Assembly: GCA_947589415.1 (NCBI GenBank)
Contig: CANQBP010000001.1
Span: forward strand, 62,001 to 126,000
Length of the DNA: 64,000 nucleotides
Direction of reading: 5' to 3'
Origin: an uncultured Clostridia bacterium
GTDB taxonomy: Bacteria; Bacillota; Clostridia; Oscillospirales; Acutalibacteraceae
The notes under the pieces are model-generated. The model ran no database searches and was not told where the DNA came from. It saw only the letters and a program-made list of their open reading frames with translations. A program made the position numbers and the translations under genes. This document shows, one piece after another, positions 1-64,000 of this stretch. Position 1 is the first letter of the stretch, and each line of letters opens with the position of its first letter.

Positions 1-2
1 AC

Positions 3-335
3 GGCGAAAATGCAGTATTTATATGTACGCCGTTTAACAGCGACAGGGATTTTAACAGACTTGAAAGAGCAATAAAAGAAATCCCCATAAAAAATAGTGT
101 GCAATACAAGATTATTACAGCGGAAGAACCTGTAAAAAAATTATCCGTTAGAGAAGCAGTGCTGCTGCCTAATGAAATTGTTAAAACAGAAAATTCCGTG
201 GGCAGGATAGCAGCAAATACAGCTTGTCCGTGTCCGCCGGGAATACCTTTGATTATGCCGGGGGAGGTAATAAGCAGGGGAATTGCGGAAAGAATTTTTG
301 AGTCGGGTATAATGACAGTAAAAGTTGTAAAATAA
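3..335 (+). CDS. Orn/Lys/Arg decarboxylase family, C-terminal end (5' truncated by window)
   Basis: Only the last 110 or so codons of this gene are in the window; the frame is open from base 3 to the TAA at 333-335. The tail resembles the C-terminal domain of PLP-dependent ornithine/lysine/arginine decarboxylases: a block with LSVREAVLLP, then SVGRIAANTACPCPPGIPL and a proline-glycine turn IMPGEVI. In the family this region closes over the active site of the neighbouring subunit. The PLP-binding lysine lies upstream and cannot be seen, so substrate choice (Lys, Arg or Orn) cannot be judged. A GTG at 99 lies inside the domain and is not the start. A hairpin terminator follows directly. Confidence 0.8.
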   Translation, partial: GENAVFICTPFNSDRDFNRLERAIKEIPIKNSVQYKIITAEEPVKKLSVREAVLLPNEIVKTENSVGRIAANTACPCPPGIPLIMPGEVISRGIAERIFESGIMTVKVVK

Positions 336-337
336 TT

Positions 338-385
338 CTGCCGATAACTCCCCTAACGGTATTATCGGCAGTACACTTATTTTTA
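338..385 (+). terminator. Rho-independent terminator after the decarboxylase gene
   Basis: A perfect 10 bp stem (CTGCCGATAA at 338-347 with TTATCGGCAG at 362-371) is followed by a T-rich run. It sits 3 bases after the stop codon. Because the flavodoxin operon converges from the other side, the symmetrical stem may also stop leftward transcription. Confidence 0.75.
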
Positions 386-429
386 TTTTCGGTAATGACC
401 TCTGTTTAAGACGATAGAGGCTTGAATTT

Positions 430-852
430 TTATACAAGGGAAGCTCCGAGTTCCTCACATTTTGCGAGTCCTTCGCCGTCGGGAGTTTCATTTACGATAA
501 GACTATCCGACACAAGTTCTGCTCCTGCTTTTTTACAGTTTTCTTCCCATATACGCATCCATTCGCCGTCACCCCAACCGTATGAGCCGAATAATGCAAT
601 TTTTTTGCCCGAAAGCATATCGGTCAGGGAGTCAAACATAGGCTGAAATTCGGTATCTTCAAGTTCTTCTGCACCCATAGCCGGACAACCGAAAGCAACT
701 GTGTCATATGAATCAAGCATATCAGCATTAAACTCTGATGGTGTAAACAAATCGGTTTCTGCACCGCTATCCTTTGCTCCTTTTACAACAGCCTTCGCCA
801 TAGCCTCGGTGTTGCCCGTACCACTCCAATATACGACCGCTATTTTACTCAT
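430..852 (-). CDS. Flavodoxin (short chain)
   Basis: A small FMN-binding electron carrier of 140 residues, the usual short-chain flavodoxin length. The phosphate-binding loop SGTGNTEAMA is at residues 10-19, and later blocks (AFGCPAMGAEELE; LFGSYGWGDGEWM) match the isoalloxazine-contacting loops of the family. It is the last gene of a leftward operon with the DUF3793 and DUF2325 genes. Flavodoxins commonly replace ferredoxin when iron is short, which fits the palindromic operator at the head of the operon; the iron link is inference. Start ATG at 852 with GAAAGGATTG upstream. Confidence 0.93.
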   Translation of the reverse strand: MSKIAVVYWSGTGNTEAMAKAVVKGAKDSGAETDLFTPSEFNADMLDSYDTVAFGCPAMGAEELEDTEFQPMFDSLTDMLSGKKIALFGSYGWGDGEWMRIWEENCKKAGAELVSDSLIVNETPDGEGLAKCEELGASLV

Positions 853-895
853 TTACAACAATCCTTTCAAAAATATATTTTTTATACCTGCCGCA

Positions 896-1447
896 TCAAT
901 ACGACACTGCAAGCATATCTGCCGTAAAACCTTTTTTGTTAAGGGAACAGCAAAGCTCTGTACATTTTTTATATTTTTCAAAGAGCTGCTTTGCCTTAAC
1001 CTCGTCACCGTAAACTTTCCAACAGCCTACACATTTGCAGCCGTTGGCATTATTTTTAATAAACCCCCACACATCTTCGGGCGGGTATCCGAGAAATAAG
1101 CCTATTTCATGTGGAAAATCCTTGTTTTTCTCAAGTCTTTGTATAAGTCTTATGATACATTTGTTTATACTGTTGCACGAATATCCTAAGTTTTTAAGCA
1201 GACTTTGAGCAAGGTCTTTTTCCAGATCCTTTTTTAAAAGAGAGGGTCTGTAAACATAAATAAGAGTACTTCCGTTATGTCTTCTCAACGGTACGATTCT
1301 CATGCCTTTTGAAACAAGACGTTCGTTAAGACTTTTAATATAACTGATCTCGGATTTTTCGTTTTTAAATCGGCAGGTAAACATATTACCCGTTTTGATC
1401 CCTAAAATAGTGGGGGAACAATGCCGCACGAATAATTCGTCAGACAC
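896..1447 (-). CDS. DUF3793 family protein
   Basis: A 183-residue protein of unknown function that I recognise as DUF3793, a family found mainly in Clostridia next to flavodoxin and DUF2325 genes. Family-like blocks include PTILGIKTGNMFTC near the N terminus, the central HEIGLFLGYPPEDVWGFI, and a cysteine cluster CKCVGCWKVYGD that could bind metal. The start is a GTG at 1447 preceded by AAGGAGGTGAG at good spacing. It lies between the flavodoxin gene (43 bp away) and the DUF2325 gene (39 bp away), in one transcription unit. A role in metal or redox homeostasis is suggested only by neighbourhood. Confidence 0.85.
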   Translation of the reverse strand: MSDELFVRHCSPTILGIKTGNMFTCRFKNEKSEISYIKSLNERLVSKGMRIVPLRRHNGSTLIYVYRPSLLKKDLEKDLAQSLLKNLGYSCNSINKCIIRLIQRLEKNKDFPHEIGLFLGYPPEDVWGFIKNNANGCKCVGCWKVYGDEVKAKQLFEKYKKCTELCCSLNKKGFTADMLAVSY

Positions 1448-1486
1448 CGCCTCACCTCCTTTAACAGTACGGTTTAAATAGCTTGT

Positions 1487-1780
1487 TCAAATATCTTTAC
1501 TGCCGTTGAGATACTGTTCGAGAATATTTTTAAGTGCTGATTTAGAACTGCTGTGTGAACGGGCAACCGGAATGTCAAGTTTTTTAACATTATCAAGCGC
1601 ACATTTTACCATTTTATGTGATACCGTATCGGTGAAAAGTACAACAAGATCGGGATTTCCTAAATCCTGCAAACCTCTGCTCATTTTAGGATATACCTTT
1701 GCTCTGCAATTATACATTCTGCAAAGATCTACATATTCCCTAATCATACATTCGTTTCCGCCCACAATTACAAGACTCAT
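1487..1780 (-). CDS. DUF2325 family protein
   Basis: A 97-residue protein, first gene of the leftward operon. It begins with the compact Rossmann-like start MSLVIVGGNECMIREYVDLC and continues with the LVVLFTDTVSHKM and IPVARSHSSSKSALKNIL blocks typical of DUF2325, whose function is unknown. The ATG at 1780 follows GGGGTGATTAAAT. Association with DUF3793 and flavodoxin recurs in Clostridia (from memory of the families). Cys 11 and Cys 20 are possible ligands, but no function should be assigned. Confidence 0.85.
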   Translation of the reverse strand: MSLVIVGGNECMIREYVDLCRMYNCRAKVYPKMSRGLQDLGNPDLVVLFTDTVSHKMVKCALDNVKKLDIPVARSHSSSKSALKNILEQYLNGSKDI

Positions 1781-1834
1781 ATTTAATCACCCCATGTTTT
1801 TAATTTTTGGTTAGTTATATCTAACACACGGTTC

Positions 1835-1904
1835 AAAATACAGTCAGATAGGTTTAATCTATCTAACTGTATTTTAGTTTAATACATCTTACCGGATTTG
1901 TCAA
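1835..1904 (-). promoter_or_regulatory. Promoter with 41-bp palindromic operator for the DUF2325-DUF3793-flavodoxin operon
   Basis: On the minus strand TTGACA (1899-1904) and TAAACT (1876-1881) are exactly 17 bp apart. Directly downstream is an inverted repeat with 17 bp arms (1835-1851 and 1859-1875), one mismatch and a 7-base centre. Its core is TTAGATAG...CTATCTGA. A second, smaller palindrome GTTAGTTATATCTAAC lies at 1810-1825. The large palindrome is centred near +15, where a bound repressor would block the polymerase. The TTAG/CTAA half-sites recall DtxR/IdeR-type iron repressor sites, but the regulator is not known. Confidence 0.7.
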
Positions 1905-2011
1905 TATTTAAAAAAATTTTTTCTCTAATTATTTTGTAATATTCAAAAAGTATTATGCATTAAAATGTACAATTAACTACGGACTTTTCTCAAAAAAATC
2001 TGTTAAAAATG

Positions 2012-2040
2012 TTGAAATCAATTTAACAATTATATATAAT
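2012..2040 (+). promoter_or_regulatory. Sigma-A-type promoter of the MoxR/vWA/SWIM/DUF4132 operon
   Basis: TTGAAA at 2012-2017 and a consensus TATAAT at 2035-2040 are separated by 17 bp, 41 bp before the first ATG of the operon. The 301-base gap between the DUF2325 start and this gene holds only this promoter and the divergent one at 1835-1904; the two are far enough apart to work independently. Confidence 0.7.
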
Positions 2041-2081
2041 AACCTTGAGTGATTTATTTAAGACGGAAAGGAGAAAAAATA

Positions 2082-3194
2082 ATGGAACAAAAATATATAA
2101 AACCGCCTATGGAAGTGAGGTACAAAGAGGAACTTCAAGCTCTTGCGGCTGTTGATACGGGAAGAAAGCCGGAGAATTGGCAGCTTTCCCCAAAGGCTGT
2201 CAGAACGTTTATATTGGGGGCATCAAAGCCCTTGAAATATAACGGAAATAAAATAGAAATACGAAAGAAATTTTTCGGAAATGATGCTCTTGTAGAACGC
2301 TGTATAATAACTCTTGCCGGAAGCAGAGGACTTATGCTGATAGGTGAACCCGGAACAGCCAAGACAATGCTTTCGGAGCTGCTTTCTGCCGCAATAAGCG
2401 GTACAAGTACAAATACCGTACAGGGGACTGCGGGAACTACCGAGGATATGATAAAATACAGTTGGAATTATGCTTTGTTATTGGCAAAGGGTCCCGTTAA
2501 AGAGGCACTTGTACCGTCACCGCTTTATGTGGGAATGTCAAAGGGAATAATAACCCGCTTTGAGGAAATTACACGAACTCCTGCCGAAATTCAAGACAGC
2601 CTTATTTCGGTAATGAGTGATAAGGTATTGAATATACCCGAACTTGAAGAGGAGGGACTTTTGTTTGCAAAGCCCGGATTTAATATAATCGGAACTGCAA
2701 ATATAAGAGATAAGGGTGTTAATGAGATGTCAAGCGCACTCAAGAGGCGATTTAATTTTGAAACCGTCGAGCCCGTGAAAGATGTGCGTCTTGAAAAGCA
2801 AATTATTATAAATGAGGTAGAACAAAATGCGTCTGCGGGCAGGATAGATATGTCGATTGATACTGATGTTGCCGAGCTTCTCGCAACGACATATCATGAG
2901 CTTAGAGAGGGAATTTCGGATTCGGGAATGAAAATAGAAAAGCCTTCAGCCGTTATGAGTACAGCCGAGGCGGTGTCTGTTTATTATCAGACACTTTCAA
3001 ATGCATGGTATTATGAAGAAAACGAAATGAGTATCGGAGAGCTTACAAAAAATCTTAACAATGCAGTTTGTAAGGATACAAAAGATGATCTTGAAAAATT
3101 GAAGGCTTATTTTAATACGGTTGTAAAGTACAAGTCGGAAAAGGTCGGTGGATTATGGAAGAAGTTTTACGAAGCAAGGAAATATTTGAAATAA
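2082..3194 (+). CDS. MoxR-family AAA+ ATPase (YehL-like), first gene of the six-gene system
   Basis: A 370-residue AAA+ ATPase. Walker A is GEPGTAKT at residues 88-95; the Walker B region is RFEEITR about 70 residues later; sensor 1 is IIGTANIRDKG; the arginine finger region is LKRRFNFE. The A-to-K change in GEPGTAKT and the EITR motif fit the MoxR clade, whose members act as chaperone-like remodelling ATPases together with vWA proteins. I start the gene at ATG 2082, 6 bases after GGAGA; an upstream GTG at 2049 has no ribosome site. The next gene overlaps its 3' end by 40 bases. The closest arrangement known to me is the E. coli yehL group. Confidence 0.88.
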   Translation: MEQKYIKPPMEVRYKEELQALAAVDTGRKPENWQLSPKAVRTFILGASKPLKYNGNKIEIRKKFFGNDALVERCIITLAGSRGLMLIGEPGTAKTMLSELLSAAISGTSTNTVQGTAGTTEDMIKYSWNYALLLAKGPVKEALVPSPLYVGMSKGIITRFEEITRTPAEIQDSLISVMSDKVLNIPELEEEGLLFAKPGFNIIGTANIRDKGVNEMSSALKRRFNFETVEPVKDVRLEKQIIINEVEQNASAGRIDMSIDTDVAELLATTYHELREGISDSGMKIEKPSAVMSTAEAVSVYYQTLSNAWYYEENEMSIGELTKNLNNAVCKDTKDDLEKLKAYFNTVVKYKSEKVGGLWKKFYEARKYLK

Positions 3195-5563
3195 TTCCGT
3201 TTAATTATGATTTGCCGGTTTTATTTTTTCCCGTTCGGCATCATAGTCCTGCCTGTTCGTATCATCTGCAAAAGGTAATTGAGAAATACAGACCGGACTG
3301 CATACTTGTTGAAGGTCCGCAGAATGCGGATAAACTTATTCCCGTGCTTACGGACGACGGGACAGTACCTCCCGCGGCATTTTATTATTTTTATAAGGAC
3401 AGCGCAAAATATATAAGTGAAGATGCCGAGGATTATAAATGCTACTATCCGTTTTTGAGTACGTCGCCCGAATACAATGCGCTTGTTTATGCAAGAAAGA
3501 ACAATATTAACTGCGGCTTTATTGATATGCCCTACGGGGAAATACTTATCAATACAGCGGAAAACATGGGACTTCGCCGAAAAAGAGAAGTTCCGAGTTA
3601 CAGCGACGACCATTATCTGTCGGAGGGCAAGTTTTTTGAGGCATTGTGCAAAAAAACGGGAATGAGGAGTTTTGAGGAATTTTGGGAAAGATTTTTTGAA
3701 ATTGACTCACTTTATATGAATACGGAAGAATTTGTCAAAAGAATGTACACATACTGCTTTCTGTTGAGAAAAAATACGCCTGAAGATGATATGCATAAAG
3801 ACGGCTGCCTTGTTCGTGAAAGCTATATGTCGGAATGTATCAGAAGCTCTATGAAAACGCATGAAAGGGTACTTGTCGTAACCGGAGGCTTTCATTCATA
3901 CGGATTATATAATCTTGTCTTTGGCGGGGGAAAATCCTCAAAAGTAAAACTGCATAATTTCGGCAGTAAGGTGCAGGACGTATATGCAATGTGCTATTCG
4001 TATGAGTTAGCCGATGCACTAAACGGATATGCTTCCGGTATGCAAAATCCCGGATTTTATAATGAGGTGTGGGCACTTATAAAAAATAAAACCGAAGCCG
4101 GCGAAAGCATAGAAAAAGTATATGATGATGTAATAACCGAAACACTTCTCAAATGTGCAAAGGAATGTGTTAAATCAAAACTGCTTATAACGCTGTCGGA
4201 TATCTCCTCCGCAACATTGATGTACAGGGGACTTGCAGCTATACGTGATAAAAAATCTGCAGGTCTTTACGAATTGTATGATGCCGTGCAAAGCTGTTTT
4301 ATTAAAGGCGAATTGAATGCGTCGAGCAGTCTGCCGCTTGATATCCTGAATAAAACCGCAGCAGGCAGCGGCATGGGAAAATTAAGCGACAGGGCGGAAA
4401 AAGTACCGATAATAAAAGATTTTGAAGATTTGGCGCAAAAATTCAAACTGAAAATCAATATTGTGATTGAACAGAAAATAGAGCTTGATATTTTTTCTAA
4501 GCCGAGTCACATGGAAATAAGCAGGTTATTTTATCGCCTTTCTTTTCTTGAAACGGGTTTTGCAAAAAGAATAAAGGGTGCGGATATTATTGGTAATACC
4601 GACCGAAGCAGAATAAGGGAAATTTGGTCATACAAAAGAAGTGCGGACAGCGATGCCTCACTTATAGATGCAAGTATGTACGGGGCAACCGTTGAAGAGG
4701 CTTGTACCGTATGTGCGGTGCGCAGACTTTTCAGCGAACAAAGAGCCTCAGATGCGGCAAAGCTGTATGTAGAATCCTTTCTGATGGGTATTGACATTAC
4801 GGAAAGTTTTACTCAAAAAATGCAGGATATAATTATTGATGACGGGGACTTTTTTTCAATAGGAAAGGCTGTTTATTATTTCAATATGCTTCATTCTTTG
4901 AAAAAACTTTATGGTGTGAACAACAATAAAGAGGAGTTTTTTCTTGTAAGATGTTTTGACAAAGTCGTGACAATGCTTCCCTCAATTATAAATGTAAGTG
5001 ATGATTATGCCGATGAATGTATCAAAATTTGCAGGCTTATATACAGCCTTGTATCAAATCCGTTTTTAAGCGACAGATATAATGTGCTTATTGATGCCTT
5101 TGTGAGAATGACAACGCAAAAAGATCCGCAGCCTGCCGTGTACGGTGCAGTATTAGGACTTTTATACGGAAGTGCGGGAGAATACAGAAATGAAATAAGC
5201 TATGCCCTGAACGGATATCTTACGGGAACAAAGGAAATGAAAAAACGTGGGGCAATTTTTCTAAAGGGTTTGTTTTCCACCGCCCGTGATATCGTGCTTG
5301 TGGGAAATGCGTTTATAAATATGACGGACGAGCTTATCAGGGGACTGGATATGGAGGATTTTATGGAGGTATTGCCGGAGCTGCGGCTTGCGTTCAGTTA
5401 TTTTACACCGTATGAAATTGACAGCATATCAAAAAAAGCAGCGGATTTATATAATGCCGACAATATCGACATACTGAAAGGAATTAACATATATTCACGT
5501 TTTTATTCAATGGGTATAGAACTTGAAAAGGAAATTTGCAGTGATGTGGAGGTGGGTATGTGA
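3155..5563 (+). CDS. DUF5682 family protein (YehM-like) with TraB/EreA-type motifs
   Basis: An 802-residue protein of unknown function. The N-terminal 250 residues carry ordered motifs: PVRHHSPA (RHH at 28-30), LVEGP (53-55), RESYM (221-225) and VVTGGFHSYG (GGFH at 244-247). In order and spacing these recall the G-x-x-H, E, R-E-x-x-M and G-x-x-H motifs of the TraB/Tiki/EreA/ChaN superfamily, which includes metal-dependent hydrolases; that assignment is my inference. The remaining 550 residues look all-helical, without recognised motifs. It starts inside the ATPase gene (GGTGG before ATG 3155) and its stop overlaps the next GTG, so the three genes are translationally coupled. No signal peptide, so cytosolic. 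Confidence 0.78.
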   Translation: MEEVLRSKEIFEIIPFNYDLPVLFFPVRHHSPACSYHLQKVIEKYRPDCILVEGPQNADKLIPVLTDDGTVPPAAFYYFYKDSAKYISEDAEDYKCYYPFLSTSPEYNALVYARKNNINCGFIDMPYGEILINTAENMGLRRKREVPSYSDDHYLSEGKFFEALCKKTGMRSFEEFWERFFEIDSLYMNTEEFVKRMYTYCFLLRKNTPEDDMHKDGCLVRESYMSECIRSSMKTHERVLVVTGGFHSYGLYNLVFGGGKSSKVKLHNFGSKVQDVYAMCYSYELADALNGYASGMQNPGFYNEVWALIKNKTEAGESIEKVYDDVITETLLKCAKECVKSKLLITLSDISSATLMYRGLAAIRDKKSAGLYELYDAVQSCFIKGELNASSSLPLDILNKTAAGSGMGKLSDRAEKVPIIKDFEDLAQKFKLKINIVIEQKIELDIFSKPSHMEISRLFYRLSFLETGFAKRIKGADIIGNTDRSRIREIWSYKRSADSDASLIDASMYGATVEEACTVCAVRRLFSEQRASDAAKLYVESFLMGIDITESFTQKMQDIIIDDGDFFSIGKAVYYFNMLHSLKKLYGVNNNKEEFFLVRCFDKVVTMLPSIINVSDDYADECIKICRLIYSLVSNPFLSDRYNVLIDAFVRMTTQKDPQPAVYGAVLGLLYGSAGEYRNEISYALNGYLTGTKEMKKRGAIFLKGLFSTARDIVLVGNAFINMTDELIRGLDMEDFMEVLPELRLAFSYFTPYEIDSISKKAADLYNADNIDILKGINIYSRFYSMGIELEKEICSDVEVGM

Positions 5564-6690
5564 CTGATACGGAGAACCTGAATAAATGGCGTCTTATTTT
5601 GGGAAAAAATGCCGAGGGACATATTGATTTTTCGGGAAACGGGGAACAGGTACGAATGTTTCAAAGTATGGAAAATACTCTTGATTTTCTCTACAATATG
5701 GAATACGGCAGTGATATCATGAGAACAGGAAAATCAGGAGGATCAGGTGCATCATCACCTTATGTTGCGGACTGGATAAATGAAATCAGACGCCTTTTTC
5801 CCAAAAGAACGGTTGAAATACTTGAAAAGCAGGCAATAGAACACTTTAATCTGACAGAGCTTTTGCTTGATAGAAAAATACTGCAAAAAATAGAACCAAA
5901 TATGGATTTGCTTAAAGTTATACTTCAATTCAAGCACATGATGAAAAGTGATGTAATAGAAGAAGTCAGGAGAATAATTAAAAAGGTTGTCGATGAGCTT
6001 ACGGAAAAACTGCAAACGGAAATAAAACGCTCCCTCCTCGGAAAGCTGAACAGAAATTTACCGTCTAATGTAAAATCCGTAAGAAATCTTGATATAAAGC
6101 GGACAATAAAGAGGAATTTGAAAAATTACGATACCGAGAAAAATCAAATTGTTCTGAAGAACGTATATTTTAACAGCCGCACAAGGCGTTATAACAAATG
6201 GAGAATAATAATTGCGGTTGATGAGAGCGGATCAATGCTCGACAGTATTATATACAGTGCGGTAATGGCGGGAATATTTGCAAAGCTGCCTATGGTAGAT
6301 ACCAAGCTGATAATTTTTGATACACAAGTAGTGGATTTGAGCGGCTATGCGGACGATCCTGTCGAGGTGCTTATGGGTATGCAGCTCGGAGGCGGTACGG
6401 ATATAGGCAAAGCAATATCATATTGTGAGAGTCTTTGCGTAAATCCGCATAATACGATTTACGTGACGGTAACAGATCTTTACGAGGGAGGAAGTCCCGC
6501 ATATCTTATAAAAACTTGCGGCGATATAATAGCATCGGGAAGTAAAATGGTATTTCTTACTGCACTTGACAGGGAAGCTAACCCCGTGTATGACAGGAGT
6601 ATTGCGCAGGCACTTACGGATATGGGAGCATTTGCAGGTGCTATGACTCCCGAACAGCTTGGGGATCACATAGGCAAAATGATAAGTTAG
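5560..6690 (+). CDS. vWA domain protein with complete MIDAS (YehP-like)
   Basis: A 376-residue protein. Residues 1-200 are helical and charged; a von Willebrand factor A domain fills about 214-370. The metal-ion-dependent adhesion site is complete: DESGSM at 221-226, threonine in LGGGTDIG and aspartate in VTDLYEGG. vWA proteins act as adaptors or substrate receptors for MoxR ATPases, and this one sits two genes from such an ATPase. The GTG start at 5560 overlaps the preceding stop codon (GTGA) and has GGAGGTGGG just upstream. No transmembrane segment, so an intracellular complex is likely. Confidence 0.9.
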   Translation: MTDTENLNKWRLILGKNAEGHIDFSGNGEQVRMFQSMENTLDFLYNMEYGSDIMRTGKSGGSGASSPYVADWINEIRRLFPKRTVEILEKQAIEHFNLTELLLDRKILQKIEPNMDLLKVILQFKHMMKSDVIEEVRRIIKKVVDELTEKLQTEIKRSLLGKLNRNLPSNVKSVRNLDIKRTIKRNLKNYDTEKNQIVLKNVYFNSRTRRYNKWRIIIAVDESGSMLDSIIYSAVMAGIFAKLPMVDTKLIIFDTQVVDLSGYADDPVEVLMGMQLGGGTDIGKAISYCESLCVNPHNTIYVTVTDLYEGGSPAYLIKTCGDIIASGSKMVFLTALDREANPVYDRSIAQALTDMGAFAGAMTPEQLGDHIGKMIS

Positions 6691-6769
6691 CTTTGGGAAA
6701 GAGCATAAGTACACGTCTGTAAAAATATGGATTTACAATGTATCTTTCGCTTTAGGAGTTGTAGTTACA

Positions 6770-8806
6770 ATGGAAAAATTGAAAGAAGATCTGAAAACTG
6801 CCGATGATGAATATCTTGTAAGTATCAGCAATAAGGGAATACTTAAAAGAGCCTATAAGGATATTGAAACGGCAAATATAAAGCTCTCATATATTGACGG
6901 TTCGGCTTATGCTGATGTTGACGGGGTACAGTGCGTTATACTTTCTCCTCTTGCCGCAAGCACCTGTACTTGTCCGTCAAGAAGTATCTGCCGTCATATA
7001 ATAAGCGCAATTTTGCAGCTTAAAAAAGAACTGCTTTCAGACGGTGAAAACAAAAAAGAACAATCGGAGGAAACTGATAAACAGCCGGCAGAAAATAAAA
7101 AGACCGAAGCGTTTAAAAAGGAATTATCCGAATTTCCCCTTGCTAAATTGCAAAAGGCTATGAAGAAAAAATACTATAACGAATATATTGATAAAGCAAG
7201 GCTCGGTATTTTCCCGAATGTTGAAGAAAATACCGTTATTACGGTGGAATTTGCCGAGGATAATACAACCGTCAAGCTGATTTCTCCGCTTGAATATTCA
7301 GCCTGTACCTGTCATAGCAAGGAATTGTGTAAGCATAAGGCGGCGGCAATTCTGACTTGGCAGATAAAGCATAATGTTATAAATACAGAAGAGCTGCTGC
7401 CCGCCGAGGAAGAGGTTGCTGTATATGACATTAAGTCTGTACATGATTGTGCTGAGAATGCTTTGAAGTTTCTTGAAAAAATTTTATCGGACGGGCTTGT
7501 AAGAACTCCCGATGATGCATCGGAAACTGCGGAGTCGGTTGCTGTTATGTGTCATAATGCACATCTTGCGGATACGGAAAAGAAACTGCGTGAAATAGGG
7601 AACAGATTGAACGGGTATATAGAACATTCACCCGAATTTAATTCCGTAATACTTTTTGAAAATATAATGGACGAGCTGATTAACCTTAAACGTATCATAA
7701 CGGAAAACGATGAAGAAAAACTGAAAGAGCTTATGGGGGAATTTAAGAGTAAATATACAATAGCCGATACGTTGGAGATAATACCGCTTGCACAAAGGCA
7801 TTTTTCCTCAAGTGCAGGCTATGAGGGAGAAATATATTATTTCATAAATAAGGATATTGACTCAAGGTACAGTTATTTTACATACTCCGATATACGTCCG
7901 ACCTTTTACGAAACAAACCGCCGCCGTTCTGTATCCAAAGCACCGTGGGGACTTTACGGTGCGGCAGATACAATAATGAAGTATGAACTTCGTCTTACGC
8001 TGCCTAAACTGTCGGGGATAAAGATATCCTCCTCCAATGATACAAAGGCGGAGGAAATATGTAAACCCAATCTAAATCAAGAGGCAATATATGAAAGAAT
8101 ATATACGGATTTTCTGAAATTGGTAAAGGATAAATTTCTATCGGCGGAAGATGATGACAGCGAAAGACTTGTAATGCTTATGCCGGAAAAATGTATAAGC
8201 TCGGTATCCGATGAGATAACGCAGACACATAATATACTTGTCGAGGATAAATACGGACAGTGTATAACTCTGAAAACAAGGTACAGAAGTGATAACAAAG
8301 ATTTTTTTGAGAAGTTTGTCAAGGCAGGAGAAATAATGCTGAAAGATTGCAAAAAAAAATATGTTATATTCGGAAATGCATATATTGAAAACTCAAGATG
8401 TTGTATATATCCGATAGCAATATTCGGTAAAATCACCCCGACGGAAACCGATATTGATGAGGACGAAATATTCGGCTGCGATGACAGATACGATTATTTT
8501 GCCAATCTGTTCCAAAGTCTGAAAAGTATTTTATGTGATTTGATACAATGCGGAATAAATACATTTGATCTGTATTCTCAAATTGAGGACAGCGGTGAGG
8601 AATGTAAAAAATCGGGACTTATAATGCTTTCGGAAAATTTGCAAATGCTTGCTGATTTGCTTAGGGCAAAAAATCATACATACATCGAAGATAATTCCGA
8701 AATAATTGAACTGCTTGCAAAAATTTACAGGTATCTGAAAACAGGTATTAAGAAAACCCAAATAAGACAGGCAATCAATAACCTGTATTATAAAGAGGAC
8801 AATTAG
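6770..8806 (+). CDS. Double SWIM zinc-finger protein (YehQ-like)
   Basis: A 678-residue protein with two SWIM-type zinc fingers (C-x-C-x(n)-C-x-H): C66, C68, C74, H76 in CTCPSRSICRH, and C179, C181, C187, H189 in CTCHSKELCKH. A charged linker joins them. SWIM fingers bind DNA or protein, and single-SWIM proteins accompany MoxR/vWA genes elsewhere. The C-terminal 450 residues are helical and match nothing I recognise. ATG 6770 follows TAGGAG at a slightly long distance; the 79 bp gap to the vWA gene shows no terminator, so it is read as the same operon. Confidence 0.85.
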   Translation: MEKLKEDLKTADDEYLVSISNKGILKRAYKDIETANIKLSYIDGSAYADVDGVQCVILSPLAASTCTCPSRSICRHIISAILQLKKELLSDGENKKEQSEETDKQPAENKKTEAFKKELSEFPLAKLQKAMKKKYYNEYIDKARLGIFPNVEENTVITVEFAEDNTTVKLISPLEYSACTCHSKELCKHKAAAILTWQIKHNVINTEELLPAEEEVAVYDIKSVHDCAENALKFLEKILSDGLVRTPDDASETAESVAVMCHNAHLADTEKKLREIGNRLNGYIEHSPEFNSVILFENIMDELINLKRIITENDEEKLKELMGEFKSKYTIADTLEIIPLAQRHFSSSAGYEGEIYYFINKDIDSRYSYFTYSDIRPTFYETNRRRSVSKAPWGLYGAADTIMKYELRLTLPKLSGIKISSSNDTKAEEICKPNLNQEAIYERIYTDFLKLVKDKFLSAEDDDSERLVMLMPEKCISSVSDEITQTHNILVEDKYGQCITLKTRYRSDNKDFFEKFVKAGEIMLKDCKKKYVIFGNAYIENSRCCIYPIAIFGKITPTETDIDEDEIFGCDDRYDYFANLFQSLKSILCDLIQCGINTFDLYSQIEDSGEECKKSGLIMLSENLQMLADLLRAKNHTYIEDNSEIIELLAKIYRYLKTGIKKTQIRQAINNLYYKEDN

Positions 8807-8895
8807 TGTTTGCTTTTAGTTATTTTTCCGACGGCTTATAAAAGACATAAATCAAATGTGAAACAGAAAACTTTCGTGAAAGTGAGGAAATGAAA

Positions 8896-11800
8896 ATGAA
8901 TATTTTGGCGGATATTGTAAATGACAGTAACATTACCCGAAAAATACTCTATGTGTTGGGACAGCTTGGAATTTGCGGGGAAGAAGAGGAGATTGCAAGG
9001 GAATTTTTTGATTTTTCAAAGGAGGCTGATTTGTCCCTGCTGACTCGGCTGAAATTGAAAAATCTGAATTATGATTCGGCTCATAATGACAGTAATATGC
9101 TTTTTGACGAGATCAAATGTCTGCCGAAAGACATAACAATGGAAGTGTCCGATAGATTTATTCTGTTTCTTGATGCACTTTGTGGGAATACGATAGGTCG
9201 TTTTTTGTTTCGTATATATTATGAGTATGAAAACGCAGGATTAAGGAATAGATTATGCCATGCTTACGAAAGAAAATATTCCGCAGAAGAATTGCAGCCC
9301 AAAATGCTGGCTTTTTCGGCATTTGGTATGAGCATTGGGAAAAATCTATACACGAACAGCATTATTTTAGCGGCTGCAAAGAATCCCCGTGATGCTTACG
9401 TAGCCGGAAAGAACTATTGTATCAAAGATAACAGTCTGGCTCGTGAGAGACTCTATTCCCTTGCCCTTGCTTACCAAAAAGATGATACATTCAGTGCCGA
9501 AGAACTGGAGGAAATGGAAGGTTGTCTTTTGCAGACAGAAAAAGCTATGTCTTTTCATTACACTGCCGATCAGGAAAATATGGTTCTCCTGTTGTATATG
9601 AGCATGAATTACGGAGATGAACTTCGTCATAGATTTAAACTCCGAATGAAAATGAATTATGATACCCTGCTGTCAGCAATCCTTCAATTCATACCCGATA
9701 ACTATTTCAAAAATAACATGGAGATAGTGGTTGAGGTAGGCGAAACTGCGCTAAATTCAAGCGTGGAAAAAATGATAAAACGCACAGTACAGAGTGCGGT
9801 AATTGTCGATGCTTTCAAGATGCCGGAATCAGGATATCAGGCAAAGAACTCTCTTTGTTTTTTGGAAATGCTGGCAAAAAAATACACTGAACAATTCATA
9901 TCCTGTATGTCCTCCAACGAACCCTTGGGAGTCGGAGCAAAGTGGGGATATATGTTTGACTTTTATCGGTACCTGTATAAAATACTGGAAAGGGCTGTAC
10001 CTGATGTAAAAGAAAAATATGGCTTTGATACTGAAAATATAATGATAGACAATGTTATTCACCAAGAGGTAACGGATGTAAAAAACACTATCCGACGGGA
10101 AGTTATGGATTATCTGAAAGGAAATGCAGATGTCAGCGTTTTAGAGTCGGTGAGAGATGAACTGCTTGAAAATCATAAAAAATGGAGCTACAATCGGCAT
10201 GAGGTAAACTTACTAAGTCAGCTTGCCGGATGCGGAGAATTTTATAACAGGTATTTGTCACTTAAAATCATTCAAAATCCCGGCTGCATTGAAGAGTACA
10301 TCAGTGCAATATTCCGCAGAAACGAAAATGAATTAGCGAAAACGACCATGATCAATGTTTTCAGAGGTGTTATCCGAGAGCATATTTCGCCGGAGGACAG
10401 AATAGGTTTATTTGAATTGATATGCAACCAAAATTTATATTTTGAAGAAAGAAAAACTCTGATAACAGATGCTGCGGTTGCCATTATGGAAGAAAACAGT
10501 GAAGAATTTGATGAAGTCTACGAAATAATATGTCCGAAGCAGGATACGATTATTCGTTGCTGTTATGCCCGTTATCTTGAAAAAACCAATGTCGGCGGCA
10601 AGAACAAAGATCGTCTTATAGCTATGTGTGGTGACAGTTCAAAGGAAGTGCGCCGCATCATAACGGAAATTATCGGACAGCATAGGGAATATGAAAATGA
10701 GGTACTATCAATGCTTTCGGCAAAAAAGCTGGCACTAAGAGAAACAGCTGTTGATATTATCTGCATATGGGGTGTGTCCGATTATTGCGAAATTCTTAAA
10801 AAAGCTGCGGACAGCGAAAAGAGTGTAAAGCTCGCAGATAAGATTAGGGATTTGCTTAGTACCGCTTTATCAATTAAAAATGACGGCGAACATATTTTTA
10901 ACCCAATCGCATTTGTTGAGGATATGCATAGCGGAAAAAGGGCAAAGAAAATTATGTGGCTCTATGATGCTCCTGTTCCGCAGGTTCATTTCAAAAACGG
11001 AGAAATTGCAGATGATAAGTATCTGCAGGCAATAATTCTTTGCTACTGCTCTATGCCTGTACCGGGAAGAAATGAAGGTGCTATGATGCTTGCATCCGAG
11101 CTTGATGAAGAAGAACTGAACCGTTATTCGGCAGAAATATTTTCACATTGGATTAGTGCGGGTGCAGAAGCCAAAACAAAATGGGCAATGTATTTTGCAA
11201 TAATCCACGGCGGAAACAGCATGGTAGAGATAGCACTCAAATGCATAAAAGACTGGTCGGAAAATATGAGGGGTGCAATAGCCGCCGAAGCCGTAAAGGC
11301 AATAGCACTTAACGGAAGTCCGCTTGCCTTAATGACTGTCGATAATTTAGCACATAAATTCAAGCAAAAACAGGTAAAGAAAGCCGCAGCGGAGGCTATG
11401 GATACCGCCGCCGAAGCACTCGGTATTACCGCTGATGAGCTTGGAGATAAGATAGTACCCGACCTCGGTTTTGATGAAAATATGCAAAGAATATTTGATT
11501 ACGGTACAAGAAAATTCAAGGTATATCTGACTCCTGCATTAGAGCTTGAAGTATATGACGAAACCGACAAGAAACTTAAAACTATGCCGTCACCCGGTAA
11601 GAAAGATGATGAGGAAACGGCTAAGACGTCTAACGCGGAATTTAAGCAGATGAAAAAACAGCTTAAAAATGTTATTGCTATACAGAAAACACGTCTTGAA
11701 ACCGCACTGCTTGCCGACAGAAGGTGGAGTAAGGATAACTGGGAGAAACTGTTTGTGAAAAATCCCGTAATGCACAGCTTTGCAATAGGTCTGATATGGG

Positions 11801-12444
11801 CGGCATATGACGGGGATAATATGGTTCGGACGTTCCGATATATGGAGGACGGTACGTTTAATACCGTAGATGAGGAAGAATATGAACTTGCAGACAATAT
11901 GAAAATCGGGCTTGTACACCCGATAGACCTTGACGATGATACACTTTCCGCATGGAAAGAGCAGTTGAGTGACTATGAGATATTACAGCCGATAGAACAG
12001 CTTGAACGTAGGGTTTACAGAGTAAAAGACGAGGAAACGGGGAAATTTGACCTTAACCGTTTCAGCGGCAGAGTGCTTAACGGATTGTCACTTATGGGCA
12101 GAATGGAAAAATTCGGTTGGTCTAAGGGTTCGGTACAAGATGCGGGGGGATTTTCCGTATTTTACCGTGAGGACGTTACCGAAAAAATTAAAAATCCCGA
12201 CGGTACCGTAAGCCTCAAAGGAAATGCGGTTGAACTTCATTTCAGCGGAATGTATATAGGTGATTATGATGAGGATATAACGATAGAAAATGTGCGTTTC
12301 TACACACCCGGAACAATACGGCACGGAAGTTATGTTTATGACGAAGCAGACGACAACAAGGCTATAATGCTTGATAAGGTAAACCCAAGATATTTCAGCG
12401 AGATTTTAAATCAGCTTGAAGAAATAACAAAACTTACAGAATAA
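8896..12444 (+). CDS. DUF4132 protein, copy 1 (MolR/YehI-like)
   Basis: About 1,182 residues. The N-terminal two-thirds is helical with HEAT-like stretches (for example SSKEVRRIITEIIGQH, then LALRETAVDIICIW). The C-terminal third holds the DUF4132 domain, with blocks such as LERRVYRVKDEETG, FGWSKGSVQDAGGF, VELHFSGMY and PRYFSEILNQLEE. Function unknown. I prefer ATG 8896 over 8890 because GTGAGG then has normal spacing. From base 11,293 the sequence is almost the same as in the next gene (a 239-base run is identical), while the 5' two-thirds differ clearly. Large size, repeats and neighbours suggest a scaffold or substrate-recognition subunit; this is inference. Confidence 0.85.
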   Translation: MNILADIVNDSNITRKILYVLGQLGICGEEEEIAREFFDFSKEADLSLLTRLKLKNLNYDSAHNDSNMLFDEIKCLPKDITMEVSDRFILFLDALCGNTIGRFLFRIYYEYENAGLRNRLCHAYERKYSAEELQPKMLAFSAFGMSIGKNLYTNSIILAAAKNPRDAYVAGKNYCIKDNSLARERLYSLALAYQKDDTFSAEELEEMEGCLLQTEKAMSFHYTADQENMVLLLYMSMNYGDELRHRFKLRMKMNYDTLLSAILQFIPDNYFKNNMEIVVEVGETALNSSVEKMIKRTVQSAVIVDAFKMPESGYQAKNSLCFLEMLAKKYTEQFISCMSSNEPLGVGAKWGYMFDFYRYLYKILERAVPDVKEKYGFDTENIMIDNVIHQEVTDVKNTIRREVMDYLKGNADVSVLESVRDELLENHKKWSYNRHEVNLLSQLAGCGEFYNRYLSLKIIQNPGCIEEYISAIFRRNENELAKTTMINVFRGVIREHISPEDRIGLFELICNQNLYFEERKTLITDAAVAIMEENSEEFDEVYEIICPKQDTIIRCCYARYLEKTNVGGKNKDRLIAMCGDSSKEVRRIITEIIGQHREYENEVLSMLSAKKLALRETAVDIICIWGVSDYCEILKKAADSEKSVKLADKIRDLLSTALSIKNDGEHIFNPIAFVEDMHSGKRAKKIMWLYDAPVPQVHFKNGEIADDKYLQAIILCYCSMPVPGRNEGAMMLASELDEEELNRYSAEIFSHWISAGAEAKTKWAMYFAIIHGGNSMVEIALKCIKDWSENMRGAIAAEAVKAIALNGSPLALMTVDNLAHKFKQKQVKKAAAEAMDTAAEALGITADELGDKIVPDLGFDENMQRIFDYGTRKFKVYLTPALELEVYDETDKKLKTMPSPGKKDDEETAKTSNAEFKQMKKQLKNVIAIQKTRLETALLADRRWSKDNWEKLFVKNPVMHSFAIGLIWAAYDGDNMVRTFRYMEDGTFNTVDEEEYELADNMKIGLVHPIDLDDDTLSAWKEQLSDYEILQPIEQLERRVYRVKDEETGKFDLNRFSGRVLNGLSLMGRMEKFGWSKGSVQDAGGFSVFYREDVTEKIKNPDGTVSLKGNAVELHFSGMYIGDYDEDITIENVRFYTPGTIRHGSYVYDEADDNKAIMLDKVNPRYFSEILNQLEEITKLTE

Positions 12445-12507
12445 TAAGTGAAACAGTCACGGTAATTTTTGGAAGGGGGGATTATACAGAGTGAACAGTT
12501 TTAGACA

Positions 12508-12581
12508 ACATACTTAATATTATCAAGGAGTGGGTTATTACGGGTAAAACAGGCAATCAATACTTAATATTATAAAAGGAG
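12508..12581 (+). repeat. Duplicated leader/ribosome-site element before the second DUF4132 gene
   Basis: A roughly 22-base sequence ending in a ribosome site, TACTTAATATTATCAAGGAG (ends 12,530) and TACTTAATATTATAAAAGGAG (ends 12,581), occurs twice, 51 bases apart. The second copy serves the ATG at 12,591. The first has no open reading frame behind it and looks like a leftover of a duplication. Confidence 0.6.
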
Positions 12582-12590
12582 ATAACTAAA

Positions 12591-15500
12591 ATGGATCTAT
12601 TAAACAATAAGAAATACGGCGCTTCAGACCTGCAACAGAAAATATTAACGAAGCTTTCATTTGTGGGAATAAGTGTAGAAAATATGGAAATAGCCGAGGA
12701 ATTTTTCGATTTTTCAAAAGAGCGTGACCTTAGTCTTTTGGATAAAATAAAGCGTCAATATTTGTTCAAGGACGACAATGAGCGTGATATAGATTTAAGA
12801 ACCTTGATATATGAATTGTTATATAGAAGAGGGGAGGATTGTTCCGTAAGATGGACACTGTTTTTTGATGCACTCGGCGGAAGCACAATCGCAAGGTATC
12901 TCGTACTTGACCCTGAAAATGTGCATTTTAAATTATTATTCAATATTTTTAAAGTTAAATATAGTGAGGAATTATCAGCCGCTAAAGTTCTTGCTCTAAT
13001 GCCCGATTCCGATTCAAGAGCCTTATTCATAGAAAAACCTGAAATACTATATATGGCAGGAAGTGAATGTTGTACGGAAGATGAAAGCTATGCAAGAGCT
13101 TCATTATACGCATATATTATCGGATATTGTAAAGACAGCGAAAAGATTACCAATGAACAGATAAAGCTGATGTGCGACTATATCGTTTCAAGGCTCGGTA
13201 TTATAGAATATGCGGAAGAAAAAGAACGGATATACGATTATATCATTCCAAGGGTCGGTATTAAAGAATATGAAGGCAAAAAAGAAAAGGATTTATTTAA
13301 AAAAGCGAAAATTGCCTTTGAGTCGCTTTGCGGAGATAAAAGAATTTACAAACTTATGAAGAATTATGTAAAACAGGATATCAGAGTAATAATAGAAAGT
13401 GTGTATGGCGAGGGAGATATATGTATAAAAAATAATATTGATAAACTTCTCTCTATCGTAGACAATGATAAATTTTTAGATTTCGCAAATAAAGAATTTA
13501 AAAGGAAAGAACGCATTACATTGATTATGTATTCAATATGTAAATGCTATATTGAATATTATCCTTTGAATAAAGACAGGATTGGCAACGGAAATATCAA
13601 TGCATACTATTACATTCTTAAATATATGGCACAAAAATATCCGACAGAGTTTGCTTGTGTTATGTTTAGCGGTGAAAAATTACCATACAATTTCGGGGGC
13701 GTCGGTTACATTTGTTTTTATACGAAAATGCTTGATATACTTGAAAAAAACAATCCGAAATATATTAAAGAGGGTAATATTGATTTTGAGAAGAAATTTA
13801 TTGATGCGGTAATTAACTGTGAAAAGCGTATTGCAAATCAAATTTCCGATGAGATTGAAAAATATCTGAGTGGGCAAGCCGATATTTCGGTTTTACAGAA
13901 TGTTATTGATGAGGTGGATTACGGTTTCTATTACCGATATAATAAGATGATGATAGAAGCCGTGGAGATATATCCGAAATTTTATGACAAATATGTATCC
14001 TTTAAAACCATTGTGTGTCCGGATCATGTAGCCGGAAGTGTACAATCCGATAATGCATATAGTCTTGTAAAGAAAATTATATCTGCACTTATAAGGGAAA
14101 ATGTTACTATGCAGCATCGTATAAAATTATATGAATATATTAACGAAGTTACATATAACGAACGTGTGTCCCGCCTTGCCGAAGAGGCAATCAGAGATTC
14201 AATGGTTGAACGAAGAGAAGAACTTGACAGCGAATATGAAATGTTTTTCGGGAACGGCTCTGTATATCTAAGAAAGATTTATGCGGAATATCTTGACATA
14301 ACCAACGGCGAGGATAATAAAAATAAAGACAGATTACTTGCTATGTGTTCGGATACCTCAAAGGAAGTCAAAGCTGTTGTTATCAATTTGATATTAAAGC
14401 ATAAGGAATATGAGGAAGATATATTCGGTCTTATTTCCTCAAAAAAGCAGGCTGTCCGTGATACTGCAATAGATATACTGTCGGGTTGGGGAGCAAATAA
14501 TTACCGTGATATTTTTGAAAAAGCACTTAAAACCGAGAAAAGTGCAAAAATTGCCGATAAACTAAGTAAACTGCTGAATATTGCAGTTTCGGGAAAATCA
14601 GAGGAAACTGAAAATTTACCGGAACAGATAGTAGAAAAACTGCATAAGGGCGGTAAGAACAGAAAAGTTTTATGGCTGTATGAAAAAGCAAATCCCGTTG
14701 TACATTTCAAAAACGGGGAAGCGGCTGATGATAAATATATGCAGGCAATAATACTTTGCTATGCAAATATGCAGACACTCGGCAGGAATGATGTTGCAAT
14801 TATGCTTGCCGATAAACTCAAGGAAGATGAACTGTCAAAATTTTCAATGGAAATATTCTCAAAATGGCTCGATGACGGTGCGGAGTCCAAAAAGAAATGG
14901 GCATTGTATTTTTCGGTAATTCACGGCGGAGATGTAATGGTGGAAACCGCACTTTCATACATAAAGGAATGGGCGGAGAATATGAGGGGGGCAATAGCCG
15001 CCGAGGCCGTAAAGGCAATAGCACTTAACGGAAGTCCGCTTGCCTTAATGACTGTCGATAATTTAGCACATAAATTCAAGCAAAAACAGGTAAAGAAAGC
15101 CGCAGCGGAGGCTATGGATACCGCCGCCGAAGCACTCGGTATTACCGCTGATGAGCTTGGAGATAAGATAGTACCCGACCTCGGTTTTGATGAAAATATG
15201 CAAAGAATATTTGATTACGGTACAAGAAAATTCAAGGTATATCTGACCCCCGCATTAGAGCTTGAAGTATATGACGAAACCGACAAGAAACTTAAAACTA
15301 TGCCGTCACCGGGCAAAAAAGATGATGAGGAAACGGCAAAGGCGTCTAATGCGGAATTTAAGCAGATGAAAAAACAGCTTAAAAACGTTATTTCCATACA
15401 GAAAATACGTCTTGAAACTGCCCTGCTTGCCGACAGAAGGTGGAGTAGGGATAATTGGGAAAAACTGTTTGTGAAAAATCCCGTAATGCACAGCTTTGCA

Positions 15501-16175
15501 ATAGGCTTGATATGGGCGGCATATGACGGGGATAATATGGTTCAGACGTTCCGATATATGGAGGACGGCAGCTTCAATACCGTAGATGAGGAAGAATATG
15601 AACTTACAGACAATGTAAAAATCGGGCTTGTACACCCGATAGATCTTGACGATGATACACTTTCCGCATGGAAAGAGCAGTTAAGCGACTATGAGGTATC
15701 GCAGCCGATAGAACAGCTCGAACGCAGGGTTTACAGAATAAATAACGGAGAAATAGGAAAACTTGACCTTAAACGTTTTAACGGAAGAGTGCTTAACGGT
15801 ATGTCACTTTTAGGCAGGACTTCAAAATTCGGTTGGTCTAAGGGTTCGGTACAAGACGGCGGAGGATTTTACGTATTTTACCGTGAGGACGTTACCGAAA
15901 AAATTAAAAATCCCGACGGTACCGTAAGCCTCAAAGGAAATGCGGTTGAACTTCATTTCAGCGGTATGTATGTCGGCGGTGAAGATGAAAATGTAACAAT
16001 AGAAAATGTTCGTTTCTATATCCCCGGAACAATACGGCACGGAAGTTATGTTTATGACGAGGCAGACAACAAAAAGGCAATAATGCTTGATAAGGTAAAC
16101 CCAAGATATTTCAGCGAGATTTTAAATCAGCTTGAAGAAATAACAAAACAAGCAGAAAGCAGTGCAAAGGCATAA
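12591..16175 (+). CDS. DUF4132 protein, copy 2 (MolR/YehI-like)
   Basis: 1,194 residues, same architecture as the preceding gene: helical, HEAT-like N-terminal part and a C-terminal DUF4132 domain (LERRVYRINNGE, FGWSKGSVQDGGGF, VELHFSGMY). The 3' third (from about 14,968) is nearly identical in DNA to copy 1, whereas the N-terminal 750 residues are only loosely similar, with more lysine and isoleucine. A 60 bp in-frame tandem duplication lies at 13,176-13,295 (DYIVSRLGIIEY followed by DYIIPRVGIKEY). Start ATG with AAAAGGAG 10 bases upstream. It is the last gene of the six-gene operon. Confidence 0.85.
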   Translation: MDLLNNKKYGASDLQQKILTKLSFVGISVENMEIAEEFFDFSKERDLSLLDKIKRQYLFKDDNERDIDLRTLIYELLYRRGEDCSVRWTLFFDALGGSTIARYLVLDPENVHFKLLFNIFKVKYSEELSAAKVLALMPDSDSRALFIEKPEILYMAGSECCTEDESYARASLYAYIIGYCKDSEKITNEQIKLMCDYIVSRLGIIEYAEEKERIYDYIIPRVGIKEYEGKKEKDLFKKAKIAFESLCGDKRIYKLMKNYVKQDIRVIIESVYGEGDICIKNNIDKLLSIVDNDKFLDFANKEFKRKERITLIMYSICKCYIEYYPLNKDRIGNGNINAYYYILKYMAQKYPTEFACVMFSGEKLPYNFGGVGYICFYTKMLDILEKNNPKYIKEGNIDFEKKFIDAVINCEKRIANQISDEIEKYLSGQADISVLQNVIDEVDYGFYYRYNKMMIEAVEIYPKFYDKYVSFKTIVCPDHVAGSVQSDNAYSLVKKIISALIRENVTMQHRIKLYEYINEVTYNERVSRLAEEAIRDSMVERREELDSEYEMFFGNGSVYLRKIYAEYLDITNGEDNKNKDRLLAMCSDTSKEVKAVVINLILKHKEYEEDIFGLISSKKQAVRDTAIDILSGWGANNYRDIFEKALKTEKSAKIADKLSKLLNIAVSGKSEETENLPEQIVEKLHKGGKNRKVLWLYEKANPVVHFKNGEAADDKYMQAIILCYANMQTLGRNDVAIMLADKLKEDELSKFSMEIFSKWLDDGAESKKKWALYFSVIHGGDVMVETALSYIKEWAENMRGAIAAEAVKAIALNGSPLALMTVDNLAHKFKQKQVKKAAAEAMDTAAEALGITADELGDKIVPDLGFDENMQRIFDYGTRKFKVYLTPALELEVYDETDKKLKTMPSPGKKDDEETAKASNAEFKQMKKQLKNVISIQKIRLETALLADRRWSRDNWEKLFVKNPVMHSFAIGLIWAAYDGDNMVQTFRYMEDGSFNTVDEEEYELTDNVKIGLVHPIDLDDDTLSAWKEQLSDYEVSQPIEQLERRVYRINNGEIGKLDLKRFNGRVLNGMSLLGRTSKFGWSKGSVQDGGGFYVFYREDVTEKIKNPDGTVSLKGNAVELHFSGMYVGGEDENVTIENVRFYIPGTIRHGSYVYDEADNKKAIMLDKVNPRYFSEILNQLEEITKQAESSAKA
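13176..13295 (+). repeat. 60-bp in-frame tandem duplication inside DUF4132 copy 2
   Basis: Two adjacent 60-base units (13,176-13,235 and 13,236-13,295) encode related 20-residue segments starting DYIVSRLGIIEY and DYIIPRVGIKEY. The first DUF4132 gene lacks the duplication. Confidence 0.7.
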
Positions 16176-16179
16176 AAAA

Positions 16180-16208
16180 AAATTCCCTGCCGCAGTTGTG
16201 CGGCAGGG
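16180..16208 (-). terminator. Rho-independent terminator of dapF (and end of the DUF4132 operon)
   Basis: A perfect 10 bp GC-rich stem (CCCTGCCGCA 16,185-16,194; TGCGGCAGGG 16,199-16,208) with loop GTTG. On the minus strand it is followed by a long T run (the A run at 16,174-16,182), an ideal terminator for dapF. On the plus strand the T run is poor, but the stem is in the right place to slow readthrough from the DUF4132 gene. Confidence 0.85.
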
Positions 16209-16214
16209 CAGACA

Positions 16215-17069
16215 TTATTCTAAATCATCTGTATCTATAACTCCCTCGAATACCTTAACGGCGTTACCCTCCATTATCACGGTATCATCGTCTTTGAAAG
16301 TGTCTGTAAGAATACCGCCGCGGAGATTTACGCTTATGGGAGTGTTTCGCCTGCAATAGCCGTTAAGCACACTCGCAACCGCTGCGGCACATGACCCCGT
16401 TCCGCAGGCATAAGTTTCTCCCGAACCACGCTCCCATACCCTCATTCGGATATTTTTGTCATCAATTATTTGTATAAATTCCGTGTTTACCCTGTCGGGG
16501 AAGATGGGAAGATTTTCAAACACCGGACCGATTTTTTCAAGCTCTATACTGTCAACATCATCTACAAAGGTCACACAATGCGGATTGCCCATTGAAACGG
16601 CCGTGCAAAGATATGTTTTTCCGCAAACGTCCAACGGCTGATTTATAAAGCTATCGCCGTCATAGAGCATAGGTATATCTTTGGGAGTCAAAACAGCCTT
16701 TCCCATATCAACGCTTGCACCTGCAAATTTGTTGTTCTCGCTCTTTATTTTAATGGTTTTTATCCCGCTTTTAGTATCAATGGTCACAATATCCTTGTGA
16801 GCATAATTATTGTCATAAATGAATTTTGCGACACAACGTATTGCGTTGCCGCACATAGCACCTTCGGAGCCGTCAATATTGAACATACGCATTTGTGCAT
16901 CTGCCTTATCGGACGGGCATATCAGGACTATACCGTCCCCGCCTATTCCCTTGTGCCTGTCGGAAATTAAAATGCTTAAATCATTAGGATTATCAATTTT
17001 GTATTCAAAGCAATCAATATAGATATAATCATTTCCCGCACCGTGCATTTTGGTAAAGTGTATTTTCAT
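16215..17069 (-). CDS. dapF: Diaminopimelate epimerase
   Basis: 284 residues, full family length. DapF converts LL- to meso-diaminopimelate without a cofactor, for lysine and peptidoglycan synthesis in the cytosol. Both catalytic cysteines are present, in EGAMCGNAIRC and in YACGTGSCAAAVAS. The N terminus KMHGAGNDYIYID is the family signature. ATG 17,069 follows AAGGAGGAATTTTC. The gene stands alone with its own promoter and terminator. Confidence 0.97.
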   Translation of the reverse strand: MKIHFTKMHGAGNDYIYIDCFEYKIDNPNDLSILISDRHKGIGGDGIVLICPSDKADAQMRMFNIDGSEGAMCGNAIRCVAKFIYDNNYAHKDIVTIDTKSGIKTIKIKSENNKFAGASVDMGKAVLTPKDIPMLYDGDSFINQPLDVCGKTYLCTAVSMGNPHCVTFVDDVDSIELEKIGPVFENLPIFPDRVNTEFIQIIDDKNIRMRVWERGSGETYACGTGSCAAAVASVLNGYCRRNTPISVNLRGGILTDTFKDDDTVIMEGNAVKVFEGVIDTDDLE

Positions 17070-17108
17070 GAAAATTCCTCCTTTGAATAATACGGTAACT
17101 TTATTCTG

Positions 17109-17137
17109 ATTATATCAGCTTTGATTGAATTTTACAA
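17109..17137 (-). promoter_or_regulatory. Promoter of dapF
   Basis: On the minus strand TTGTAA (17,132-17,137) and a consensus TATAAT (17,109-17,114) are 17 bp apart, 40 bases before the dapF start codon. Confidence 0.6.
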
Positions 17138-17187
17138 TAGTACATCATAATTGTGCATAAGAAAAAATTAAAAGGAGTCAACAGCTT

Positions 17188-17757
17188 ATGAGTGAAAATG
17201 TATTAAAAGTTAAAAGAAATGAGGGAAAGGGGGATATAAGAACCGCATTTATATTTTCGTGTCCGGGACAGGAGGAGCTTAAAAGCGGATTACTTGTAAA
17301 CGGTCAGACAGGAAAAAATCTCGATATGCTGCTTACAATACTTAATAAAAAGCGACCCGATATTTTTCCCTCAACAAACCGTTACGATTACCGTATAACA
17401 AATTCATCGGAAATTGTACACTATAAGGCACTCGATAACCGAACAGAGGCAAAGCCGCAGGAAATAAATGACCCCGAAAATCTCAAGAGGCTCAAGGAGG
17501 ATATAGCCGGATATAATCATGTCATAACATTCGGAAGATGTTCGGCAATGGGGGCGGAAAGTATAAAAAACGATATCGAATGTAAAAATACGACTTTTGT
17601 ATATTCACAGCACCTGTCCTTTATGAGCCTTAATTCGAGCATAAAGACGGATATAGACGGAAACCCGATAGAAAGGGGAAGTTCGGACGGAACATACAGA
17701 CGTTTAGAGGTTGCGGCACAAAAAATACTTGATCAGATTATTGCTTCTGAAAAATAG
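17188..17757 (+). CDS. Uracil-DNA glycosylase superfamily-like protein
   Basis: 189 residues, unnamed. The block FIFSCPGQEELKSGLLVNG followed by TGKNLDMLL is in the position and style of the G-E-A-P-G...G-R-A-G-x-x-L motif of family 4/5-type uracil-DNA glycosylases. A late QHLSFMS could stand for their H-P-S motif, and YNHVITFGRCSA for the strand before it. There are no Fe-S cysteines of the family 4 kind. The fold is likely; activity is not shown. ATG 17,188 has AAAAGGAG upstream. Its 3' end overlaps the convergent M23 gene by 20 bases. Confidence 0.5.
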   Translation: MSENVLKVKRNEGKGDIRTAFIFSCPGQEELKSGLLVNGQTGKNLDMLLTILNKKRPDIFPSTNRYDYRITNSSEIVHYKALDNRTEAKPQEINDPENLKRLKEDIAGYNHVITFGRCSAMGAESIKNDIECKNTTFVYSQHLSFMSLNSSIKTDIDGNPIERGSSDGTYRRLEVAAQKILDQIIASEK

Positions 17758-18709
17758 AATAATATTCCTTTGTTTCCGAAACCCTTACGGTCTTGGATTT
17801 ATGCTTTTCAAGAAGTTTTGTTATGGAATACAGGTCTATCCATATCTCGTTATCACATTCCTTTTGGCTTTCGTCAAATATAAGCTCCATACCCCAGTGA
17901 AGGTGCGGAGTTTCAATGTTATTTACGTTTTCCGTTGTGCTGTAACCTGTTCTCCCTGCATAGCCTATAACCTCACCGGCATGAACAGCCATTCCCTCTC
18001 TTATATCGCAGTGATACGGTCGGTTTTGTCTGAGATGTGCATAATAATAGTACCTCTTTTTGTCGTTACTTCTTATACCTATCCTCCAACCACCGTATTG
18101 GTTCCAGCCGATACATTCAACAGTACCGTCCTCAACACAAATAATCGGTGTTCCGACCGCACACATCATATCGTGTCCTAAGTGCTGACGTTTATATCCG
18201 TAACTCCTCGAAACTCCGAAATCGTCAAAATCGGAAAAAGGGAATGTTGCGGCGATAGGAGAGTAGCATTTAAGACCGTATTTTTTTTCCGAAGTGACAC
18301 TTTCTCCCGTATCGGTGTATTCGTTATATTCGCCGAGCATACCCCCAAGCACGGCGGAATAGACCTGATTATAGTAATTATAATACTTCATGTCCTTTGT
18401 TATGGCATCAATTTTTTCCCCCGATTTCAGTCTGTTTATAATATCGTCCATATCCTTAGCCGAATATCTTTTGAAATCCCCTCCGTATTTTGCACCTAAA
18501 TATGCAAGTATTTCTATCCAATTTATATGGATATCATCTTTAAAGGTATCTATATCAATATTCATAGCCTTTTCGAGGGCAGGATAGGTCACGTTGAATT
18601 CCGCATATCTTATAAAATCCTTTTTGCCTGAGGAAGCGCCTGTAAGACAAAAAATCACGGTTCCCGAAAATATCAGGGAAACAAGAATGATTGATAATAT
18701 TTTTTTCAT
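17738..18709 (-). CDS. Membrane-anchored or secreted M23 metallopeptidase (LytM domain)
   Basis: About 323 residues from the preferred start at 18,709, which gives a clean signal/anchor sequence MKKILSIILVSLIFSGTVIF; the longer reading from 18,775 has no ribosome site. A helical region precedes the peptidase domain, which shows the M23 zinc motifs: RQHLGHDMM (H-x(3)-D), YAHL and PHLHWGM (H-x-H). M23 enzymes cut peptide cross-links of peptidoglycan outside the membrane. An S1-domain gene lies upstream behind a terminator, so it is probably transcribed on its own. The exact substrate is unknown. Confidence 0.85.
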   Translation of the reverse strand: MKKILSIILVSLIFSGTVIFCLTGASSGKKDFIRYAEFNVTYPALEKAMNIDIDTFKDDIHINWIEILAYLGAKYGGDFKRYSAKDMDDIINRLKSGEKIDAITKDMKYYNYYNQVYSAVLGGMLGEYNEYTDTGESVTSEKKYGLKCYSPIAATFPFSDFDDFGVSRSYGYKRQHLGHDMMCAVGTPIICVEDGTVECIGWNQYGGWRIGIRSNDKKRYYYYAHLRQNRPYHCDIREGMAVHAGEVIGYAGRTGYSTTENVNNIETPHLHWGMELIFDESQKECDNEIWIDLYSITKLLEKHKSKTVRVSETKEYYSIFQKQ

Positions 18710-18834
18710 CTTCTTCACCCGATAGATAATATGCGGGGCATAACGGCAATATGAGGCGGAAACGTAAAATTTCATGTTGCAAACATATTCGCACTGAATT
18801 TCCGTAATTATAAAATAATCCTGTTCGAGAATAT

Positions 18835-18867
18835 AAAAAGGGACTGCCCGTGATAAGGCAATCCCTT
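18835..18867 (-). terminator. Terminator downstream of the S1-domain gene
   Basis: On the minus strand AAGGGATTGCC pairs with GGCAGTCCCTT (one G-T wobble; 18,838-18,848 and 18,857-18,867) around an 8-base loop, followed by TTTTTATATT. It lies 60 bp after the S1-domain stop codon. Confidence 0.8.
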
Positions 18868-18927
18868 GTTTTCTTACTTATTTCCGTCGTTAAATGAGTC
18901 TTTATACCGAGTCCGTGCCGGTTTTAT

Positions 18928-19887
18928 CTAAATGCCGAGCAAAACCGGTTCGCAGCTCTGCACGGGAGAAAAATCGGTTTCAATAATTTTGTCTGATGAC
19001 GGAGGGGAATATCTGAACCTGTCGATATGATCTCCATGGTAAAAATATTCGGGCGTGTTCGGCTGATACTGGTAGTCAAAGGTATCTATGATAATGAGTT
19101 TTATTTTCATTCTTGAGGGAATTATATTTTTGATATAAACGCTTGCCTGCTGACCTGCCCTTATATTATCTTTCATTTCGGCAAGCCCTGCAAGGTTAGG
19201 AGCAAGCTCGACAAATGCACCGTATTCCTCAACAGAACGTATGATACCGGCGACAGTTTCTCCTATTTCAAAACGTCTTACATTTTCCTCCCATGTTCCG
19301 AGAAGCTCCTTATGGGTCAGGCTTATCCTTCCGCCGTCGAATGATTTTACTATTGCTTTTATCTCCATTCCGACCGAAAAACGTTCCCTGGGGTGATCTA
19401 TTCTTGATACCGATATTGAGTCAATCGGCAGCAATGACACTATGCCGCAGCCTATATCGGCAAAAGCACCGAAAGAATCAAGATGAGTTATTTTTGCATC
19501 AATAATATCACCGGGAATAAGGGTTTCGATATATTCATGCATACATCTTTCCTGGGCAAGCCTTCTTGATAGGACGGCAACGGTTTTTCCCGCTTCATTT
19601 TTTGTAAAATCGGTAATAACAAAACATACCGGACGGTTCACCCTCGATATGACTGCAATATCTCTTACAGTACCTTCCCTGATTCCGATGGCACCCTCCT
19701 CTCTTGGGATTATTCCCTTCATTATTCCGAGATCAACAATAAGATTATGCGCAGAATCGCATACAACAGCTCTGCCCTCAAGTATTCTGCCTTCGTGGTA
19801 AGCATCGGTAAGTGAGGACATGGACTGCATGGCGGCTATATTTTCCGCCGTGGTAATAAGTCTGCCTTCAGGATAATATCCTGTCAT
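18928..19887 (-). CDS. S1 RNA-binding domain protein (short ribosomal protein S1-like)
   Basis: 319 residues with three OB-fold S1-type segments: a degenerate one near 38-95, a typical one near 130-205 (PGDIIDAKITHLDSFGAFAD), and another near 210-275 (GETVAGIIRSVEEYGAFVEL). It is shorter than proteobacterial S1 (six domains) and close to the short S1-like proteins of Clostridia. It binds single-stranded RNA and may help mRNA bind the ribosome; that role is inferred from the family. ATG 19,887 has GAAAGGAATG upstream. Confidence 0.8.
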   Translation of the reverse strand: MTGYYPEGRLITTAENIAAMQSMSSLTDAYHEGRILEGRAVVCDSAHNLIVDLGIMKGIIPREEGAIGIREGTVRDIAVISRVNRPVCFVITDFTKNEAGKTVAVLSRRLAQERCMHEYIETLIPGDIIDAKITHLDSFGAFADIGCGIVSLLPIDSISVSRIDHPRERFSVGMEIKAIVKSFDGGRISLTHKELLGTWEENVRRFEIGETVAGIIRSVEEYGAFVELAPNLAGLAEMKDNIRAGQQASVYIKNIIPSRMKIKLIIIDTFDYQYQPNTPEYFYHGDHIDRFRYSPPSSDKIIETDFSPVQSCEPVLLGI

Positions 19888-20045
19888 TTTGCTTCATTCC
19901 TTTCTTGAGGCTATGCCTCGTTAGCTTTCTCAACATAATATATGAAAAATATGTCTTATATATTCTCATGCCGTCATACAGTTCCCACTTGCATTTTTTA
20001 CTCTTATATTATAGAATGTATTATATACAAATTCGGAGGTGCAAT

Positions 20046-20423
20046 ATGAACGAGAACAACGGCAATATCAAATTTTTATCGGCAATTTCATATATAGGTG
20101 TTCTTTTTGTAATCGGACACTTTGCTGTCGAGAAGAACAATCCCGACCTTCGTTTCCATACATTTCAGGGTGGGACTCTTTTCGTTTTTTTTTCACTGTT
20201 TTATTTTGCTGATTTTCTCATTTATCTGCTTTTATCTGCCATTCCTGCTCTTCAGACAGTGGTCGTTTTGCTTTTGTCGGTTGGCATCAGCGTGGCTTAT
20301 GTAATGCTTATGGCAATGGGAATAATTTATGCGCTGAAATTTCAGCAAAGGCTTCTTCCTTTTGTCGGAAAGACTGCTGTTGCTTTAAGAGTTGCGCTCG
20401 ATAACGGCTTTAAAAACAAATAA
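20046..20423 (+). CDS. Small Tic20/DUF4870-like membrane protein
   Basis: 125 residues starting at ATG 20,046, where CGGAGG gives a strong ribosome site; the longer frame from 19,905 has none. Three to four hydrophobic segments span most of the protein. The loop after the first segment, EKNNPDLRFHTFQGG, resembles the R-F-H-x-x-Q-G motif of DUF4870/Tic20-like proteins. Function in bacteria is unknown. The gene is divergent from the S1-domain gene and followed by a thioredoxin-fold gene. Confidence 0.65.
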   Translation: MNENNGNIKFLSAISYIGVLFVIGHFAVEKNNPDLRFHTFQGGTLFVFFSLFYFADFLIYLLLSAIPALQTVVVLLLSVGISVAYVMLMAMGIIYALKFQQRLLPFVGKTAVALRVALDNGFKNK

Positions 20424-20574
20424 AAGAACCTTGTTTATAATATCATCTTTATTTTGCGAAAAATGGCGTTTTTATAAAAATGATAATTTTTTATGCTTAC
20501 AGACACGGACACCCGTCAGGTGTTATGCAGGCGGACGGGGAAGACCCGATATCAAAATATCAGGAGAGAGAAAA

Positions 20575-20901
20575 ATGGACGATTATATCATACATATAGA
20601 CTCATATGACTTTGAGGAAAAACTTGAGAGAGGTACTGCACTTGTATTTTTTTATGAATATATGGATACAAAAAGTATGGCACTTGAAACCGTAATGGAG
20701 GAAATTGCAGAAAATTACAGTGAACGCATAAATATATATGCAGTAGATATAGAGCAGTCGCCGGATATTGCAATACATTACGGTGTTGAAAATATACCAT
20801 GCGTTATATTTCTGAAAAACGGAGATACTGTCGAGCAAATCGACGGTGCAAATCCTCCCGATATTTATACGGATATAATAGAAGAGGTAATTGACGAATA
20901 A
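20575..20901 (+). CDS. Thioredoxin-fold protein lacking the CXXC motif
   Basis: 108 residues. The order of elements is that of thioredoxin: a strand ALVFFYEYMD, a helix, a strand INIYAVDIEQ, then VENIPCVIFLKNG with the conserved cis-proline. Where thioredoxin has W-C-G-P-C this protein has YMDTKSM, so it cannot do dithiol chemistry. One cysteine follows the cis-proline. A binding or chaperone-like role is possible, but nothing identifies a partner. I start at ATG 20,575 after AGGAGAGAG. Confidence 0.7.
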   Translation: MDDYIIHIDSYDFEEKLERGTALVFFYEYMDTKSMALETVMEEIAENYSERINIYAVDIEQSPDIAIHYGVENIPCVIFLKNGDTVEQIDGANPPDIYTDIIEEVIDE

Positions 20902-20905
20902 GAGG

Positions 20906-22201
20906 TCATAACATATTTTTGACCATTTTCCATGCCAGAATACGCATTACGGCATGGTCTATCAATTTGACATCTATCATTTCATTGTTTACGGCATATA
21001 AAATGTCATTGTATGCCGTTACATAGTCACTGACACAAATCATATCATTTCCTGCTTTTACTGCCTTTATATACGGTGAGCTGTCGGTCACATATTTTCC
21101 TATGGCGTCCATTGCAAGATCATCTGTTATAATTATGCCGGTAAATCCTAATTCATTCCTCAATATTTCATGCACATCGGGTGAAAGTGAGGCAGGATTG
21201 TTTTTGTCCATACATTCAACGATATTATGACTTACGAGTACTATATGCGCACCCGCTTCAATTCCCGCTTTAAACGGGAGAAAATCGTTGTTAAGGAATG
21301 TTTCGTAGGTTCTCTTATCAACAGCATAGGAAGTATGTGTATCGGGGTTATTTCCGTATCCGGGGAAATGTTTAAGCGTAACGGAAATGCCTCTTTCTTG
21401 ACTTGTCTTTGTGAATTTGCTTACGTAATCGGACGTTATATCGGGATTTTGACCGAGAGAACGGTCATACATAAAATCTCCCTCCGTCTTGCTTATATCA
21501 CATACAGGCGCAAGATTTGTATCAATGTTGAGACTCTTCATAAGCCTGCACTTATTTTTAGTATCTTCTATTATCGCATCAAGACCTCCTTCGTCAAACA
21601 GCTCACGGGGGGATTTGAACGGAGTTTTTGTCAGCTCATCGTTCAGACTGAGTCTGCTTACCGTTCCGCCCTCTTCGTCCGTTGCTATTACCATAGGTAT
21701 GTCCTGACAATTTATATATGATCGTACATCTCCGGCTATTTTACTTTTCGTTTTACCGTCAATATCTCTTCCGAAAAGTACATATCCTCCGAGGTGGAAT
21801 TTTTTTGCCTCCGGTACGGCATCAACTGTCGGACACCTTGCGAGAATTATTTGTCCTACTTTTTCTTCGATGCTCATGTTTTTGACTATCTCATAAGCTC
21901 TTTGATATTTTGCGGAAAATATACCGTTGTCCTGCCATTCGTCCGGAAAATCGTAAGTGTCGGACGAATCATCGTCAATGCTGATTACGGGATCGGGTTG
22001 AGTGATTTCGGATTTTGAGGTATCCGTGCTGTTTTCCGTTTCATTTTTTTGGGGTTGATTTTTTTCCGCAGAATATTGTGCGGAGCTTTCCGATGCTTGA
22101 ACGGGCTTGTTATTGTTGTTCACGCTGCAGGCAGAAGTACTCGAAAATACCGATAAGGCAATAACCAATGCGATAATTTTTTTAAGTCCTATATTTTTCA
22201 T
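20906..22201 (-). CDS. Glycoside hydrolase family 3 lipoprotein (NagZ-like beta-N-acetylhexosaminidase)
   Basis: 431 residues from ATG 22,201 (GGGTGG upstream). The N terminus is a lipoprotein signal ending in FSSTSAC, with the lipid-bearing cysteine at 25, then a polar Ser/Asn/Gln-rich linker. The catalytic domain carries GH3 signatures: VIATDEEGGTVSRL, LKHFPGYGNNPDTHTSY and ITDDLAMDAI. Enzymes of this kind remove GlcNAc from peptidoglycan fragments; Gram-positive members sit outside the membrane, as the lipobox predicts. The PHP phosphatase gene lies 104 bp upstream on the same strand. Confidence 0.88.
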   Translation of the reverse strand: MKNIGLKKIIALVIALSVFSSTSACSVNNNNKPVQASESSAQYSAEKNQPQKNETENSTDTSKSEITQPDPVISIDDDSSDTYDFPDEWQDNGIFSAKYQRAYEIVKNMSIEEKVGQIILARCPTVDAVPEAKKFHLGGYVLFGRDIDGKTKSKIAGDVRSYINCQDIPMVIATDEEGGTVSRLSLNDELTKTPFKSPRELFDEGGLDAIIEDTKNKCRLMKSLNIDTNLAPVCDISKTEGDFMYDRSLGQNPDITSDYVSKFTKTSQERGISVTLKHFPGYGNNPDTHTSYAVDKRTYETFLNNDFLPFKAGIEAGAHIVLVSHNIVECMDKNNPASLSPDVHEILRNELGFTGIIITDDLAMDAIGKYVTDSSPYIKAVKAGNDMICVSDYVTAYNDILYAVNNEMIDVKLIDHAVMRILAWKMVKNML

Positions 22202-22305
22202 TTGACCACCCTTTGTAATTACCGTGAAATAATTATTAAAAATAATTACCGATACGGGAAATTTTATCATTTTATAAAAATTTATTTATCTTAAACAGAA
22301 TACAT

Positions 22306-23082
22306 CTAAAACGGGAAATCGACTACATTAAGTTTAAGCTCGGCACACTTTTTTTCCGCATAAACTACGGCATCATCGTAAAGCTGTTCGGGTCTATGGC
22401 AGTCCGAACCTATTATTACACGAATTTTACTGCCGCTTATCAGTTTCCAGAATCGGTCATCGGGATATTGATAACGCCTTCCGTCAGGGAAATCCGATAT
22501 TCCTTTCCTGAAACCGTTTGCATTGTATTCAAGCGGAATATCATATTTTTCGGCTGCACTTAATATCAGATCGCAGGCTTTGTCGCAGTTTTTATCCCAT
22601 GCAAATTCGTTATTCATCATAAGGTCGGGGTGCGCAAGAAATGCGAAAAAACCCGTGCCGAGAGCTTCCGATATGCTTGAGGCATAATCAGTATAGTCTT
22701 TTGTGTTCTCCGCAAAGAAAATATTTCTGAAATAACCCGATTTTGTGGTGTATGTATGTTCGCCGAGTGCGAGATAATCGAGCTTGAACTTTTTTAAAAG
22801 GGTCGTATAATATTCCATGTAATACGGGTGATATTCTATTTCGAGACCTTTATATATTTTAAGTGTATCCGCATATTCCGTTTTGAGTTTGTCTATTTCA
22901 TTTATATAGTCTTGAAGCTCATCAAATTTCATTCTCAATCCGTAATCCCTATCGGGAAACGGAGCGTGATCGGAAAATCCCAACATATCAAATTTCTTTG
23001 CGGCGGCTTGTTCGACATAATCTCTTTCACTGCCTATTGCGTGGAGGCAACGGTACGTATGCGTATGAAAATTTGTTTTCAA
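22306..23082 (-). CDS. PHP-family histidinol-phosphatase
   Basis: 258 residues. Metal-binding PHP motifs are in order: FHTHTYRCLHA, FSDHAPF, LEIEYH, LGEHTY, AHPDL and GSDCHRPE. The size and motif set match the HisK-type histidinol-phosphate phosphatase that completes the eighth step of histidine synthesis in Firmicutes; related PHP proteins can have other phosphate ester substrates, and no his genes are near. The start is TTG 23,082 with AGGAGTGAG at good spacing. Confidence 0.85.
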   Translation of the reverse strand: MKTNFHTHTYRCLHAIGSERDYVEQAAAKKFDMLGFSDHAPFPDRDYGLRMKFDELQDYINEIDKLKTEYADTLKIYKGLEIEYHPYYMEYYTTLLKKFKLDYLALGEHTYTTKSGYFRNIFFAENTKDYTDYASSISEALGTGFFAFLAHPDLMMNNEFAWDKNCDKACDLILSAAEKYDIPLEYNANGFRKGISDFPDGRRYQYPDDRFWKLISGSKIRVIIGSDCHRPEQLYDDAVVYAEKKCAELKLNVVDFPF

Positions 23083-23318
23083 TTTTTTCTCACTCCTATT
23101 ACTAATGATAATCCATACCGATTGTTCTCAAGTTTATTTTATCATAATATCCTCAAAATTACAAATACTAATTCGGTAAATATATCACCGTAAAATTTGA
23201 ATTTATACTTGACAAATCCGTTTATTTGAGTTAAAACATATTCGGACGTAATTTTATTGATTACTTAAAAAAATTTAAGTGAGTATTAAAATATTGTTTT
23301 AAAATAATATTATATTTG

Positions 23319-23350
23319 TTGACACATTTTCTATCGGTATGTTTTATAAT
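23319..23350 (+). promoter_or_regulatory. Probable promoter of the htrA gene
   Basis: TTGACA (23,319-23,324) is followed by TTTATA (23,343-23,348) at 18 bp, overlapping TATAAT at 23,345-23,350. The 312-base gap between the PHP and htrA starts is AT-rich and holds no other feature I can support, apart from room for the divergent PHP promoter. Confidence 0.55.
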
Positions 23351-23394
23351 ATCATTGTCAGCAAAAAGATATTTATTAAATGGGGGTTATATTT

Positions 23395-24933
23395 ATGGAT
23401 GACAAGAATTTTGAAAACATCGACAGAAACGTTACGGATTCGGAACGTAAGAATGAGTTTGAAGTTTCGACTGCACCGGAAAATTCATACAATGAGCAGG
23501 CGGGTGCAGAGCCTGTAAATACAGGTTCGTATGCTTCAGCCCAAAACACAGTACATCAAAACGGAGAACCCGATACTTATAAAAGAAACGTCGGTCCGTA
23601 CGATTACAGCGGATATGCCGTGCCAACGCAGGGAATGGTGAAATACGATACGTACGGAAAAAACAGCGGTTCGGAAATGCCGCAGGGGGATATATATTCC
23701 GCTCCCGTGCAGGAAAAGAAAAAGTCTAAGGGAAAATTAGTTGCTTGTATTGCAGCCGCACTCGTACTTTCACTCGGTGTCGGAGTAGGCGGCGGATTTC
23801 TCGGCTCGTATTTCGCTAACAGAAATTCCGTATCAACGTCTGAATCATCGAATGAAGAGTCCTCAAACGATAAGGACGGTTCTGTTCTCAAGATAACGCA
23901 GGCGAGTGATACGGAAGTAGCACCTACAACGATACAAGACGTCGTTAGTAAAGTTAAGGATTCGGTTGTTGAAATTACAACGGAAACGACAACTTATGAT
24001 TCATTTTACGGACAGTATGTTCAGCAGTCTGCCGGAAGCGGAGTCATTATTTCCGAGGACGGATATATAATCACAAATAATCATGTTATAGATGGTGCTT
24101 CGGAGATAGAGGTTCGTCTGACAAATGAAAAGACATACGAGGCAAAACTCATAGGAAGGGACTCAACTCTTGACGTTGCGTTGCTGAAAATTGACGAAAA
24201 GGGTCTTACGACTGCCATTTTCGGAAATTCCGCAAAATTGTCCGTAGGTCAAACAGCGATAGTAATAGGAAATCCGCTTGGCAGATTGGGCGGTACAGTA
24301 ACAGACGGTATTATAAGTGCGCTTGATAGAGAAATTCAGCTTGACGGCAAAACAATGAAACTTCTACAAACAAATGCGGCAGTAAATCCCGGAAATTCCG
24401 GCGGCGGTTTGTTTGATGCAAACGGAAACCTTATAGGAATTATTGTTGCTAAGTCTAATTCTTCCTCAAGCGGAACAAGTGTTGAGGGACTCGGTTTTGC
24501 GATACCCGTTAATGATATACTTGATATTCTTGAAGATCTCAAGACAAAGGGTTATGTAAGCGGAAAGGCGGAACTCGGTATCAGCTATGTTGACGTGACC
24601 GATCAAGAGTCGATGTTCAGATACAGAGTAGACAGATTGGGTGTTTATGTATCTTCGGTTAACAAAAATTCTGCTGCCGAAAAAGCAGGTATAAAGATTT
24701 ATGACTGCATAACAAAAGTGGGCGATGAGGAAATTTCAAATTCTACCGATCTTAGAAGTGCCATTTCTAACCATAAGGCAGGGGATAAAGTTAAAGTAAC
24801 CGTTTATCGTGACGGCAAGACTGTTGAGTTAGATGTAACTCTCGGTGAGAAGGCTTCAGACGAAACATCGAATAGTGAGGCCGAGTCATCATCTTACAGT
24901 ATTTATCCCGGTTTTGGCGGTGGTCTTTTCTGA
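23395..24933 (+). CDS. HtrA/DegP-like membrane-anchored serine protease with PDZ domain
   Basis: 512 residues from ATG 23,395 (GGGGGTT upstream; the ATG at 23,380 is too close to any ribosome site). A polar, disordered cytoplasmic N terminus of about 110 residues leads into one membrane segment near 112-141. The S1C protease domain has the full triad: histidine in TNNHVIDG, aspartate in STLDVALLKI and serine in NPGNSGGGLF. One PDZ domain follows (VYVSSVNKNSAAEKAGI). It degrades or refolds damaged proteins at the outer face of the membrane. A terminator follows at 25,015. Confidence 0.95.
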   Translation: MDDKNFENIDRNVTDSERKNEFEVSTAPENSYNEQAGAEPVNTGSYASAQNTVHQNGEPDTYKRNVGPYDYSGYAVPTQGMVKYDTYGKNSGSEMPQGDIYSAPVQEKKKSKGKLVACIAAALVLSLGVGVGGGFLGSYFANRNSVSTSESSNEESSNDKDGSVLKITQASDTEVAPTTIQDVVSKVKDSVVEITTETTTYDSFYGQYVQQSAGSGVIISEDGYIITNNHVIDGASEIEVRLTNEKTYEAKLIGRDSTLDVALLKIDEKGLTTAIFGNSAKLSVGQTAIVIGNPLGRLGGTVTDGIISALDREIQLDGKTMKLLQTNAAVNPGNSGGGLFDANGNLIGIIVAKSNSSSSGTSVEGLGFAIPVNDILDILEDLKTKGYVSGKAELGISYVDVTDQESMFRYRVDRLGVYVSSVNKNSAAEKAGIKIYDCITKVGDEEISNSTDLRSAISNHKAGDKVKVTVYRDGKTVELDVTLGEKASDETSNSEAESSSYSIYPGFGGGLF

Positions 24934-25014
24934 TTGCGGGAGTGAGTAGAGGCTTAAATGCCGAATTAACCGTACCCTCACTTGTTGCGTGGTAATGTAT
25001 GTGTTTTAGCTGAA

Positions 25015-25049
25015 ACGAGGTCGTTCTGTCAAGGGGCGGCCTTGTTTTG
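25015..25049 (+). terminator. Probable terminator after htrA
   Basis: ACGAGGTCG (25,015-25,023) can pair with CGGCCTTGT (25,037-25,045) with two G-T wobbles, followed by TTTTG. It lies 80 bp past the htrA stop. Confidence 0.55.
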
Positions 25050-25142
25050 TTGTAATTTTAGGATATAATTGTTATATGCTGTCATATTTTGCCGAATATT
25101 GCCTATAACGGCGCAAAAAGTATGAATTGGGAGTGAATAAGT

Positions 25143-25697
25143 ATGAAACATAAGGGTACAAATCAGCTTGAAACGGAAAGGCTGATTTTGAGAAAATTCA
25201 GAATAGATGATGCGGAGGATATGTTCAATAATTGGGCGTCCGATCCCGAAGTGACAAAGTTTATGACTTGGGAAGCCTATAAAGATGTTAGTGACGTACG
25301 GTCATATATACAAAGCTGTATAGAAAATTACAAAGATGAGGAATATTATTGGGTTATCGAATTTAAGCAGACAAAGCAAGTTATCGGAACGATTAGTGTA
25401 GTTAAAATGCGAGAAGATACTGCTTGTGCAAATATAGGGTATTGTATTGGTAGGGATTATTGGCACAAGGGAATAACAACTGAGGCTTTTAGCCGTGTTA
25501 TCAGATTTTTATTTGAGGAGGTAGGATTAAACCGTATAGAGGCTACGCATGATGTGAATAACCCCCATTCGGGTGGTGTAATGAAAAAATGCGGATTAAA
25601 ATATGAGGGAACGCTAAGACAGGCAGGTTTAAATAATCAGGGAATATGTGATATGTCAATCTACTCTATTTTAAGAAATGAATACAGTATAAAATAG
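25143..25697 (+). CDS. GNAT-family N-acetyltransferase (RimJ/RimL-like)
   Basis: 184 residues. The N terminus LETERLILRKFRIDDAEDMF and the acetyl-CoA-binding region CIGRDYWHKGITTEA, followed by LNRIEATHDVNNPHSGGVMKKCG, are those of the RimJ/RimL-type GNAT group, which acetylates N termini of proteins or small amines. The substrate cannot be told. ATG 25,143 follows GGGAGTGAATAAGT. A small lysine-rich protein gene follows 34 bp later. Confidence 0.9.
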   Translation: MKHKGTNQLETERLILRKFRIDDAEDMFNNWASDPEVTKFMTWEAYKDVSDVRSYIQSCIENYKDEEYYWVIEFKQTKQVIGTISVVKMREDTACANIGYCIGRDYWHKGITTEAFSRVIRFLFEEVGLNRIEATHDVNNPHSGGVMKKCGLKYEGTLRQAGLNNQGICDMSIYSILRNEYSIK

Positions 25698-25731
25698 TCG
25701 GTACAAGTCATACTATCATTGAGGTGATTAG

Positions 25732-26007
25732 ATGGCTAAGCAGGGAATGAAACGTACAGAGAGAACTCATAGCAAGGAAAGAAATACGGAAACTGCTGTA
25801 CCCGAAATACAAGGAAAGGCGAAACACGGAAAAGAAAAGGCAAATCCGATAGTTGCCGATACCGAACCGCCACATCAAAAGGTGTGGCATACAAAGACTG
25901 CCGACAGCGAAAGACCCATATCTTCGGTTTATAAAGAAATTGACAATGATCTCGCAAGAGATAATCTTGAGAATGATATACCCGATGCTGATTTACAAGA
26001 TTTATAA
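25732..26007 (+). CDS. Small lysine-rich hypothetical protein
   Basis: 91 residues, not recognised. It is highly charged, with a basic N-terminal half (many Lys, Arg, Glu) and an acidic C-terminal end (DNDLARDNLENDIPDADL), no membrane segment and no cysteines, so probably disordered. The coding case rests on a strong ribosome site GAGGTGATTAG at proper spacing and a clean stop just before the repeat block. It may be co-transcribed with the acetyltransferase gene. Confidence 0.6.
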   Translation: MAKQGMKRTERTHSKERNTETAVPEIQGKAKHGKEKANPIVADTEPPHQKVWHTKTADSERPISSVYKEIDNDLARDNLENDIPDADLQDL

Positions 26008-27230
26008 CGGCTCTAACGAGCCGCTCCACCAGCGGCGTGCCACCGGCGGAGTGCCACCGGCGGCGTGCCGCCGCAGTCAATACGCGGTGTCGCTCACTTG
26101 CGTTCGCTTTGGTTTTTGTGTGAGGGAGTCTGTTTCCGCGATAATAAACTTGCCTGTCGGTATGGGTAAGTCTGCATCGTGAGTGGCTCTAACGAGCCAC
26201 CCCACCATAAAAACTCATGGTGAGTAAACATCAGTTTTAGGTCAAGCCTTTTTCAAAAGGCTTGCGGTTTCCAAAGGCAGAGCCTTTGGTCGCCGTCCGC
26301 AGACGGCGAAATCTCTTCTCCTCCACGCCTGGGCAAGGGGTGAATTTAAAAACAGTCCGGTGGACTGTTTTTAAAGAGGGGACGCCCTGCGAGAGGGCGT
26401 CCCCTTGTCAATGCCTTAGTGAACCAATCCCGGCGGAGTGCCTCCGCTGTCAATTCGCGGGGTCGCTCACTTGCGTTCGCTTTGATTTTTGTGTGAGGGA
26501 GTCTGTTTCCGCGATAGCGAATTTACCTGTCGGTATGGGTAAGTCTGCATCGTGAGTGGCTCTAACGAGCCACCCCGCCATAAAAACTCATGGTGAGTAA
26601 ACATCAGTTTTAGGTCAAGCCTTTTTCAAAAGGCTTGCGGTTTCCAAAGGCAGAGCCTTTGGTCGCCGTCCGCAGACGGCGAAATCTCTTCTCCTTCACG
26701 CCTGGGCAAGGGGTGAATTTAAAAACAGTCCGGTGGACTGTTTTTAAAGAGGGGACGCCCTGCGAGAGGGCGTCCCCTTGTCAATGCCTTAGTGAACCAA
26801 TCCCGGCGGAGTGCCGCCGGCGGAGTGCCTCCGCAGTCAATACGCGGGTTCGCTCACTTGCGTTCGCTTTGATTTTTGTGTGAGGGAGTCTGTTTCCGCG
26901 ATAGCGAATTTACCTGTCGGCATGGGTAGGTCTGTATCGTGAGTGGCTCTAACGAGCCACCCCGCCGTAAAAACTCATGGTGAGTAAACATCAGTTTTAG
27001 GTCAAGCCTTTTTCAAAAGGCTTGCGGGCGGAGTGCCTCCGCTGCCAATACGCGGTTTGCTCACTTGCGTTCGCTTTGGTTTTTGTGTGAGGGAGTCTGT
27101 TTCCGCGATAGCGAATTTGCCTATCGGTGTGGATAGATAGGTATCGAGAGCGACTCTTACGAGCCGTTCCGCAATAGTAAATTTACCTGTCGGAATGGGG
27201 TTGAATATGTGAGAGTGGTTATATCGAGCA
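26008..27230 (+). repeat. Tandem block of ~373-bp hairpin-rich non-coding repeats
   Basis: Counting from the shared sequence CGCTCACTTGCGTTCGC, copies begin at about 26,090, 26,463, 26,850 and 27,058, giving lengths of 373, 387 and 208 bases plus a decayed partial copy to about 27,190. A partial unit precedes the first. Each full copy strings together several perfect inverted repeats: TGGCTCTAACGAGCCA, AAGCCTTTTTCAAAAGGCTT, CCAAAGGCAGAGCCTTTGG, CGCCGTCCGCAGACGGCG, an AAAACAGTCC/GGACTGTTTT pair and GGGACGCCC/GGGCGTCCC. The third copy has lost its middle. The block has higher GC than its surroundings and no credible gene. Confidence 0.85.
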
Positions 27231-27298
27231 GCTAAGTTTTAAATGAATTATGTAAATGAATACACGTATTATACATAATATGATATCGGTGATTATTT

Positions 27299-27745
27299 AT
27301 GTATAATGACAGATGTTTTAGTGCGTTAGCAAATATAAGGGGAGGAGAGGATAATTCCGATATAATCGGAAAGGTGCTGTTCTTCCAAAAACGTAACGGA
27401 GTTTTAGTTGCTGCGGATATAATGGGGTTGCCCGAAAACAGCACGGGTAATTTTTTTGCATTCCACATTCATGGCGGAATTTCATGCACGGGAAAGGATT
27501 TTGCAGATACTGCTGCACATTTTAATCCGAATGATGATATGCATCCGTTCCATGCGTGGGATTTGCCGCCGCTGTTATCAAATGACGGAAGGGCTTATTG
27601 TCAAGTCCTTACAAACCGCTTTCGTGTAAAAGACATAATAGGAAAAACGGTAGTTATCCATGATATGTCTGATGATTTCAGAACACAACCCGCAGGAGCA
27701 TCAGGAAAGAAAATAGCTTGCGGTGTTATAAAGAGCTGCAGTTAA
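27299..27745 (+). CDS. Cytosolic Cu/Zn superoxide dismutase-like protein
   Basis: 148 residues, no signal peptide. All seven metal ligands of Cu/Zn superoxide dismutase can be placed: two histidines in FHIHG, the bridging histidine in AAHFNP, two in DMHPFHAWDLP together with the aspartate, and the last in VVIHDMSDDF. The disulfide cysteines are present (ISCTG and IACG). The active-site arginine that guides superoxide is replaced by lysine (ASGKKIACG). Activity is plausible but weaker. ATG 27,299 follows CGGTGATTATTT. A terminator follows. Confidence 0.85.
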   Translation: MYNDRCFSALANIRGGEDNSDIIGKVLFFQKRNGVLVAADIMGLPENSTGNFFAFHIHGGISCTGKDFADTAAHFNPNDDMHPFHAWDLPPLLSNDGRAYCQVLTNRFRVKDIIGKTVVIHDMSDDFRTQPAGASGKKIACGVIKSCS

Positions 27746-27764
27746 AGATTTTTACAATATGGTA

Positions 27765-27816
27765 CACCCGATTGTTTATGAGCTATTGTTCATATCAACA
27801 GTCGGGTGAATTTTTT
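27765..27816 (+). terminator. Terminator after the superoxide dismutase-like gene
   Basis: CACCCGATTGTT (27,765-27,776) pairs with AACAGTCGGGTG (27,797-27,808) with one wobble and an extra inner TATGA/TCATA helix, followed by AATTTTTT. Confidence 0.85.
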
Positions 27817-27910
27817 ATGCGGTATATTGTGAATTTATATACAAAATAGAAATATTGTGGTCATAAATAAATGAAAAATCAGGAAATACGCAATTTATTA
27901 AAAAAATCTG

Positions 27911-27939
27911 TTGGTTATCGTCGAAAAATATAGTATAAT
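27911..27939 (+). promoter_or_regulatory. Promoter of the rnf operon
   Basis: TTGGTT (27,911-27,916) and a consensus TATAAT (27,934-27,939) are 17 bp apart, leaving a leader of about 100 bases before rnfC. Confidence 0.65.
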
Positions 27940-28045
27940 AATAATGCTTATGCTTTTTAAGCATAGAATTTATATGTACCTGTCATTTTTTGTTATTAGT
28001 TAGTCGGTAACAAGGGTACATAAAAGTATGAACGGAGGAGAAATT

Positions 28046-29359
28046 ATGAAATTGCACGGTATAAAGGTGCCGCATATGAAAAACACCGCCGACTGTGCGC
28101 CTGTAAGAATTGAAATTCCGAAATCCGTAACAATACCTATGGTCATGCATATAGGAAAGCCGGCAAAAGCGGTTGTTAAGCGTGGTGATACGGTAAAGGT
28201 CGGTCAGCTTATCGGAGAGGCAGACGGTTTTGTATCTTCAAACATTCATTCGAGTGTTTCGGGTACGGTCAAAAAAATTGATGAGATGATTTCTTCACAA
28301 GGAAACATGATGCCCTGCGTTGTTATCGAAACCGATGGTAAACAGGAACTTTGTGAGGGAATAAAGCCGCCGAATGTTAAGGATTTTGAGAGTTTTGTCG
28401 CCGCAGTAAAGGAAAGCGGAGTTGTTGGTCTGGGCGGTGCGGGTTTTCCGAGCTTTGTCAAGCTGAATGTTAAGGATTTGTCCAAAATTGACGCAGTAAT
28501 AATCAATGCCGCCGAATGTGAGCCTTATATTACATCGGACACCCGTACAATGATAGACAAGGGAGAATACGTTTTCAGCGGTATTGAGGCACTAAAAAAG
28601 TATATGGGTGTTAAACGCTTTATTATCGGTATAGAGAATAATAAACGTAAAGCTATTGAAAAAATGAAGGAGCTTGCCGAGAAAACCGAGGGTGTCGAAG
28701 TACACGTACTTCCGTCCGTATATCCGCAGGGCGGAGAAAAGGTACTGGTATATAACACGGTGAAAAAAGTGATACCGAGGGGAGGACTTCCGCTTGATGT
28801 CGGGGTGATTGTAATAAATGTGACAACACTTGCATTTATTGCGGAATACCTCGAAAAAGGAATACCGCTTGTCGAAAAATGCATAACGGTTGACGGCTCG
28901 GCGGTAAAAGAACCTAAAAATGTTATCGCACCGATAGGTACATCAATAAAAGATTTGCTTGACGGAGCAGGCGGTACGAACGGAACTCCTGCTAAAGTAT
29001 TATACGGGGGGCCTATGATGGGAATTGCCGTGCCGTCACTCGATGAGCCTGTACTTAAAAATACAAATGCAATAATAGCAATGGACGAAAAGGACGCCGC
29101 ACCGTTGAAGATGACTCCCTGTATAAGCTGCGGAGCTTGTCTTAATCATTGTCCGTTAAGGCTTGAACCGAGGGAAATATTCAGAGCCTACAACAATAAC
29201 TCTCCCGAAGAATTGGAAAGGCTGTGTGTTGACTTGTGTATGGAATGCGGCTGCTGTTCATTTGTCTGTCCTGCTAACAGACCGCTTGTCCAGACTAATA
29301 AGCTCGCTAAAATAATGCTTAGAAAATATCTTGCAGCCAAAAAGGAGGAAAAGAAATGA
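28046..29359 (+). CDS. rnfC: Rnf complex subunit C (NADH-binding, 2x[4Fe-4S])
   Basis: 437 residues. RnfC is the peripheral subunit that holds FMN/NADH and two [4Fe-4S] clusters and exchanges electrons with NAD+. The nucleotide-binding loop GLGGAGFPSFVKLN and the cluster motifs CISCGACLNHCP and CMECGCCSFVCP are present. I start at ATG 28,046 with GGAGGAG upstream; an in-frame ATG at 28,028 lacks a ribosome site. It is the first gene of rnfCDGEAB, each overlapping or nearly touching the next. Rnf couples ferredoxin oxidation to NAD+ reduction and pumps Na+ or H+. Confidence 0.97.
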   Translation: MKLHGIKVPHMKNTADCAPVRIEIPKSVTIPMVMHIGKPAKAVVKRGDTVKVGQLIGEADGFVSSNIHSSVSGTVKKIDEMISSQGNMMPCVVIETDGKQELCEGIKPPNVKDFESFVAAVKESGVVGLGGAGFPSFVKLNVKDLSKIDAVIINAAECEPYITSDTRTMIDKGEYVFSGIEALKKYMGVKRFIIGIENNKRKAIEKMKELAEKTEGVEVHVLPSVYPQGGEKVLVYNTVKKVIPRGGLPLDVGVIVINVTTLAFIAEYLEKGIPLVEKCITVDGSAVKEPKNVIAPIGTSIKDLLDGAGGTNGTPAKVLYGGPMMGIAVPSLDEPVLKNTNAIIAMDEKDAAPLKMTPCISCGACLNHCPLRLEPREIFRAYNNNSPEELERLCVDLCMECGCCSFVCPANRPLVQTNKLAKIMLRKYLAAKKEEKK

Positions 29360-30288
29360 GTAAGTTGATATCTTCAGTTTCCCCCCATATAGGCGGTAAG
29401 CGTACAACTCAAAAAATAATGCTTGATGTCATAATCGCACTTGTGCCTGCATTGATAGCATCCGTGGTTATATTCGGATACAGAAGTCTTATAGTGGTCG
29501 CAGTATGTGTTGTCAGTTGTGTGCTTTCCGAATTTTTATTTGAGAAACTGTGTAAAAGAGATGTTACGATTTCGGATCTTTCCGCTGTTGTAACGGGTAT
29601 ATTGCTTGCATTCAATTTGCCTGTCGGAATACCGATATGGCAGGCTGTTTTTGGAAGTGTTGCGGCAATTATAGTTGTAAAGGAGCTGTTCGGCGGGATA
29701 GGTCAGAATTTCGCTAACCCCGCAATAACAGCGAGAATAATAATGCTGACCGCTTTTGCGGGGCCAATGACAACATGGGTGATACCCAATTCTATTGACG
29801 GTGCTGATGCAGTATCCGGTGCAACACCCCTTGTTGCCGAAGCTAAGGGAGAAAAGCTGCCGTCATACCTTTCGCTGTTTCTCGGAACACACGGAGGCTG
29901 TATTGGAGAAACTTGTGCTGCCGCACTTTTGCTTGGGGGTGCTTATCTTCTGATAAGACGTGTGATATCTTTCCATACACCTCTTGCATTTATCGGAACG
30001 GTTGCCGTTATGTCATTTATTTGCGGCAAAGATGTTTTGTTCCAGCTCCTTTCCGGAGGACTGCTACTTGGTGCTTTCTTTATGGCTACTGATTATGCAA
30101 CAACGCCGTCAACCAAATGGGGAAAGGTGATTTTCGGAATAGGCTGCGGACTTATTACCGTGCTTATAAGATTTTACGGTAATCTTCCGGAGGGAGTATC
30201 GTTCTCTATACTTCTGATGAATATATTTACGCCATATATATCAAGACTTACAAGAAATAAGCCGCTGACAGGAGGTGCCGAGGCATGA
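29356..30288 (+). CDS. rnfD: Rnf complex subunit D (membrane, covalent FMN)
   Basis: 310 residues with about eight to nine membrane segments. The covalent FMN site is the threonine of DAVSGATPL, as in NqrB/RnfD. The start codon overlaps the rnfC stop (ATGA), with GGAGGAAAAG as ribosome site. RnfD carries part of the ion path and the electron path through the membrane. Confidence 0.96.
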   Translation: MSKLISSVSPHIGGKRTTQKIMLDVIIALVPALIASVVIFGYRSLIVVAVCVVSCVLSEFLFEKLCKRDVTISDLSAVVTGILLAFNLPVGIPIWQAVFGSVAAIIVVKELFGGIGQNFANPAITARIIMLTAFAGPMTTWVIPNSIDGADAVSGATPLVAEAKGEKLPSYLSLFLGTHGGCIGETCAAALLLGGAYLLIRRVISFHTPLAFIGTVAVMSFICGKDVLFQLLSGGLLLGAFFMATDYATTPSTKWGKVIFGIGCGLITVLIRFYGNLPEGVSFSILLMNIFTPYISRLTRNKPLTGGAEA

Positions 30289-30812
30289 AAGATATAATAA
30301 AGCCGATAGCTGTACTGGGAGCGATATGTCTTGTAGTAACGGCACTTCTTGCCTATATAAACGGCATAACGCAGCCGATAATAAAGGCTGCCGAGGAAGA
30401 GGCGGCGGCGCAGGCAAGGTCGGAGGTGCTTAAAGAAGCGAATTCCTTTGAAATGATGAAGGTTAAAAATTTACCCGATGGGGTCACTGAGGTTTATAAA
30501 GGCAGCGGCGACAGCGGATATGTATTTATGATGACACAAAAGGGATACGGCGGAGATATCAAACTTATATGCGGTATCAAAAACGACGGTACGATAGAAG
30601 CCGTAAAAACCTTATCGCATAGTGAAACAAGCGGTATAGGGTCACGTGTTGTTGACAACGGATCGGGCTACCGTGAAAAATATGTCGGAAAAACAGCAAA
30701 TGATTATCAGAGTGTTGATGCGATAACGGGAGCTACGATTTCATCGACTGCATATAAAAAGGCTGTCGGAAGTGCGTTTGAAGCATATAAAGTTGTAAAG
30801 GGGGCGGAGTGA
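30285..30812 (+). CDS. rnfG: Rnf complex subunit G (covalent FMN)
   Basis: 175 residues: one N-terminal membrane anchor (VLGAICLVVTALLAYI) and an outside-facing FMN domain with the flavinylation site DAITGATISSTA, whose threonine carries FMN by a phosphoester bond. The start overlaps the rnfD stop by ATGA. Late cytochromes are not involved in this clostridial type. Confidence 0.95.
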   Translation: MKDIIKPIAVLGAICLVVTALLAYINGITQPIIKAAEEEAAAQARSEVLKEANSFEMMKVKNLPDGVTEVYKGSGDSGYVFMMTQKGYGGDIKLICGIKNDGTIEAVKTLSHSETSGIGSRVVDNGSGYREKYVGKTANDYQSVDAITGATISSTAYKKAVGSAFEAYKVVKGAE

Positions 30813-31501
30813 TGAATACACTTAAAAATTTTACAAAAGGTCTTATAAAAGAAAATCCTGTTTTGGTACTTGTATTGGGAACCTGCCCGACACTTGCAAC
30901 TTCGACAAGTGTTATAAATGCACTCGGAATGGGTGCGGCTGCAACGATAGTTTTGCTCTGCTCGAACATAGTAATATCGGCATTGAGAAAGGTTATACCG
31001 AATACAGTACGTATTCCGTGCTATATCGTACTTATAGCGGGTTTTGTAACAATGGTACAGATGCTTGTTAAGGCTTTTTCACCTGCACTTGATGAGTCAC
31101 TCGGTATATATCTGCCGCTTATAGTTGTAAACTGTATAATACTCGGAAGAGCAGAAATGTTTGCGAATAAGAACGGCGTATTTGACTCTGCGGTAGATGC
31201 CGTGGGAATGGGTGCGGGATTTACACTTGCATTGTTCCTTATGGCAACTCTGCGTGAGATATTCGGCAACGGTACATTCTGCGGAATTGAAATACCCGTG
31301 CTTGCGGATAATCATATATCTATTATGACCATGGCACCGGGAGGATTTTTCGTGTTCGGTCTGCTGATAGCTGCTGTCAATAAGTTTGCAAAGAATAAGC
31401 CTAAGAAAAAAGATTTCGGCTGTCAGGGTTGTCCGCAGGCGGAGGTTTGCGGAAAAGCAGGCTGTAACAATGCTGTAAAGGAGGCTGCTGAAAATGACTA
31501 A
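30812..31501 (+). CDS. rnfE: Rnf complex subunit E (membrane)
   Basis: 229 residues, six membrane segments, with the family blocks NPVLVLVLGTCPTLATST and MGAGFTLALFLMATLREIFG; a conserved cysteine of the first block helps hold the intramembrane iron centre with RnfA. The C terminus has a cysteine-rich extension (CQGCPQAEVCGKAGC) that is not part of the core family and might bind a metal. I choose ATG 30,812, overlapping the rnfG stop by one base. Confidence 0.95.
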   Translation: MNTLKNFTKGLIKENPVLVLVLGTCPTLATSTSVINALGMGAAATIVLLCSNIVISALRKVIPNTVRIPCYIVLIAGFVTMVQMLVKAFSPALDESLGIYLPLIVVNCIILGRAEMFANKNGVFDSAVDAVGMGAGFTLALFLMATLREIFGNGTFCGIEIPVLADNHISIMTMAPGGFFVFGLLIAAVNKFAKNKPKKKDFGCQGCPQAEVCGKAGCNNAVKEAAEND

Positions 31502-32084
31502 GCTGATTATAATACTGCTTTCGGCAGTATTTATAAATAACTATGTACTTTCAAGATTTTTGGGTATATGTCCGTTTCTCGGGGTATCAAAAAAACTCGA
31601 CTCCGCTGCGGGTATGAGTATTGCGGTAATATTTGTAATGCTTATGGCGACTGCGGCTACCTATCCCATACAGATGTATCTCCTTGTTCCGAATGACCTC
31701 GGATATTTACAGACGATTGTTTTCATTCTGGTAATAGCTGCACTTGTTCAGCTTGTTGAAATTGTGCTTAAAAGATTTATACCGTCACTTCATAAATCAT
31801 TGGGTGTATATCTTCCGCTTATAACAACAAACTGCGCCGTATTGGGTGTTACAATACTCAATATAGATGAGGGATATACTTTTGTTGAGGCTATGGTTAA
31901 TTCGCTCGGAAGCGGTCTGGGTTTTTTCCTTGCAATGGTAATGTTTTCCGGAGTGCGTTCCACTATTGAGGGAAGCGACATTCCGAAAAGTTTCAAGGGA
32001 CTGCCGATAACGCTTATTGCAGCGGCAATTACATCTTTGTCATTCCTCGGATTTGGCGGAGTTGTGGAAAATCTTTTCGGATAA
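31494..32084 (+). CDS. rnfA: Rnf complex subunit A (membrane)
   Basis: 196 residues with six membrane segments, paralogous to RnfE and inserted in opposite orientation. Family blocks are INNYVLSRFLGICPFLGVSK and LPLITTNCAVLGV, including the cysteines that ligate the intramembrane cluster. It overlaps rnfE by 8 bases and has AAAGGAGG in the rnfE coding end. Confidence 0.96.
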   Translation: MTKLIIILLSAVFINNYVLSRFLGICPFLGVSKKLDSAAGMSIAVIFVMLMATAATYPIQMYLLVPNDLGYLQTIVFILVIAALVQLVEIVLKRFIPSLHKSLGVYLPLITTNCAVLGVTILNIDEGYTFVEAMVNSLGSGLGFFLAMVMFSGVRSTIEGSDIPKSFKGLPITLIAAAITSLSFLGFGGVVENLFG

Positions 32085-32099
32085 TGGAGGTGCCGTAAA

Positions 32100-32930
32100 A
32101 TGGATTCAATTCTTACAGCGGTTATCCCCGTTGTTATAATAGGTATAGTATGTGCTGCCGTACTCGTGGTTGCATCAAAGTTAATGGCAGTAAAGGAGGA
32201 CGAAAGATTTCCTGCCGTCAGGGACTGTTTGCCGGGGGCAAATTGCGGAGCCTGCGGTTTTGCCGGTTGTGACGGATATGCTAAAGCGCTATGCGAAAAT
32301 CCGGATACTCCCACAAATTTGTGTGTACCGGGGGCAGATGCCGTATCAAGGCAGCTAAGCGATATTTTAGGTGTAGAATTTGCAGATGTTATAGAAAAAG
32401 TTGCAGTTGTACACTGCGGAGGAGATTGCAGCAGGACGGAAGATAAATTTCTGTATGAGGGAATAAAGAGTTGTGCTGCGGCAAAGCTGATGTACGGAGG
32501 AAAGGGAAGCTGCAGTTACGGCTGTCTTGCATTGGGGGATTGTGCTAATGTCTGTCCGCAGGATGCAATATGTATTGAGGACGGAGTGGCAAGAGTAAAT
32601 GCGAAAAAATGTATAGGCTGCGGACTTTGTGCGCGTACCTGTCCGAATAACCTTATTTCGCTTGTTGCCGATGTTGAGAGAGTTGTTGTGACTTGCAGCA
32701 ATAAAGACAAGGGTGCGCTAACGAGAAAAGTATGCTCGAACGGCTGTATAGGCTGTAAAAAGTGTGAAAAGGTATGTCCTATGGGTGCAATAACCGTAAA
32801 GGACAATGTTGCGGTCATTGATTACGATAAATGCACTGATTGTACCGATTTTGGTGTTTGTGCGAAAAATTGTACAACTGGCTGTATTTTGGTAGCGGAT
32901 CTCAGCGGAATGCATAGGGTTAAGGAATAA
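32100..32930 (+). CDS. rnfB: Rnf complex subunit B (multi-cluster ferredoxin-type)
   Basis: 276 residues: an N-terminal membrane helix, an Fe-S domain with NCGACGFAGCDGYAKALC, then further ferredoxin-type motifs CANVCP, CIGCGLCARTCP, CIGCKKCEKVCP and CTDCTDFGVCAKNC. RnfB takes electrons from reduced ferredoxin. The number of cysteines predicts several [4Fe-4S] clusters, as in other clostridial RnfB proteins. GGAGG lies 9 bases before ATG 32,100. The downstream NifS/NifU pair could support cluster loading. Confidence 0.96.
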   Translation: MDSILTAVIPVVIIGIVCAAVLVVASKLMAVKEDERFPAVRDCLPGANCGACGFAGCDGYAKALCENPDTPTNLCVPGADAVSRQLSDILGVEFADVIEKVAVVHCGGDCSRTEDKFLYEGIKSCAAAKLMYGGKGSCSYGCLALGDCANVCPQDAICIEDGVARVNAKKCIGCGLCARTCPNNLISLVADVERVVVTCSNKDKGALTRKVCSNGCIGCKKCEKVCPMGAITVKDNVAVIDYDKCTDCTDFGVCAKNCTTGCILVADLSGMHRVKE

Positions 32931-32969
32931 TTTGAATTATGAGATTTTAACGGGGAGTGATGTCACTGT

Positions 32970-34580
32970 ATGAGGGCAATTCTTTATTTATTGAGAAAAA
33001 ATTTAAAAAATGCAATAGTTGATACGCTGCGTCACCCTCTGAAATTTTTGCTCTATCTGTTTATAATTATCAGCATGATTTACGGGGCAGTAATCGGGTT
33101 TGTTTCTGGTACGGACAATTCTTCTGTCGGTGATATTTTTGACATAAGGCTTCTTAGCGGAGGATATCTTGCTATTCTTTTTTTCATAAGCATACCGATT
33201 ATGCTGAAAGGTCTTAGTTCCGGCACAAGTTTCTTTTCATTGAGTGACGTGAATAATATATTTATATCACCCGTATCACCGAAACTTATTTTGATTTACG
33301 GGGTAGGCAGAAGGCTTGCGACCATGCTTGTGCTTGTCGTAACGTTCTCCGCATACGGCGGTATGGTTATAAATATGTTTGATATAAGCGTGCCGCAGGC
33401 ATTACTTCTTATTTTGGGTATAATTCTTATGTTAGCCGTGGTTCAGCTTGCAACTCTCATGATATTTTGTCTTGCCTGCAATCACCCCGTAAGGGCAAGG
33501 ATAATGAAGTACATTATATATGCGGTTGTATTTTTTGCGGTATGTACTGCTTTATATCATATATTTGCCAATGGTGTGACCGCTGATAATATCCTTAATG
33601 CCGTATCTTTGCCGATACTTGAATTTATTCCGATAATAGGCTGGCTGCACGGTTTTATTTTTGCCGTTATGGCGGGTGATGCGGTGAAAATTGCAATTTT
33701 TGCCGCCCTTACGGTTCTGACCGCCGCAGTCAGTATCATAGTCCTTGTAAAATCCAAGCCGGACTATTATGAAGATGTTCTTTCAAGTGCCGAAAGCTAT
33801 CATGAATTTCGTGAGTCGATACGTGAGGGAAAGATGAGCGACAAGGTCATGATGGGGGACAGAGAAATAAAACTCCGCAAGACCGGTATAAAGAAAGGAC
33901 ACGGGGCAAGTGCAATATTTTACAAGCATATCCTTGAGGGGAGCAGACGTTCGAGGTTTATGTTTTTTAACATAAATACGTTTGTTCTTATATTTATCGC
34001 ATTTATCATAGGTTTTGGAATACGAAGTGCTATGCCGTCCGTTAATCCGACAATCATATATCTTGCCGCGGTTATAATACTGTCATATGTTCAGTTTTTT
34101 TTCAGTGCATCAGGAGATTGGGTCAAGGAGCTTACAAAGCCGTACATATATCTGATTCCCGATAATGCGGTAAAGAAACTCATTATGGCGGCGGCGACAG
34201 GAATTATTAAGCCGTTTACCGACGGTATTATAACATTTACGCTGCTCGGCATTTTTGTTGGCGGAAATATACTTGACATTATAATATGTGCCGTTACATA
34301 CGGAAGTTTCGGCTGTATATACATATCGTCAAATATACTTGCGCAGCGTATAGTTGGCGTTGACAGTACGGGAGGTGTTTTTATCACATTCTATATGTCT
34401 GTTATAGTGATGGCTATCATACCGGGTGTAATCGCCGGATTATTTGTATTATCCTCATGTGCCGGTTTTTGGGGTTCGATTGCTGCTACACTTTTAGATG
34501 CTCCGATGTTTATATGGAATATGGCAATATCTTTGGTAATTTTTCTGACTTGCAGAAATCTTCTCAATAATACCCAATAG
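32970..34580 (+). CDS. Putative ABC-exporter-type membrane protein
   Basis: 536 residues with about a dozen hydrophobic segments in two blocks, separated by a charged cytoplasmic region near 270-320 (YYEDVLSSAESYHEFRESI). It resembles the 'putative ABC exporter' family of Firmicutes, a permease-like group. No ATP-binding subunit is encoded next to it, so its ATPase must lie elsewhere if it has one. ATG 32,970 follows GGGGAGTGATG. It is 39 bp behind rnfB and could be read from the rnf operon; a strong terminator follows. Confidence 0.7.
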   Translation: MRAILYLLRKNLKNAIVDTLRHPLKFLLYLFIIISMIYGAVIGFVSGTDNSSVGDIFDIRLLSGGYLAILFFISIPIMLKGLSSGTSFFSLSDVNNIFISPVSPKLILIYGVGRRLATMLVLVVTFSAYGGMVINMFDISVPQALLLILGIILMLAVVQLATLMIFCLACNHPVRARIMKYIIYAVVFFAVCTALYHIFANGVTADNILNAVSLPILEFIPIIGWLHGFIFAVMAGDAVKIAIFAALTVLTAAVSIIVLVKSKPDYYEDVLSSAESYHEFRESIREGKMSDKVMMGDREIKLRKTGIKKGHGASAIFYKHILEGSRRSRFMFFNINTFVLIFIAFIIGFGIRSAMPSVNPTIIYLAAVIILSYVQFFFSASGDWVKELTKPYIYLIPDNAVKKLIMAAATGIIKPFTDGIITFTLLGIFVGGNILDIIICAVTYGSFGCIYISSNILAQRIVGVDSTGGVFITFYMSVIVMAIIPGVIAGLFVLSSCAGFWGSIAATLLDAPMFIWNMAISLVIFLTCRNLLNNTQ

Positions 34581-34657
34581 TGTCGGGGACGTTTAGAAAG
34601 ATAAATGCCGATTTCGGTGAGTGTTGACATAAAAACCGAATATTCTATAAAACAAAA

Positions 34658-34703
34658 AATCAAGACGGTTTCAACAAATTTTACGAAACCGTCTTGATTT
34701 TTT
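34658..34703. terminator. Bidirectional terminator between the exporter and nifU genes
   Basis: A perfect 15 bp stem (AATCAAGACGGTTTC 34,658-34,672; GAAACCGTCTTGATT 34,685-34,699) with a 12-base loop. It is flanked by an A run on the left and a T run on the right, so it works on both strands, for the exporter gene from the left and the nifSU genes from the right. Confidence 0.9.
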
Positions 34704-34742
34704 AATATTTAAATAAACTTTTCCGTGAGTATGCTTAGAAAC

Positions 34743-35174
34743 TTATTCTTCAAACGAACATTCTTCGCAGTCATGTATTTCACCGACAATAGGAGTGGGG
34801 TCAATGCCCTGACGTGTGTAGTAGTCGCTTACTGCGGCTTTTATAGCCTGCTCGGCAAGTACAGAACAATGTACCTTTACGGGCGGAAGTCCGTCAAGAG
34901 CTTCCATAACCGCCTTATTAGTGAGCTTTAACGCATCTTCAATGGAGTGACCTTTTACAAGCTCGGTTGCCATTGAGCTTGTTGCAATAGCTGCACCGCA
35001 GCCGAAGGTTTTAAAACTTACGTCCGTGATAACGTCGTTGTCAACCTTAATGTACATTTTCATTATATCACCGCATTTGGGGTTGCCTACTTCACCGATA
35101 CCGTCGGCATCTTTCATTTCACCGACATTTCTCGGATTTGCGAAATGATCCATAACTTTTTCACTGTATGCCAT
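34743..35174 (-). CDS. nifU: NifU/IscU-type Fe-S cluster scaffold
   Basis: 143 residues, N-terminal NifU/IscU domain only. The three cluster cysteines and the neighbouring aspartate are present: NPKCGDIMK, TFGCGAAIA and VHCSVLAE. It receives sulfur from the cysteine desulfurase encoded 30 bp upstream and builds [2Fe-2S]/[4Fe-4S] clusters for transfer. The C-terminal tail has an extra HDCEEC motif common in clostridial members. Start ATG 35,174 with AAAGGTG upstream; the GTG at 35,183 lies inside that ribosome site. Confidence 0.94.
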   Translation of the reverse strand: MAYSEKVMDHFANPRNVGEMKDADGIGEVGNPKCGDIMKMYIKVDNDVITDVSFKTFGCGAAIATSSMATELVKGHSIEDALKLTNKAVMEALDGLPPVKVHCSVLAEQAIKAAVSDYYTRQGIDPTPIVGEIHDCEECSFEE

Positions 35175-35204
35175 AATAATCACCTTTCATAAATATAGTA
35201 TTAC

Positions 35205-36386
35205 TTATTTATCATTTTTGATAATCTTCTCCCATAGCGGCGACATTGACCTTAATCTGTCTACTATGGGTGGGAGTACGGAGAGAATATAGTCTATATC
35301 ATCTTCTGTATTTTCGGTGCTGAAAGTCATTCTTATCGAGCCGTGAGCAATTTCGTGCGGCAGACCGATAGAGAGAAGTACATGACTCGGATCAAGCGAA
35401 CCTGATGTGCAGGCGGAACCGGACGAGGCGGAAATACCCTTGAGATCAAGGCTGAGCAAAAGTGATTCGCCCTCTATTCCCTGAAAACACATATTTACAT
35501 TTCCCGGAAGTCTGTTTGTTCTGTCACCGTTAATTCTTGAACGGTCGATTTTCAGTAAATTGTCGATAAGTCTGTCACGCATCTTTTCAAGCCGCTTATT
35601 TCTTTCCGGCATTACCTCAACGGATTCTTTCAACGCTTCAGCCATTCCGACAACTCCTGCAATATTTTCCGTTCCTGCCCTCAAACCTCTTTCCTGCGCA
35701 CCGCCGTGTACAAGATTCGGCAGCCTTATGCCCTTGCGGACATACAGAGCGCCGACACCTTTCGGACCGTGAAATTTATGCGATGAGAGTGAAAGCATAT
35801 CAACCCCCAGATCCTTAACATCGACCGGAATTGTACCGACAGCTTGTACGGCATCGGTGTGGAATATAATACCATGCTTTTTTGCGATAGCCGCAAGTTC
35901 CTTTATCGGTTGGATCGTGCCAATTTCATTATTGGCATACATTATTGTGATAAGAGCCGTATCTTCTCTTATAGCAGCCTCAAGTTCATCGGGACGAACC
36001 AAACCGTCCTCATGTACATCAAGAAGAGTGACCTCAAAACCGTGCTTTTCGAGATATTCAAGCGTATGAAGAACGGCATGATGTTCAAACTTGCTTGAAA
36101 TAATGTGTTTCCTGCCTTTTTTTTCGCCAAGCTCGGCTGCACCCTTTATTGCCCAGTTATCGGCTTCACTTCCGCCCGAAAGGAAAAAAATCTCGTTCGG
36201 CTGTGCGTTAAGACATACCGCAATATCATCTCTTGCTTTATCGACCGCTTTCCTTGCATTGACACCTTCGGTATAAAGACTTGACGGATTTCCGTAAATT
36301 TCTGTAAAATACGGTTTCATTGCATCGAAAGCACGTTCACTTAATTTTGTCGTGGCAGCATTATCGGCATATACCCTTTTTATCAA
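35205..36386 (-). CDS. nifS: Cysteine desulfurase (NifS/IscS)
   Basis: 393 residues. A PLP-dependent class V aminotransferase-fold enzyme that converts cysteine to alanine and a protein persulfide. The PLP lysine is in [14 protein letters not shown] and the mobile-loop cysteine in [15 protein letters not shown]; the N terminus [11 protein letters not shown] is typical. The start is TTG 36,386 with GAGG 7-10 bases upstream. It forms a two-gene unit with nifU; no IscR-type regulator gene is adjacent, which fits the minimal clostridial system. Confidence 0.96.
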
Positions 36387-36581
36387 AAAAATCGACCTCG
36401 ATTCTGTATATTATTATGGGAATAAATTGAATAAGAAATGTAATATTATTCTTGCTCAGTTTTCCCGACAAATACATAATACCGCAATATTTTCAATAAA
36501 TCAATAGTTTTTTGCTAATTCATAGTAAATTAGTATGATATATTTTTCGGTTTACGATAATTTATGTAATTTATACAAAAA

Positions 36582-37028
36582 CTATATTTTATTTTTGTAT
36601 TTTTCTGCCTCTCTGACTGCTAACCTGTCGCAGCGTTCATTTTCGGGGTTTCCGTTGTGTCCTTTTACCCATATCATCTTTACGTTGTGTTTCTTCGTCA
36701 GTTCGAGAAGTTCCCCCCACAATTCGGGATTTTTAGCCTTTGTTCTGTCGGATTTTATCCAGTTATTTTTCTGCCATTTTTCTGCCCAGCCTTTTGTTAT
36801 GCCGTTGCATACATATTGCGAATCGCTTGTTACCGTTACCTCGCAAGGCTCTTTCAACGCTTTTAGTCCCTCAATCACGGCAATAAGCTCCATACGGTTA
36901 TTTGTGGTTTTTGCTTCTCCTCCCGATAATTCCTTTTCATGACCGTTATATCTGAGGATTGTACCCCAGCCGCCGGGACCCGGATTTCCGCTGCAAGCTC
37001 CGTCTGAAAATATTTCAACCTTCTTCAA
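36582..37028 (-). CDS. rnhA: Ribonuclease HI
   Basis: 148 residues, the length of bacterial RNase HI. It removes RNA from RNA:DNA hybrids. The catalytic acidic residues are visible: FSDGACSGNPG, NNRMELIAVI, TSDSQYV and the late ENERCDRLA; the basic handle region (GWAEKWQKNNW) is also present. The start is TTG 37,028 with CTGGGGG as ribosome site. Confidence 0.96.
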   Translation of the reverse strand: MKKVEIFSDGACSGNPGPGGWGTILRYNGHEKELSGGEAKTTNNRMELIAVIEGLKALKEPCEVTVTSDSQYVCNGITKGWAEKWQKNNWIKSDRTKAKNPELWGELLELTKKHNVKMIWVKGHNGNPENERCDRLAVREAEKYKNKI

Positions 37029-37156
37029 AATTATTCCCCCAGAAAAATTTTATGTAGTATGTTAATTATATCCAAAATTTATTATACAATCAATACTTTC
37101 ATGCGATAAATTTAACTTTATTTAATTAAAATACAATTGTTGGGGGCAAAATACTA

Positions 37157-37185
37157 TTGACAGATTAAGTCAGTAAGAGTAAAAT
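37157..37185 (+). promoter_or_regulatory. Promoter of the rnj-gdpP-rplI-dnaB cluster
   Basis: A consensus TTGACA (37,157-37,162) and TAAAAT (37,180-37,185) are 17 bp apart. They stand 79 bp before the RNase J start; the leader has no clear hairpin. Confidence 0.7.
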
Positions 37186-37264
37186 AGACTATAACGGTTT
37201 TTGTTCGGAGAATTAAAAAAGCAAAATATTGTTTAAATTAAAAATTGATGATGGAGGTAATTAA

Positions 37265-39235
37265 GTGGTATCGGAATTTAACAGAAAAGGCGCATCAAAA
37301 AACGGAAAAGGAAGAAATTTTTCCAGGGTCAATTATTCAAAAAACGGGTCTATGCGCAGAATTGGTTCTATGACAGAGAACAAGTCAAATTTATTTGACA
37401 GAATTATGACACAGCCTAAGCTGCCGGACCAGCAGATAGGCAAAAAAGGGGCGGCATTTGAGCGTACAATAGAGGGAACGCTGCCGAATACACAAAAGGG
37501 CGAAAGGAGTTTGCGCTCCGCTTATAATCCCCGTAAAAGTGATTTCGTTCCTAAGAGCATGAAATATTCTAAGGGCGAATCAAGTGTGAAAATCACATTT
37601 TTGGGCGGATTGAATGAAATAGGAAAAAATATTACGCTTTTTGAATGTGAAGATGATATGTTTCTTCTCGATTGCGGTATGGCTTTTCCCGACGGAGATA
37701 TGCTCGGAGTTGACCTTGTAATTCCGGATTTTACATATCTTGAGAGAAACAAGGACAAAATCAGGGGTGTTGTGCTGACACACGGTCACGAAGATCATAT
37801 TGGGGCTTTGCCGTATTTTCTTAAACAAATGAATATACCGGTGTTCGGTACTGCGCTGACACTCGGACTTGTAGAAAGTAAACTGAAGGAACATAATCTT
37901 CAGAATAAGGCTAAACTCAATGTTGTTAAAGCCGGTCAGAGAATTAAGCTGGGAAAATTCTCGATCGAATTTATCCATGTAAATCACTCCATTCCCGATT
38001 CTGTCGGACTTGCTATACATACAAGTGCCGGTACTATCGTGCATACGGGTGATTTTAAGATCGACTGTACGCCGACCACGGGGGAGATGATAGATCTTTC
38101 AAGATTTGCCGAATTGGGAAGACAGGGTGTCCTTGCACTTATGGCGGATTCGACAAACGCCGAAAGACCGGGATATACTTCTACGGAACAAAAAATCGGA
38201 CACACCTTTGATATGCTTTTTAAAGAGGCGGAGAATTGCAGAATTATTATCGCTACGTTTGCTTCAAACCTCGGAAGAATACATCAGATACTTGAGGTTG
38301 CTCAAAAATACGGCAGGAAAGTTGCTTTTTCGGGAAGAAGCATGATAAATAATATGACGATTGCGTCCGAACTCGGATATATAGATGTTCCGGACGGGCT
38401 TGTGATCGATATAGATATGCTCGGACAGTATTCAAAGGATCAGATAGTTCTTATAACAACGGGAAGTCAGGGAGAGCCGATGTCCGCACTTTCAAGAATG
38501 GCTTATTCCGACCATAGAAAGGTCGAGGTCGGTCCGGAAGATTATATTATAATTTCGGCAAATCCCATACCGGGTAATGAAAAAATGGTTAGTACCGTTG
38601 TGAATGAGCTTATGAAACATGGCTGTAAGATAGCTTCGGAATCAATGTATGAAGTCCACGTTTCCGGTCATGCCTGCCAGGAAGAGCTTAAAATAATTCA
38701 GGGTCTGACAAAGCCGAAATACTTTATTCCCGTACACGGGGAACAGAAACATCTCGTAAAACACGCTAATCTTGCTATGGAAATGGGAATGCCGAGAGAA
38801 AATATTTTTATAGGTGATATAGGAAATGTTATAGAATTGAGCAAAAGTTCTATGAAACAGCTTCCGAGTGTGCCGTCGGGTAAGGTATTGGTTGACGGTC
38901 TGGGTGTTGGAGATGTCGGCAGTATAGTTCTGCGTGACAGAAAACATCTCGGACAGGACGGACTTATCGTTGTTGTTGTAACACTTGACAGTGAAACGGG
39001 ACAGGTGTCCGCCGGCCCCGATATCGTTTCAAGAGGATTTGTTTATGTGCGTGAGAGCGAACCCCTTATGGAGGACGCAAGATCTGCCGTGCTGAATGCT
39101 TTAGATGAATGTGACCGCCAGGGCATACATGAATGGAGCGTTATAAAAAATACAATAAAAGATGAGGTATCCAAAGTATTGTATGATAAGACCCGCAGAA
39201 GTCCGATGATTTTGCCAATCATCATGGAGGTATAA
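37265..39235 (+). CDS. rnj: Ribonuclease J with a long basic N-terminal extension
   Basis: 656 residues. The metallo-beta-lactamase/beta-CASP core begins near residue 105 (KITFLGGLNEIGKN) and contains LTHGHEDHIGALPYF, the HTGDFK block, ISANPIPGNE and VSGHA; the C-terminal RNase J domain follows. It cuts RNA internally and degrades it 5' to 3'. Known Bacillus enzymes have about 555 residues; the extra 100 N-terminal residues are basic, Ser/Asn/Lys-rich and probably disordered. GTG 37,265 has ATGGAGG at proper spacing. It is followed closely by gdpP. Confidence 0.95.
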   Translation: MVSEFNRKGASKNGKGRNFSRVNYSKNGSMRRIGSMTENKSNLFDRIMTQPKLPDQQIGKKGAAFERTIEGTLPNTQKGERSLRSAYNPRKSDFVPKSMKYSKGESSVKITFLGGLNEIGKNITLFECEDDMFLLDCGMAFPDGDMLGVDLVIPDFTYLERNKDKIRGVVLTHGHEDHIGALPYFLKQMNIPVFGTALTLGLVESKLKEHNLQNKAKLNVVKAGQRIKLGKFSIEFIHVNHSIPDSVGLAIHTSAGTIVHTGDFKIDCTPTTGEMIDLSRFAELGRQGVLALMADSTNAERPGYTSTEQKIGHTFDMLFKEAENCRIIIATFASNLGRIHQILEVAQKYGRKVAFSGRSMINNMTIASELGYIDVPDGLVIDIDMLGQYSKDQIVLITTGSQGEPMSALSRMAYSDHRKVEVGPEDYIIISANPIPGNEKMVSTVVNELMKHGCKIASESMYEVHVSGHACQEELKIIQGLTKPKYFIPVHGEQKHLVKHANLAMEMGMPRENIFIGDIGNVIELSKSSMKQLPSVPSGKVLVDGLGVGDVGSIVLRDRKHLGQDGLIVVVVTLDSETGQVSAGPDIVSRGFVYVRESEPLMEDARSAVLNALDECDRQGIHEWSVIKNTIKDEVSKVLYDKTRRSPMILPIIMEV

Positions 39236-39262
39236 ACGGCGGTTAAAAAGTAGGTGTATAAA

Positions 39263-41251
39263 TTGAAAAAAGGAAGGAAAAACGGGCAAAGTTATGTGAC
39301 ACCCCTGTTTTTGATACTTTCGGTTGCCATGTTGATAATGGCAGTTTGTTCCTTTTGGTGGAATATATATATATTCCTTGCTGAAGCGCTGATTTCGATT
39401 GCGGCACTTGTTGCGGTTGTTGTCGGAATTGTAAATCTCAGGCGCTATATATGTCACATTATCGCAGAATCCGTTTCGATGTTGGGAAGTGCCGGCAAGG
39501 AGAGAATAAACGGTCTTTCCGTGCCTGCGGTTATAATCGGAAAAAATAATGAGATCGTACTTGCAAACAGTCTGTTTGTAGAAAATATATCCGTGGGGAA
39601 AGACCCGTCGGGCTGCATTATTTCCGACTACCTTACAAATAAAAATCCCGACACAATGTATGAGGATAACGGAACGGATACTTTTGTAAACGGAAAGTGG
39701 TTTATCGTCTTTGCGGCAAAAGCGGGAGAAGGCTCGGTTGTTTATTTTGTTGATGATAACACATATAAATCAAACTCGGACGAATATCTGCTTTCACGTC
39801 CCGTTGTTGCAATAATAGCTTTTGACAATAAAGAGGAGCTTGAACGTGATTCCGAAGAGGGAGAAGCAAGCCGTATAACTGTTTTGGTGGAAAAGGCTAT
39901 TGCAAAATGGGTATCGACAACGACAGGATTTTATAAAAAAATAAGCGGCGGAAGATATCTGTTTGTGCTTGAGGAAAGGTTTATCAAGCAGTTTATTGAT
40001 GAGAAATTTAAGATACTTGAAGAAATACGTGCAATAGAAATAAATGACAGAATGAATGCTACTATTTCGATAGGTGTCGGAAGAGGCGGCTCAACTGTTA
40101 AAGAGTGTGAGCTTTGGTCAAGACAGGCTCTTGATATGGCACTCGGCAGAGGCGGAGATCAGGTCGCCGTTAAAAAGAACGAAACATATCAGTTTTTCGG
40201 CGGTTTGTCAAAAGGAATAGAAAAACGTGATAAAGTTCGTACAAGAGTTATTGCGGCGGCACTCACCAATCACGTAAATAACAGCAGCAACGTTGTTATA
40301 ATGGGACATAGATATTCCGACTTAGACAGCGTTGGTGCGTGTATCGGTATGTGGAGTGCAGTCGTTAAGGGACTTCATAGAAATGCTTATATAGTTATAG
40401 ACAGACAGCAGACATTGGCAAAGCCTCTCGTGACGACCTTTGAAAAAGCGGGGTTTGAAAGTATATTCAAATCCGAGGCTGAAGCATTGGGACTTATAGA
40501 TGATCATACGCTGCTTATTATTGTTGATACACACTCTCCGAATTTCCTTGAGTCAAAGGAAGTATATGAGCATTGTGAAAGAGTTGTGGTGATAGATCAT
40601 CATAGAATGATGGTCAATCACATAGATAATGCGCTCGTGTTTTATCATGAGCCTTATGCCTCCTCGGCAAGTGAGATGACTGCGGAGCTTGTTCAGTACC
40701 TCGGTGATTATTCAATGAGCAGACTTGAAAGTGAGGCTTTGCTTTCGGGTATTATGCTTGATACAAAGAATTTTGTGTTGAGAACGGGTGTAAGGACTTT
40801 TGAGGCGGCAGCGTTCCTAAAAAGCAACGGCGCGGATACGGTCGAAGTTAAGCGTTTGTTTTCAAATTCTATTGATACATATAAGGTGAAGTATAAGCTG
40901 GTAAGCGAGGCGGAAATATTCAACTATTGTGCGATAGCTTGTGCGGACAGCAATACCCCCGATATAAGAATAGTGTCTGCGCAGGCTGCGGACGAGCTTT
41001 TGGGAATAGAAAATGTTAAGGCATCGTTCGTCATGTATAAGACAGGTAAGACGGTAAGTATTTCAGCCCGTTCGCTGGGAGATCTCAATGTTCAGGTGAT
41101 AATGGAGTCGCTCGGGGGCGGAGGACACCAAACAATGGCTGCCTGCCAGATAGAAAATGTCAGCATAGCTGAGGCGAGAGAAAGACTTCTTTCCATAATC
41201 AATGAACTTGAAATAAATAAAAAGGCTGATGCGCAGACATATTCGGATTGA
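39263..41251 (+). CDS. gdpP: GdpP: membrane-bound cyclic-di-AMP phosphodiesterase
   Basis: About 662 residues: two membrane helices near the N terminus, a degenerate PAS domain, a degenerate GGDEF domain (ISIGVGRGGS with no GGDEF motif, so no cyclase activity expected), and DHH/DHHA1 phosphodiesterase domains (GHRYSDLDSVGA, VIDHHRM, GGGGHQTMAA). It hydrolyses c-di-AMP and so sets potassium and cell-wall homeostasis. I prefer TTG 39,263 (TAGGTG upstream); GTG 39,254 is an alternative. The order gdpP-rplI-dnaB is conserved in Firmicutes. Confidence 0.95.
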   Translation: MKKGRKNGQSYVTPLFLILSVAMLIMAVCSFWWNIYIFLAEALISIAALVAVVVGIVNLRRYICHIIAESVSMLGSAGKERINGLSVPAVIIGKNNEIVLANSLFVENISVGKDPSGCIISDYLTNKNPDTMYEDNGTDTFVNGKWFIVFAAKAGEGSVVYFVDDNTYKSNSDEYLLSRPVVAIIAFDNKEELERDSEEGEASRITVLVEKAIAKWVSTTTGFYKKISGGRYLFVLEERFIKQFIDEKFKILEEIRAIEINDRMNATISIGVGRGGSTVKECELWSRQALDMALGRGGDQVAVKKNETYQFFGGLSKGIEKRDKVRTRVIAAALTNHVNNSSNVVIMGHRYSDLDSVGACIGMWSAVVKGLHRNAYIVIDRQQTLAKPLVTTFEKAGFESIFKSEAEALGLIDDHTLLIIVDTHSPNFLESKEVYEHCERVVVIDHHRMMVNHIDNALVFYHEPYASSASEMTAELVQYLGDYSMSRLESEALLSGIMLDTKNFVLRTGVRTFEAAAFLKSNGADTVEVKRLFSNSIDTYKVKYKLVSEAEIFNYCAIACADSNTPDIRIVSAQAADELLGIENVKASFVMYKTGKTVSISARSLGDLNVQVIMESLGGGGHQTMAACQIENVSIAEARERLLSIINELEINKKADAQTYSD

Positions 41252-41297
41252 TTTTTGCTGCGGCGGCCGAAAATATCGATCGAAAGGATAATATAAA

Positions 41298-41750
41298 ATG
41301 AAAGTGATTTTGTTACAAGACGTAAAGGGTTCGGGAAAAAAGGGCGAGCTTGTAAATGTTTCCGACGGATACGGAAGAAACTACCTGCTTCCGCATAAAT
41401 TGGCGATAGAGGCAGATGCAAAGGCTATAAACGAGATGAAAAACGCCGAGCTGTCAAAACAGTATAAAATTGAGCAGGAAAAGTTAAAAGCCGCAGAAGA
41501 TGCCGAAAAACTCAAGGATTGTACGCTTACCGTAACTGCTAAAGCAGGAAAGGGCGGAAAGCTGTTCGGCTCTGTTACGAGCAAAGAGATAGCAGCAGAA
41601 TTGAAAAAAAATTTCGGTATAGATATTGATAAAAGAAAGATAGTTCCCGAAAGTGACATAAAGGCTTTCGGTGTTTATAATTGTGAAGTTAAGCTGTATG
41701 CGGGGATATCGGCTAAAATAAAGGTAATGGTATCCGAAGCCGAAAAGTGA
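41298..41750 (+). CDS. rplI: 50S ribosomal protein L9
   Basis: 150 residues. The N-terminal L9 signature [19 protein letters not shown] and [13 protein letters not shown] is followed by the long connecting helix and the C-terminal rRNA-binding domain ([13 protein letters not shown]). L9 binds 23S rRNA near the L1 stalk and limits frameshifting. GAAAGGAT stands before ATG 41,298. Confidence 0.98.
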
Positions 41751-41812
41751 GCAGCTGAAAATAGCAGCGTTATATTTTAAAAAGCGAAAATTTGTATGCG
41801 GGGAGTGATATG

Positions 41813-43195
41813 ATGAGTGAAGAAAAGATGCCTGTTGTTTCGGTTGACGGCTTTAATTTTCCGTACAGTGTAGAGGCTGAGCAATCCGTTTTAGGTTCTG
41901 TTCTTCTCAAGTCAGATACCCTCAACGACATAATGGAAATACTTCCCTCGGCGGATTATTTTTATTTGTCAAATCATAAGCTGATATACAGGACTATGAT
42001 AGAGCTTTTTACTCTCGGAAAGCCTGTCGATTTTATTACGCTTTTCGACAAGCTGAAAGGCAGCGAAGAGATTGATGACGGTACGTTAAAAAGCTACCTT
42101 GTGCAGCTTGCGGAGATAGTGCCGTCTGTTTCAAGAATAAAAGATTATTGCAATATAATAAAGGAAAAGTATCTTTTGAGGAGTCTGATAATTTCCTCTC
42201 GTGAAATTATTGAGGACGCTGCCTCGAATAACGGTGATGCACAAAAAATTATAGAAGCTGCCGAACAGCGTATATTTGATGTCCGTGACGAAAAAAGTAT
42301 AAACGGGCTTGAGCGAATTGATACGGTCATATACAGGACATTTGAAAATCTTGATGAGCTTAATTCTCCCGACAGTGAAAAATACAGGGCACTTTCAACC
42401 GGTATATCCGCACTTGATAATACAATAACCGGACTCAACCGTTCCGACCTGATTTTGCTTGCTGCACGTCCCGGTATGGGAAAGACGAGCTTTGCACTTA
42501 ATATAGCACGTCATGTTGCCGTAAAAGCCGGAAAAAAGGTGGCGTTCTTTTCGCTTGAAATGCCGAAGGAACAGTTAGCCTCACGACTTCTGGCAACCGA
42601 AGGGCTTGTGTCGGGTACAAAATTCCGTACGGGAAAACTCGATAACGATGAATGGACAAGGCTTATAGAAGCAGGTGATATATTAAGCAGGACGGATATT
42701 TATCTTGATGATACGTCCGATCTTACGGTTCCGTCCATAAAGGCTAAGGTTAGGCGAATAAAGGGCGGTGTTGATCTTATAATTATTGATTACCTGCAGC
42801 TTATGTCATCACCGAGAAGAATAGATAACCGTGTGCAGGAAATATCGGAGATTACAAGAGGACTGAAAATTATGGCGAAGGAATTTAATGTTCCGGTTAT
42901 AACATTGTCGCAGCTTTCACGTGAAAGCGAAAAGCGTAATGAACATGAACCGAAGCTGTCAGACCTCCGTGATTCGGGTTCTATCGAGCAGGACGCGGAC
43001 ATTGTTCTTTTCCTTTATAGAGAAGGCTATTATCAGAGTACTAAATCGGCAGCCGGAGATCCGGATAATGTTGATTTAAACAGCGGTCAGTGTATAGTTG
43101 CTAAAAACAGGCACGGGGAAACACGTTCGGTTCCCTTGCATTGGCAGGGAGAGTTTATGCGTTTTACATCTCAGGAGCTTAGCCGTGGAAAATAA
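41813..43195 (+). CDS. dnaB: Replicative DNA helicase DnaB
   Basis: 460 residues. The N-terminal collar domain starts at VEAEQSVLGSVLL; the RecA-like domain has Walker A LLAARPGMGKTSFALN, FFSLEMPKEQLASRLL, the Walker B line LIIIDYLQLM and the LSRESEKR/LRDSGSIEQDAD region. It forms the hexamer that unwinds DNA at the replication fork. Of two adjacent ATGs (41,810 and 41,813) the second has better spacing to GGGGAG. Its 3' end overlaps tilS by 11 bases. Confidence 0.97.
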   Translation: MSEEKMPVVSVDGFNFPYSVEAEQSVLGSVLLKSDTLNDIMEILPSADYFYLSNHKLIYRTMIELFTLGKPVDFITLFDKLKGSEEIDDGTLKSYLVQLAEIVPSVSRIKDYCNIIKEKYLLRSLIISSREIIEDAASNNGDAQKIIEAAEQRIFDVRDEKSINGLERIDTVIYRTFENLDELNSPDSEKYRALSTGISALDNTITGLNRSDLILLAARPGMGKTSFALNIARHVAVKAGKKVAFFSLEMPKEQLASRLLATEGLVSGTKFRTGKLDNDEWTRLIEAGDILSRTDIYLDDTSDLTVPSIKAKVRRIKGGVDLIIIDYLQLMSSPRRIDNRVQEISEITRGLKIMAKEFNVPVITLSQLSRESEKRNEHEPKLSDLRDSGSIEQDADIVLFLYREGYYQSTKSAAGDPDNVDLNSGQCIVAKNRHGETRSVPLHWQGEFMRFTSQELSRGK

Positions 43196-44549
43196 AATAT
43201 TAAATACTGTAAAAAAATATAATATGCTTGATAACGGTGACACGGTAGTTGTCGGTGTGTCCGGAGGGGCCGATTCCTGTGCATTGTTTTATTTTTTGCT
43301 TTCAATCAGAGAAAAACTGAATTTGAATATTGTTGTATGTCATATTAACCATATGCTTAGGGGCGAAGAGTCCGACAGAGATGAAAAATTCGTTAAAAAA
43401 ATGTGTGACGAAAATTCCGTTGAATTCAGACTGTGTAAAGTTGATGTCGGGGCGGCTGCATCCGAGCGCAAGGAAAGTACGGAAAAATGCGGGCGTGATA
43501 TACGCTACGGTTTTTTTCGGAAAACGGCGGAGGAATTTGGCGGAAAAATTGCAACGGCCCATACTGCTTCGGATAATGCGGAAACGGTCATTTTTAATAT
43601 GACAAGGGGCTGCGGAATAAGGGGATTGTGCGGTATTCCTCCCGTGAGGGATAATATCATAAGGCCGCTTATAGAAGTAACGAGAACCGAAGTAGAGGAA
43701 TATTGCGGCAGGCATGGTTACGGTTTTATTACCGACAGCAGTAACCTCACAAGAGATTATACGAGGAATAAGCTGAGAATAGATGTAATACCGGTGCTAA
43801 AGGAGATAAATCCGTCATTTGAAGAAATGATTTCAAAAATGACACAAAGAATGATGAGTAATGCCGAACACCTTTATTCGGCTGCGGAGAATGTGCTTGA
43901 CGCCGCATATACGGATAAGGGATACAAAATCAGCGTTATTAACAAATGCGATGATGCGGTTTTTTCGGAGGTCATTGCAGTACTTGCACGAAAATTCGAT
44001 GTTATACCCCAAGAAAAGCATATCAAACTTATAAGGGAGATTTGCAGGTCATCGGGTGCAGTTGAAATAAAAAGTAAAATTTATGCAGTTTCAAATCAGG
44101 GTTTTTTGAGAATAATAAAGGGGTCGGAGAGTATCTGTAAAGATGCTGTACCGTATAACGGTCAGGATATAATCGTTATTAACGATAAAAAATTCAAACT
44201 AACCGTTTTAAATATAGATGAATTTCACAAGTGTCAAAAAAATAACAATTTTTTATTTAATTATTGCCTTGATTATGATACAATAACTATGTCGGATGTG
44301 TTCCGCTTCAGGAACTGCGGCGACATCTTCAGACTTCCCGGAAGAAATATAACCAAATCACTGAAAAGACTTTTTAATGAGCTTAAAATACCGAGGGAAA
44401 GGAGAGATAATGTACTCCTTCTCGCCGACGGTTCAGAGATCCTTTGGATAGAGGGTATAGGCGCATCGAAAGACTGTTTGGTGAAAAAGGGTTCTGAAAG
44501 GGTGTTGGTGATACAGCCGGATAATATTACTTTTTCGGAAAGGGATTGA
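43185..44549 (+). CDS. tilS: tRNA(Ile)-lysidine synthase
   Basis: 454 residues from the GTG at 43,185, which has CAGGAG 8 bases upstream inside dnaB; the longer reading from 43,098 is not needed. The ATP pyrophosphatase loop VGVSGGADSCAL, CHINHMLRGEESDRDE and HTASDNAET are TilS hallmarks, with a C-terminal tRNA-binding region (FRLPGRNITKSLKRLF). It makes lysidine at position 34 of tRNA-Ile(CAU) so that AUA is read as Ile; essential in nearly all bacteria. hpt follows after 3 bases, a classic pair. Confidence 0.95.
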   Translation: MENKILNTVKKYNMLDNGDTVVVGVSGGADSCALFYFLLSIREKLNLNIVVCHINHMLRGEESDRDEKFVKKMCDENSVEFRLCKVDVGAAASERKESTEKCGRDIRYGFFRKTAEEFGGKIATAHTASDNAETVIFNMTRGCGIRGLCGIPPVRDNIIRPLIEVTRTEVEEYCGRHGYGFITDSSNLTRDYTRNKLRIDVIPVLKEINPSFEEMISKMTQRMMSNAEHLYSAAENVLDAAYTDKGYKISVINKCDDAVFSEVIAVLARKFDVIPQEKHIKLIREICRSSGAVEIKSKIYAVSNQGFLRIIKGSESICKDAVPYNGQDIIVINDKKFKLTVLNIDEFHKCQKNNNFLFNYCLDYDTITMSDVFRFRNCGDIFRLPGRNITKSLKRLFNELKIPRERRDNVLLLADGSEILWIEGIGASKDCLVKKGSERVLVIQPDNITFSERD

Positions 44550-44552
44550 ACT

Positions 44553-45098
44553 ATGTATGAGGATATAGAGCAAATTCTTTTTAGTGAGGAGGATATTTCA
44601 CGTGCGACGGAGGATATAGCTTTAAGAATTAACGACGATTATAAGGGACTTTCTCCCGTAATCATAGGAGTTCTTAAAGGGAGCTTTATTTTTCTTGCGG
44701 ATCTTGTGCGCAAGCTCGACATTGATTTTACTGTTGATTTCATAAAAGCATCAAGCTACGGCGGTAACACAAAATCATCAGGAGAGGTAAAGATCACGTC
44801 GAATATATCATCTGATATCGAAAATAAAGATGTAATACTTGTTGAAGATATTATTGATACGGGATATACCCTTTCGTACATAACGGAATATCTCAAAGGT
44901 TTTTCTCCCCATTCTTTAAGGATATGCACATTGTTTGATAAACCCGACAGAAGAGTCGTGCCGATAAAGGTTGATTATGCGGGAATCCTCACGGAAGATC
45001 TGTTTATAGTCGGCTGCGGTCTTGATTATAACGAAAAATACAGGGGAATGCCCTATGCGGGTGTGCCTAAAACTCAATTCCAAAAAATAAAGGAGTGA
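44553..45098 (+). CDS. hpt: Hypoxanthine phosphoribosyltransferase
   Basis: 181 residues, typical length. The PRPP-binding motif [17 protein letters not shown] and the upstream [10 protein letters not shown] block identify a type I phosphoribosyltransferase of the Hpt group, which salvages hypoxanthine and guanine to IMP and GMP. tilS-hpt-ftsH is a conserved order in Firmicutes, all on one probable transcript here. Confidence 0.96.
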
Positions 45099-45105
45099 CA
45101 AGTCA

Positions 45106-46995
45106 TTGGATAGCAAGAAAACAGTCAGAAATCTTCTGATTTACCTCGGAATCCCGATACTGCTGATAATAATTATTTCTGTATTCTTTTCGGTGCAGAA
45201 GCCTGATGACAGAAGTACGTCGGAGATAATTTATCTTTTTAAGGACAATAAGGTTAAGGAATATTCTCTTGACTTCGGAACAGGAGGTCTGGAGATAGTT
45301 AAGACAGACGGCAAGAAAATTGAAACTACCGTTGCAAGCGTAGCGCTTTTCCTTGATGCAGTTGATCCGTATATTGATGAATATAATGAAAAAAATGCAG
45401 ATGAACCCATGAAATTTACATGGAAGCCCGCTGCGGACAATTCATTTTGGATCAATATGCTGCCGAATATCATATTGATGGTGCTGCTTATTGCTTTTTG
45501 GTTGTTTTTCATGCGACGACTTTCAAACGGTATGGGAGATGCGGGAAAGTCATTCTCGTTCGGTAAGGCAAAAATAAAAAGCGTGAATGACGAAAAGAGA
45601 AAGACGACCTTTGCAGATGTTGCCGGAGCAGATGAGGAAAAAGAGGAGCTTAGAGAAATTGTGGAATTTCTTAAAGATCCCAAAAAATATAATGAGCTTG
45701 GTGCAAGGATACCAAAAGGCGTGCTGTTGGTCGGCCCTCCCGGTACGGGTAAGACACTGCTTGCAAGAGCCGTTGCCGGAGAAGCGGGTGTGCAGTTCTT
45801 TTCAATTTCCGGTTCTGATTTCGTAGAGATGTTTGTCGGTGTGGGTGCATCAAGAGTGAGAGATCTTTTTGAACAGGCACATAAAAGCTCACCGTGTATA
45901 ATCTTCATAGATGAGATAGATGCGGTAGGCAGACAAAGAGGCGCCGGTTTGGGCGGCGGACATGATGAACGGGAACAGACACTTAATCAGCTTCTTGTTG
46001 AAATGGACGGATTCGGAGCAAACGAAGGTGTAATAATGATAGCCGCAACTAACCGTCCCGATATACTTGACCCCGCACTTATGCGTCCGGGCAGATTTGA
46101 CAGACAGGTAATAGTCGGCAGACCGGATATAAAGGGCAGGGAAGAAATTCTCAAGGTTCATTCTAAGGGTAAGCCGCTTGCACCCGATGTAAATCTTAAA
46201 ACGATCGCTAAATCCACCGCCGGTTTTACCGGTGCGGACTTGGAAAATCTTCTTAATGAAGCCGCACTGCTTGCCGCAAGAAGGGATCTCAAGGCTATAA
46301 CTATGACGGAGGTCGAAGAGGCTACAATAAAAGTGGTCGTAGGTGCGGAGAAAAAGTCGAGAGTTATGTCCGACAAAGAAAAGAAACTTACCGCATATCA
46401 TGAGGCGGGTCATGCCGTTGCTACCTATTTTAGTCCGACACAAGATCCAGTTCACCAGATATCAATAATACCGAGAGGTATGGCAGGCGGTTTCACTATG
46501 TCACTTCCCTCGGAGGATAGAAGTTACCGCTCAAAGAATGAAATGCTTGAAGAGATAGTAGTACTTCTCGGAGGACGTGTTGCCGAAGCATTGATACTCG
46601 GTGATATATCCACGGGTGCTTCCAATGATATTGAAAGAGCAACAAATCTTGTTTTCTCGATGATAACGAAATATGGTATGAGCGAAAAATTGGGTCCCAT
46701 AACTTTCGGATCATCTGACGGAGAGGTATTCCTCGGCAAGGAATTTGGTCATAATAAAACCTATTCGGAAGAAACCGCAGCGAAGATAGATGAGGAAGTA
46801 GAAAGATATATTACGGACGGATACAATAAAACCGAGAATATTCTTAAAGAACACACGCCGGAACTTCATAGAGTCGCTCAATTCCTGTTTGAACATGAAA
46901 AAATGACGGGTGAGCAGTTTATATGTGCTATGGAGGGAAAGGAAATTCCCGTGGAATCCGTTGACGAAGATGATGACGATAATCTTTCAAAGTAA
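45106..46995 (+). CDS. ftsH: ATP-dependent zinc metalloprotease FtsH
   Basis: 629 residues. Two membrane helices ([19 protein letters not shown] and [15 protein letters not shown]) flank an outside domain; then AAA+ with Walker A GPPGTGKT, Walker [13 protein letters not shown], second-region homology [18 protein letters not shown], and the protease site HEAGHAV. It degrades membrane and regulatory proteins. The start is TTG 45,106 with AGGAGTG upstream, 8 bases after the hpt stop. Confidence 0.97.
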
Positions 46996-47018
46996 CAAGT
47001 GATACTTTAACAGTATGT

Positions 47019-47042
47019 AAGGAGTGCTTTTACGCACTCCTT
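47019..47042 (+). terminator. Hairpin after ftsH, possible weak terminator
   Basis: AAGGAGTGC (47,019-47,027) pairs perfectly with GCACTCCTT (47,034-47,042) around TTTTAC. No T run follows, so it may be a weak or Rho-assisted stop or an mRNA-stabilising end. Confidence 0.45.
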
Positions 47043-47088
47043 ATGTTCATAAATACAAAAAGTAATTGAAATTTCGGAGGAAAATATA

Positions 47089-49911
47089 ATGCCGTTTAAG
47101 AAAATAGTTGTAAAGGGTGCTCGTGAGCATAACCTTAAAAATATCAATGTAGATATACCCCGTGATGAACTTGTAGTACTTACTGGACTTTCAGGTTCGG
47201 GAAAATCTTCCCTTGCTTTCGATACGCTTTATGCGGAGGGGCAAAGGAGATATGTAGAATCACTTTCGTCCTATGCAAGAATGTTCCTCGGACAGATGGA
47301 TAAACCCGATGTTGACAGCATAGACGGACTTTCCCCCGCAATATCAATAGATCAAAAAACAACGTCGAAAAATCCACGCTCAACAGTCGGAACCGTGACT
47401 GAAATATATGATTATCTTCGACTTATGTATGCGAGAATAGGAGTACCGCATTGTCCTATATGCGGCAGGGAAATAAAGCAGCAAACGATAGATCAGATCG
47501 TGGATAAGGTCATGGAACTGGAGGACGGGACTAAAATACAAATAATGGCACCCGTTGTAAAGGCAAAAAAGGGTCAGCACCAAAAGGAACTGGAGTCCGC
47601 AGCAAAAAGCGGTTTTGTGCGTGTAAGGGTAGACGGTATAATATATGATCTTTCGGAAAAAATCAGTATTGAAAAAAACAAAAAACATAATATAGAAGTA
47701 GTTGTGGACAGACTTGTTATAAGGCGTGATATACGTTCCCGCCTTACCGATTCCGTTGAAACGGCATCTAAGCTGGCGGGAGGTCTTACAATAGTTGCGG
47801 TAAACGGCGGGGAAGATATATTGTTTTCCCAAAATTATGCCTGCCCGGAGCATGGCGTAAGCATAGATGAGTTAAGTCCGAGAATGTTTTCGTTCAATAA
47901 CCCGTACGGGGCCTGCAAAAAATGTACCGGACTCGGTGTTTTTATGAAAATAGATGTTGACAGAATAATTCCCGATATGACTAAATCTGTCCGTCAGGGC
48001 GGAATAAAGGGCAGCGGCTGGGCAATGGAGGGAAGTACAATCGCTACAATGTACTTTGAGGCATTGGCAGAAAAATATAATTTTTCACTCGATGCCCCTT
48101 TGAATACACTTCCGGAGGAAATCATAGACATACTGCTATACGGTACAAAGGGCGAAAAAATTACGGTACACCGCAAAAACGAATACGGCAGCGGAACGTA
48201 TCAGACGGAATTTGAGGGAATAATTAACAATCTTGAAAGACGCTTTAAGGAAACACAAAGTACATGGATAAAAGCGGAAATAGAAAGTTATATGTCAGCC
48301 GTTCCGTGCGATGCCTGCAAGGGTAAAAGACTTTCCCCCGAAAGCCTTGCCGTTACCGTTGGCGGACTTAATATAAGTGAGTTTTGTGATATGTCGGTAG
48401 AGAAAGCGTTGGAGTTTGTAAAAAAATCCAACCTCACGGAAAGGGAAAAAATGATAGCTCAGTCGATCACAAAGGAAATTGACAGCAGGCTGAATTTTCT
48501 CAATAGTGTAGGACTTTCATATTTGACACTTTCACGTTCGGCAGGCACACTTTCGGGCGGTGAAAGTCAAAGAATTAGGCTTGCAACACAAATCGGCTCA
48601 TCACTTTCGGGTGTTCTGTATATACTCGATGAACCGAGTATAGGACTGCATCAGCGTGATAATGATAAGCTCATCGGGACACTTAAAAACTTGCGTGACC
48701 TCGGTAATACCGTTATAGTAGTGGAACATGACGAGGATACCATGTATTCTGCCGACTATATTATAGATATAGGACCGGGGGCAGGTATTCATGGCGGTGA
48801 ATTGGTATGTGCAGGAACTGTTGAGGATATAAAAAAGTGCGAAAGATCCGTTACGGGTCAGTACTTGAGCGGTAAAAAATTTATACCCGTTCCAAAGGAA
48901 AGAAGAAAGGGAAACGGGCATAAACTTAGGGTGACGGGTGCTTATAGAAATAATCTTAAAAATATTGATGTGGAATTTCCGTTGGGTAAATTCATATGCG
49001 TTACGGGTGTATCCGGTTCGGGAAAATCCTCGCTTGTCAATGATATACTCTATAAACAGCTTGCTGTTGATCTTAACAACGCACGTCCCGTTCCGGTGTG
49101 CTGCAAGGAAATAATCGGAACCGAAAATCTCGATAAGGTGATAGATATAAACCAATCTCCTATCGGCAGAACTCCCCGCTCCAATCCCGCAACCTATACA
49201 GGTGTTTTTACCGATATCAGAGATCTTTTTGCGCAGACTAATGAATCAAAAATGAGAGGATTTACCTCCGGAAGATTTTCATTTAATGTAAAAGGCGGAA
49301 GATGTGAAGCCTGTCAGGGTGACGGCATAATAAAAATAGAGATGCACTTCCTGCCTGATGTATATGTACCGTGTGAGGTATGCGGCGGAAAACGCTATAA
49401 CAGAGAAACACTTGAGGTCAAATATAAGGGAAAATCCATATATGATGTCTTGGAAATGACGGTAGAAGAGGGTTGTACGTTCTTTAGCAGCATACCCCGC
49501 ATATATAATAAACTTAAAACGCTCAAGGACGTCGGACTCGGCTATATAAAAATAGGTCAGCCGTCAACAACGCTGTCGGGCGGTGAGGCACAAAGAATAA
49601 AACTTGCCTCCGAACTTTCAAAACGTTCTACGGGCAAGACTATATATATATTGGACGAGCCGACAACGGGACTTCACATTGCCGATGTACACAAGCTGAT
49701 AGAAGTATTACAAAAATTCGTTGACGGAGGAAATACCGTGGTTGTTATAGAACATAATCTCGATTTGATAAAGACGGCGGATTATATAATAGACCTCGGG
49801 CCGGAGGGAGGAAACATGGGGGGAACGATAGTTGCCTGCGGAACTCCCGAAGAAGTAGCGGACTGTCCCGCTTCGCACACGGGAGTTTATTTAAAAAAGT
49901 ATCTGAAATAA
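47089..49911 (+). CDS. uvrA: Excinuclease ABC subunit A
   Basis: 940 residues, standard length. Two ABC ATPase modules: Walker [13 protein letters not shown] and [13 protein letters not shown], signatures [13 protein letters not shown] and [13 protein letters not shown]. Zinc-binding cysteine sets include CPICGREI, the CPEHG...CKKC region and CEACQGDG...[10 protein letters not shown]. UvrA finds bulky DNA damage and loads UvrB. uvrB is not next to it here. ATG 47,089 has TCGGAGG upstream. Confidence 0.98.
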
Positions 49912-49959
49912 TTTGTAATACGTGACTTAGCGGTCTGCACTTACAGCGGGGTGGGAGAA

Positions 49960-50835
49960 TTGTTCGGATATCTGCGGATAGATAAAGACGAATTGAAAGT
50001 AAAGGATTACAGATTTTATAAAAGTGTTTACTGCGGACTGTGCCGCAGTATGGGTAAGAATTACGGTACAGCGGCAAGACTTATGCTAAGCTATGACTGT
50101 ACCGTGCTTGCTGTTCTGTTAATGTCGGTCACTTCCGAAAAATGTGCCGTGGTGCGCAAAAGATGTCCCGTAAATCCGCTGAAAAAGTGCGAATTTTGTG
50201 ATTGCATGAGTGATGCAATAAAATTTGCGGGCGCCGTATCGGTAATATTGGGTTATAACAGATTGCAGGATACGATAATCGACAGTAAGATGTTAAAAAA
50301 AATTCCCCCGATGATCTTAAAAATTCTGCTGAAAAGAAACTACCGCAAGGCAGCCGCAGCGTACCCCGAAATAGCACATATGACGGAACAACTGATAAAA
50401 ATGCAGACGGAGGCGGAAAGCAAAAAGGCAGGTATTGATGCTTCAGCCGAACCGACTGCTAAATTCATGTCAAAGTTATGTTCCATGTTCTGCCCGCAAA
50501 ATTATAATTCTCATGCTGCGGAAACTTTCGGATATTATATCGGGAGATGGATATATCTTATAGATGCTGCCGATGATTTGGAGGAGGACATTAAAAAAGG
50601 CACGTTTAATCCGTTCAAGGAAAAATATAACGGAGATACGGCGGAAACAATGAAATACTGCAACGAAGTATTGAATATGACGGCTGCCCATATAACCATG
50701 TCATATGATTTGCTTGATACGGGTTTGTATAAGAGTATTCTTGACAATATTGTTTATGACGGAATAGCAAAACAGCAGCAGTATTGTCTGTTTGACAAAT
50801 ATAACGAAAAAAATAAAAAAATTCGCAGCCGATAA
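49960..50835 (+). CDS. DUF5685 family protein
   Basis: About 291 residues. The start LFGYLRIDKDELKVKDY (initiating TTG at 49,960) and YKSVYCGLCRSMG match the opening of DUF5685 proteins, which begin with an M-F-G-Y motif and a C-G-L-C motif. Further cysteines (KKCEFCDC, SMFCPQNY) and WIYLIDAADDLEEDIKKGTFNPF are present; the D-A-x-D-D-x-x-x-D pattern resembles the metal-binding aspartates of all-alpha prenyl-transferase-like folds, but that link is weak. It lacks membrane segments. It is followed by a DnaJ-domain gene, a pairing that appears in other Clostridia (from memory). Confidence 0.75.
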   Translation: MFGYLRIDKDELKVKDYRFYKSVYCGLCRSMGKNYGTAARLMLSYDCTVLAVLLMSVTSEKCAVVRKRCPVNPLKKCEFCDCMSDAIKFAGAVSVILGYNRLQDTIIDSKMLKKIPPMILKILLKRNYRKAAAAYPEIAHMTEQLIKMQTEAESKKAGIDASAEPTAKFMSKLCSMFCPQNYNSHAAETFGYYIGRWIYLIDAADDLEEDIKKGTFNPFKEKYNGDTAETMKYCNEVLNMTAAHITMSYDLLDTGLYKSILDNIVYDGIAKQQQYCLFDKYNEKNKKIRSR

Positions 50836-50891
50836 ACACGGTTTATTTGCAGGTCGAAACGATTTTTTCTATGGGGGAGTGTGTAAATCTT

Positions 50892-51488
50892 ATGAATGAT
50901 CCTTACAGAATACTTAATATATCAAAAAATGCAGATGTAGAGGAAATAAAGAAAGCATACAGAATACTCGTAAAAAAATATCACCCGGACAGGTATCAAA
51001 ACAGTTCCCTCGCTAAAGAAGCAACGGAAAAAATGAAGGAAATCAATCAGGCATATGATATGGTTATGCGTGAAAAACAGGGTCAAGGTTCTGATGCTTC
51101 GTATGATAACGGAGCTTATGATAAACATGAGGGTAGTGCTCCGAGAGATACATACAATAAAACCGAACCGTCAGTTTATGTTAATGTGAGGCAGGATATA
51201 AAAAATCAAAATTTTGATAAAGCTGAAAGCGTTTTAAATAAAATTCCCCCGACTGAACGGTCGGGCGAATGGTATTATCTTATGAGTATCATTTCATACA
51301 ACAAAGGGCAGTTGGAGGAGTCTAATAACTATATTGAAACAGCACATTCCATAGATCCTTCAAATACCGAATACTATCAGATGTACAGGTCAATAAAGGA
51401 ACAGCGGACGGGTACATCATATCATTCGGGCGGGGCAACAGGCTGCGGCGGTAAAATATTTCGTAATATTTGTGATTGCTTTTATTAG
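50892..51488 (+). CDS. DnaJ-domain protein with TPR-like repeat
   Basis: 198 residues from ATG 50,892 (GGGGGAG 11 bases upstream). Residues 1-65 form a J domain: DPYRILNISKNADVEEIKKA and the HPD tripeptide in KKYHPDRYQ, needed to stimulate DnaK ATPase. A Gly/Ser/Asp-rich linker follows, then a TPR-like stretch (WYYLMSIISYNKGQLEESNNY). The tail ends in a Gly/Cys-rich segment with three cysteines. It lacks the zinc domain of canonical DnaJ, so it is a specialised co-chaperone; the client may be the product of the gene upstream (inference). Confidence 0.85.
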   Translation: MNDPYRILNISKNADVEEIKKAYRILVKKYHPDRYQNSSLAKEATEKMKEINQAYDMVMREKQGQGSDASYDNGAYDKHEGSAPRDTYNKTEPSVYVNVRQDIKNQNFDKAESVLNKIPPTERSGEWYYLMSIISYNKGQLEESNNYIETAHSIDPSNTEYYQMYRSIKEQRTGTSYHSGGATGCGGKIFRNICDCFY

Positions 51489-51587
51489 GAGATAATATTA
51501 TACAAAAATATCTTAAATAATGTATATTTTCCCCATATTTTATTTATATGCTCCAATTTTAAATATGTTTTTTCTACAAATTTATTG

Positions 51588-51616
51588 TTGAAAAAATATT
51601 AAAAAAAGGTTATAAT
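51588..51616 (+). promoter_or_regulatory. Promoter of the large cell-wall protein gene
   Basis: TTGAAA (51,588-51,593) and consensus TATAAT (51,611-51,616) with exactly 17 bp between them, 66 bp before the first possible start codon. Confidence 0.7.
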
Positions 51617-51681
51617 TATTGATGATGTTAAAAATACGGTTGTTTACGGGTGTTTGTTGAAAATTCCGACAAATTGAAAGG

Positions 51682-54600
51682 TTGTGTGATGAATTGAACT
51701 TTTATGAGAAGATAACAGGACGTTCCTTTATTGAAAAAATAAAAGATGTACCGAAAAATGTGAGAAAATTGCTTGCGGTTACTTGTGCGTTTACTTTGGT
51801 CAGTGCATCGGTGCCTTTTGTGTCTTTGGTTACGCAGGGAGCGCAGGTGCCCGTATATGCAAAGACCACCGATTATTTAAACTTACGTAAGGGTGCGGGA
51901 GTAAATTACGATGTTGTAGAAGTGATTGATAAGGGTGCTACCGTCACCGCAATAGGCAGGACAAATTCAAATTGGCTGAAAGTAAGGCTTGCCGATGGTA
52001 AGACGGGTTATTGTTCCGGTGATTATCTCGATATAATAACAGATGCAAGCACCACGGATTATTTGAATTTGAGAAGCGGTGTCGGCACGGATTATCCCGT
52101 TATAGAAACATTAGCGCCCGGAGAAAGATTGGATATATTGGAATTTTGCAATAAATCATGGGCGGAGGTTAAACTGGATACGGGTAAAAAGGGTTATGTA
52201 TGCACGGATTACATAGAATACATAGGCAGTGACAGCGTATCTCAATCACATGACAGCAAAAAAACGCCCTCGCTGACATCTCTTAAATTACAGGTAACGT
52301 CAAAGACGATGAATGTCGGCAGCATACATACGATAAAACCGGTGTATTCCCCGTCGAACGGAGAAGTTAAGTATTCGACGTCAAATAAGTCCGTTGCAAC
52401 TGTAACCGCAACGGGTACGGTAAAGGGTGTAGGAGCGGGAACGGCAAATATAACCGTGTATGATCCGAACGGAAAGCTGAAAGCAGTATTGCCCGTGAAG
52501 ATAAACGATAAAATGACGATCTCCAAAACCTCGGCAGAGCTTGATGTAGGGGAAACTCTTAAACTCAAAGCAACGACAACGTCCGGCGGTAAGTTTAAAT
52601 GGTCAAGCTCAAACAAGAAAGTTGCAACGGTCACATCGGACGGTGTTGTTAAGGGTATATCGTCAGGCTCGGCAGTTATAACCGCAACAGACAGCAAAAA
52701 CGGCAGAAAATTAACGTGTGAAGTTGGAGTCGGAAGTGTTGTACTCAAATCCCTTAAGCTGCAGGTAACGTCAAAGACGATGAATGTCGGCAGCATACAT
52801 ACGATAAAACCGGTGTATTCCCCGTCAAACGGAAGAGTCAAATATACTACATCAAATAAATCGGTAGCGACCGTGACCGAAACAGGTACGGTAAAGGGTG
52901 TAGGAGCAGGAACGGCAAATATTACCGTGTATGATCCGAACGGCAGCTTAAAAGCAGTATTGCACGTGAAGATAAACGATAAAATGACGATCTCCAAAAC
53001 CTCGGCAAATATATATGTAGATGATGTGCTGAAACTAAAAGCAACAACGACTTCCGGCGGTAAGTTCACGTGGTCAAGTTCAAACAAGAAAGTTGCAACG
53101 GTCACATCGGACGGTACCGTTAAAGGTATTTCGTCGGGTTCGGCAGTAATAACCGCAACAGACAGCAAAAACAAAAGAACAGTAAAATGTAATGTAAAAG
53201 TAAGCAAAGTAGTTCTTACTTCTCTTAAGCTGCAGGTAACGTCAAAGACAATGGATGTCGGCAGCATACACACGATAAAACCTGTATATTCTCCGTCAAA
53301 CGGAAAGGTCAAATATTCAACGTCAAATAAATCCGTAGCAACCGTGACCGAAACAGGTACGGTAAAAGGTGTAGGAGCGGGAACGGCAAATATTACCGTG
53401 TATGATCCTAACGGAAGTCTGAAGGCAGTATTGACCGTGAAGATAAACGACAAAATGACAATCTCCAAAACCTCGGAAACCATTGAAGTCGGAGGTAAGT
53501 TTACACTAAGTGCGACGACAACGTCCGGAGGCAAATTTACGTGGTCAAGTTCAAATAAAAATACGGCGACGGTTAGTTCCGGAGGAGTTGTTAAAGGTGT
53601 TGCTGCGGGTACTGCAACAATAACGGCAAAAGACAGTAAAAACGGAAGAACACTTAAATGCACCGTTAAGGTGGTTAAAACGTCTATCAAGTCGATAGAG
53701 CTTTCGGAGAAGTCAAAGACTCTTCTCGTGGGTGAAAGCTATGCTGTTAAACCGAAAGTCACACCTTCCGATAAAAAAGTGGCGTATTCCACATCAAATA
53801 AGTCGATAGCAACGGTTACTTCGTCGGGTACGGTAAAGGCTGTAAAGGCAGGACAGGCGAAAATCAGCGTTTATGACCCTAACGGAAGTAAGCAGGCTTC
53901 GCTTAACGTTACTGTACAAAAACTCCCGACTATTTCCATTTCAAAAAAATCCGTGAGCATTGATGCCGGTGCAAATGTGACTCTTAGTGCGAAACTTTCT
54001 AACGGCGCAAGCGTTAGCTGGTCAACGTCAAATTCAAATGTAGCATCTGTTCGCCAAGGAGTTGTAAGCGGTATTAAGGCGGGTACGGCAAAAATAACCG
54101 CATCGGATTCGTCAGGTAAGGTAAAGGTATCGTGTACCGTCACGGTTAAAGGAGTATCCTCGAACGGTGTCAGTCTTTCAAGATATTCTGCATCAACGAC
54201 AGCGGGAAAGACCATATATATAAAGGGGTATTCCACATATTCTGCATCATGGGGAACAAGCAATTCAAATATTGCAACTGTCAGAGATGGGTTTATACAA
54301 ACTAAAAATCCCGGTAAGGTCGCAATAACATATACCGATGTCTATGGACGAAGAGCAATATGTGCCGTAACCGTAAGTGATGCGGCTCCGATAAGGTTTA
54401 CATATTCCTCTCCCAACTCCGCAGTACTTAATTCAAATGTGAAACTTGTTGCTATAACCGATAAGACACGAACAGCAGTAAAGTTCGTTATAACGATAAA
54501 TGGCAAAAAGGTGACACTTAATGCCAGTGAGAAAAAAGCTGACGGGAACACTTATGTGTGGAGCGGAACATACAAGGCAACTATTGCCGGAACGTTAGAC

Positions 54601-55488
54601 TATAAGGCATATTCTTATAAAAATTCCAAGTGGTCAACCTGCTCTGACGGTGAGGCCGATATATACGTTACGACTAAAACCAATGTGAAAACTACGACTA
54701 CCGACAGACTGCGTGCGAGTGATGAGGTTATTAAATTTATCGGCGAAAAAGAAGGATTTGTTTCAAAAATTACCTATGATACTCTTGCAAACAACATTCC
54801 GACACTCGGATACGGCTATGTTGTATGGGAGGGTTGGAAATTCTATGATAACCTTACCAAAAATGAGGCTTATGCACTTCTTGTAAATGCGGTAAATCAG
54901 GAGGTATATGCGAGCAGAGTGAACGATATGTTTGCGGAGAATAAAATAAGATTTAACCAGCAGCAATTTGATGCACTTGTTTCTTTCTCGTATAACCTCG
55001 GAACAGGTTGGACGTATTCATCGGATCTTTTAGACATTCTTTGTAATTCGTACGGCCCGTCCAAATCGAGCGGAACGGTTACGGCAACCGTGGACGCAAA
55101 TGGCGGTTTGTATCTTAGAAAAAGCTATACAACATCGTCCGATGCAATAACTCTTATGCCTGACGGGACAAATGTTACTCTTGTAAGTACAGATGTGTAC
55201 AACGGTGTTTGGTATAAAGTCAAGACACCGAACGGAAAGGTCGGATATTGCAGCGGTACGTATCTCAATTTGCATTATTCGTCATCAACTGTGAGGGATC
55301 TTGCATATGTAAATAAAAATGCACTTATAAAGGAAATGCTTGCTTATCATCATGCGGGCGGCATATGCTACTACGGCTTGCTGTACAGACGTGCCGATGA
55401 ACTTGAAATGTTCCTGTATGCGGATTATGTTTCCGATGGTAAAAAGAACAAGCATAATTTCCCGGATCCGTACTGTATTTCATGGTAA
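51682..55488 (+). CDS. Secreted SH3b-BIG2-GH24 cell-wall lysozyme-like protein
   Basis: 1,268 residues. A signal/anchor segment near 28-47 is followed by two bacterial SH3 domains (about 62-170; DYLNLRKGAGVNYDVVEVI and DYLNLRSGVGTDYPVIETL), then about nine BIG2 Ig-like modules (K/S-V-A-T-V-T-x-x-G-T-V-K-G core) to about residue 890, another Ig-like module, and from about 1,013 a GH24 (T4-type) lysozyme domain: FIGEKEGF with the catalytic Glu, PTLGYGY, and FNQQQFDALVSFSYNLG. A third SH3b (LYLRKSYTTSSDAITLMPDG) appears inserted before the last GH24 part YYGLLYRRADELEMFLYADY. Probably a surface-attached peptidoglycan hydrolase. The start is uncertain: TTG 51,682 or TTG 51,694. Confidence 0.88.
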   Translation: MCDELNFYEKITGRSFIEKIKDVPKNVRKLLAVTCAFTLVSASVPFVSLVTQGAQVPVYAKTTDYLNLRKGAGVNYDVVEVIDKGATVTAIGRTNSNWLKVRLADGKTGYCSGDYLDIITDASTTDYLNLRSGVGTDYPVIETLAPGERLDILEFCNKSWAEVKLDTGKKGYVCTDYIEYIGSDSVSQSHDSKKTPSLTSLKLQVTSKTMNVGSIHTIKPVYSPSNGEVKYSTSNKSVATVTATGTVKGVGAGTANITVYDPNGKLKAVLPVKINDKMTISKTSAELDVGETLKLKATTTSGGKFKWSSSNKKVATVTSDGVVKGISSGSAVITATDSKNGRKLTCEVGVGSVVLKSLKLQVTSKTMNVGSIHTIKPVYSPSNGRVKYTTSNKSVATVTETGTVKGVGAGTANITVYDPNGSLKAVLHVKINDKMTISKTSANIYVDDVLKLKATTTSGGKFTWSSSNKKVATVTSDGTVKGISSGSAVITATDSKNKRTVKCNVKVSKVVLTSLKLQVTSKTMDVGSIHTIKPVYSPSNGKVKYSTSNKSVATVTETGTVKGVGAGTANITVYDPNGSLKAVLTVKINDKMTISKTSETIEVGGKFTLSATTTSGGKFTWSSSNKNTATVSSGGVVKGVAAGTATITAKDSKNGRTLKCTVKVVKTSIKSIELSEKSKTLLVGESYAVKPKVTPSDKKVAYSTSNKSIATVTSSGTVKAVKAGQAKISVYDPNGSKQASLNVTVQKLPTISISKKSVSIDAGANVTLSAKLSNGASVSWSTSNSNVASVRQGVVSGIKAGTAKITASDSSGKVKVSCTVTVKGVSSNGVSLSRYSASTTAGKTIYIKGYSTYSASWGTSNSNIATVRDGFIQTKNPGKVAITYTDVYGRRAICAVTVSDAAPIRFTYSSPNSAVLNSNVKLVAITDKTRTAVKFVITINGKKVTLNASEKKADGNTYVWSGTYKATIAGTLDYKAYSYKNSKWSTCSDGEADIYVTTKTNVKTTTTDRLRASDEVIKFIGEKEGFVSKITYDTLANNIPTLGYGYVVWEGWKFYDNLTKNEAYALLVNAVNQEVYASRVNDMFAENKIRFNQQQFDALVSFSYNLGTGWTYSSDLLDILCNSYGPSKSSGTVTATVDANGGLYLRKSYTTSSDAITLMPDGTNVTLVSTDVYNGVWYKVKTPNGKVGYCSGTYLNLHYSSSTVRDLAYVNKNALIKEMLAYHHAGGICYYGLLYRRADELEMFLYADYVSDGKKNKHNFPDPYCISW
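52279..53691 (+). repeat. Three 471-bp tandem units (paired BIG2 modules)
   Basis: Units start at 52,279, 52,750 and 53,221, each exactly 471 bases (157 codons) and each encoding two BIG2 modules, one starting SLKLQVTSKTM and one starting KMTISKTS. They are nearly identical in the first module and more varied in the second. The exact length and phase show duplication by unequal crossing-over without frameshift. Confidence 0.9.
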
Positions 55489-55540
55489 TTTCCGATACGG
55501 CGGCGGAAATATGTAACTGATTTTTTGGGGTGTTGAAATT

Positions 55541-56344
55541 ATGGAGAAAAAAATAGGTTTTATCGGTGCAGGCAATATGGCTTCCGCCATTATAGGGGGA
55601 TTGCTTGGAAATAAGCTGAAATCCCCGAATGATATTCTTGTTTTTGACTTGGATAAAAACAAAACTTCGGTGATGGCGGAAAAGGGTATCGCCTCAACGT
55701 CAAGCGGGGCGGAACTTGCTGAAAAAAGTGATATAATCGTACTTGCCGTAAAACCGCAGAATTATGATGAGGTATTGGAAGAGATAAAGAGCAGGGTCGA
55801 TGAAAATAAAATTTTTGTAACAATAGCGGCAGGAATTTCAATAGGTTATGTCAGAAAAAAACTCGGCAAAGATTGTGCCGGTGTGCGTGTTATGCCGAAT
55901 ACCCCGCTTTTGCTCGGAAAAGGTGCAACCGCTATGTGCCGTTCCGAAAATATAAGCGATGATGATTTCAAAGAGATATATAATATGTTTGCACTTTCGG
56001 GAGAAGTTGCCCTGCTCCCCGAAGAACAGATGAATGCCGTGATAGCAGTAAACGGAAGCAGTCCGGCATATATATATCTTTTTGCTAAGTCAATGGTCGA
56101 TTATGCGGTTTCTGTCGGAATTGACAGTGAGACCGCCCTGAAACTTGTGTGTAAGACGCTTGAGGGAAGTGCTGAAATGCTCCGCAGCGGAAAGGATACT
56201 CCCGAAGAACTCATACAGAAAGTATGTTCAAAAGGCGGAACTACAATAGAGGCAATGAATGTACTTTATGACAAAAATGTTCCGCAGGCAATAAATGAAG
56301 CTATGGCAGCCTGCACCAAAAGAGCAGAGGAACTTAGTAAGTAA
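55541..56344 (+). CDS. proC: Pyrroline-5-carboxylate reductase
   Basis: 267 residues. The N-terminal NAD(P)-binding fold shows GFIGAGNMASAIIGGLL; the later block AVNGSSPAYIYLFAKSMVDY and KVCSKGGTTIEAMNVL are the ProC signature. It makes proline from pyrroline-5-carboxylate in the last step of proline synthesis. ATG 55,541 has TGGGGTG upstream. No other pro genes are near. Confidence 0.96.
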   Translation: MEKKIGFIGAGNMASAIIGGLLGNKLKSPNDILVFDLDKNKTSVMAEKGIASTSSGAELAEKSDIIVLAVKPQNYDEVLEEIKSRVDENKIFVTIAAGISIGYVRKKLGKDCAGVRVMPNTPLLLGKGATAMCRSENISDDDFKEIYNMFALSGEVALLPEEQMNAVIAVNGSSPAYIYLFAKSMVDYAVSVGIDSETALKLVCKTLEGSAEMLRSGKDTPEELIQKVCSKGGTTIEAMNVLYDKNVPQAINEAMAACTKRAEELSK

Positions 56345-56419
56345 TATACAAATATATACCGCAAAGTCGTTTCAGATATTGCTAAAACAAAGAAAAGAGT
56401 TATATTTTTTTATAAATTA

Positions 56420-56448
56420 TTGACTTAAATCGAATTTAATCGTATAAT
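56420..56448 (+). promoter_or_regulatory. Promoter of the zinc-ribbon membrane protein gene
   Basis: TTGACT (56,420-56,425) and consensus TATAAT (56,443-56,448), 17 bp apart. About 150 bases of leader precede the ATG at 56,600; GACGGTTCGTT and similar short repeats occur in it, but no riboswitch is recognised. Confidence 0.65.
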
Positions 56449-56599
56449 TAGCTATGGAATTCTGTCTTATTATCGGAAAAATACTGATCCGTATCATACG
56501 GGACGGTTCGTTAATACTGTACGGAATTCGGTGTCCGAACGTAAATACACTCCGTTTTTCGGGCGGAGAATATCTCACGATTTAATAGGAGGAAACAAA

Positions 56600-57592
56600 A
56601 TGTATTGTAAATCATGCGGTGCGTATATGGAAGATTCTTACAATGTGTGCCAAGCCTGTGGTACAAAAAGAGGACTCGGTGCTTCATTTTGCGATAAATG
56701 CGGCAGCGTAAGACAAATTGGTGTCGCTTTTTGTCAGAATTGCGGAAATAGTTTTAATACACAAACCGACGTTGATCCGAGTCAGTCCGCTTATCCCCGG
56801 CAGAATACGCAGCCCTATTCGCAGCAGACAACGGCTCAACAGTATCAGAGTGTTGCTCAAACGGATAGTTCACGTTATCTTCCCGATAAAAAGTTTTGCA
56901 GAAACTGCGGTGCGCAGGTTATGAACAATCAGGTTATATGTACAAAATGCGGTGTAAAGGTAGGACAGGGTACGTCATTTTGCCCCCATTGTGCTGCTCC
57001 TGTACAGCCCGGTGCAGTTGCCTGCATGAATTGCGGCATGAGCATTAAAACGTTTGATATTGCAGATTATTTTAAGAGTTTTTATGAGAATTTTGCCTCG
57101 ATATTCAGAACGCGGGATATCAAGTCGCTTATATTTGACTATGGTGCAATTTTCATAAGTGTAATAATGTTTATTCTTTCGTTTATTCCGTCCGTTTATG
57201 CATCAATGGGTATCTATGGTTTGTCAACATCATTATTTAGCGTAAATCTTTTCGGATATTCCGGTTTCAGCGGTTTCCTTATCGTGGTTGCACTTGTTGC
57301 GGCAATTGCACGTTTTGAACCTAATGTAATCAAGTTTATCGGGCAAAACCAAAAGCTCGGAAAGTATTACGTTTTTGTTGTTCCCGGTCTTATGGTTGTA
57401 AGTCTGCTTATAACAGTAATAAAAATGCTTATTGATAACGCAAGTGTAAGTTCGTCGATTTCGTCATATGTTTCCGCATCGGCAGGTTTCGGGTTTAACT
57501 TCTGCGGCTGGCTTATCATAATATTCACGCTTGCTGCTGCTGTACTGTCGGTTCTTTCGTATCTTAGAAAAGAAAATAAGATTAGTATCTGA
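56600..57592 (+). CDS. Zinc-ribbon membrane protein
   Basis: 330 residues from ATG 56,600 (ATAGGAGG upstream). The N-terminal 150 residues contain paired zinc ribbons: CKSCGAY...CQACG, CDKCG...CQNCG, CRNCG...CTKCG and CPHCA...CMNCG, with a Gln/Ser-rich linker in between. Three to four membrane helices follow. Proteins of this layout are common in gut Clostridia and of unknown function; the ribbons probably mediate protein contacts. It stands alone with its own promoter and terminator. Confidence 0.8.
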   Translation: MYCKSCGAYMEDSYNVCQACGTKRGLGASFCDKCGSVRQIGVAFCQNCGNSFNTQTDVDPSQSAYPRQNTQPYSQQTTAQQYQSVAQTDSSRYLPDKKFCRNCGAQVMNNQVICTKCGVKVGQGTSFCPHCAAPVQPGAVACMNCGMSIKTFDIADYFKSFYENFASIFRTRDIKSLIFDYGAIFISVIMFILSFIPSVYASMGIYGLSTSLFSVNLFGYSGFSGFLIVVALVAAIARFEPNVIKFIGQNQKLGKYYVFVVPGLMVVSLLITVIKMLIDNASVSSSISSYVSASAGFGFNFCGWLIIIFTLAAAVLSVLSYLRKENKISI

Positions 57593-57609
57593 TTGAAGTT
57601 AAGCAATTT

Positions 57610-57643
57610 ATCCGTGCCCGTTTATATCGGGTGCGGATTTTTT
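57610..57643 (+). terminator. Terminator after the zinc-ribbon gene
   Basis: ATCCGTGCCCG (57,610-57,620) pairs with CGGGTGCGGAT (57,628-57,638) with two wobbles, directly followed by seven T residues. Confidence 0.9.
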
Positions 57644-57746
57644 TATTGTAAAAAATTATATTTTTTTAAATTTTAAAAACAGATATAGAATGATTTATAC
57701 AAATTGATGAATTTGCGGCAAAAATTGTAAAGGTTAATAATACCGA

Positions 57747-57775
57747 TTGACTTATCATAGAATCAATGTTATACT
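57747..57775 (+). promoter_or_regulatory. Promoter of the sugar transferase gene
   Basis: TTGACT (57,747-57,752) and TATACT (57,770-57,775) with a 17 bp spacer, 60 bp before the ATG. Confidence 0.65.
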
Positions 57776-57835
57776 TATATCGGATAAATATTGTGATGTA
57801 AATTTTGCATATATTTCTTGCGGAGAGTGATTGTC

Positions 57836-58528
57836 ATGGATATACGAAAGTTTGTCTGCGAAAATGAGGATATAGTGTATGACTGCGGAAAAACAGAAAA
57901 TTTCGTATTCGTAAATAAACCTGTTTATTGTGCTGTCAAGCGTTTTTTCGACATATTATTGTCGCTTTTTGCTATTATTGCCCTAAGTCCCGTATTTCTT
58001 GCTGCGGTTGTTCTTGTTTCGTTGTGGGACGGAGAGGGAAAACCTGTTTTTGTTCAAAAACGATGCGGAAAAAACGGCAAGATCTTCAAGTTGTATAAAT
58101 TCAGAACAATGTGTGTTGATGCCGAAAAAAAGAAAGACAGCTTGCTCGGACTTAATGAAATGGACGGCCCGGTATTCAAAATAAGGAACGACCCCCGTAT
58201 AACAAAAATCGGCAAATTTCTTAGGGCAACAAATATAGATGAGCTGCCGCAGCTTTTCAATATACTGAAAGGCGATATGTCGATTGTGGGCCCCAGACCG
58301 GCATTGCCTAACGAGGTAAGACAATACGATGAGGAGGACAGACTTAGACTTCTTGTAACACCCGGACTCACCTGCTATTGGCAGGTAAGTCCCGACAGAA
58401 ATGATATATCTTTCAAGGAATGGATGGAGCTTGACAGAAAATATATTTCCGAAAGATGTATATGGCTCGACATTAAACTGATTTTAAAAACTGCATATTC
58501 GGTTATCTTTCGCCATGACGGTAGATAG
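57836..58528 (+). CDS. Polyprenyl-phosphate sugar-1-phosphate transferase (bacterial sugar transferase family)
   Basis: 230 residues. One membrane segment (FFDILLSLFAIIALSPVFLAA) preceded by KR, then the family core: FVQKRCGKNGKIFKLYKFRTM, RATNIDELPQLFNILKGDMS, IVGPRPALPNEV and TPGLTCYWQV. These enzymes start polysaccharide synthesis by moving a sugar-1-phosphate to undecaprenyl phosphate on the inner face of the membrane. No other glycosyltransferases or polymer genes are near, so the polymer is unknown. ATG 57,836 with GGAGAGTG upstream. Confidence 0.9.
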   Translation: MDIRKFVCENEDIVYDCGKTENFVFVNKPVYCAVKRFFDILLSLFAIIALSPVFLAAVVLVSLWDGEGKPVFVQKRCGKNGKIFKLYKFRTMCVDAEKKKDSLLGLNEMDGPVFKIRNDPRITKIGKFLRATNIDELPQLFNILKGDMSIVGPRPALPNEVRQYDEEDRLRLLVTPGLTCYWQVSPDRNDISFKEWMELDRKYISERCIWLDIKLILKTAYSVIFRHDGR

Positions 58529-58629
58529 GAAAGCATACGTGAAATAAAGATAAAAAGCTGCGCTGACGCATTGACTTTTTAGTTAAAGAATTATAATTGA
58601 TAAAATTTTATAAATATGCCAAATAATAC

Positions 58630-58658
58630 TTGATTTTTTTCCAAAAAGAGTTTACAAT
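58630..58658 (+). promoter_or_regulatory. groESL promoter
   Basis: TTGATT (58,630-58,635) and TACAAT (58,653-58,658), 17 bp spacer, just upstream of the CIRCE element. Confidence 0.7.
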
Positions 58659-58662
58659 ATAA

Positions 58663-58689
58663 TTAGCACTCGGAGGTCGAGAGTGCTAA
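58663..58689 (+). promoter_or_regulatory. CIRCE element (HrcA operator)
   Basis: A perfect TTAGCACTC-N9-GAGTGCTAA (58,663-58,671 and 58,681-58,689). This is the classical operator of the heat-shock repressor HrcA, placed at the transcription start of groES-groEL. Confidence 0.97.
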
Positions 58690-58707
58690 TTATATTTTTT
58701 ATTATGA

Positions 58708-60677
<1,970 letters not shown>

Positions 60678-60723
60678 TTTTTCGTATCATATCATTCCTT
60701 CTTTCATAAATATATTTGCAGGG

Positions 60724-60754
60724 AATCCGCGGGACGTTTCGTTCTGCGGATTTT
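60724..60754 (+). terminator. Terminator after groEL
   Basis: AATCCGCGGGACG (60,724-60,736) pairs with CGTTCTGCGGATT (60,740-60,752), including G-T wobbles, with a 3-base loop and a short T run. Confidence 0.7.
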
Positions 60755-60855
60755 CCCGTTCGCGTTAAAATCAAAAAATATTATTTTGTATATGTAAATA
60801 AAGTCAAAAAATGACAAAATGATGAAAATGTATAACTTTGTGTATGAAACCGGGG

Positions 60856-60884
60856 TTGACAAAACCGATGAAAAAAGATATACT
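60856..60884 (+). promoter_or_regulatory. Promoter of the tyrS T-box transcript
   Basis: Consensus TTGACA (60,856-60,861) and TATACT (60,879-60,884), 17 bp apart; transcription would start near 60,891 and run through about 300 bases of leader. Confidence 0.75.
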
Positions 60885-60889
60885 ATTGC

Positions 60890-61156
60890 TTAACAGCTAT
60901 GACAGGAAGAAGTATGCCGAATTTCCGTCTTAAGAGAGAATATGGAAGGTGTGAATATTCGTCGGTGTCGGCAGAAATACATCCTTGAGCCGAGGGGTAA
61001 ACAATATTTTTTATTAAGTAGCTCTGTCCGCTTTGCACCCGTTAAAGTGCAGGGGTATGAAAGTACCCGTTAAGGCCGTTGCCGTGAGGTTTCGGTAAAT
61101 TGAGGTGGTACAGCGGTTATTATCGCCCTCTGTAAAAACAGGGGGTGTTTTTTTTA
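60890..61156 (+). ncRNA. T-box leader of tyrS (probable UAC specifier)
   Basis: The leader has the T-box sequence TGAGGTGGTACAGCG at 61,101-61,115, followed by a terminator hairpin (CCCTCTGT/ACAGGGGG, 61,126-61,145) and a run of T. A Stem I-like region begins near 60,900 with AGGAAGAAGTATGCCGAA, and a candidate specifier TAC followed by A lies at 60,978-60,980. Uncharged tRNA-Tyr would pair with the leader and let transcription continue into tyrS. The 520-base gap between groEL and tyrS holds this element, its promoter and the groEL terminator. Confidence 0.9.
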
Positions 61157-61197
61157 TTTTCCCCCAAGAAATAAATTTATTTGAAAGGTTGAAAATA

Positions 61198-62430
61198 ATG
61201 GGAGTATATGAAGATCTTCAAAGACGAGGTCTGATTGCGCAGACAACTGATGAGGAACAAATAAGACAGCTTGTAAATTCGGGAAAGGCAGTATTTTATA
61301 TAGGCTTCGATCCTACCGCCGACAGCCTCCATGTCGGTCATTTTATGGCACTCTGCCTTATGAAAAGACTGCAAATGGCGGGCAATAAACCTATTGCACT
61401 TCTCGGAGGCGGAACGGGTCTTATCGGTGATCCCACGGGTAAGACGGATATGAGAAAAATGCTTACGAAAGAGGATATAATGCATAACTGCGAATGTTTT
61501 AAGAAACAGATGAGCAGATTTATTGACTTTTCTGACGGAAAGGCACTTATAGTTAATAATGCTGATTGGCTTCTTGATCTTAACTACATTGAGCTTTTGC
61601 GGGAAGTCGGAGCTTGTTTCAGTGTGAACCGTATGCTTACGGCGGAATGTTATAAAATGCGAATGGAAAGAGGACTCAGCTTTCTTGAATTTAACTACAT
61701 GATAATGCAAAGCTATGATTTCTATTCACTGTTTAAGAAATACGGCTGTAATTTACAGTTTGGCGGTGATGACCAGTGGAGCAATATGCTCGGTGGTACC
61801 GAACTTATACGCCGAAAACTCGGTAAAGATTCCTATGCTATGACCATAAATCTTCTGCTCAATTCCGAGGGAAAGAAAATGGGTAAGACCGAAAAGGGAG
61901 CTGTATGGCTTGATCCGGAAAAAACAAGCCCGTATGAGTTTTTCCAGTACTGGAGAAATGTCGGTGATACCGAAGTGATAAAATGCCTTAAAATGCTTAC
62001 GTTCATACCGATTGAAGAAATAGAGTCAATGGAAAAATGGGAGGGAAGTGAGCTTAATAAGGCAAAGGAAATTCTCGCATACGAACTTACAAAGCAGGTA
62101 CACGGAGAGGAAGAAGCAACAAAGGCACTTAATACGGCAAAATCACTCTTTTCTGCCCGTACAAATTCAGATGATATGCCCTCAAGTGAAATAAGCGGTA
62201 CGGATATGTCGGACGGAAAAATCGGTCTGATAGATCTTTTGTATCTGATAGAACTTGTTCCGTCAAAAGCCGAGGCAAGAAGACTCATAAAACAGAACGG
62301 GATTTCGGTTGATGATGTGAAAATTACCGATGAGAAAGCGGAAATTACGGTCGGTTCTTTTGAGGAAAAGGGATATATAGTTATCAAAAAGGGCAAAAAA
62401 GTATTTCACAAGGTGAGCTTTAAGGCTTGA
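61198..62430 (+). CDS. tyrS: Tyrosyl-tRNA synthetase
   Basis: 410 residues. Class I synthetase motifs: [14 protein letters not shown] (HIGH-type), the tyrosine pocket [10 protein letters not shown] and [12 protein letters not shown], and KMGKTEKGA (KMSKS-type); a C-terminal S4 RNA-binding domain ([18 protein letters not shown]) follows. ATG 61,198 with GAAAGG upstream; the reading from 61,105 would run through the T-box terminator and is rejected. Confidence 0.98.
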
Positions 62431-62453
62431 TATTTATGAAAGGAAAAATTGCT

Positions 62454-62903
62454 ATGGGCGATAATTCTAAAAATAAAGATAATGTAAGGCACAGACGCCG
62501 TGAGGAAAGGGAACAGGCATTTTGTCTTTTGTTTGAGCAGATTTTCCAAAATGATGATATGGACTCTGTTATAGAAGATGCAAAGGACGCAAGGGATATT
62601 GAAATAGGAAAATATACAAGGGTACTTGTAAACGGCGTTGGAGAAAAACTCGAAGAAATAGACACATATATCAAGGCAAATTTGAAAAACTGGAAGATTG
62701 AGCGAATATCAAAAGTTTCGCTTGTTGTGATGCGTGTTGCGGTTTATGAAATGCTTTATCGGGACGATGTTCCTGTTCGTGTTTCAATAAATGAGGCAAT
62801 TGATATTGCAAAAAAATATGCGACACCGAAAGACGGTGCTTTTGTAAACGGCGTGTTGGGGTCGGTATCAAAACAGATAGAAATGAAGAGCGGTGAAAAA
62901 TAA
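62454..62903 (+). CDS. nusB: Transcription antitermination factor NusB
   Basis: 149 residues. The N terminus RHRRREEREQAFCLLFEQIF and the late block VPVRVSINEAIDIAKKYATP plus FVNGVLGSV are the NusB fold. It acts with NusE in rRNA antitermination. ATG 62,454 has GAAAGG about 9 bases upstream. Its stop overlaps the start of the next gene (TAATG). Confidence 0.93.
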   Translation: MGDNSKNKDNVRHRRREEREQAFCLLFEQIFQNDDMDSVIEDAKDARDIEIGKYTRVLVNGVGEKLEEIDTYIKANLKNWKIERISKVSLVVMRVAVYEMLYRDDVPVRVSINEAIDIAKKYATPKDGAFVNGVLGSVSKQIEMKSGEK

Positions 62904-63850
62904 TGCCGTATTTTCTCGGTATAGATACAAGCAACTATACAACGTCCGCTTCTCTTTACGACAGCGACAGCGGATCAATGATATTTAAAAAAAAGCTGCT
63001 GCCCGTTAAAACAGGAGAGTGCGGATTAAGACAGAGCGATGCGGTTTTTCACCACGTCTGTCAGCTTCCGCAGATTATGGGCGAACTTCTTAACGGTTTT
63101 GACGGGCAGATAGAAGCAATAGGTGTATCCTCACGTCCCCGTGATGTTGAAGGTTCTTATATGCCGTGTTTTAATGTCGGTGTGAGTACCGCAGAAATTT
63201 TGGCGGGGGTTTTGAGGATACCGATCTATAAATTTTCTCACCAAAGCGGACATATAGCCGCAGCATTGTATTCCTCCGGAAAAGAAGAACTTTTGAACGA
63301 ACGGTTTTTGGCATTTCATGTGTCGGGGGGAACAACGGAAGCCGTACTCGTTTCTCCGGACAGGGATAAAATAATAAATACCGAAATTGCTGCCCGTACT
63401 CTCGATCTTAATGCGGGACAGCTTATAGACAGGACAGGAGTTATGCTCGGTCTTTCTTTTCCGTGCGGAAGAGAGCTTGAAAGGCTTGCACTAAAAAATA
63501 CCGAAAGACTTAATGTAAGGGCAACATTGAAAGGGGCGGATTGTTGTCTGTCCGGTGTTGAAAATATTTGCCGCAAGGCATACGAAAACGGAAGCTCCAA
63601 GGAATACGTCAGCGCATTGTGTCTGAAGTACGCAGAAAAGACCATAGATGAAATGTGCCGCATACTGCTTGAAAAATTCGGCAGTTTACCGGTAGTTTTT
63701 TCGGGCGGAGTTATGTCAAATACTATAATTAAAAATAATTTGGAAAAAAAGTATAACGCATATTTTGCAAAAACCGAATTTTCGGCGGATAATGCGTCGG
63801 GAACTGCATTTTTGTGTTATTGTAAGCATAAAATTGATAACAGAATATGA
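62903..63850 (+). CDS. TsaD/Kae1-family paralog (M22 peptidase-like)
   Basis: 315 residues of the Kae1/TsaD ASKHA fold: FLGIDTSNYTTSASLYD, the metal-binding H-x(3)-H in FSHQSGHIAAAL, FHVSGGTTEAVLV, LDLNAGQLIDRTG and VVFSGGVMSN. It differs from true TsaD in its shorter length and in the VSSRPRDVEGSYMPCF loop, and a gene of this type often sits by nusB in Clostridia in addition to tsaD. Whether it takes part in t6A tRNA modification or has another role is unknown. The start overlaps the nusB stop. Confidence 0.8.
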   Translation: MPYFLGIDTSNYTTSASLYDSDSGSMIFKKKLLPVKTGECGLRQSDAVFHHVCQLPQIMGELLNGFDGQIEAIGVSSRPRDVEGSYMPCFNVGVSTAEILAGVLRIPIYKFSHQSGHIAAALYSSGKEELLNERFLAFHVSGGTTEAVLVSPDRDKIINTEIAARTLDLNAGQLIDRTGVMLGLSFPCGRELERLALKNTERLNVRATLKGADCCLSGVENICRKAYENGSSKEYVSALCLKYAEKTIDEMCRILLEKFGSLPVVFSGGVMSNTIIKNNLEKKYNAYFAKTEFSADNASGTAFLCYCKHKIDNRI

Positions 63851-63872
63851 AAATAAAAAAGGAGAGTCGGTT

Positions 63873-64000
63873 ATGAACAAGGCAGATAAAGTTACTAATA
63901 AAATCAGATTGTTTGGTACGGACGGTGTAAGGGGAATTGCAAATAAAGAGCTTGATATAGGGCTTGCTATGAATATAGGCAGAGCTGCCGCTATGGTGCT
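63873..64000 (+). CDS. glmM: Phosphoglucosamine mutase, N-terminal part (3' cut by window)
   Basis: The first 42 codons only. KIRLFGTDGVRGIANKELD is the GlmM N-terminal signature. GlmM converts glucosamine-6-phosphate to glucosamine-1-phosphate for UDP-GlcNAc synthesis. ATG 63,873 with AAAAAGGAGAG upstream. The catalytic serine loop is beyond the window. Confidence 0.93.
   Translation, partial: MNKADKVTNKIRLFGTDGVRGIANKELDIGLAMNIGRAAAMV

Follow-up and report, generated by a model that had tools for sequence, protein, structure and literature searches.

A six-gene MoxR/vWA operon of a Clostridia bacterium and its Escherichia coli yeh homologue: a putative NTP-driven machine whose recognition subunit may be exchangeable

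What might an anonymous operon of a MoxR-like ATPase, a vWA protein and four large companions do? We analysed a stretch of 64,000 nucleotides from an uncultured Clostridia bacterium (the window). Positions 2082-16175 carry a same-strand set of six genes encoding an AAA+ (MoxR-like) protein, a DUF5682 protein, a vWA protein, a double-SWIM protein and two DUF4132 proteins (a and b). All six ORFs of the families named in the preliminary description were found on the + strand (ORF list and Pfam), and genes 1-3 overlap as it had stated. Intergenic gaps are 79 bp after gene 3, 83 bp after gene 4 and 146 bp after gene 5. A consensus scan placed a promoter-like site, TTGAAA-17-TATAAT (11/12), on the + strand at 2012-2040. 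It ranks best of 73 promoter-like matches in 1400-17200 (shuffles give 50.8 +/- 6.9), and is a candidate promoter, a consensus match by itself being no proof of function. Upstream of it lies a near-perfect, unstranded palindrome (1835-1875; 20-nt arms, 90%), a possible operator or terminator. The two terminator-like sites listed on the + strand within the operon are both weak and both intragenic; the T-run of a strong hairpin at 16185-16208 lies on the - strand, facing dapF. Transcription of the six genes as a single unit is plausible.

The first gene (2082-3194, + strand; Pfam AAA_5, 5e-33) encodes a YehL-type MoxR AAA+ ATPase. Its ORF spans 2049-3194 with a GTG at 2049; the likelier start is the ATG at 2082, directly after GGAAAGGAG. 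BLAST gave 44.8% identity to E. coli YehL over 364 aa (1e-103), and the protein carries the signatures GEPGTAKT and RFEEITR. The vWA protein (5560-6690, + strand; CoxE-like, Pfam VWA_CoxE, 1e-37) is a YehP homologue (37% over 372 columns, 6e-94) with a complete MIDAS (DESGS, GGGT, TD), whose residues D221, S223, S225, T280 and D306 were kept in all 78 rows, two of which are the window. Row counts in the conservation alignments slightly exceed the number of distinct sequences, because the window appears twice and at least two loci stand under two ids (L039/L058 and L040/L056). The double-SWIM zinc-finger protein (6770-8806, + strand; Pfam SWIM, 2e-5) is a YehQ homologue: 198 N-terminal columns align at 22% identity (7e-8). 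Of its two fingers Pfam matched the first alone; in the other, a CxC..CxH motif, the C and H positions are kept in 58-62 of 64 rows.

The DUF5682 protein (3155-5563, + strand; Pfam, 8e-88), a YehM homologue (25% over 782 columns, 1e-42), has an N-terminal TIKI/TraB/ChaN-like domain at about residues 20-290 and an alpha-helical C-region. Paired GX2H-type motifs define the TIKI/TraB/ChaN superfamily. The DUF5682 N-domain has both, [PG]xRH at 26-29 and GGxH at 244-247, the second preceded by RExxM as in the superfamily. R28, H29, G244 and H247 were found in 91 of 91 rows; the match of the first motif to GX2H is loose, because its first G is mostly P (position 26: P in 85 rows, G in 6). The fold of the N-domain may also match that of TIKI/TraB/ChaN proteins (PDB chain 7w5z_E, of putative identity). 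Comparison by hhalign with six TraB proteins gave a probability of 77.7 and an E-value of 1.9e-5 over 40 columns, and with four of these 26% and 7e-4 at motif 2. Below the Pfam cut-off, ChaN was hit by 17 of 50 DUF5682 members (best E 0.012) and TraB by 5 of 50 (0.017); ChaN was hit in 4 of 12 members, with a best value of 0.0014. Each single signal is weak; together the domain resembles these hydrolases, and we regard DUF5682 as a putative hydrolase. It differs from them in a long extra helical region. No mention of DUF5682 was found in the literature searched. The earlier suggestion that this protein is an effector or processing enzyme is likely, given a TIKI-like N-domain with invariant polar residues.

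All five families lie on one strand at 63 of the best 80 loci, taken from at least 544 DUF5682 matches. Because these were the best matches, the gene order is demonstrated for relatives of the window. Ten of the other 17 loci hit a contig end at or beside the cluster; three (L056, L062 and L097) were without DUF4132, and two (L074 and L095) had only part of the module though there was room on both sides. In the genus, in-system-type DUF4132 occurred in 16 of 21 genomes with DUF5682 and in 0 of 40 without it, at a limit of 1e-49 chosen after a gap (1.7e-49 to 1.9e-40) had been seen, and with four partial matches (G010, G035, G038 and G040, the last three DUF5682-negative) left unclassified. This count covered 61 of 64 genomes; the other three (G099, G100 and G354) match DUF4132 N-halves and were outside the DUF5682 search. 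Among 199 genomes of the phylum, both families were found in 3, DUF5682 only in 1 and DUF4132 only in 3. DUF5682 without DUF4132 also occurred in three order-level genomes (G061, G085 and G090) and in the control Deinobacterium chartae. Sets of module genes were found on plasmid records as well. The preliminary description had made co-occurrence the test of its self-contained unit; the genes do co-occur, strictly in the genus and more loosely across the phylum, and the 63 complete loci support a conserved unit. By sequence, the five families travel together, with AAA+, MIDAS and DUF5682 polar signatures intact.

In E. coli, yehH/I-L-M-P-Q form a complete homologous set, adjacent and on one strand. 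The cluster had been called partly similar, which is wrong: all components are present, DUF4132 in the form of two or three genes in tandem. Judged by sequence, the window operon is one copy of a machine present in many bacteria, E. coli included. The cluster is near-universal in this species (5375 of 5426 genomes have some match, 3963 at 80% or more), and MG1655 yehH-Q are annotated by domain or as uncharacterized only. Broken copies occurred in several of the strains retrieved, and the yehH of K-12 bears a pseudogene annotation. Near-universal, and broken in several strains, the E. coli cluster is unlike typical accessory defence.

Near-universality would also fit a machine that chaperones and matures an endogenous protein complex in the manner of RavA-ViaA or CoxD-CoxE, DUF4132 being its client-specific adaptor. 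We take molR1 to be the yehF/yehH locus. Deletion of molR1 on top of a lepA deletion slows doubling from 22 to 33 min, according to the accessible part of PMC4245954, and an AAA+ protein with a CoxE-like vWA protein is a usual maturation pair in the family roles given in the portion of PMC3893208 available. However, no neighbour family recurred in more than 9 of the best 80 loci (of at least 544 matches). This reading is rather unlikely, and the DUF4132 proteins bear further on it. Against a conflict role, no defence family stood out: at E 0.01 none of the six proteins matched any family of PADLOC-DB 2.0.0, and in raw counts around the loci none occurred in more than 3 of 113 downstream or inner neighbours or 6 of 103 upstream neighbours.

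DUF4132a (8890-12444, + strand; Pfam, 1e-53) has a variable alpha-solenoid N-half (codons 1 to about 610) and a conserved C-half. DUF4132b (12591-16175, + strand; Pfam, 8e-50) has a very different N-half and a C-half like that of copy a: identity between the two is 31% in residues 1-600 and 91% in 801-1184. The pair was correctly noted at the outset, but these are not plain paralogues. The N-half of b has a GC content of 0.333 and a best match within the genus of 32% over its length. Of 18 loci from the genus (the window and 17 others), nine have a full-length DUF4132 on the contig; among these nine, its mean pairwise identity per 100 residues was 32-41% over 1-600, 51% over 601-700, 65-74% over 701-1100 and 58% beyond. 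Mean pairwise identity of the partners at these loci was 84% for AAA, 73% for vWA, 64% for DUF5682 and 51% for SWIM. The SWIM protein evolves fast too. When 50 DUF4132 proteins were aligned, every invariant column fell at residue 613 or later; seven nearly invariant columns lay earlier.

The single DUF4132 of the nearest relative (L033) is a mosaic of a and b with a break at residue 610 (maximum chi-square 589, against at most 24 in 2000 shuffles). Fourfold-site divergence between window and L033 was 0.40-0.49 in four other operon genes and 0.41 in dapF, but 13/142 (0.09) in codons 1-450 of DUF4132a. We considered that the genes duplicated neutrally in tandem and underwent partial gene conversion, the N-half being simply fast-evolving and having no recognition role. 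Concerted evolution by itself can homogenise C-halves, and other tandem pairs also show divergent N-halves; however, a divergence four- to five-fold under that of the rest of the operon indicates that the N-half (codons 1-450) shared by a and L033 was exchanged and is not drifting. The C-half is also less diverged from L033 than the operon (32/132 and 33/139, 0.24), which makes several recombination events likelier than a single one.

E. coli presents the same picture within a species. Two stop-free yehH alleles have 35-40% of residues in common over 551-650, but 92-100% from residue 701 onwards. The variable yehH segment was covered to at least 80% in 639 of 4888 matching genomes, against 5228 of 5276 for the yehI control. 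There are several distinct yehH alleles at one site; yehH-yehI pairs in one strain showed no N/C gradient. That several alleles are maintained at one site again speaks against the neutral explanation, which we consider improbable. The maturation reading also meets difficulty here: the adaptor of a conserved client should lack 35-40%-identical segments in a gene that is for the rest mostly 92-100% identical within the species, and its N-half should not move between species apart from its operon. Across strains and species the DUF4132 N-half has been exchanged and the C-half kept constant, as expected for a recogniser of changing targets, and the earlier claim that DUF4132 recognises a target is supported as likely by this variable, recombining half.

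A machine for DNA-damage response or repair, with WGR and SWIM modules to bind the damaged nucleic acid and an AAA+/vWA/DUF5682 core to remodel it, would draw on the WGR domains of two E. coli DUF4132 homologues and on a LexA-like CTG-N10-CAG ahead of yehF. According to PMC8533742, depletion of DdrO in D. radiodurans raises DRA0166 (DUF4132) and DR2173, a WGR protein; the paper also mentions a link to the LexA regulon. However, the window DUF4132 proteins have no WGR match in Pfam, the GAAC-N4-GTTC box is absent from window 1700-2100 and present in 2 of 73 relatives (0.46 expected), and the variable N-half is left unexplained. We regard this role as doubtful. The molR name, a 1990 report and the CoxE-type vWA, with CoxDE in mind, suggest instead a molybdate or molybdoenzyme (metal-insertion) system. 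This is very improbable. MoaC is required for molybdenum cofactor. It was found in 0 of 63 genus genomes, the window's own included, by a search identical to one that finds it in 11 of 14 controls, which contradicts the molybdenum reading for the genus.

We therefore propose, with about an even chance of being right, a YehL-type MoxR/vWA machine, NTP-driven, with an exchangeable recognition subunit, a putative hydrolase effector and a presumed conflict role. The conserved C-half of DUF4132 would dock on the AAA+/vWA core, and its HEAT-like N-terminal solenoid would bind a fast-changing target. The MIDAS of the vWA protein would load the AAA+ ring; ATP hydrolysis would then remodel the target or release DUF5682 as effector, and the SWIM protein might bridge to nucleic acid or another protein. 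Tandem and off-site copies may provide several DUF4132 specificities per core. In type I restriction, swapping S (HsdS) subunits alters specificity; with one core serving several specificities, an N-half swap would by analogy do the same. The likeliest use would be intracellular conflict with a phage, plasmid or other invader. A more specific version is tentative: an intracellular immune machine in which DUF4132 is a variable "antigen" receptor, its constant C-half plugged into an AAA+/vWA/TIKI-hydrolase core and its solenoid cassettes shuffled between tandem genes, strains and species. If so, E. coli carries a polymorphic, partly decayed immune copy beside metG, which may have gone unnoticed because K-12 yehH is broken.

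The anonymous operon thereby becomes a machine open to direct test in a common laboratory species. Distinct swapped allelic segments in one subunit, and not in its partners, show experimenters where specificity likely sits, and the putative effector DUF5682 now has named conserved residues. If the conflict reading is true, a chromosomal immune system whose receptor recombines is added to those known.

Among known systems, E. coli yehH-yehI-yehK-yehL-yehM-yehP-yehQ shares with the window five families, tandem DUF4132 genes and a variable segment in one DUF4132, at BLAST identities of 22-45% (29% over 354 columns, 9e-48, for DUF4132 against YehI/YehH). It differs in having its DUF4132 genes upstream of the AAA+ gene and an N-terminal WGR on yehH-type proteins. 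HsdS is alike in working, with an exchangeable specificity part, a constant enzyme core and allelic segments within species; Pfam matched none of the six proteins to a methylase or nuclease family, and we claim no sequence relation. RavA-ViaA, the E. coli MoxR/vWA chaperone pair, likewise joins an AAA+ ATPase to a vWA partner; RavA falls in a MoxR subfamily other than that of YehL (PMC3893208, accessible part). For the MoxR-vWA ternary conflict systems, the portion of PMC7159879 (Kaur et al. 2020) available describes aromatic N-terminal motifs in MoxR proteins, and its main text, to the same extent, does not name DUF4132 or YehL. As third component, no VMAP, inactive STAND, FtsH or beta-propeller family was matched by Pfam among the six proteins, and bpMoxR scored 23 bits, under the 27-bit cut-off. 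The MoxR AAA+/vWA pair of these systems is present in the window. Both share this core, a component with a variable region and putative effectors; in the window the putative effector is a gene of its own, not fused to vWA.

Six genes, all on one strand, occupy 2082-16175 and belong to Pfam families AAA_5 (MoxR-like), DUF5682, VWA_CoxE, SWIM, DUF4132 and DUF4132, in that order. The first three overlap, and no convincing terminator was found on the + strand inside the operon, as the preliminary description had stated on both points. A promoter-like match (11/12 to consensus) lies at 2012-2040; a 41-bp near-perfect palindrome (1835-1875) was observed 5′ of it. Both flanks are ordinary chromosome of the 2.29 Mb assembly: flavodoxin and DUF3793 genes upstream; dapF, M23 peptidase and S1 protein genes downstream; and Rnf, RNase J, GdpP, FtsH-type and UvrA-type genes farther downstream.

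The six-gene operon is a conserved module. A search of a species-level genome set with DUF5682 as bait revealed at least 596 stretches matching the pattern, at least 544 of them confirmed, and the best 80 were kept. By iterative profiles, 63 of these 80 best loci carry the five families on a single strand, so the co-occurrence proposed earlier as a check was borne out. The window's gene order was present in 51 of the 63; DUF4132 preceded SWIM in nine (e.g., Paenibacillus loci) and lay upstream of the AAA+ gene in two, and one locus had a second SWIM piece. The full one-strand set was lacking in 17 of the 80, and in 10 of these the contig ends at or beside the cluster. In L056, L057, L062, L074, L095, L097 and L125, at least one family was missing despite sequence left on the expected side. 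No neighbour family recurred in more than 9 of the 80 loci. Among 25 loci compared, several on short contigs, only the nearest relative, L033, shared the window's site on both sides; L056 had the upstream neighbours, at a distance.

In 61 genomes of the genus, DUF5682 was found in 21. In-system-type DUF4132 (separated from other DUF4132 by a 1e-49 limit, set after we saw a gap from 1.7e-49 to 1.9e-40) was found in 16, all DUF5682-positive, and in 0 of 40 DUF5682-negative genomes. The coupling is looser outside the genus: 199 genomes of the phylum included 3 with both families, 1 with DUF5682 only and 3 with DUF4132 only, and DUF5682 occurred without DUF4132 in 3 order-level genomes.

Several variant forms were observed. 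The SWIM protein was called as two ORFs (~545-610 aa and ~100-170 aa in L072, L076, L077, L080, L085 and L104) in many relatives. An order-level relative (G090; L029:12075-19946) and Fusobacterium vincentii (L050:7482-15443) carry a sister form that lacks canonical DUF4132 and consists of SWIM, a 608-637 aa protein, AAA+, DUF5682 and vWA; the L029 version of the 608-637 aa protein matches the DUF4132 profile weakly (2e-5). ORFs of 1049 aa (L030:4441-7590) and 993 aa (L046:4448-7429) each match both YehM/DUF5682 and YehP/vWA queries, which suggests DUF5682-vWA gene fusions. A second DUF4132 type was found at L155:3319-8478 (architecture DUF5724-DUF4132-DUF7737), L156:5916-11114 and L157:3452-8614, with ~1720 aa in each of these loci; 13 genus genomes gave matches of second-type strength (E 1e-40 to 1e-35), and 2 of the 13 were also DUF5682-positive.

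The DUF4132 N-half was the most variable part of the entire system in nine genus loci. The predicted structure (mean pLDDT 86.8, pTM 0.55) comprises a long alpha-solenoid and, from ~860, an alpha/beta C-region, with a sub-threshold HEAT_2 Pfam match. Copies a and b were 31% identical over residues 1-600, 54% over 601-800 and 91% over 801-1184. The single DUF4132 of L033, at the same site, agreed with copy a at 827/873 informative bases before residue 610 and 63/259 after it, a mosaic with maximum chi-square 589 (no more than 24 across 2000 shuffles). At fourfold sites, the divergence of the window from L033 was 73/150 for AAA, 108/240 for DUF5682, 60/131 for vWA, 68/172 for SWIM and 39/95 for dapF; in DUF4132a it was 13/142 (codons 1-450) and 8/37 (451-620), and in the C-half 32/132 (a) and 33/139 (b). 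The low values in the DUF4132a N-half relative to the rest of the operon show that it was exchanged between the two lineages later than the remaining operon diverged; the C-half probably recombined as well.

The copy a N-half had an 88% match in another genome (G024). The copy b N-half has a GC content of 0.333, seventh lowest among 622 overlapping 1800-bp stretches, and matched nothing in the 63 other genus genomes at more than 39% over any stretch or 32% over its length. The N/C identity gradient recurred in other tandem pairs (L059, 50-62% for 1-600 and 94% for 801-1000; also L130 and L102); it was absent from E. coli yehH-yehI pairs (34-47% and 34-44%, counting stretches where at least two residues aligned). 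Extra copies lie off-site in G060, G041 and G004, and the G015 DUF4132 sits off the locus. At L087:15581-17665, a 694-aa N-part without C-half immediately 5′ of a full copy may represent a broken gene copy or, alternatively, a spare cassette.

The E. coli cluster, previously called partly similar, proved closer than that: MG1655 yehH-yehI-yehK-yehL-yehM-yehP-yehQ matches the window protein by protein, as the same set. Other E. coli strains (L137, L141) carry a WGR-DUF4132 gene that is free of internal stops, and some have three consecutive DUF4132 genes, one of them broken in L135. In strain CPF6, an incomplete WGR gene runs directly into an incomplete DUF4132 gene, an arrangement consistent with deletion between neighbouring genes. 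Plasmid records from E. coli, Sinorhizobium and Iodobacter contain further sets; in a single case (Iodobacter, L054:17879-21536), type I restriction genes follow the module.

A variable segment was also found in E. coli. Among nine yehH-type sequences, two groups of the one-site gene were 62-64% identical to each other over codons 496-700 and 94-95% elsewhere; for the second copies in L135 and L136, the corresponding values were 66% and 93%. The stop-free alleles L141 and L137 agreed at 35% (551-600) and 40% (601-650), at 68% and 70% in the flanking stretches, and beyond the segment at 80-100% before 501 and 92-100% from 701. The L136 second copy also diverged from these two alleles across most of 51-450 (40-62% as far as 400); from 701 it agreed with them at 92-100%. 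Coverage of at least 80% was found for the yehH segment in 639 of 4888 matching genomes, and for a yehI segment of the same length in 5228 of 5276. The dip in yehI was mild: two 50-codon windows averaged 84% and 88%, the others 92-98%. As estimated from DUF4132 domain position, the segment corresponds to residues ~410-620 of the window protein and ends near its breakpoint at 610.

The sequences establish the module, intact signature motifs in its components and a modular DUF4132. We infer a working model in which the AAA+/vWA core would power a remodelling step, the DUF4132 N-half would recognise a target, DUF5682 would act on the recognised target, and the SWIM protein would serve as a bridge. 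Multiple DUF4132 copies per core, tandem and off-site, are consistent with an invariant engine that takes interchangeable receptors. A conflict role is proposed by analogy: the accessible text of PMC7159879 takes high variability within one region of a conserved component as characteristic of conflict systems. At least part of the yeh cluster was present in 5375 of 5426 E. coli genomes (at least 80% of the query in 3963), and this near-fixation speaks against accessory defence in the classical sense. In the accessible parts of the literature searched, mostly without subscription papers, no account was found of the five genes as one system or of DUF4132 variability, and no mention of DUF5682. 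The accessible text of PMC3893208 names a YehL subfamily of MoxR. The window operon represents one form of the yeh/YehL-type MoxR-vWA cluster and is not categorically new. What is new here is the DUF4132 N-half exchange that the comparisons indicate in two distant bacterial groups, and a putative reading of the DUF5682 N-domain as TIKI-like, i.e., resembling TIKI/TraB/ChaN hydrolases.
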